Positions 1 to 36,726 of a stretch of 36,726 nucleotides of DNA are shown here, one piece after another (the stretch's first letter is position 1; each line of letters starts with the position of its first letter). The notes under the pieces are model-generated. The model worked only from the letters and a program-made list of their open reading frames with translations, was not told the origin of the DNA and searched no databases. Origin of the DNA: Candidatus Daviesbacteria bacterium (lineage in GTDB: Bacteria > Patescibacteriota > Microgenomatia > Daviesbacterales > UBA10151); the NCBI GenBank assembly GCA_016187035.1, contig JACPKL010000001.1, positions 142,607 through 179,332 on the forward strand, in the 5' to 3' direction. Both the position numbers and the translations under genes were made by a program.

Positions 1-1437
1 CCCCAAGGTTATTTTGACAAGGCCCAGACTTTTTTACGATCTGCTGATGAAGACTTATCTAAAGCTGAGGCATTAACTAAAAGTGAGGATTTTAAAGCTA
101 ATTTGCCAAAAATTTTAAAATCAGATATTGAAAATTTGTCAGAAAGGTTAACTTTATATGCTAATTTAGTTAAAAAAGCGCGGTCTTTATCTGGAATTTT
201 GCCGGAAATAGTTGCTTTAAAGGGAGAGAAAAATTATTTAGTCCTACTACAAAATAACAGTGAGCTTAGGCCAGCTGGCGGGTTTATTGAATCTTTTGCT
301 AAGGTTTCATTTGAGGGTGGAAAATTAAAAAAGTTACAGGTTAATGATGTTGGTGTAATTGACGGGCAGCTGAATTTGCATGTTGAACCACCACCAGAGA
401 TTAAAAAAGATTTAAACCAAGCAAATTATTATTTAAGGGATTCAAACTGGGAGCCTGATTTTCCCACGTCAGCCAGACAAGCAGAATGGTTTTTTACCAA
501 AGAAACAGGGGAGAGGGTGGAAGGGGTAATAGCTCTTGATATATCAGCAATAGAGGATTTGCTGTCTGTGGTTGGGTCTTTAAATTTAGCTGATTATAAA
601 GAGAAAATTGACTCTCTCAATTTATTTGAGAAGGCAGTTGGTACTGCGGAGGCAGGCTTTTTAACAAGTTTAACCACTGGACTGTTTAATAAATTATTCT
701 TTCTGCCAAACCAAAATTGGCCAGAGATTATGACCTCACTTAGTAGATCTTTAGAGAGGAAACACATGAGTATATATTTAGATGATCCAATCCTTTTCTC
801 ATACATAGTCTCAGAAAATTGGGCAGGGCTAATGCCCAGGCCAAGTTTAGGGGATGAAGAGTTTAAAGCTGATTTTTTAGCCCTAGTTGAGGCAAATTTA
901 GGAGTAAATAAAGCAAATTATTACTTAGACAGATCATATAATTTAGAAACAAATGTTGATAAAGAGGGAGAAATTCTTCATAAATTAAAAATTACCTATA
1001 CTAATAGAAGTCCATCAGATGTTTTTCCAGCAGGAAAATACAAGAATAGGATGAGGATATATTTACCAACTGGTAGTAAACTGACCAAAGTTTTATGGGG
1101 AGAGGATGATATGACTAAAAAGGTGACTAGCTTTATGGACTACGGCAGAACAGGCTACTCATTTTTAATAGAGCTTTTGCCTAAAGAACAAAAAGAGTTG
1201 GTGATAGATTATTCCACCCCTGTAAGAGTGGAATTTAAGCAGGGGAAAGCTCAATATAAACTAGAGGTGATTAAACAAGCAGGCACTTTAAAAGATCCTT
1301 TTGAATGGAGGGTGATTTATCCAATAGATATGAAACTAGCCTCAGGTCAAGCCCGGGAGATTGGTCCCCAACAGTACTCTGTCAAAACAGATCTGTCAGA
1401 GGATAGAATTTTTCAGCTTCAGTTTATCAGACCCTAA
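1..1437 (+). CDS. DUF4012 domain-containing protein (5' end outside window)
   Basis: Frame +1 is open from base 1 (PQGYFDKAQTFLRSADEDLSK...) into the listed ORF; motif NYLVLLQNNSELRPAGGFIESF is typical of DUF4012. Confidence 0.85.
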   Translation, partial: PQGYFDKAQTFLRSADEDLSKAEALTKSEDFKANLPKILKSDIENLSERLTLYANLVKKARSLSGILPEIVALKGEKNYLVLLQNNSELRPAGGFIESFAKVSFEGGKLKKLQVNDVGVIDGQLNLHVEPPPEIKKDLNQANYYLRDSNWEPDFPTSARQAEWFFTKETGERVEGVIALDISAIEDLLSVVGSLNLADYKEKIDSLNLFEKAVGTAEAGFLTSLTTGLFNKLFFLPNQNWPEIMTSLSRSLERKHMSIYLDDPILFSYIVSENWAGLMPRPSLGDEEFKADFLALVEANLGVNKANYYLDRSYNLETNVDKEGEILHKLKITYTNRSPSDVFPAGKYKNRMRIYLPTGSKLTKVLWGEDDMTKKVTSFMDYGRTGYSFLIELLPKEQKELVIDYSTPVRVEFKQGKAQYKLEVIKQAGTLKDPFEWRVIYPIDMKLASGQAREIGPQQYSVKTDLSEDRIFQLQFIRP

Positions 1438-1441
1438 AAAT

Positions 1442-2674
1442 TTAACTGTACTGTGTTCTTATTAGTGCTTGCTGCTTGAGGGTTCTGACAATGTCTGCTA
1501 ACAGTCTAGCTACTGGTAGCTTAAGCAGCTCTTCAAGTTTCATGCCAAATTGAAAAGCTCTCAGTTTACCCAGTGTTCTGATTTTGGCAAATTCCGGCGG
1601 AGTCATCGCCAGCACATCCCCAAATGTGCTCTTCTCATGTCTGGCAAAGGCGTTGACAATCTGAGTAGGAAGTCCAGCTTCTGCCAGTTTAAGATTGCCA
1701 ATTGTCAAAAGTTGATCATTGCTAATTGGCAGCCGGGCTAAAAGATTATTGGTATAGTGCTTTTCAGCTGTCTGTGGATGGGTAAGTCCATGGTAGAGCA
1801 GTACAGCAATGCAGTCAATATTTTTCCGTTGCAAACCGGTGGTATTCTCTTCCAGCTGGAGTGGCAATGATGCTAATAAAACCCCGTATCTTCTTAACTG
1901 TGCTGCTGCTAAGTCAGATAGCTGTAAGTTAGTCATATCAGGCAAGTATCTTCTTAATCCTGGGCCAGAAATGTCTCTGCCCAGGCTGTCTTTGGGAAAG
2001 GGAGTAAACTGTGCCAAAAGATCGGCGCTTGGGGAACGGCGCAGCCTTCGCAGAGCTCTTGCTTCAAGCTGGCTAATGCGCCCTCTTGAAACACCAAATA
2101 AAGAGGCAACCTGTTGCAGGCTTTGGGGGATGCCGTCATATAAACCATAGCGGTAGATTAAAAGATCGCCTTCTCTTTGGGGTATTTTGCCAACCTGTTC
2201 TTCTACTGTGTGGGTAAATTCCTGCTCCAGAGCAGGCGGGAAAGGAATAGGAGAGTAATTGTTGTCTTCAAACACCATCTTAACTAGCCGGACATGCGGG
2301 GTCATAGTCAACTCCTCAGCCACATAACTGGCTAATCCATTGGCAAAGCGCTCACTAAAGGTGGGTGGGGTTAGATCATCATAAGGCAGACAGAGCACCT
2401 CTTCTACACTCTTAAATCCGCGTTTTGCTGCCTCTTGCCAAATTCCTGCCTCATGCAGGCCCCGAGGAACTTGTTTAAAGATAGTGACAGGCCGCCTTCT
2501 GCCTGCTAAAAGATCATGATAGTTGAAAAACAAGACATATCCAATGCTGTCTGGCTGAAAATTAAAATCTTGAGGGTGATCAAGCAGGGCCTGCTCAGGT
2601 TTATCAGGTCTTATCAGTCTCTGCTCTGCGCTTGCCATTGGATGAGGATTATAACATAATATCAGCCCATACAA
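1442..2674 (-). CDS. Sigma-70 region 4 / HTH-containing protein; a likely alternative start is MASAEQ near 2638
   Basis: RYGLYDGIPQSLQQVASLFGVSRGRISQLEARALRRLRR resembles sigma region 4.2. Confidence 0.65.
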   Translation of the reverse strand: MYGLILCYNPHPMASAEQRLIRPDKPEQALLDHPQDFNFQPDSIGYVLFFNYHDLLAGRRRPVTIFKQVPRGLHEAGIWQEAAKRGFKSVEEVLCLPYDDLTPPTFSERFANGLASYVAEELTMTPHVRLVKMVFEDNNYSPIPFPPALEQEFTHTVEEQVGKIPQREGDLLIYRYGLYDGIPQSLQQVASLFGVSRGRISQLEARALRRLRRSPSADLLAQFTPFPKDSLGRDISGPGLRRYLPDMTNLQLSDLAAAQLRRYGVLLASLPLQLEENTTGLQRKNIDCIAVLLYHGLTHPQTAEKHYTNNLLARLPISNDQLLTIGNLKLAEAGLPTQIVNAFARHEKSTFGDVLAMTPPEFAKIRTLGKLRAFQFGMKLEELLKLPVARLLADIVRTLKQQALIRTQYS

Positions 2675-2722
2675 CCTGGCGACTTGAACATAAGATAGGC
2701 TTTGTGGTAAATTACCAGGATC

Positions 2723-3481
2723 ATGGATAGATTGTCATTAAATGCTGAGGAAAGAAAAGTCTTAGGTAAAAAAGTTAAGGCCTTAAGAAAAAGAGGCAGC
2801 TTGCCAGGCCATGTGTTTGGCAAAGGTGTTGATGGGGAAAATGTGCTCCTTTCTACAAAAGACTTTTTAAAAATCTTTCATCAGGCAGGGGAGACAGGCT
2901 TGATTGATTTAAAAATTGGATCTGAGAAAGTTAGGCCGGTGCTTATAAGGGAGGTTCAGCATGATCCTGTTACCAATCAACCTATCCATATAGATTTTTA
3001 CCAGGTTAATTTAACCCAGAAAGTTACAGTGGCTGTGCCTATTGTTCAAATAGGAGACTCACCTGAAGCAGTTAACTTAGGCGAGGCTATTGTTTTACAA
3101 ACCTTAAATGAGATAGAGGTGGAAAGCTTACCAGCTGATTTGCCGGAGAAAATAGAAGTGGATATTACACCGCTTAAAGCAATTGACGATGCTGTTAGCT
3201 TAGGGCAGTTAAGCTATGACAGGAAAAAAATTACTATCAGTGCTGATCCGGCAGAGATTGTAGTTAAACTTGCTCCGGCTGTTTCTGCCCAAATGGAGAA
3301 GTTAATGGAGGAGCAGGCTCAAGAACAGGCTGCTCAAGCAGCTGAGGCCCAAGCAGCAGAAGGCGCTCCTAAAGAAGGTGAGGCTCCAGCTGAGGGTGAA
3401 GCGCCAACAGAAGGTGAGGCTCCAAAAGAAGGGGAACAACCGGTTCCCCAAGCAAAAGAAGAAGAAAAACCCCAAGAATAA
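2723..3481 (+). CDS. rplY: 50S ribosomal protein L25 / general stress protein Ctc, with a repetitive acidic C-terminal tail (EGEAPxEGEAP)
   Basis: L25/TL5 pattern: LSLNAEERKVLGKKVKALRKRGSLPGHVFGKG...HDPVTNQPIHIDFYQV. Confidence 0.9.
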   Translation: MDRLSLNAEERKVLGKKVKALRKRGSLPGHVFGKGVDGENVLLSTKDFLKIFHQAGETGLIDLKIGSEKVRPVLIREVQHDPVTNQPIHIDFYQVNLTQKVTVAVPIVQIGDSPEAVNLGEAIVLQTLNEIEVESLPADLPEKIEVDITPLKAIDDAVSLGQLSYDRKKITISADPAEIVVKLAPAVSAQMEKLMEEQAQEQAAQAAEAQAAEGAPKEGEAPAEGEAPTEGEAPKEGEQPVPQAKEEEKPQE

Positions 3482-3734
3482 GGACCTGCTCCGCACTTCA
3501 GTAGGAGAAATTATACTTCGTGCTCGCAGAACCTTGCCTTTTTGACTTCGTCAAAAACGTAATTGCGGTGTATTTGCGGGAAATTTGCGTTAATCCATGC
3601 CTAGACTCTTTTTTTGGCTAAATCGGAAAAGTACTGGTTTATCAGTTTAAGTGATTGGTCGTTCATTGGGTTGAGTGTAATATAGAAAGGTCAATTTATC
3701 AATTAATTTCTTTGTAGGATATAATATCGCTGTT

Positions 3735-4278
3735 ATGGATACCAGAAATGAGACAGAGCCAAAACCTACTCTGCCTACTGTTAATGTTACCATTGGTTTT
3801 ACTCCGGAGTCTGCTGTAGAGCGGGCTCATCAGCAGGGACAAGTTAGGTTGATTCGTTCTGTTTTTTCACTTTTTAAAGAGCGTACTCATATGGGTGATG
3901 TTCTAGCATATGCGGAGCATTTACAGTCAAGAATGCAGTTAAGTGAGCAGGATCTTGATCGGATTTTAATGCAACGGAAACCCCAGACGATTGACGAGCA
4001 AGAATATCTTTTGGTCAGTGACCTTAGGAAAATCTACCAGCGTTACCAGGATCTGGCTTACCTTTTATGCTGCCAAAAAACCGTTGCTTAATCTGCATGA
4101 AGCAGGAAAGTTATTACCACGGACGTGGTGGGATGAATGTCGGTATTATGAACTCGAGCGTCTTGAATTATTTGGTGGGTTCTTTAAAACTTTTGGGTCA
4201 TATAGTGAGGATTATAAGCATGATGATCTCTACAAATACTTTGTTCAAATTGGAAGATCTAGTCCTGATGATGCCTGA
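3735..4278 (+). pseudogene. Hypothetical protein split over two frames (ORFs 3735..4091 and 3991..4278), apparently by a frameshift at an A6 run near 4074-4080
   Basis: ORF1 ends LAYLLCCQKTVA*; the +1 frame continues with KKPLLNLHEAGKLLPRTWWDECRYYELERLE. Confidence 0.45.
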
Positions 4279-4334
4279 CTTCTGAAACTTCTGGCCATTC
4301 AGTCGTTGTATGGTTTGTGATGTAGTTTGAACGG

Positions 4335-4363
4335 TTGTAAATTTTATCTAAATTTGGTAATAT
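4335..4363 (+). promoter_or_regulatory. Sigma-70-like promoter for a small RNA: TTGTAA - 17 bp - TAATAT
   Basis: TTGTAA at 4335-4340 and TAATAT at 4358-4363. Confidence 0.6.
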
Positions 4364-4369
4364 ATACCC

Positions 4370-4489
4370 AAAGTGCAGCCGAAGACTGGTCGTATAGGCG
4401 AGCTGTCCTGAGAGGGAGAAAGTCTAAATGACTTTCGAGTCGAAGGAAGTAGGCTGTTTCCCCCTCATAAGAGGGGGTTTTCTTTTTTT
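4370..4489 (+). ncRNA. Candidate structured small RNA convergent with and abutting the DUF3800 gene
   Basis: Own promoter; closing helix GCAGCC (4375-4380) / GGCTGT (4452-4457); internal hairpin GAAAGTC-TAAAT-GACTTTC; strong terminator; no convincing ORF. Confidence 0.6.
4460..4489 (+). terminator. Intrinsic terminator CCCCCTC-ATAA-GAGGGGG-TTTTCTTTTTTT
   Basis: 7-bp GC-rich stem, 4-nt loop, T-tract. Confidence 0.9.
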
Positions 4490-5075
4490 AGACTTCAATT
4501 AAAACATCTTCCTTAACAGCTTTTTTATATAGTTTAGTTAATCTTTCATCCCTTTCGCTTTTAGGTTTTTCTTCTAAAATATCCCTGACAAATCCACAAA
4601 CACTATCTGCTAGTCTTATCAGGGTGTTACTTTCTTCTCTTCTTATTCCCTTTACCTGTCTTGAAGGAATACCTAGCTTGTGAAGCTCTGAACCATAAAA
4701 CCTTCTATCTTTTTCTCCCAGTGCATCAACCGAGATGATAAACTTATGGTTTTTAAAATCTTTAATAGAGTGTACTGCCTTAAAAATAGTCAGAATTGTT
4801 AGTGCTTTATATTCTTTAGTGTTTCCATAAAAAGAGAAATAAATTTTTAACGGATGTTTCCTTTGACTAAGGATTGTTTCTATGTAGGCAAATCTTTTAT
4901 TAGGGTCAGCTTTACCCCATTTAAATTTTTCTTTACCACTTTGTACTTCAACTTTCTCAAGGTATTCCAATACCTCATCTTTGTTTTCTGGAATGACCAC
5001 GGTAACCACAAAAATATCACCTAGAGTATCTTGTCCTGTTTCATCAACATAGCAGTAGAACCTTTTTGGAGGCAT
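4488..5075 (-). CDS. DUF3800 domain-containing protein (RNase H-like fold family)
   Basis: FYCYVDETGQD N-terminus, central ISVDALGEKDRRFY, C-terminal IRLADSVCGFVRD. Confidence 0.85.
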   Translation of the reverse strand: MPPKRFYCYVDETGQDTLGDIFVVTVVIPENKDEVLEYLEKVEVQSGKEKFKWGKADPNKRFAYIETILSQRKHPLKIYFSFYGNTKEYKALTILTIFKAVHSIKDFKNHKFIISVDALGEKDRRFYGSELHKLGIPSRQVKGIRREESNTLIRLADSVCGFVRDILEEKPKSERDERLTKLYKKAVKEDVLIEV

Positions 5076-5092
5076 AAAGAAATTGTAACAAA

Positions 5093-7318
5093 CTAGCTGT
5101 TACTTATTAATGGCCAGTTGGTGATCATAATGGACTGCCCTTGATGGGGTAGCTTTTGCCAGAGCTCTTCAGTTATAAAAGGCATAAATGGGTGAAGAAG
5201 CTCCAGGGAGGTTCTAAAAACATATTCCAAAACAGGCTGGGCCTGCGCACGTCTTTCTTTGGTTGACTCAATATAAATATCTGCAAACTGGTGCCAGATA
5301 AATTCATAAAGAGCCTCAGCCCCGTCATGGAATCTGTATTGGTCAAGGGATTTGGTGACAGTTACGATGACTTTATCTAATTTCTCTAGTATTTCTCTGT
5401 CTTCAGGATAGGTTGATTTTCGGAATGACTCAGAATGACTCGGTGTTCCGGAATTCCGGTTTATCAGACTATCTGATCTACTGGTTTTCTGAGTTGTTCC
5501 GAGTTTTTCTGGATTGAATTCAATAATAAATCTGCCAATATTCCAGAGCTTATTGGTAAAATTTCTCATAGCCTGAAGTTTAGGATGAGACAGCGCCTGG
5601 TCATGGCCAAAAGCAGTCCCATAAACTAAAGCCATCCTGATGGCATCTGCTCCGTAAAGGTCTGCTATTTCCATTGGATTTACCACATTGCCCTTGGATT
5701 TGCTCATTTTTTGGCCCAGCGGGTCTAAAACTTTACCGTGCAGCAGGATATCTTTAAAAGGAGCCTTGCCTGTTACAAAAAGGCCCAGCATTACCATCCT
5801 GGCTACCCAAAATAGCAAAATGTCATACATTGTTTCCATTACCGAAGTTGGGTAGAATTTTTCAAAATCACCTGGTTGGTTTGTCTGAAGTGTTACATAA
5901 GGCCATTGTCCTGAAGAAAACCAGGTATCAAATACATCAGGGTCCTGCTCCAAAGAAGTGCTTTTGCAGTTTGGGCATTTTGTTGGAACTTCCCCTGCAG
6001 TAACAATCCAGCCATAATTGTTAGATTGTTTCATTGTTTCATTGTTCACTTTTGACTTTTGACTTTTGACTTTACTGCATTCCATGCAGTGCCAGGCAGG
6101 TATTTGCATACCCCAGACTATTTGGCGGGAGATATTCCAATCTTTAATGTTACTGAGCCAATTAAAATAAGTACTTTCCCACCTTTTAGGATAAACCTTA
6201 ATCTGGCCATCTTTAACTGCTTTGATGGCTTGTTTAGAAAGATCCTCTATTTTAATAAACCACTGCTGAAGAGGTAATGGTTCTATTTCTGTGCCGCATT
6301 TATAACAAACAGCCACCCTGTTTTGATAATCATAATCCACTTTTTCTATCAGGTTCTTTTGCTCCATTTCTTGGGCAATAGCAACTCTTGCTTCTTTGAC
6401 GCTCAACCCGGCAAACTTACCACACTTTTCATTCAATCTGCCGTCATAACCAATCACTTGTCTGATTTCTAAATTATGCCTTTGGCCGATTTCAAAATCG
6501 GCCGCAGAATGAGCTGGAGTTACTTTAATAACCCCAGTGCCAAACTGTCTGTCTACTGCCTCATCAGCCACAACTTTAATTTTGGCAGGTCCTAACACTG
6601 TTTCTATGTTAATTTCTTTGCCTATATATTTTTGGTATCTTTGATCTTTAGGATGGACTGCGCAAGCAGTATCACCAAATTTAGTCTCAAGCCTGACTGT
6701 AGCTAAAGTTAAAGGCCCATATTTAATGTAGTAGAGAGGCGTTTTTCGCTCCTCATATAAAACTTCTAAATCAGAAAATGAAGTGCCATGTTTAGTGCAA
6801 TAATTAACAATTCTATTGCCTCTATAAATTAGACCTTGATCAAACATTTTTTTAAAGGTTTTATAAACTATCTTGATAATGTCCTGCTCAAGGGTAAACT
6901 TCATTCTTGACCAGTCTAAAGAAAAGCCCAGTCTTCTCAGCTGTCCTTCCATGGTACCCTTATTCTCCTGTACAAAATCCCAGATCATCTGATATAAGGT
7001 TTGTCTGTCAAAGTCAAAACGGGATTTGCCCTCCTTTGCCAATTCTTTTTCAAAAACTACCTGTGTTTCAAAACCGGCATGGTCAGAGCCGGGCAGCCAT
7101 AAGCAAGCCTTACCTTTCATCCGGTGGTACCTGATCAAAATGTCTTCTACCACATACATGGCATGGCCAAAATGCAAAGGAGCATTGGCATTAGGCGGGG
7201 GAAGGATAATAGTGTAGGGTTCACCCTCAGGGTTTATCTCAGGCTTAAAATATCCCTTTTCCTCCCAAAACTGATACCATTTGCTTTCAACCAGATCTTG
7301 TCTATAAACTTTATCCAT
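5093..7318 (-). CDS. valS: Valine--tRNA ligase with repeat-derived in-frame insertions
   Basis: HFGHAMY (HIGH-like), KMSKSKGNVV (KMSKS), GSDHAGFETQVVFEKEL, zinc-knuckle cysteines. Confidence 0.95.
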   Translation of the reverse strand: MDKVYRQDLVESKWYQFWEEKGYFKPEINPEGEPYTIILPPPNANAPLHFGHAMYVVEDILIRYHRMKGKACLWLPGSDHAGFETQVVFEKELAKEGKSRFDFDRQTLYQMIWDFVQENKGTMEGQLRRLGFSLDWSRMKFTLEQDIIKIVYKTFKKMFDQGLIYRGNRIVNYCTKHGTSFSDLEVLYEERKTPLYYIKYGPLTLATVRLETKFGDTACAVHPKDQRYQKYIGKEINIETVLGPAKIKVVADEAVDRQFGTGVIKVTPAHSAADFEIGQRHNLEIRQVIGYDGRLNEKCGKFAGLSVKEARVAIAQEMEQKNLIEKVDYDYQNRVAVCYKCGTEIEPLPLQQWFIKIEDLSKQAIKAVKDGQIKVYPKRWESTYFNWLSNIKDWNISRQIVWGMQIPAWHCMECSKVKSQKSKVNNETMKQSNNYGWIVTAGEVPTKCPNCKSTSLEQDPDVFDTWFSSGQWPYVTLQTNQPGDFEKFYPTSVMETMYDILLFWVARMVMLGLFVTGKAPFKDILLHGKVLDPLGQKMSKSKGNVVNPMEIADLYGADAIRMALVYGTAFGHDQALSHPKLQAMRNFTNKLWNIGRFIIEFNPEKLGTTQKTSRSDSLINRNSGTPSHSESFRKSTYPEDREILEKLDKVIVTVTKSLDQYRFHDGAEALYEFIWHQFADIYIESTKERRAQAQPVLEYVFRTSLELLHPFMPFITEELWQKLPHQGQSIMITNWPLISNS

Positions 7319-7480
7319 GCGTTTAGTATATCAGAGATAGGTTTGGATCTGCCTGTAGAAATAAAGGATTAGCAATAGGCTTGGCAACTAAATTCCAACC
7401 CCTGGGGTTAAACAGCTTCAAACCCCAGGAATTTAAAATTTAATATTTATATTGCAAGGGGTACTTCACCTTCTCAAATC

Positions 7481-7819
7481 TTATATTTCTTCTCGCCAGC
7501 ATACTGCATATCTGGAAATTTTGCAAGACATCCTGACTTTATCCTCCCAAATGTTAAAATGCGCCTTGTATAACTGATATGCAGAAATAGCACTTATTTC
7601 TTTAAGGTAATCTATGGCATCCAATCTGTCCTGGCAGTACCTTTCTTTAGAAAATGGAGTATCTTCAGGAAAAAGTTCGGGAAACCGAAGTCTGGATGGA
7701 AACAAATCAATTGTTATGTCATTTGTAGCAGAGAGTTGAAGTTTATCCTGTATATCAAGTAGTACATCATAAACCTTTAAAAAATTTAATCCTTCTAGTT
7801 TAATCTTCATCTTAATCAT
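7481..7819 (-). CDS. Hypothetical protein
   Basis: 112-aa ORF; no family recognised. Confidence 0.4.
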   Translation of the reverse strand: MIKMKIKLEGLNFLKVYDVLLDIQDKLQLSATNDITIDLFPSRLRFPELFPEDTPFSKERYCQDRLDAIDYLKEISAISAYQLYKAHFNIWEDKVRMSCKISRYAVCWREEI

Positions 7820-7922
7820 TAAGAAATTTTACACTAGAAAAACTTATGCTTCAAGTGAAACTGGAGCCCTTGTGATGAACAACTGAACAGATGTATAATT
7901 TTGTGTAAGTTAATTTGAACTT

Positions 7923-8060
7923 ATGACTAAGGAAATTAAGCTCATCAGGATTCGTGAAGCTGCTGAGATGTTGGGGATTAATCCAGAGACTTTGAGACGT
8001 TGGGATCGTCAAGGGAGATTAAAGGCAATCAAGATTGGTAAAAGAGGTGACAGATCTTAA
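7923..8060 (+). pseudogene. Truncated MerR/excisionase-type HTH protein (45 aa)
   Basis: MTKEIKLIRIREAAEMLGINPETLRRWDRQGRLKAIKIGKRGDRS*; family members usually continue after GDRRY. Confidence 0.55.
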
Positions 8061-8089
8061 AAAGTGTATAGTATGTCCTGGACACCGTA

Positions 8090-8520
8090 CATTTAAAATT
8101 TCCCAGATTTAACAAAATTAATCTTACTTCACTTGAGTTTGATACAAGGCTTAGGAAACCACACAAATTAAGGGAAATGACAACTCCAAAAGAAGTTATT
8201 GATCTTATCTGCCAGATTAGGGTTGCTGATCTGGAAAATCAAAGTATGAAATTCAGGCTGAGTTAAAGGATTTACATGGAGTGAAGATTGGCTACAATAC
8301 CATCCAAAAGGTCATTAACAGAAGTTCAAGGCTTTTAAATACCTTTCACAAGAAGAAACCTAAAGCTCACAGGAAACTCAAGATTGCCAGGCTTAGAGCA
8401 GCCAAAGAATTAAAAGAAAAACATTTAGGCAGCTTAGTTCAGATTGATACTAAATATCTTTATATTCTAACTTCCAGGTTTTATTTATTTGTAGCCATTG
8501 ACTTACAGTATAATGATTAA
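8090..8520 (+). mobile_element. IS481-like transposase fragment A (middle region plus start of catalytic core), frameshifted
   Basis: NLTSLEFDTRLRKPHKLREMTTPKEVIDLICQIR, then KYEIQAELKDLHGVKIGYNTIQKVI... LVQIDTKYLYILTSRFYLFVAID, in different frames. Confidence 0.65.
8440..8503 (+). repeat. 64-bp direct repeat, copy 1 (copy 2 at 9728-9791, one mismatch seen)
   Basis: cagattgatactaaatatctttatattctaacttccaggttttatttatttgtagcYattgact occurs in both places. Confidence 0.95.
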
Positions 8521-8566
8521 ATATTAATTAAATGGGTAAAAATGATAAAGTATAATGATCTAAGTC

Positions 8567-9421
8567 ATGGATACCAAACAAAAACTCATTGAAATTGCAA
8601 GGCGCTATGCAGATACAATCACCCAGGAATTTACTAAGGTAAATAAAGAAAATATTAAACTTAATATTTATATTTCTGGCTCTGTAAGTTATGGGTATTG
8701 TGATGAAAAATCTGATATAGAAATTGAATTTTATTTGCCTGATAAGATAAAGAAAGAATTCAAAGACAAACTAAAAAAAGTTATAGATGAGTATCCTAAA
8801 TTCGAAGATATTCGAATCAGTGCTGGAGTTTCAGATTGGCCTTTAGAAAAAATTGTCCATGGGGATATAGATGATTTTTGGAATCAGTCATTTCCTTATT
8901 TATTGTATGAACTAGCTCATGCAACCCCGATTAGAGAAGATCTACCATTAATTAATGAGGTTAAAAATAAGTTACCTTTTTATCCCGATAATACACTTCA
9001 AAAAATAATTAAGGGTCTTTGGTTAACCGTCGGCGATAATGGAACATACAATGCTGATTGGAGTTTCAAAAGAGGGCAGCTTACTGCCTCTGAGATTTTT
9101 TTATTTCTTTCAGTTGAAGCTATACTAAGACTTGTTTACCTACTGAATAAAAAGTACTTTCCACATACAAAATGGCTTGAGAAAGAACTACATACACTAG
9201 ATAATGATTTTGGTTTAATAGAATTTACCCAAAATATAGAAAAAAAGAGCCTAGAAGAAAAACTTGAAGCACATAAACAGATAGTTAGAAAGCTAGACCA
9301 ATTTATGAGTGAGAATGATATTTTGAGGCAGGATTTAATTAATGATCCCTGGAGTGTTGTACATGAAGATTATTATGTTTTTAACCCAATGAGATTTGGA
9401 TGGGATGAATTAAAGCACTAG
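8567..9421 (+). CDS. Nucleotidyltransferase-fold protein (DUF4037-like)
   Basis: IYISGSVSYGYCDEKSDIEIEFYL matches the NTase GS..G..D.DiEi motif; C-terminal helical domain. Confidence 0.7.
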   Translation: MDTKQKLIEIARRYADTITQEFTKVNKENIKLNIYISGSVSYGYCDEKSDIEIEFYLPDKIKKEFKDKLKKVIDEYPKFEDIRISAGVSDWPLEKIVHGDIDDFWNQSFPYLLYELAHATPIREDLPLINEVKNKLPFYPDNTLQKIIKGLWLTVGDNGTYNADWSFKRGQLTASEIFLFLSVEAILRLVYLLNKKYFPHTKWLEKELHTLDNDFGLIEFTQNIEKKSLEEKLEAHKQIVRKLDQFMSENDILRQDLINDPWSVVHEDYYVFNPMRFGWDELKH

Positions 9422-9639
9422 CAATAAAGAACTAAAATGTTATTAAAATTAAGAGGATTCGATAAGTTCGGGAAATACTGTGTAAAATTCTGTCCCCAAT
9501 TTCCCATAGAAATCAAAAATGTCTAATTCTCCATTATTATGTGCTGTATCTAGGCCGCGATACATCCAGAACGGTTTAACTAACTATTAAAGGTTCATAT
9601 AATGGCTGCTACATGCGCAGCTTTAAAATACTTCCGGTA

Positions 9640-10219
9640 GAGATGAAGGTTAGAGATTTTAATCTGTCTAAAGATGCATTAAAAAGGCTTGCCTGGATGG
9701 ATTGGTATTTTACTCATGGAAAGAATGCAGATTGATACTAAATATCTTTATATTCTAACTTCCAGGTTTTATTTATTTGTAGCTATTGACTGCAAGAGCA
9801 GGTTTGCTTACACACAAGCTTACAAGACTATTTCCAGCTCTTCTGCAGCTGATTTTCTAGGAAAGGTCATTGATTACTTCCCATTTCCTATTGAAGCTAT
9901 TAATACTGACAATGGCAGTGAGTATTTACTTAACTTTCACAAGCTGACAACAAAGCTTAATATCCCACATTACTTTTCTCATCCTCATACTCCCAAAGAA
10001 AACTCCAGAGCCGAGAGGCTTATTCAAACAGTTGAATATGAGTTCTTCAACTACCAGGAAGATCTTTTGAATGATGATTTAGAAGAAGTTAACAGAAGGT
10101 GTGACATCTTCAATGAAAAGTACAACCAGAAAAGATACCACCACTCCTTGCATTACCAGACTCCCTCAGCTTATATTAAAAGTTATCTTGAGAAAGGAGG
10201 ACAACCGTTCTCTATCTAG
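9640..10219 (+). mobile_element. IS481-like transposase fragment B (N-terminus joined to DDE core; middle missing)
   Basis: MKVRDFNLSKDALKRLAWMDWYFTHGKN upstream, then QIDTKYL...TDNGSEYL...HTPKENSRAERLIQT...YNQKRYHHSLHYQTPSAYI (rve integrase core). Confidence 0.75.
9728..9791 (+). repeat. 64-bp direct repeat, copy 2
   Basis: See copy 1 at 8440-8503. Confidence 0.95.
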
Positions 10220-10236
10220 GTGGCCAAGACAAAAAT

Positions 10237-10266
10237 TTGACAAATAAGGAATGACTTTGGTATAGT
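10237..10266 (+). promoter_or_regulatory. Sigma-70-like promoter TTGACA - 18 bp - TATAGT
   Basis: TTGACA 10237-10242; TATAGT 10261-10266. Confidence 0.75.
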
Positions 10267-10272
10267 ATGGAT

Positions 10273-10373
10273 GCTTGAAAACGTCCGTATGGTCGCTGTT
10301 ACCGAAAGGTAAATAGAGCCAGCCAGCCACTTAACAATGCTGGGTTGCCAGGTCTAGACAGCCTGGTTTTTTT
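10273..10373 (+). ncRNA. Candidate structured small RNA convergent with and abutting a truncated DUF3800 gene
   Basis: Own promoter; hairpins TTACC-GAAA-GGTAA and CCAGC-N11-GCTGG; terminator; no convincing ORF. Confidence 0.6.
10348..10373 (+). terminator. Intrinsic terminator CCAGG...CCTGG-TTTTTTT
   Basis: 5-bp stem followed by T7. Confidence 0.75.
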
Positions 10374-10800
10374 ATGCTTCAGTTACCATACCTGCCTTCT
10401 CAAAGCGTTTCATAAACTGCTTGGTATATTCTTCTCCCTCATAAACCTCCCGCAAGAAGCCGGCCATTGCATCAGATAGCCTGAGAAAAATACTTTGTTC
10501 GTCTTTCATACCTCGAATTTTCCTATACTTTATCTTGAGTTTCTTCAATTCCTCCCTTACAACGTCTCTTTCTTTATTGTTCAGACCGTCAATAATGACC
10601 GTAACAGTGTAATTTGTGCTTTCTTTCGCCAAAACAGCTTTAGCAATGGTAAATGAGGTTAATTTGGAGTATTCCTTTGAAGCCTGATACGTTGCATAGA
10701 AAATAGCGTTTTTAAGCTCTTTGACCTGGATTAACTCCTCAACTAAATTCCAACCCCTGGGGTGCTTCAACCTTCGAGGTTGCAGGCTAATATTAAGCAA
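10372..10800 (-). pseudogene. N-terminally truncated DUF3800 protein; apparent N-terminus encoded by short palindromic repeats
   Basis: C-terminal TVTVIIDGLNNKERDVVREELKKLKIKYRKIRGMKDEQSIFLRLSDAMAGFLREV resembles the DUF3800 C-half; LQPRRLKHPRGWNL comes from the CAACCTTCGAGGTTG and CAACCCCTGGGGTG repeats. Confidence 0.6.
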
Positions 10801-12334
10801 TAATATCTGAGTAAGAATTCATTCCTTGTTTAGCTAAATAAGCTAATATTTGTGATTTGGCTAGTCTAATCATTGATTTAATAGTCCCAAGCGGTATCTG
10901 AGTGAGTTGAGCTATCTCACGATAACTTAATCCTGCTAATCTATATTCAGCAACAAGTTTTTGGTCTGGATTAGGAATTTGATTAATTGCCTGATGGGCA
11001 AATTGTTGTACTGTTGATTTGGAAAAAGCCCCTTCTGGCTGTCTGTCTCTGTAAATATCCGGATCTACCAGAAAATCTTCTCTGGCAGGCTGACCAGGAT
11101 CGTCTGCAAATCTTTCTTCCAAGTAACATCCCAGGCGACGATGATGACGGGTTTCCTGTCGAATTAAATCGACTGCCGTACAACGCGTAATGACCATAGC
11201 CCATGACTTAAAAGTACCTTCCTCCTCAGGATGATATGTGTCCAGTCTCTGCCAGATTTTCACAGCAGCCTCAGCTGTGACCTCCTCAACTAAATCAGGG
11301 TTGTTTCTAGTAAAAGTTCTGCTCCAGCCTCTGAGAATAGGGTAAATCTCTCTAAAAAGCACTTCCATAGCTTCTTCCTGATCACTCCTCCGGGCTGTCA
11401 GCACTAATTTATTATAAAGTTCATTCTGTTGTTTTGGAGAAAGCGGGACATGTTCAGTTACAGCCTCAGCTAAGAGCGGCAGATGGTGTGGTCTTTGAGT
11501 TTTTGATCTTCTGCCAGCGACCCTTCTTTTTAAAGGGGGAGCTTGTTCTGCAGCTACCTTAGTTTGCTGAAGCGCTTCAGTAACCCTGGCATAGATGTAA
11601 TCAATGAGCGGCTGATAAGCCTCACTGGCCGGCAGCAACGAAGCTGGATTTTGTAGTTTCTTATCCTGACTGAGGATATATTCAACATACTTGACAACTT
11701 TTTGGATATAGCGTGTTACTGTATAAGGCGGGAGATCCAAATTCCGGGCAATAGCTGTCTGGGTATCCGGGGGATTTCTAACAAAGAATCTCTCAGTCAT
11801 ATCTTTAACAGGTTCAGGTATTTGATCCCACAAGTTTGGGTAATGTTGTACAAAAGTGCGTACTCGTTGGGCTTCCTGCTGATAAATACCATGGTTGGCT
11901 AATGTGGTTGTCTGGTAGTGCCCACTTGGGTAATCCTCCAAACCTAGTAAAGCATTTAAGCCAAAACGAAGAGCCCTAACTAAAGTTAGTGGATTTAGAT
12001 CCTGATATTGAGGTAACTTTCCAACTTGGGTTAATGTATCTGGCCAGTTGCCGCTGAATTGATCTAAGCTAGCAGCTAGCAAACCTCTATGAAAAGGACG
12101 AAGGGTATAAGGTCCGGTTATCTCCAACAAAGGCTTAACTAATTGGCTGTTTTGTTCGCATACTAACCGGGCTGTTTGCTTGACAGTGTCTTTAGGCCAG
12201 TTATCAAATACAGCTGGAGGAGGTTTTCTTGGCAGCAGGCCAGCTTCAAAAGGAGTGTTAGGTTTGGAGATTCCAAGAGCACGCCAATGGCGGGTATAAT
12301 CATGATAAGTTGGTAAAACTGCTTCAATTGGCAT
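10793..12334 (-). CDS. RNA polymerase sigma factor, ECF/sigma-70 type, with a ~270-aa N-terminal extension
   Basis: C-terminal half: LVEEVTAEAAVKIWQRLDTYHPEEEGTFKSWAMVITRCTAVDLIRQE (region 2) and GLSYREIAQLTQIPLGTIKSMIRLAKSQI (region 4). Confidence 0.8.
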   Translation of the reverse strand: MPIEAVLPTYHDYTRHWRALGISKPNTPFEAGLLPRKPPPAVFDNWPKDTVKQTARLVCEQNSQLVKPLLEITGPYTLRPFHRGLLAASLDQFSGNWPDTLTQVGKLPQYQDLNPLTLVRALRFGLNALLGLEDYPSGHYQTTTLANHGIYQQEAQRVRTFVQHYPNLWDQIPEPVKDMTERFFVRNPPDTQTAIARNLDLPPYTVTRYIQKVVKYVEYILSQDKKLQNPASLLPASEAYQPLIDYIYARVTEALQQTKVAAEQAPPLKRRVAGRRSKTQRPHHLPLLAEAVTEHVPLSPKQQNELYNKLVLTARRSDQEEAMEVLFREIYPILRGWSRTFTRNNPDLVEEVTAEAAVKIWQRLDTYHPEEEGTFKSWAMVITRCTAVDLIRQETRHHRRLGCYLEERFADDPGQPAREDFLVDPDIYRDRQPEGAFSKSTVQQFAHQAINQIPNPDQKLVAEYRLAGLSYREIAQLTQIPLGTIKSMIRLAKSQILAYLAKQGMNSYSDIIA

Positions 12335-12347
12335 AATTGGTTTGTTA

Positions 12348-13508
12348 TTATAGCAGAGATAGGTTGGGATCTGCTTGTAAGCTTAAAGGATTAGAAATTG
12401 GTTTGGTAAAAAAGCCGGCTGCTGCAATCATGGCTCCATTGTCTGTACATAGGTAGGGTGGAGGTACGTGCAATTTAATTCTTAAATCTTTAATCTTTAA
12501 TCTTAAATCTCTTACTAATTTTTGGTTCGCAGCTACTCCGCCTGCAACCATTATTTGTTCAACTTTATACTTTTTAATTGCCAAGATAACCTTTTCAATT
12601 AAAGAAATTATGATAGTCTCTTCAATTGCAGCTGCCAAATCTGCTTTTTCATTTTGATTTTTGATTTTTGATTTTTGAATTATATTTGCTACTGCTGTTT
12701 TTAATCCTGAATAGGAAAAATCCAAGTCTTTTGATCCTCTCATAGGAATGGGCAGATTAAATTTGCTTGAATCTCCTTTCTCAGCTAATTTAGACAGGTA
12801 TGGCCCTCCTGGATATGGTAATCCCAGTAACCTGGCACACTTGTCAAAACATTCCCCGCAAGCATCATCCCTGGTGCCACCCAGGTATTTATATTTGCCA
12901 TGGTTAGAAAACAAAACTAGATCAGTGTGCCCACCTGAAACAAGCAAGCCTAAGCAGGGGAAGGAAGGTACTTCAAAATTGTCATTGCGAGGAGTCCTGA
13001 GCTTGTCGAAGGAGGACGAAGCAATCTTCCAACTTGAGAAGGAAGATTCCTCGCTGATCACTCGGAATGACGAAGGGACAATCCAGTTAGCATAAAAATG
13101 GCCCAGTAAATGATTTACTGGTATTAATGGTTTATCCCAAATTCTGGCTAAAGTTTTAGCTGTTTCCACTCCTACCAAAAGAGATCCAATTAAGCCTGGA
13201 CCAAAGGTAACAGCTATAGCATCTATCCCAATCTCGTCATTGCGAGGTCTGCCAAAGGCGGCCCGTGGCAATCTTTTTTTGGGAAAGGCTTGATTTAAAG
13301 CCTCTTCTATAACAGGGATAATAGTTTTTAATTGTTCCCTGGCTGCTTGTTCTGGAATTACCCCACCATATTTAGCTTGTAATTTGGCTGACGAAGCCAC
13401 CACATTGGACAATATTATTATCCGTTTTTGTTTATCCTGAGCTTTGTCGAAGGACAATACAGCAGCAGCTGTTTCATCGCAGCTAGTCTCAATGCCAAGT
13501 ATGATCAT
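12348..13508 (-). CDS. tsaD: tRNA N6-adenosine threonylcarbamoyltransferase TsaD, with several repeat-derived in-frame insertions
   Basis: MIILGIETSCDETAAAV, GPGLIGSLLVG, NHLLGHFYA, LLVSGGHTDL, VAGGVAANQ. Confidence 0.95.
   Translation of the reverse strand: MIILGIETSCDETAAAVLSFDKAQDKQKRIIILSNVVASSAKLQAKYGGVIPEQAAREQLKTIIPVIEEALNQAFPKKRLPRAAFGRPRNDEIGIDAIAVTFGPGLIGSLLVGVETAKTLARIWDKPLIPVNHLLGHFYANWIVPSSFRVISEESSFSSWKIASSSFDKLRTPRNDNFEVPSFPCLGLLVSGGHTDLVLFSNHGKYKYLGGTRDDACGECFDKCARLLGLPYPGGPYLSKLAEKGDSSKFNLPIPMRGSKDLDFSYSGLKTAVANIIQKSKIKNQNEKADLAAAIEETIIISLIEKVILAIKKYKVEQIMVAGGVAANQKLVRDLRLKIKDLRIKLHVPPPYLCTDNGAMIAAAGFFTKPISNPLSLQADPNLSLL
12981..13071. repeat. REP-like palindromic element inside tsaD
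   Basis: GTCATTGCGAGGAGTCCTGAGCTTGTCGAAGGAGGACGAAGCAATC...CTCGGAATGAC; encodes the in-frame insert VISEESSFSSWKIASSSFDKLRTPRNDN. Confidence 0.8.
13236..13275. repeat. Second REP-like element inside tsaD
   Basis: GTCATTGCGAGGTCTGCCAAAGGCGGCCCGTGGCAATC. Confidence 0.7.
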
Positions 13509-13608
13509 AACGGTATTTTATCATACCTCAACGAAGACCACAGCGGTTTGTTCTTAATCCAAAAACCTTGCATTTTTTAAGAAAAACTGTATAGTAATGG
13601 TGTAAACT

Positions 13609-13968
13609 ATGGCTGTAGAAACAAGTGTGATAGATGCAAGTATGTTTAGGGTTGGTGGACAGGAAACGGTTACACAAGTCGGTAGGCTGGTTTTGGATGG
13701 AAGATCTGCAATAGAAAGATATAGTGCTAAGGCAGCCTCACTTATTCCTTTAGCATATGATGCATTACCAGCTGTACTTGCTGCAGCTCGAACTCTTCCT
13801 AATCTGCTGTCAGGTCCTGAAATAGAGTTTTGCGATAGACCTCCGTGTCTTACCTTCAAGTTTTATATAGGTGGATATAACCCTGAACTTGATCTTGGTC
13901 AAAGACATCTTGGGCAAACAGGAGTTGAAACGATAGTTCGGTACAGTGTTTTTCCAGTTGGCCGCTAA
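13609..13968 (+). CDS. Hypothetical protein
   Basis: 119-aa ORF; no family recognised. Confidence 0.4.
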   Translation: MAVETSVIDASMFRVGGQETVTQVGRLVLDGRSAIERYSAKAASLIPLAYDALPAVLAAARTLPNLLSGPEIEFCDRPPCLTFKFYIGGYNPELDLGQRHLGQTGVETIVRYSVFPVGR

Positions 13969-14326
13969 ACACTCAGCTTTCCCACTCGTCAAGTGGGAGC
14001 CTCAATTACCAGATGCCATACCCATACAGCTTGCAACAGCAATTATTGCCCGCCAACACCCAAGTTTTTGACCCAGCCATGGATCATCTTCCCACACCAA
14101 CACCACACCAATACCGCTTGTTCAAAGAAGAGAAGATCTTTCTCTACTGTCGATTCGATTACGCTGCAACCTTCGAGGTTGCAGGCTAAACTAGCTTCTA
14201 ACAGAACAGTTCTCGGCAAAAAGACCGGCAAGTTAAAAATGCTTTAAGCAATTGTCTTTCCAATCGCTTGCAGCCAGAAGAGTGCTTGATTTTATCAGTT
14301 TAGCAGGGTATTGTTAATGATAGTAT

Positions 14327-15067
14327 ATGATTTTTACTGCCCTGTTAATTGCCAGCTTGGGAGTGGCCCAAAGCCTGCCCATTTTGGATACTAATGTCAA
14401 AGATGGTTATATTATCTCTGCCTCTCAAACAGGCTATGTCTTAAGCAAAGCCCCTTATGATCCAGGAATAGTGGGAGTAGTGACAGATAATCCGGCCATG
14501 CTAATCAGGGTCAAAAACAAAGAAGGAGTGCACCCTGTCTCTTCCTCTGGCATTGTCTCAGTTTATGTAAGCTCAGACGGGGGCCCCATTAAAAAAGATG
14601 ATCTGATCACCTCCTCTAAAAAAGCAGGAGTCGGTATGAAAGCCACAGAAACAGGTTTTGTCCTGGGTACTGCTTTGGAGGATTGCAGTTCAACCCCTGG
14701 TGTTGAGGGTGTTGGGGGAAGCTGTGGTAAAATCAAAGTGGCTTTAAATATGCGTTATGCTGTTTCTGCCAAATCAGCTGGTAAAATCGGAAAGAGTTTA
14801 AAAGATGCTTTTTCTCTCTCCACCATTGCTGCTTTGGAGCGGCCTTCTGATGTTTTCAAATATGTTTTTTCCGGTGGGCTGGTGCTGGTTAGCATTGCTC
14901 TAGGTGTCTTAATTTTTGGCCGTTCAGCCACACTTGGGGTTGAGGCTTTGGGCAGAAATCCCAGAGCTTCTTTTAAGATTACCATGGGGATTGTGATGAA
15001 TGTAGCTATTACTGTGGCTATTATTATTGGCTCTCTGGGAGTGACTTATTTTATACTATTATCATGA
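14327..15067 (+). CDS. Membrane protein: signal/TM, extracytoplasmic domain, and C-terminal two-helix hairpin resembling ATP synthase subunit c but lacking the TM2 carboxylate
   Basis: C-terminus FSGGLVLVSIALGVLIFGRSATLGVEALGRNPRASFKITMGIVMNVAITVAIIIGSLGVTYFILLS: c-type loop (GRNPxA) but no D/E in TM2; first gene of the F1-like operon. Confidence 0.65.
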   Translation: MIFTALLIASLGVAQSLPILDTNVKDGYIISASQTGYVLSKAPYDPGIVGVVTDNPAMLIRVKNKEGVHPVSSSGIVSVYVSSDGGPIKKDDLITSSKKAGVGMKATETGFVLGTALEDCSSTPGVEGVGGSCGKIKVALNMRYAVSAKSAGKIGKSLKDAFSLSTIAALERPSDVFKYVFSGGLVLVSIALGVLIFGRSATLGVEALGRNPRASFKITMGIVMNVAITVAIIIGSLGVTYFILLS

Positions 15068-15474
15068 ATTTACCTGCTTTCTTAAAATTCAAGTCTCATC
15101 AAGTTAAACACCATCATCAGCCCATCAGTCACCAGCAATCAGCAGAAATTTTAGATAAGGCTTTAGCCCGCCAGAATAAGATTCTGGAGACTCTTACCTT
15201 GAAATCAGCCCAGGTTTTAGATGAGGGGATGAAGGATAGTATGGTCCAAATAAGGTTACATATCCAAAAACGGTTTGATGAGTACTTTTTAAAAATCCAG
15301 CAGGAATTAGACCAATATAGGGAGGAACGGCTGGCCCAGCTCGATGAGAATGCTCTAAAGTTAATGAGGATTGTTGTGAAAAAAGCCTTGCCTGATGTGG
15401 TTTTGTCTGAAGATCATACTCAAATCGTGCTGGAAGCTTTAGACAAAGCCAAAAAAGAAGGTTTTAATCTATGA
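15064..15474 (+). CDS. F1 peripheral-stalk-like protein (subunit b-like coiled coil, no obvious TM)
   Basis: Long amphipathic helix; 4-nt overlap with the previous gene; operon position. Confidence 0.5.
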   Translation: MNLPAFLKFKSHQVKHHHQPISHQQSAEILDKALARQNKILETLTLKSAQVLDEGMKDSMVQIRLHIQKRFDEYFLKIQQELDQYREERLAQLDENALKLMRIVVKKALPDVVLSEDHTQIVLEALDKAKKEGFNL

Positions 15475-15692
15475 CATTAGAGCTCACCCTTGCTTATCAG
15501 CCCACCCACAACCAGACCAAACAAATACAAGATTGGTTTAAGGAGAACTTTGATAAAAAGGTGTCACTGGCAATTAGTGTTGACAAAAGTTTAATAGCAG
15601 GAGCAGTGATTGCTTATCAAGGCAGGATCTATGATTACTCTTATGCCAAGAGAGTAGAGGAAGTCTATGAATCTTTACAAGAATTATCTTGA
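15471..15692 (+). CDS. ATP synthase delta (OSCP) C-terminal-domain-like protein
   Basis: VSLAISVDKSLIAGAVIAYQGRIYDYSYAKRVEEV resembles the delta C-terminus (VDPSLIGGxVIRxGDxxYDxS). Confidence 0.7.
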   Translation: MTLELTLAYQPTHNQTKQIQDWFKENFDKKVSLAISVDKSLIAGAVIAYQGRIYDYSYAKRVEEVYESLQELS

Positions 15693-16943
15693 TAAGACAA
15701 AAGAATACGGGGTAGTTGAGCAAATAGAATACCCAATTATCTACGCCTCTGGCCTGCCCGCGGTTAAACGTGAGGAGCTGGTTGTTTTTGAGGCAGGCCA
15801 ACTGGGTCAGGTGATGAATTTAAGCAAAAACTTAGTAGAGATTCTGCTGTTTAGTCCGCGTCTGGTTAAAATTGGCACCAAGGTGGCCAGAAGCAGTGAA
15901 GCGGTGGCTGTGGCTGTTGGTCAAAAAATACTAGGATCAGTCATCGACCCCTTAGGTTTGCCTTTGTGGCCAGCCCCGATCCCGGTTAAATCAGGGTCAA
16001 ATATGCCTATTTATGGTTTCCCTCCGCCTTTAATCAGCCGGGTCAAAATTAAACGCCCCCTTTTTTCAGGTACCACAGTGGTGGATATGCTTCTGCCTTT
16101 GGGTAAAGGCCAACGGCAGCTGATCGCGGGAGATAGAAAAGCGGGCAAAACCTCATTTCTGATGACTTTGGCTAAGCTTCAGGCCAAAGAGGGTAATGTA
16201 GTTATTTTTGCCTTAATTGGCAAGAAAAAAAGTGAGATCAAGGCAGTAAAAATGTTTTTAGAGAATGAAAAGATCAGCCAAAATTGTGTGATTGTGGCCA
16301 CCAGTTCTGACAACTCGCCAGGGCTGATTAGCCTGACGCCCTTTACTGCCATGACTGTGGCAGAAAGCTTTAAAAAGGATGGCTTAGACAGTGTAGTGAT
16401 TTTAGATGACCTGACCACCCATGCCCACTTTTACAGGGAGATTGCTTTAGTGGGCAAGCGTTTCCCCGGGCGTGAATCTTATCCAGGTGATATTTTTTAT
16501 ACCCATGCCAAATTACTTGAGCGGGCAGGTAATTTTAAGTATCAGGAGAGGGAAGTGGCCATCACTGCTTTGCCTGTTGTGGAAACCGTCGAAAATGACT
16601 TTACCTCTCTGGTGGTTTCAAACTTGATTGGTATTACAGACGGACATCTGCTTTTTGACAGCCGCATTAAAGATTTAGGCCGCAGTCCGGCCATTGATAT
16701 CTTTTTATCAGTCACCAGAGTTGGTAAACAAACCAAAGACCCCTCATCAAGAGAGCTGGGTTTTAAACTGATGGCTTTTCTAAGCCAGGTGGAAAAATTA
16801 CAAAATTTGGCTCAATTTGGGCCAGAGTTGCTTGAGAAAACCAAACAGGATCTTGAGAAAGCAGACAGGATATATAAATTATTTAACCAATCTTTATACC
16901 AGGTTATTCCTCAAGAAAAACAATTAAAAGAATTGCTTCAAAT

Positions 16944-16959
<16 letters not shown>
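15667..16959 (+). CDS. F1-type ATPase alpha-subunit homologue
   Basis: GSVIDPLG, LLPLGKGQRQLIAGDRKAGKTSFL (Walker A), LDDLTTHAHFYREIAL. Confidence 0.85.
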
Positions 16960-23150
<6,191 letters not shown>

Positions 23151-23160
<10 letters not shown>

Positions 23161-24761
23161 ATGATGCTACTGGAGACTGGGAATGGCACAAAGTGGAAAA
23201 GACCATGAATATGGGGATACAGGAAGTGTTTAAGATCTATACCAGGTCCGGTCTATCAATTGAAACCACAGAAAATCATCCTTATTTAGTTAGAATGAAA
23301 GCTGGTAAACCAGAAACCTTACCTTTGGGTGGAACTTTTGAGGTAGACCAGTCTCCAAAAATTGAGCAGATGACTAAAGATAGCTTCATAGCTATCGCTT
23401 CTACTGCTTATCCAGATCAAGCTTATGTACTAAAAATACGGAAAGGTGTCAAAAGACAACTTCTTAATCAGTTCAAATCTAAAAAAACTAAAAATTTCGC
23501 TCCAATGCTTTTTGGAAGAAGTATAGCTCTCCTTATTAAACTGGCCCGGATCTCGCCTGACAGATTAATTATTGATAAAGATTTTCCCGGATATAACAGT
23601 TTGGTGGAAGAGATGATTATTCAATCATTGCCTAAAGTGAGTATTGAGTTTAAGTCAGTTGGGAAAAACTCCCCTGCACATATAGCTGCATTTTCTTTTG
23701 TCAGTAAGAAAGAAGAGCATAAAAAAACGACCGTGATTCCTTTTGAGGGAACTATAGCGGCGCTGCACCCTGAGTTTCACAGGGATTGGCCAGTTGTCGA
23801 AGCGGATTTCGGAGTATCTCCGAAAGGATCTTCGCTCCCCGCACACGGTCTGTTTTCTTCCTTATATCATAAAAGGCAAGGTTTGTCAAGAAAAGACACA
23901 GCATGGACTAAAGTAGCCCAACTTAAACCAGGGATGATAATTGCCACCCTCAGAGGATGGGAGCCAATTAGAACTATTCATTCTACCAACAGAAAACTTA
24001 CCTATGATTTACAGATTGCTAATACTCATAACTTTGTAGGTAATAATATAGTTGCTCACAATACCTATTTAAATGGTAATTTAGGATTAGGTATCCAAGC
24101 TCCAAGTTCCAAGCTCCAAATTCTAGGTGATGGTACAGGCACTGGAGTCCAACTGTTAACCCAAAATAACACCCAGACTAACTTTGGATTATCTGTTTTA
24201 GATAATGGTAATGTTGGTATTGGGACAACTGCTCCTAGCGTACAGTTCCAGGTGGGGTCGACTAATTATGGAGGAAATACTGATATTTATGTAAGAGATG
24301 GGTCTAGTAGCGATCTGAGAGTTCGATACGATGATACTTATATTAATAGTATTAATGAGAGAAGCATGAATGTTGCAAATAATGATTTTATACTTAGTAC
24401 TTCTGGTGGTGTAAGTAATAGAGAGATGATTTTTAAGCCTAGATCTACTGAAGCCATGAGGATCTCAGGTGTGGGCAACGTTGGCATTGGATTTACCTCT
24501 CCTGCAGCCAAGCTGGATGTGATGGGGACAGCCTTACTTAGAGGCTCCTCTACTACCACTGGTTTAGCTGTGACTGCTGCTGGTAATGTGGGGGTTGGGA
24601 CTACTTCTCCTCTGGCTAACCTGCATGTTGTAGGACAGTGTGTGACAGGAGATACATTGTTAAAGCGCAGGAGAAGAAAGCGCAGGACGATGGATGATGG
24701 AGAGATAGAAGATGGTGATTTGAAGATGGAACCATCCTCTACCATCTACCGTCAATTCTGA
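23151..24761 (+). CDS. Fibre protein part 2 (rest of intein 2, fibre repeats, start of intein 3)
   Basis: ORF in a different frame; homologous continuation of intein 2. Confidence 0.7.
23721..23854 (-). ncRNA. Antisense small-RNA gene in intein 2 (~134 nt)
   Basis: Minus strand: TTGACA - 17 bp - TATAAG (23889..23861); P1 GACCGTG/CACGGTC (23850-23844 with 23735-23729); hairpins CCCTG-N7-CAGGG and TTTCGGA-GATAC-TCCGAAA; T7 directly after P1. Confidence 0.7.
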
Positions 24762-25725
24762 TAATTATATTTATGATGAAGTCCGTATTGACCAAATCCA
24801 GCCTGGTGATGAGATATTAACTTTGGATGAAAGTACTGGCAGATTTATAACCTCTAAAGTTAAAGGCTTAATGGATATGGGTAAAAAAGATATCATAAAG
24901 ATAACAACTGCATCAGGTAAGAGTATCAGAACCACTTCTGAACACCCGTATCTTATAAGGAAAGAGGAGAAAAACCAGGAGGAAGACTTTAACACCAATA
25001 TTTTGTATCATCATAGCTTTGAGCATATCCAAAATATTGCAGAAAGTTTTTATAAGGAGGTTTTGGAAGGAGAGTCTGTTAAAGTCCCATCTCTTGGTAA
25101 TGCCGAAGTTTACTTCAGCCGTGAGGGCTGGAACCACTTAGTTGAGGAAAAGAAAAGCAGGTTTGAAGTTATGGCCAGATTTTTTGGGTTACCAAAAATA
25201 CTGCCACTTTTGCTGCTAGCCAAAGATGCTTCTTATGAAAAATCAAGGTCAGAGCCAGGAACCTATTTTTGGGCTTTGCAAGGGATTGTTGAAGGGGTCT
25301 GGGTCAAGGTGATTATCAGAAAAACTAAAGATAAACCCAAACACTTTTATTCTATTATTTGGAAGGGTGAGGAACACAGAAGTGAAGTAAAAAATGCCAT
25401 CAAAAAAGGTGCTGTCTCTCGCTTGTATCCGCGACGTCAGGCTTGGGATAAATCCCTCACCTTCAGCACCTTTAACTGGAATAAGTATACCACATTTGTC
25501 AACAAGTTACAAGTTACACACCTTCCAGGTGAGAAAAATGCCTTACACCTGGAAGGTGGGGGAAAATGGATTAAGGTAAAAGATCTGCAAATTGGAGCAG
25601 AGATTGCCACCATAGACGGCTGGGAAGAGATTACTACTATAGAACACCTGCCAAGAGAACAGGTATTTGATATAGAAGTAGCTAATACCCATAACTTTGT
25701 AGGTAATAATATAGTTGCCCACAAT
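24639..25725 (+). other. Intein 3 (frameshifted) with possible BECR-fold (barnase/EndoU/colicin/RelE-like) nuclease domain
   Basis: CVTGDTLLKRR... TTSEHPYLI... FDIEVANTHNFVGNNIVAHN|T; insert EVYFSREGWNHLVEEKKSRFEVMARFFGLPKIL...GVWVKVIIRKTKDKPKHFYSIIW. Confidence 0.8.
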
Positions 25726-28700
25726 ACATATATTACTGGTAATTTAGGACTGGGTATAGCTTCACCCCAAACTAAACTACATCTGTTGGGCTCAGGTACA
25801 GGTACTGGAGTTAATCTGTTAACCCAGAATAATACCCAGACTAACTTTGGTTTATCTGTTTTAGATAATGGTAACGTCGGCATTGGGACCTCAGCTCCTG
25901 GAGGGACATTAGCAGTCACCTCATCCAACACCACTGGTACCACTACTTCTTCTGCTTTTTCCTTTTCCACTAACTCCTTAACCACTGGAACAGGCTTATA
26001 TCTGGCCTCATCTACTATCACCACAGGGACTTTATTTTCTTTAGCCTCTACCTCTACAGTCTTTTCTTCAGGCTATTTGTTTAACCTGGATTGGTCTCCC
26101 ACTTCTTCTGTGACTGCTTCAGGGGATTTATTCAGGATTAATATTGGTTCAAATGGCACTACCACCGGGAACTTGTTTGATATAGAGGATAACACTTCCT
26201 CCCTGTTTTCTGTCTCAGAAGCCCAGATAGTCTCTTCTTTACCTCACTCTTTCACAGCCCCTGGTGATGTTTCGATAGCTTATGATATAGTTTTTACTAA
26301 TCCGACCTCTTCTTTTATTAAATCCCAGGGCCCCCTGGTTTTATCAGCAGGGGAAGTTTATAACTCCTCTAACCTGACCTTACAGACCTTTAATTCAGGC
26401 AAGCTGGTGTTTGACCTGCCTGGAGGGGTGAGTTTTAACCAGCAGCAAAGCTGGAGGCTGCCCTCTTCCACCTGGGCTTTGGACTTCCAAAACACCTCAG
26501 GCACCCAGATCTTAAACTTTGATAGCACTAATGCCAGGGTGGGGATAGGTACTACCGGGCCTGTGGCTATGTTTAATATAGCTTCCACCACAGCAGTAGA
26601 TTTATTTAGGGTGGATGATAATGGCCGGGGAGATACCAGCCCCTTTGTGATAGACCAATCAGGTAATGTTGGTATAGCCAACTCAGCCCCCTCATTTAAT
26701 CTAGATGTGGTAGGTACAGGCAGATTGTCTTCTAACCTGGCTGTTGGCGGAGCCGGCTTAATAGGCTTTACTACCACTGCTACTGCTCCATCTTCAGGTT
26801 TGGCTGTTTCTGGGAATGTGGGAGTGGGGACTACCTCTCCATTACAGGCCCTTCATGTTGTAGGACAGTGTGTAGTTGGAGAAACAAAACTTAAAAGAAG
26901 GAGAAGAAGAAAGGGCAAGAATGGGCAGTGGATAGATGAATGGGAAGAAGTCCCAATCAAAGATATTAAAGCGGGTGATGAAATCCTGACCCTTGATGAA
27001 ACTAGCGGAGAGTTCGTGGTCCAAAAAGTTGAGAAACTGCTGGACATGGGAATAAAGGAAATCTACCAGCTGACAACAGCAACCGGAAAGATTATCAGCA
27101 CAACCAGCAACCACCCATACCTGGTAGCACCCAAAATAAATTCGGGCAAAGTTGCTATTTTTGTTGATGCTGCCAATTTTGAAATAAGTGCCAAACTTAA
27201 TCACCTGACCTTTGATTACAAAGATATAATCAAAACCTTCTTCCCCAACAAAGAAAAAGTTGACTTCCGTTATTACACAGTTGATTTTGAAACCTCCGGG
27301 CAAAGACGCTTCCTGGGTTACCTGGATATCCTGGGCAGCCAGATTGTAACCAAGGCAGCCAAAGTGATTAAAGAGTCTGGTAAACTTGACGAGCACAAAG
27401 CCAATTTTGATGTGGAGATTTCCGTTGATGCAGCCTTAACTAAAGATAGTTTTGATACCATGGTGCTCTTTTCCGGAGATTCAGACTTTACCTACCTGGT
27501 AACTAAGTTGCAGGAATTAGGCAAAAGAGTGGTGGTTATTTCCCCCTGGAGAACCACTGCCAGAGAACTAAGAAAAGCTGCTGATTTGTATCTTGATCTT
27601 TATCATATGCCGTTTGTAGACAATAGAAAAAGGCCCCGAAGGGCCTCTCAAAACCGCTTTTTAGACGGTATGCCTATATTACAACAAGTTTATCCGTTTG
27701 TCAAGAAGGGCAAGTGGACCAAAGTTTCTGGACTTAGGGCTGGTCAGATGATTGCTACGGTTGGTGAAAACGGCAAACCGGTTTTTGAAAAGGTGGTCTC
27801 TATCAAGAAAACCAAAGCAGAACAAGTCTTTGATATAGAAGTAGAAGGCACCCATAATTTTGTCGGTAATAATATAGTAGCCCATAATACATATATTACT
27901 GGTAATGTAGGACTGGGGATAGCTTCACCCCAAACTAAACTACATCTGTTGGGCTCAGGAACAGGTACAGGAGTCCAACTATTAACCCAAAACTCCACCC
28001 AGACTAACTTTGGATTATCTGTACTGGATAATGGTAATGTCGGAATTGGGACTACAGCTCCTGGAGGAACATTGGCAGTCACCTCATCCAACACCACTGG
28101 TACCACTACTTCTTCTGCTTTTTCCTTTTCCACTAACTCCTTAACCACAGGTACTGGATTATACCTGGCCTCATCTACCATCACCACAGGAACATTATTT
28201 TCTTTAGCTTCTACCTCAACAGTTTTTTCTTCAGGATATTTATTTAACCTGGATTGGTCTCCCACTTCTTCTGTGACTGCTTCAGGAGATTTATTCAGGA
28301 TTAATATTGGTAGTAATGGTACCACCACTGGTAATTTGTTTGATATTGAAGATAATACTTCCTCACTCTTTTCTGTTTCTGAAGCCCAGATAGTTTCCTC
28401 CCTGCCTCATTCTTTCACTGCCCCTGGAGATGTTTCTATAGCTTATGATCTTACTTTTACCAATCCCACCGCCTCATATATTAAATCCCAGGGGCCGCTA
28501 TATCTAACAGCCGGGGAGGTTTTTGGCTCCTCTGATTTAACCTTACAGACCTATAACTTAGGTGATATTGTCCTTGATTCCCCTGGAGGGGTGACTTTAA
28601 ACCAGCAGCAAACCTGGACTTTAGCCAATACCTCCACCTGGGCCTGGGATATCCAGAATTCCTCTGGCACCCAGATTATGAACTTTGATACCACCAATGC

Positions 28701-30015
28701 CAGGGTGGGAATTGGACGGACTAATCCAGGCTCTACTTTGGGGGTAAATGGTAATACTATTTTAGGTGCATCCTTTATAGGCAGTGCTGCTCCCTCTAAT
28801 GGTTTAGCTATACAGGGTAATGTAGGAATAGGAGCAACTACTGCTAATTCTAATTTAGTAGTGGTAGGTAATGCTAATATTGGTTCTGCTTACTCCGGGG
28901 TAACAGCACCATCTAATGGATTATTAGTCCAGGGTAATGTAGGAATAGGAACAACAGGCTTAGGTGGTAATGGTAACTTTAACTTAGATGTCTGGGGTAC
29001 AGCCAGGATAACAGGAGCTTTAACATTAAATGGTAATTTAACTAACTCTGCTACATTTTTAGCCTCAGATGGATCTGCTGCTGCTCCTTCATATTCTTTC
29101 TCCTCTGATACTGATACAGGGTTATATAGATATGCTGCTAATTCATTAGCTTTAGTCACAGGAGGAATAGGATCTCAAACATTATCCTTAAACTCCTCTG
29201 GTAATGTAGGAGTAGGGACTACTTCCCCTTTAGCTAACCTGCATGTTGTAGGCCAGTGTGTGGCTGAAGGAACATTAATCAAAAGAAGAAGACGCAGGAG
29301 AAAGACGATGGATGATGGAGAGATAGAAGATGGTGATTTGAAGATAGAAGATAGAAAGGTAGACAAAAATAATCTATCTTCTAATCCTCAAAATACTACC
29401 ATCCATCCTCTACCATCTATTGTCGGTGATTATATTTATGAGGATATTCCTGTTGAAGATATTAAGAGTGGGGATGAAGTATTATCTTTAAATGATGTTA
29501 CTGGGCAGTGGGAATGGCACGAAGTAGAACAAACTATGGATAAAGGGACACAGACTGTATATAGGCTAGAGACAGAGGGTGGTAAATGGATAGAAACTAC
29601 CTCAGAGCATCCATATTTGGTAAAAGAAGAAGAGAATAGAAAAACACAAAAAACCCGCCTTTCAGCGGATTCTTTGACGAATAGCACAATTGATACTTAT
29701 GCTTTCGGACTGTCGGCTAATAGCGTACCACAAAATCTGAACTTTGTCAAATCAGACAGTGGACCTGAGGGGAATCGGACCCCTGCTACTCGAATTGACA
29801 GTCCGAAAGCCGTACCAACGGCAGGCCCACTAGTTTCATTATCTCAAAATACCAATCTTCCTTCAATCTCGAAGTGGCTGAAAGTTTTCCAGATTAAGGC
29901 AGGAATGGAGGTAGCTACCTTCCCCTCTTCTGTCATTGCGAGGAGTGGCAACGATCACGACGTGGCAATCCATAAAACAGATTCCCACGGTCGCCAAGGC
30001 GACCTCGGAATGTAG
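24823..30015 (+). CDS. Fibre protein part 3 (rest of intein 3, fibre, intein 4, fibre, truncated intein 5)
   Basis: 1730-aa ORF, TTG start; in-frame sequence upstream reads DNYIYDEVRIDQIQPGDEILTLDE. Confidence 0.8.
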   Translation: MDESTGRFITSKVKGLMDMGKKDIIKITTASGKSIRTTSEHPYLIRKEEKNQEEDFNTNILYHHSFEHIQNIAESFYKEVLEGESVKVPSLGNAEVYFSREGWNHLVEEKKSRFEVMARFFGLPKILPLLLLAKDASYEKSRSEPGTYFWALQGIVEGVWVKVIIRKTKDKPKHFYSIIWKGEEHRSEVKNAIKKGAVSRLYPRRQAWDKSLTFSTFNWNKYTTFVNKLQVTHLPGEKNALHLEGGGKWIKVKDLQIGAEIATIDGWEEITTIEHLPREQVFDIEVANTHNFVGNNIVAHNTYITGNLGLGIASPQTKLHLLGSGTGTGVNLLTQNNTQTNFGLSVLDNGNVGIGTSAPGGTLAVTSSNTTGTTTSSAFSFSTNSLTTGTGLYLASSTITTGTLFSLASTSTVFSSGYLFNLDWSPTSSVTASGDLFRINIGSNGTTTGNLFDIEDNTSSLFSVSEAQIVSSLPHSFTAPGDVSIAYDIVFTNPTSSFIKSQGPLVLSAGEVYNSSNLTLQTFNSGKLVFDLPGGVSFNQQQSWRLPSSTWALDFQNTSGTQILNFDSTNARVGIGTTGPVAMFNIASTTAVDLFRVDDNGRGDTSPFVIDQSGNVGIANSAPSFNLDVVGTGRLSSNLAVGGAGLIGFTTTATAPSSGLAVSGNVGVGTTSPLQALHVVGQCVVGETKLKRRRRRKGKNGQWIDEWEEVPIKDIKAGDEILTLDETSGEFVVQKVEKLLDMGIKEIYQLTTATGKIISTTSNHPYLVAPKINSGKVAIFVDAANFEISAKLNHLTFDYKDIIKTFFPNKEKVDFRYYTVDFETSGQRRFLGYLDILGSQIVTKAAKVIKESGKLDEHKANFDVEISVDAALTKDSFDTMVLFSGDSDFTYLVTKLQELGKRVVVISPWRTTARELRKAADLYLDLYHMPFVDNRKRPRRASQNRFLDGMPILQQVYPFVKKGKWTKVSGLRAGQMIATVGENGKPVFEKVVSIKKTKAEQVFDIEVEGTHNFVGNNIVAHNTYITGNVGLGIASPQTKLHLLGSGTGTGVQLLTQNSTQTNFGLSVLDNGNVGIGTTAPGGTLAVTSSNTTGTTTSSAFSFSTNSLTTGTGLYLASSTITTGTLFSLASTSTVFSSGYLFNLDWSPTSSVTASGDLFRINIGSNGTTTGNLFDIEDNTSSLFSVSEAQIVSSLPHSFTAPGDVSIAYDLTFTNPTASYIKSQGPLYLTAGEVFGSSDLTLQTYNLGDIVLDSPGGVTLNQQQTWTLANTSTWAWDIQNSSGTQIMNFDTTNARVGIGRTNPGSTLGVNGNTILGASFIGSAAPSNGLAIQGNVGIGATTANSNLVVVGNANIGSAYSGVTAPSNGLLVQGNVGIGTTGLGGNGNFNLDVWGTARITGALTLNGNLTNSATFLASDGSAAAPSYSFSSDTDTGLYRYAANSLALVTGGIGSQTLSLNSSGNVGVGTTSPLANLHVVGQCVAEGTLIKRRRRRRKTMDDGEIEDGDLKIEDRKVDKNNLSSNPQNTTIHPLPSIVGDYIYEDIPVEDIKSGDEVLSLNDVTGQWEWHEVEQTMDKGTQTVYRLETEGGKWIETTSEHPYLVKEEENRKTQKTRLSADSLTNSTIDTYAFGLSANSVPQNLNFVKSDSGPEGNRTPATRIDSPKAVPTAGPLVSLSQNTNLPSISKWLKVFQIKAGMEVATFPSSVIARSGNDHDVAIHKTDSHGRQGDLGM
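25402..25477 (-). ncRNA. Antisense small-RNA gene in intein 3 (~76 nt)
   Basis: Minus strand: TTGTAA - 17 bp - TATACT (25512..25484); closing helix AAGGTGCTG/CAGCACCTT (25472-25464 with 25414-25406); T6 at 25407-25402. Confidence 0.6.
26869..27888 (+). other. Intein 4 (340 aa, intact) with embedded NYN/PIN-like (LabA/DUF88) domain
   Basis: CVVGETKLKRRRRRKG; TTSNHPYLV; FDIEVEGTHNFVGNNIVAHN|T; insert VAIFVDAANFEISAKL...VEISVDAALTKDSFDTMVLFSGDSDFTYLVTKLQELGKRVVVISP. Confidence 0.92.
27627..27669 (-). ncRNA. Antisense short RNA gene in intein 4 (~43 nt)
   Basis: Minus strand: TTGACA - 17 bp - TAATAT (27704..27676); terminator AGGCCC-TTCG-GGGCCT-TTTT. Confidence 0.55.
29304..29424. repeat. Long imperfect inverted repeat (~52-nt arms) in intein 5; degenerate or partly deleted copies in inteins 1, 2, 3, 6, 7
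   Basis: GACGATGGATGATGGAGAGATAGAAGATGGTGATTTGAAGATAGAAGATAGA versus reverse complement of TCTATCTTCTAATCCTCAAAATACTACCATCCATCCTCTACCATCTATTGTC. Confidence 0.75.
29648..29831 (-). ncRNA. tRNA-like small RNA, copy 1 (184 nt), antisense in intein 5
   Basis: Minus strand: TTGAAG - 17 bp - GATAAT (29866..29838); RNA starts AGTGGGCCTGCCGTTGGTACGGC...; terminator AATCCGC-tgaaag-GCGGGTT-TTTT. Confidence 0.7.
29758..29831 (-). other. tRNA-like fold (acceptor, short D-like arm, anticodon-like arm with CTGTCAA loop, T arm)
   Basis: AGTGGGCCTG/CAGGTCCACT; GCCGT-TGGT-ACGGC; TCGGA-CTGTCAA-TTCGA; AGGGG-TCCGATT-CCCCT. Confidence 0.7.
29931..30012. repeat. REP-like palindromic element (TGTCATTGCGAGGAG...GGCAATC...CGGAATG) at the intein 5 breakpoint
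   Basis: Same family as the elements inside tsaD. Confidence 0.75.
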
Positions 30016-30116
30016 GACTGGGGGCTAACTTTACAGGAGCTACCATCCCCTCTAATGGATTAGCTATCCAGGGTAATCTAGGTATAGGAACTACTACAGC
30101 TAATAATCCACTCTCT

Positions 30117-31361
30117 GTGGTAGGTGCTGCCAGTATTGGTAGTAGTTTTTATTCAGTCTCAGCACCTTCTAATGGGTTATTAGTAGAAGGTAATGTTGGT
30201 ATTGGGACCTCATTACCTACAGATAAACTTCATGTGATAGGAAGGCTAAACCTCGCCCTCGCCTCAACAGGTAACAATATTGCTATAGGACCTAATACTC
30301 TACCTAGTGTGACAACCGCAAGCTCGCTTATTGCGATTGGAAAAGATATTTACACTACAGTAACTACTGGAGCAGCTGATGGTATTATTATCGGAAATAA
30401 TGTTGGCAATTCAACGTTTAACCCTAACCTTAGAGTAAGAAATATTTATCTTGGTGACTCAGTCGCTAATGCAAACGAAGGGTATGACAATATCAATATC
30501 GGTCATTATAGCATGGGTAATAATAACTACCGCTCTATATTTATAGGAAACTATGTGGGGCAAACTTATGCACGCGCAACTGATTCTGTTTTGATAGGAT
30601 ATCAGGTAAATAATACTGGTGTAACCTTAACCAATGATGTAGCCGTGGGAGCGTATAGCATGTATAATGCTGCTGATGGAAGTAGCACTGCCAATAATAA
30701 CGTAGCTATTGGGTATAGAAGTCTTGCACAATTGCGAGTTGGTAGTAATAACGTAGCTATTGGGTATCGTGCTGCTGATTATGGATCGACAGATACATTC
30801 TCAAACAAACTATATATTGGTAATGACAATAGTGCAAGTGCCACCTTACTCTATGGTTCTTTTGTTGCCGATTCAGTTTTTGGTAATAAAAAATTCATAG
30901 GTCCTGGTGATGGAAGCACCACTAACTTAGGCTATGTAGGATATACATGGAGTAACGTTTATACTGATGCCTTAACATCAGGATTAGGATTATTCTCTGG
31001 AAATGTGGGAATTGGGACATCGGTAAGTTTAACAGTTAATCCTTTATCTGTTTTTGGTGGAGTGGGTATTGGCAACTCAGGGCCTAATGGCTTTTCCAAC
31101 TCCTTGGCTCCCTCTTTGGGTCTGGCTGTCCAGGGAAATGTAGGGGTTGGGACTACTTCTCCTCTGGCTAACCTGCATGTTGTAGGACAGTGTGTGACAG
31201 GAGATACATTGTTAAAGCGCAGGAGAAGAAAGCGCAGGACGATGGATGATGGAGAGATAGAAGATGGTGATTTGAAGATGGAACATCTACCGTCAATTCT
31301 GATAATTATATTTATGATGAAGTCCGTATTGACCAAATCCAGCCTGGTGACGAGATATTAA
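30117..31361 (+). CDS. Fibre protein part 4, including YadA-head-like repeats, then start of intein 6
   Basis: Repeats such as NNVAIGYRSLAQLRVGSNNVAIGYRAADYG, NDVAVGAYSMYNAAD, DSVLIGYQVNNTG. Confidence 0.75.
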   Translation: MVGAASIGSSFYSVSAPSNGLLVEGNVGIGTSLPTDKLHVIGRLNLALASTGNNIAIGPNTLPSVTTASSLIAIGKDIYTTVTTGAADGIIIGNNVGNSTFNPNLRVRNIYLGDSVANANEGYDNINIGHYSMGNNNYRSIFIGNYVGQTYARATDSVLIGYQVNNTGVTLTNDVAVGAYSMYNAADGSSTANNNVAIGYRSLAQLRVGSNNVAIGYRAADYGSTDTFSNKLYIGNDNSASATLLYGSFVADSVFGNKKFIGPGDGSTTNLGYVGYTWSNVYTDALTSGLGLFSGNVGIGTSVSLTVNPLSVFGGVGIGNSGPNGFSNSLAPSLGLAVQGNVGVGTTSPLANLHVVGQCVTGDTLLKRRRRKRRTMDDGEIEDGDLKMEHLPSILIIIFMMKSVLTKSSLVTRY

Positions 31362-32275
31362 CTTTGGATGAGACAAGTGGTGAGTTTATCTCATCTAAAG
31401 TTAAAGGGTTAATGGATATGGGGATACAACAAACTTATTTACTGATAACTGATAAAGGTAAAACTATCAGAACTACAGCTAACCACCCTTACTTTATTAA
31501 AGAAACCAAGAAAGCTTCTATTATGGGCGGGGTGTACCAGGTAGACCAGTCACCAAGAATAGAAACTCTCACTCAAGACAGTTTTATTGCCATAGCTAAT
31601 TCAAATATCCGGCTTGTTGTTAAAATTGATAAACAAACTAAGAGAAAATTACATGAAATGTACCAGGCTTTGGGAGAAGGAAAGTTCTTTGCCCCTGATC
31701 TTCTTGTCTTTGGCATCCGGGTTTTGCTTAACTTTGCCAATATCCATCCAACCAGAGTACAAATAGACAATGAATACCCGGGCTATGAAAACCGTATCAG
31801 ACAGTTTATTAAAGCCAGTAATCCGGATGTAGATATAGAAGTCAAGTCAATAGGCCATGGCAAAAAAGCATATGCTCATTGGGCATCTTATCTTTCTTAT
31901 AAGGGAAAAGAGGAGGTAGATTTTGAATTTACCAACAAAAAAGACCGCGGCATTCTTCAAAGAAGAGGCCAAGGCACTGTTACACTGGTACCTTTAAACC
32001 AGATTCGCAGTACACGCGGTCTTATAAGGCAAGATTATCACAAGTTAGAAGATTTGTCAACCCATTCGATAAACTCAGGGTTGATACTGAGCTTGCCGAA
32101 TGTATCAAATGCCAAGTGGAGAAAAGTTTATGATATCAAGCCAGGTATGGAAGTGGCAACAGTTGATGGTTGGGAGAAGGTAGTAGCTCTGAAGGAATAC
32201 TCAAGAGAACAGGTCTTTGATATTGAGGTGGAAAATACCCATAATTTTGTAGGTAATGATATAGTTGCTCATAAT
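31191..32275 (+). other. Intein 6 (frameshifted) with embedded RNase H-like domain
   Basis: CVTGDTLLKRR... TTANHPYFI... FDIEVENTHNFVGNDIVAHN|T; insert VQIDNEYPGYENRIRQFI...IEVKSIGHGKKAYAHWASY. Confidence 0.85.
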
Positions 32276-33046
32276 ACATATATTACTGGTAATGTAGGAC
32301 TGGGGATAGCTTCCCCTGCTACTAATCTACATCTATTAGGCTCAGGAACAGGAACTGGAGTCCAACTATTAACCCAGAATAATACCCAGACTAACTTTGG
32401 ATTAGCTGTACTTGATAATGGTAATGTTGGTATTGGGACAACGGGACCGGACTATCAACTCGTAGCAACAAAAGGAGGCAATACTTTTAAGTGGATAGAT
32501 GCGGGTCCGTATATAAGGGTTGATGATGGGACAAGACAGATTGGTATGGGTACTGACTCGACTAACAAGGGGTGGATAGGTTCTATTAGTAACGATGGTC
32601 TTGGGTTCAGAACGAATAATGCAGTCAAAATGTGGATTTCAACAGACGGTAATGTAGGGATTGGAACTAACACCCCAGGATCAGCTTTATCAGTAATTGG
32701 TAATGTTGGGATAGGTACATCTGCTGCAGGGGCAGCTTTACAGGTTAATGGTGGAGGATTATTTGGCTGGGGCACTGCTTCTTCTGCCCTATCTTCAGGA
32801 GCTATTCTGGGAGTTAATGGTAATGTGGGAGTTGGTACTACTTCCCCCCTGGCTAACCTGCATGTTGTAGGACAGTGTGTGGCTGAAGGAACATTAATCA
32901 AAAGAAGAAGACGCAGGAGAAAGACGATGGATGATGGAGAGATAGAAGATGGTGATTTGAAGATAGAAGATAGAAAGGTAGACAAAAATAATCTATCTTC
33001 TACCCTCAATCCTATCAAACAGGAGATTGGGAATGGCATGAAGTAG
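31364..33046 (+). CDS. Fibre protein part 5 (rest of intein 6, fibre, start of intein 7)
   Basis: ORF with intein C-terminal blocks and extein repeats. Confidence 0.7.
   Translation: MDETSGEFISSKVKGLMDMGIQQTYLLITDKGKTIRTTANHPYFIKETKKASIMGGVYQVDQSPRIETLTQDSFIAIANSNIRLVVKIDKQTKRKLHEMYQALGEGKFFAPDLLVFGIRVLLNFANIHPTRVQIDNEYPGYENRIRQFIKASNPDVDIEVKSIGHGKKAYAHWASYLSYKGKEEVDFEFTNKKDRGILQRRGQGTVTLVPLNQIRSTRGLIRQDYHKLEDLSTHSINSGLILSLPNVSNAKWRKVYDIKPGMEVATVDGWEKVVALKEYSREQVFDIEVENTHNFVGNDIVAHNTYITGNVGLGIASPATNLHLLGSGTGTGVQLLTQNNTQTNFGLAVLDNGNVGIGTTGPDYQLVATKGGNTFKWIDAGPYIRVDDGTRQIGMGTDSTNKGWIGSISNDGLGFRTNNAVKMWISTDGNVGIGTNTPGSALSVIGNVGIGTSAAGAALQVNGGGLFGWGTASSALSSGAILGVNGNVGVGTTSPLANLHVVGQCVAEGTLIKRRRRRRKTMDDGEIEDGDLKIEDRKVDKNNLSSTLNPIKQEIGNGMK
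31937..32025 (-). ncRNA. Antisense small-RNA gene in intein 6 (~89 nt)
   Basis: Minus strand: TTGACA - 17 bp - TAATCT (32060..32032); P1 GACCGCG/CGCGGTC (32021-32015 with 31949-31943); T6 directly after P1. Confidence 0.7.
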
Positions 33047-33054
33047 AACAAACT

Positions 33055-35562
33055 ATGGATAAAGGGATACAGACTGTATATAGGCTAGAGACAGAGGGTG
33101 GTAAATGGATAGAAACTACCTCAGAGCATCCATATTTGGTCAGAGAAGCAAAATTAGCGGCGAGGCTTGGAAGAGATGGGGAAAAGTGGCTGAAAGTTTT
33201 CCAGATTAAGGCAGGAATGGAGGTAGCTACCTCTGATGGGTGGGAGAAAATAGTAAGTATTAATAAGGTAGGCAGAAAACTTACCTATGATTTACAGATT
33301 GCTAATACCCATAACTTTGTTGGTGGACATTATATAAATAGAAAGACTGGCCAGGCTTTAACTGAGGAACAGGAAGCAGCCTATGTAGAGTATTTAAACC
33401 AACAAAAAACCCGCCTTTCAGCGAGTTCTTTGACGGATAGCACCGTTGATACGTATGCTGCTAGACTCTCAAAAAAGAGTATAACACAGGATGGCCCTAT
33501 TGTCAATTTCGAAAGTGGACCTGAGGGGAATCGAACCCCCGCTAGCCGAATTGAGAGTCCAGCAGCTGTACCAACAGCAGGCCCACTAGTTTCATTATCC
33601 CAAATCCTAAGGATGGAAGTCAAAGAAACCCTGGACACCTCGAAGGTGGGCTTTGACTCCTTCGAGGTGGAACTTGGCTTTGACCCTGATGACATTGAAT
33701 ATGGTGGCATTGTGGCCCATAATACATATTTAAATGGTAATTTAGGATTAGGTATCCAAGCTCCAAGTTCCAAGCTCCAAATTCTAGGTGATGGCACAGG
33801 TACTGGAGTCCAGCTGTTAACTCAGAATAATACCCAGACTAATTTTGGACTGGCTGTTTTAGATAATGGCAATGTAGGTATTGGGACTACAGCTCCAACT
33901 GGAGTTTTCCAGGTAGGCTCCTCAGCTACTGCTCCTGTACTATTTGCCTCCTCCTTAACAGGCAACGTCGGCATCGGGACAACTAATCCAGGTACTGCTT
34001 TAGATGTGGTTGGCACAGGAAGATTCTCTTCAACACTGACTGCATCTAATGGTCTTACAGTTTCAGCTGGTCAGCTTCTGGTACCTGATGGCACAGATGC
34101 CATACCAGGTATAGGTTTTACTGATGCAAACACTGGTTTCCGCGGCAGGGTCAACGCAGGAATTGTAGCAATTATCGACGGAGTACAGCATGCATATTTT
34201 GGCAACTCTACTCTAACATTAGCAACTACTGATGCCCTTAGCTGGGCATCGGGTCAATACACTGATAGCGCAACAGACCTTAGTATTTTCCGTGACGCTG
34301 CTAATGTTCTAGCTCAAAGAAGAAGCACTAACGCCCAAGAGTTTAGAATATACAATTCTGACTCAACCTCAGATGAGTTTGCCTCATTAGGCTTCATAAA
34401 CAACTCCAACGTTTTTACTATTGAAACTGAACAGGTTGGAGGAGGAACAGTCCTCCCAATTGCTTTAATGGGCGGCAACGTCGGCATCGGCTTTACCTCC
34501 CCTGCTGCTTTATTAGATGTAATGGGTACAGCTTTACTTAGAGGTTCCTCTACCACCACTGGTTTAGCTGTCACTGCTGCTGGTAATGTAGGAGTTGGTA
34601 CTACTTCTCCATCAGCGCCTTTTGAGGTCAAAGCAGCTGGTACTGGTGCCATTGCCAAGTTTACCTCTGATAACTCAACCGGCTGTACCTTAGCTGATGG
34701 GGGGACCATCACCTGTTCTTCTGATTTATCTTTGAAGAAAAATATCACTGGGTTAAGTTATGGTTTATCTGATTTATTAAAGCTTAATCCTGTTGAGTTT
34801 AACTGGAAAATAGATGAAGACGGCAGCTTGAAAAACTTAGGTTTTATTGCCCAGGAGGTGGAGACTGTCTTACCTAAGCTGGTGATTACTGGTGAGGCAG
34901 GCCTTAAAGAGTTAAACACCATTGGTCTGGTACCGCTGCTGACTAAATCTATCCAGCAGATAGAAGGAAGGTTAAAGGGTTTGGAGGAGAAAATAGCTTC
35001 TGATTCTGTACAGTTCATTGCTTCCTCTTCTGCTTCTCTAAATCTTACTCCACCTGATATATTGCTGGCTACAGGATCTGCTAAGTTAAAAGATCTGCAA
35101 GTTTTCTCTGAAGCTACTGTTTCTGGTATGTTAGCTGCTTATGAGCTGAAGGTCTCAGATAGCTTGAAGTCTTTAGGGTTAACCACCTTAGCTAAGACCA
35201 ATGTGGCTGGAGACTTAATCATAGATGGCACCCTTTCTATTACTGGTAACTCTATCTCTTCCCTGGAAACACTTAAACTTCAGGGAGGTAAAGTCACTAT
35301 AGATAATCAAGGTAATTTAACTGTCCAAAAACTAATAGTTTCTTCCAAAACTTTGGGCACAGCAGTTATTCCTGCCAAACAACAACAATTACTAGTTAAA
35401 GGGCAGATAACCAGCAGTTCCAAAGTCTTCCTCACACCGGAAAGACCGGCTGTTTTAGGAGTGAGTAAAGATCCGCTAACCCAAACCTTTACCATCCTGC
35501 TGGAAAAGGTTCAGGATAAAGAATTAAAAGTAGACTGGTGGATAGTGGACTCAGAGGAGTAG
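33055..35562 (+). CDS. Fibre protein part 6: rest of intein 7, fibre repeats, S74-type intramolecular chaperone, C-terminal repeats
   Basis: SDLSLKKNITGLSYGLSDLLKLNPVEFNWKIDEDGSLKNLGFIAQEVETVLPKLV...LVPLLTKSIQQIEGRL. Confidence 0.85.
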   Translation: MDKGIQTVYRLETEGGKWIETTSEHPYLVREAKLAARLGRDGEKWLKVFQIKAGMEVATSDGWEKIVSINKVGRKLTYDLQIANTHNFVGGHYINRKTGQALTEEQEAAYVEYLNQQKTRLSASSLTDSTVDTYAARLSKKSITQDGPIVNFESGPEGNRTPASRIESPAAVPTAGPLVSLSQILRMEVKETLDTSKVGFDSFEVELGFDPDDIEYGGIVAHNTYLNGNLGLGIQAPSSKLQILGDGTGTGVQLLTQNNTQTNFGLAVLDNGNVGIGTTAPTGVFQVGSSATAPVLFASSLTGNVGIGTTNPGTALDVVGTGRFSSTLTASNGLTVSAGQLLVPDGTDAIPGIGFTDANTGFRGRVNAGIVAIIDGVQHAYFGNSTLTLATTDALSWASGQYTDSATDLSIFRDAANVLAQRRSTNAQEFRIYNSDSTSDEFASLGFINNSNVFTIETEQVGGGTVLPIALMGGNVGIGFTSPAALLDVMGTALLRGSSTTTGLAVTAAGNVGVGTTSPSAPFEVKAAGTGAIAKFTSDNSTGCTLADGGTITCSSDLSLKKNITGLSYGLSDLLKLNPVEFNWKIDEDGSLKNLGFIAQEVETVLPKLVITGEAGLKELNTIGLVPLLTKSIQQIEGRLKGLEEKIASDSVQFIASSSASLNLTPPDILLATGSAKLKDLQVFSEATVSGMLAAYELKVSDSLKSLGLTTLAKTNVAGDLIIDGTLSITGNSISSLETLKLQGGKVTIDNQGNLTVQKLIVSSKTLGTAVIPAKQQQLLVKGQITSSSKVFLTPERPAVLGVSKDPLTQTFTILLEKVQDKELKVDWWIVDSEE
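33404..33587 (-). ncRNA. tRNA-like small RNA, copy 2 (184 nt), antisense in intein 7
   Basis: Minus strand: TTGACT - 18 bp - GATAAT (33623..33594); RNA starts AGTGGGCCTGCTGTTGGTACAGC...; terminator AACTCGC-tgaaag-GCGGGTT-TTTT. Confidence 0.75.
33514..33587 (-). other. tRNA-like fold, copy 2 (anticodon-like loop CTCTCAA)
   Basis: AGTGGGCCTG/CAGGTCCACT; GCTGT-TGGT-ACAGC; CTGGA-CTCTCAA-TTCGG; GGGGG-TTCGATT-CCCCT. Confidence 0.7.
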
Positions 35563-35682
35563 AGAAGTTAGGAAATTTCCCAACTTTCAGCCTCAAAAGT
35601 TGGCCCAAACCGGACACTGGAGAAATCGCCAGGATATCAAACCGAGTCTGACTCGGTCAAACGTCCCAGGTCAATCTGATCG

Positions 35683-35973
35683 CTAAAATGAAATTTGGAG
35701 CTTGGTGTTGAGGGCAGCAGCAATCCTTTTGAGTAAGTGCAGGGAGGGATTGGCATCCATACCTTCGATTCTGGCTATCTGAGCTTGAGATGTCCCTACT
35801 TTTTTAGCCAAGTCTCTCTGGGAGAGTTTCCTTTCAAGTCTGGCTTCAATCAGTTTGCATCCTAGTTGGTACTCAACTTCAGAATCCTCCCATTCTTTTC
35901 TGAAAGCTGGATTCTTTAGCCTCTTTTTCAAGTCTTCTTGAAATGTATAAACTTTGTAACCTCTATATTTCAT
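35683..35973 (-). CDS. HTH (XRE/HigA-like) antitoxin
   Basis: ERKLSQRDLAKKVGTSQAQIARIEGMDANPSLHLLKRIAAAL. Confidence 0.8.
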   Translation of the reverse strand: MKYRGYKVYTFQEDLKKRLKNPAFRKEWEDSEVEYQLGCKLIEARLERKLSQRDLAKKVGTSQAQIARIEGMDANPSLHLLKRIAAALNTKLQISF

Positions 35974-36007
35974 GATAGTAAAATGATATCATCTACGATA
36001 TCAGAAG

Positions 36008-36358
36008 TCAACCCTTTGTTTTTCTGTTTATCCACTCATTTAGCCGATTAAGTGCTGTGTTAATTTCTTTATCTGGAGTAGATTGTGATTTCTTAATAAA
36101 ACCGTGAAGTAGCAGGATGGAATCGGAGATTAAAGTAGCATAGAAAATTCTTATATTGTCCCGTCCTAAGATTCTGATCTCCCACAAAGGGGTGCCGGTA
36201 AGCTTTTTGATGTGAGGTATTGCTGTAGTCAATCCATAAATTTCTATAAAGCTTATTACGCGAGATATTTTTCTTTGTTGTTGACCTGTGAGCGAATCAA
36301 GAAACTCATCTACGGGGCTTTTTTCCGCTATGTTTGTGTAGTAAATGACTTTAGTCAT
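36008..36358 (-). CDS. HigB/RelE-type toxin
   Basis: SPVDEFLDSLTGQQQRKI...HIKKLTGTPLWEIRILGRDNIRIFYATLISDSILLLHGFIKKSQSTP. Confidence 0.85.
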   Translation of the reverse strand: MTKVIYYTNIAEKSPVDEFLDSLTGQQQRKISRVISFIEIYGLTTAIPHIKKLTGTPLWEIRILGRDNIRIFYATLISDSILLLHGFIKKSQSTPDKEINTALNRLNEWINRKTKG

Positions 36359-36409
36359 TCTTTTATCATATCATGGAGCCCCAGAGTAGGACCAAATCTG
36401 ACAGCCGGG

Positions 36410-36721
36410 TCAATATCCCCGGTTCTTTTTTCTGACCTCATATAACTGCTCCGTAAGTCCGCCAGTTTTTGCAAACTTCTCGATACCGGCTTTTATTTGC
36501 CGGTCCAGAAGATAGGTTACTTGGTGGCAAAGGGTCAAGATAAAGTTGGCGGCATCCTGGGGAGAAGCCGGTAAAACCGGTTTCTCAATTAAGTTTCCTA
36601 AGCTGCTTAGATTACTTAAGTGACTTAACCTGAAGGCCGTTTGGCGGAAAGCGGTTATTTTGGGGTCGGTTTTGGGATAAATTTCTAAACTGTGTTGTCT
36701 TAGATAATCCTCGAAATCCAT
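36410..36721 (-). CDS. Small helical protein (possible four-helix-bundle suffix domain)
   Basis: ANFILTLCHQVTYLLDRQIKAGIEKFAKTGGLTEQLYEVR. Confidence 0.45.
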   Translation of the reverse strand: MDFEDYLRQHSLEIYPKTDPKITAFRQTAFRLSHLSNLSSLGNLIEKPVLPASPQDAANFILTLCHQVTYLLDRQIKAGIEKFAKTGGLTEQLYEVRKKNRGY

Positions 36722-36726
36722 CAGAA

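What the first reader, a model, noticed from the sequence alone, without database searches (positions are those of the whole stretch)
4335..5075. Stand-alone DUF3800 gene with convergent promoter-RNA-terminator unit at its 3' end
Seen: TTGTAA-17-TAATAT, a ~120-nt segment closed by GCAGCC/GGCTGT, and a terminator CCCCCTC-ATAA-GAGGGGG-T-tract that overlaps the last bases of the oppositely oriented DUF3800 gene. Established: structured RNA motifs associated with DUF3800 genes (DUF3800-I and following) have been reported from comparative genomics. This copy may be one of those or a new class, and it is the same layout as in the inteins.
Basis: partly seen in the sequence, partly recalled or inferred. 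Interest (0 to 1): 0.8.

Follow-up and report, generated by a model that had tools for sequence, protein, structure and literature searches.

The report
Small RNA paired with RNase-like DUF3800
A short, precisely folded RNA gene sits tail-to-tail with a gene for an RNase HII-like protein, and the pair recurs across several bacterial phyla; the RNA is always present when the protein gene is intact but often survives when the protein gene is dead, as expected if the RNA holds a potentially toxic nuclease in check.

Summary
Window 4370-4489 (+) is a real small RNA gene: promoter, three-way-junction RNA and intrinsic terminator, ending on the stop codon of the convergent DUF3800 gene (4488-5075, -). 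A covariance model found the same RNA-DUF3800 pair in Patescibacteria, Chloroflexota, Planctomycetota, Acidobacteriota, Poribacteria and others, with strong covariation (54 sequences). No Rfam model matches the window RNA. Rfam DUF3800-IX (RF02968), however, has the same fold, the same core bases and the same convergent layout, so this is an unlisted sister variant of that class. The protein is predicted to have an RNase HII fold with the four active-site acids kept. All 51 intact proteins of this subfamily have the RNA, while 10 of 12 broken genes, and about ten loci with no adjacent gene, keep it. The RNA has its own near-consensus promoter; the protein gene mostly does not. The RNA's ends are fixed, leaving little room for a guide. 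Best reading: an RNA-protein module resembling a type III toxin-antitoxin, RNA inhibiting nuclease. Toxicity and binding are untested. The claim that inteins share this layout is not supported.

The parts
4335..4363 (+). sigma-70-type promoter of the RNA: TTGTAA - 17 nt - TAATAT
   Evidence: sequence; homologues have a promoter at the same distance, mean 8.95 of 12 consensus matches versus 5.0 in shuffles, 27 of 42 with at least 9
4370..4489 (+). small RNA gene (three-way junction plus intrinsic terminator), unlisted sister variant of Rfam DUF3800-IX
   Evidence: R1 match 4374-4486, 83.3 bits; 54 homologues with covariation; 5' end inferred from the promoter
4375..4457 (+). P1 closing stem GCAGCC 4375-4380 / GGCTGT 4452-4457
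   Evidence: 99.3% of cells paired, 4 of its 5 modelled pairs with changes on both sides
4381..4405 (+). conserved core: GAA, bulged A, P2 hairpin with GUAU-type loop (GAAGACTGGTCGTATAGGCGAGCTG)
   Evidence: G, A, A, bulged A and following C at 96-100% in 54 sequences
4406..4447 (+). P3 variable stem; in this copy enlarged by a dispersed palindromic repeat
   Evidence: P3 pairs covary; repeat also in G041, G039, G024, G002, G031 outside the RNA
4450..4453 (+). near-invariant TAGG between P3 and P1
   Evidence: T, A, G at 100% and the last G at 96% of 54 sequences
4460..4488 (+). intrinsic terminator CCCCCTC-ATAA-GAGGGGG-T tract, overlapping the DUF3800 stop codon
   Evidence: sequence; helix 4 of the model, 85% of cells paired
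4488..5075 (-). DUF3800 gene, 195 aa, RNase HII-like fold; DETGQD motif (D11, E12), D117, D157 kept
   Evidence: Pfam PF12686 23.2 bits; alignment A2; AlphaFold pLDDT 90, pTM 0.88; Foldseek best 17 hits all RNase HII/H2
3482..5092 (.). extra segment carrying the cassette between rplY (2723-3481) and valS (5093-7318); relatives have these two genes convergent with a short gap
   Evidence: relatives G003, G004, G012 and others

Best explanation
A two-gene RNA-protein module. Shown: a small, independently promoted, terminated, three-way-junction RNA is encoded convergently with, and evolutionarily tied to, a DUF3800 protein with a predicted RNase HII fold and complete active-site acids. Inferred: the RNA binds that protein through its invariant unpaired bases (GAA, bulged A, GUAU loop, UAG) and keeps it inactive. 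It would be made in excess from its strong promoter, while the nuclease is made at low level, often by read-through from the gene upstream (here valS, 17 nt away). If the RNA supply stops, for example when transcription is shut off by a phage, the nuclease is freed and attacks RNA or RNA-DNA hybrids. This works like a type III toxin-antitoxin module, but with an RNase HII-like toxin and convergent genes.
For: RNA structure by covariation. Convergent pairing in all 16 class hits and in the protein-first set: 51 of 51 intact DUF3800 genes of this subfamily have the RNA (46 by model, 5 by eye), while 10 of 12 broken ones keep it. RNA-only loci L162, L163, L169, L170, L179, L181, L182 and, for DUF3800-IX, L133, L137, L139. 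G021 (98% complete) has two intact RNAs and only broken DUF3800 genes. In L158 the break is at the catalytic DETGQD motif with the RNA at 69.5 bits. RNA promoter strong, DUF3800 upstream near background. RNA and protein distances correlate (Mantel r 0.29, 0 of 2000 permutations). RNase HII fold and active site. Tandem RNA units in Poribacteria. Precedent: the AbiF system, whose RNA RCd22 carries abiF motifs and neutralises its toxin by direct binding (PMC12373285). Weak PADLOC match to DUF3800_VII, 7 of 11 members.
Against: No toxicity, expression, binding or nuclease data. The protein gene is a larger mutational target (~580 versus ~100 nt), so it should break more often than the RNA even without toxicity; with roughly 20-25 losses against none the excess is only moderate (about 0.02-0.05 if 1 in 7 losses should hit the RNA), and some frameshifts may be assembly errors. 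Described type III modules have the RNA upstream of, and co-transcribed with, the toxin; here the genes are convergent. Solitary RNAs could also serve a DUF3800 protein elsewhere in the genome. The Mantel correlation is weak at larger distances (r 0.17).
Confidence: 0.5

Rival explanations
1. The RNA is a required cofactor of the nuclease (an RNP enzyme, possibly a defence effector), not an inhibitor; or a guide or substrate-recognition RNA.
For: Invariant unpaired bases and covarying stems fit specific protein binding. DUF3800 proteins are reported as RNase H-fold accessory proteins of CRISPR types V-A2 and VI-F, and as linked to ncRNAs (PMC10910872, PMC12669027). Intact DUF3800 never lacks the RNA.
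Against: A cofactor should not outlive its enzyme, yet RNA-only loci with intact stems are common. A guide is hard to place: promoter and terminator fix both ends, P1-to-P1 length is about 52 nt, and the variable P3 loop is a GNRA or UUCG tetraloop in 18 of 54.
Confidence: 0.25
2. The pair is a small selfish or homing element: the nuclease cuts DNA or RNA-DNA hybrids to spread the cassette, and the RNA helps targeting or regulation.
For: Unrelated flanks in nearly every genome; an extra ~1.6 kb between rplY and valS, which are adjacent in relatives; duplicated recG 5' end around the cassette in G021; several copies per genome and frequent decay.
Against: No terminal repeats or target-site duplication were seen by inspection (not searched systematically), no match in phages, plasmids or IMG/VR, and defence or toxin-antitoxin modules also move. 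An RNA-only state is not expected of a homing element.
Confidence: 0.15
3. The RNA only regulates the DUF3800 mRNA as a convergent antisense RNA or terminator element.
For: Convergent transcripts meet at or near the stop codon in nearly every copy.
Against: Overlap with the coding region is only the last few bases. The conserved features are paired stems and invariant unpaired bases, and the RNA persists where no DUF3800 mRNA is made next to it.
Confidence: 0.07
4. A displaced ribosomal L10 leader.
For: Best Rfam score in the window RNA is L10_leader, 19.6 bits, E 0.31.
Against: Below the gathering score of 44; no rplJ follows. The genome's better L10-leader match (33 bits, itself below the cut-off) is elsewhere, at C5:42625-42764, just before an ORF read as the start of L10. 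Homologues of the window RNA go with DUF3800, not L10.
Confidence: 0.01

Closest known systems
Rfam DUF3800-IX RNA (RF02968)
   Same: Same three-way junction, CCGAA...CCGUAUGG...GUG - P3 - UAGG core, own promoter, convergent with a DUF3800 gene; model R2 finds DUF3800-IX member L131 at 27.6 bits
   Different: Window RNA does not match RF02968 even at E 10; its homologues score about 16-17 bits against a cut-off of 36.8. P1 is short and a separate terminator is added, whereas in DUF3800-IX P1 plus U-tract often ends the RNA. Partner protein has YCYVDETGQD, not MLVFIDESGDPG
Type III toxin-antitoxin modules (ToxIN, CptIN, TenpIN)
   Same: Small structured RNA paired with an RNase-type protein; RNA predicted to be in excess; tandem RNA units in some members
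   Different: Convergent instead of RNA upstream and co-transcribed; single RNA unit in the window; RNase HII-like fold instead of the ToxN fold; toxicity untested
AbiF - RCd22 (Clostridioides difficile)
   Same: Abortive-infection protein with a structured RNA that neutralises it by direct binding (PMC12373285)
   Different: Unrelated protein family with links to Cas13 ancestors; RNA lies upstream and carries two repeated motifs
Retron type VII DUF3800 effector (PADLOC DUF3800_VII; the retron assignment is from memory)
   Same: DUF3800 protein with an RNA partner; weak profile match in 7 of 11 members
   Different: No reverse transcriptase among the neighbouring genes examined; in the window protein the match covers only residues 4-45
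RNase HII / RNase H2
   Same: Predicted fold and DE-D-D active-site acids
   Different: Separate family (Pfam DUF3800), no significant sequence match to solved structures, RNA partner

Membership tests
Pfam DUF3800 (PF12686) | score over gathering cut-off | tested here: met
   23.2 bits versus 21
Rfam DUF3800-IX (RF02968) | covariance-model score at or above 36.8 | tested here: not met
   no match at E<=10 in the window; homologue L117 16.4 bits
Rfam DUF3800-IX (RF02968) | three-way junction with the conserved CCGAA / CCGUAUGG / UAGG core | tested here: met
   side-by-side reading; cross-match of R2 to L131 27.6 bits, L134 18 bits
Rfam DUF3800-IX (RF02968) | located at a DUF3800 gene, convergent | tested here: met
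Other Rfam DUF3800 RNA classes | score at gathering cut-off | tested here: not met
   no match in the window or in 20 diverse loci
Type III toxin-antitoxin | RNA and protein gene form a conserved pair | tested here: met
   51 of 51 intact genes
Type III toxin-antitoxin | antitoxin RNA upstream of and co-transcribed with the toxin | tested here: not met
   convergent in the copies read
Type III toxin-antitoxin | RNA in tandem repeats | tested here: inconclusive
   single in the window; 2-3 tandem units in Poribacteria L100, L101, L110, L121
Type III toxin-antitoxin | pseudoknotted antitoxin | not tested
   only nested structures were modelled
Type III toxin-antitoxin | protein toxic alone, neutralised by the RNA | not testable with these tools
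   needs experiment
RNA-guided nucleases (TnpB/IscB-like) | guide segment at a fixed place of the RNA | tested here: not met
   both ends fixed by promoter and terminator, P3 loop often a GNRA or UUCG tetraloop
Retron type VII | reverse transcriptase next to DUF3800 | tested here: not met
   no RT among the window ORFs scanned with Pfam
L10_leader (RF00557) | gathering score and rplJ downstream | tested here: not met
   19.6 bits versus 44, no rplJ

The most novel reading that the evidence does not exclude
DUF3800-associated RNAs of this type, including Rfam DUF3800-IX, are RNA antitoxins of a widespread, undescribed toxin-antitoxin (probably anti-phage) family whose toxin is an RNase HII-like nuclease and whose two genes are convergent rather than co-transcribed.
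Probability: 0.42. Interest if true: 0.82.

Novelty: new variant of a known kind. Interest (0 to 1): 0.68.

Why it matters
DUF3800 motif RNAs are in Rfam, and no function for them was found in the papers held here. This work extends the RNA well beyond what the Rfam model sees, fixes its core bases and layout, points to an RNase HII-type active site in the partner, and gives a simple testable prediction (RNA inhibits nuclease) from which partner is lost first. If right, it adds a toxin fold and a gene arrangement to RNA-inhibited toxin systems and may explain other DUF3800 RNAs.

Tried and rejected
L10 leader (below threshold; a better match, itself below cut-off, lies before rplJ elsewhere). 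Rfam DUF3800 models (no hit). Inteins with DUF3800 (no second R1 hit, no PF12686 match). The middle 43 nt as a conserved part of the RNA: it is a dispersed repeat inside P3. Phage or plasmid carriage: no match in phages, plasmids or IMG/VR. valS truncated by the cassette: no, relatives end at the same place. Weak R1 class hits under 27 bits (L050-L058) are terminators or chance. The view that broken DUF3800 genes are all assembly errors: not excluded one by one, but internal deletions (L046, L112, L130), a lost catalytic motif (L158) and total absence (L162, L170, L181, L182) do not fit.

Full report
What is there. The window lies in a 1.04 Mb genome in 13 contigs; most named loci with the same gene pair are Patescibacteria. 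At 4335-4363 there is a promoter-like TTGTAA-17-TAATAT, at 4375-4457 a segment closed by GCAGCC/GGCTGT, and at 4460-4488 a CCCCCTC/GAGGGGG terminator whose T-tract meets the stop codon of the minus-strand ORF 4488-5075. That ORF is DUF3800 by Pfam, 23.2 bits against a cut-off of 21. The RNA folds better than shuffles (z -3.4). Rfam gives nothing for it at its thresholds; the best weak match is L10_leader at 19.6 bits, and no DUF3800 model appears even at E 10.

It is a conserved RNA gene. A blastn of relatives showed two different things: positions 4405-4447 are a dispersed palindromic repeat found elsewhere in relatives, while the rest of the RNA recurs in G021, G123, G069 and G085, each time followed by a convergent DUF3800 gene. 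A covariance model from five sequences (R1) searched in 374 genomes of the class gave 16 clear hits (31 bits or more), all with a convergent DUF3800 gene or its remains ending at the terminator. Weaker hits were only terminators or chance. A scan of GTDB contigs with the protein alignment (A2) gave 66 loci in Patescibacteria, Chloroflexota, Planctomycetota, Acidobacteriota, Poribacteria, Omnitrophota, Verrucomicrobiota and others. R1 places the RNA just after the DUF3800 stop codon, on the opposite strand, in most of them, and reading by eye finds it in nearly all the rest.

Structure. Over 54 sequences 90.3% of cells in the 22 pairs are standard pairs, 16 pairs show changes on both sides and 179 cells are doubly changed, against 61 in shuffles and 15-31 when the partner is slid. 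P1 and P3 vary in sequence but stay paired. The GAA after P1, the bulged A in P2 and UAG before P1' are 96-100% constant, and the P2 loop is mostly GUAU. P1 to P1' is about 52 nt. This pattern, covarying stems with invariant unpaired bases, is what protein binding would give (inference). P3 is capped by a GNRA or UUCG tetraloop in 18 of 54 and both ends are set by promoter and terminator, so there is no evident place for a guide.

Relation to Rfam DUF3800-IX. Homologue L117 matched RF02968 weakly (16.4 bits). Searching 287 genomes of the phylum with RF02968 gave 16 hits over its cut-off. Read side by side they show the same P1 - CCGAAC..CCGUAUGG..GUG - P3 - UAGG - P1' plan, own promoter, and convergent DUF3800 genes of another subfamily (MLVFIDESGDPG). 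R2, built from the new family, finds the DUF3800-IX member L131 at 27.6 bits and L134 at 18 bits. The window RNA is therefore a sister variant of DUF3800-IX that the Rfam model does not see. That DUF3800 had been found associated with putative ncRNAs is stated in PMC10910872; the original 2017 motif paper is not in the library, so its text could not be checked.

The protein. AlphaFold on A2 gives pLDDT 90 and pTM 0.88. The 17 Foldseek matches with E below 0.001 are all RNase HII/H2, with no other fold before rank 26. D11 and E12 of DETGQD, D117 and D157 are invariant and are assigned here, by inference from the RNase HII DE-D-D site, as the active site. Two publications describe DUF3800 as an RNase H fold.

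Which partner is lost. Among protein-first loci, 51 have an intact DUF3800 and all 51 have the RNA (46 by model, five by eye: L098, L104, L111, L115, L116); 12 are broken and 10 of those keep a scorable RNA; three are at contig ends. RNA-first searches of the class and phylum found RNAs next to broken genes (L037, L038, L046, L059, L060, L157, L158, L166) and RNAs with no adjacent gene (L162, L163, L169, L170, L179, L181, L182; in the IX class L133, L137, L139). G021, 98% complete, has two well-formed RNAs and only broken genes. The larger size of the protein gene explains part of this: with about 20-25 losses on one side and none on the other, chance under a 6:1 target ratio is about 0.02-0.05 (my estimate, losses not corrected for shared descent).

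Expression. Homologues have a near-consensus promoter at a fixed distance before P1 (mean 8.95 of 12 matches, shuffles 5.0), whereas the region before DUF3800 is near background (4.3 versus 3.6), and in 16 of 36 an upstream gene on the same strand ends within 100 nt. In the window DUF3800 follows valS by 17 nt. This suggests RNA in excess over protein (inference).

Mobility. In relatives rplY and valS are convergent neighbours separated by tens of bases; in the window about 1.6 kb carrying a split ORF, the RNA and DUF3800 lies between them. Flanks differ in nearly every genome. No match was found in phages, plasmids or IMG/VR.

Interpretation. The best reading is an RNA-inhibited nuclease, working like a type III toxin-antitoxin module. 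The AbiF system is a close precedent: its RNA RCd22 contains abiF motifs and neutralises the toxin by direct binding (PMC12373285). The pair is not filed as type III because its gene order differs and toxicity is untested. A cofactor role is the main rival and is distinguished by one experiment, whether the RNA inhibits or enables the nuclease. Shown: gene, structure, pairing, fold prediction, loss pattern. Inferred: binding, inhibition, toxicity, trigger.

Limits. Many loci are MAGs, so single frameshifts may be errors. E-values of R1 and R2 are rough. Five RNAs were called by eye. A2, the query of the protein-first search, came from RNA-linked loci, so '51 of 51' speaks for this subfamily only. 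The Mantel test (r 0.29, 0 of 2000) does not separate shared descent of the cassette from direct contact.

Noticed in passing
window 4405-4447: Dispersed palindromic repeat (TCCTGAGAGGGAGAAAGTC..GACTTTCGAGTCGAAGGA type) inserted in P3 of the RNA; the inner hairpin recurs several times in G024, G002 and G031.
   Followed up: partly
L061 1314-1394 and 1384-2013 (G000:C10:22013-22507): The genome's second DUF3800 gene, of another subfamily, also has a convergent promoter-like TTGACA-17-TAGTAT and a small hairpin with T-run at its 3' end; conservation could not be shown.
   Followed up: partly
L100, L101, L110, L121: Poribacteria carry two to three tandem copies of the RNA (about 107-nt unit), each with its own terminator, at the DUF3800 gene.
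   Followed up: partly
L134 with L156 (G391), L140 with L155 (G435): DUF3800-IX RNAs lie on both sides of one DUF3800 gene in direct orientation.
   Followed up: no
L087, L104, L107, L109, L111, L114, L120, L122, L168, L169, L170: A subset of the RNAs has an extra conserved 3' domain (CAGCCA.CCTC..AACAATG[TC]TGGGTT) before the terminator.
   Followed up: no
L037 1222-1443 and 2124-3092 (RNA-oriented): The cassette lies between a 73-aa copy of the recG start and the full recG; L049 has paralogous ORFs on both sides. Duplication may be tied to insertion.
   Followed up: no
window 19186-35562: Repeat-rich surface protein genes with several intein splicing domains, one intein carrying a NYN domain.
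   Followed up: no
window 29760-29828 and 33516-33584 (-): Two near-threshold tRNA-like matches antisense inside these repetitive genes, part of a repeated segment, probably spurious.
   Followed up: no
window 3735-4285: An ORF split in two frames (118 aa and 95 aa) within the extra segment before the RNA; looks like a decayed gene, no Pfam match.
   Followed up: no
L032 (G000:C5:42625-42764): The genome's probable L10 leader (33 bits, below the Rfam cut-off) has nested repeat-like arms in its variable stem, much like the insertion in the window RNA.
   Followed up: no
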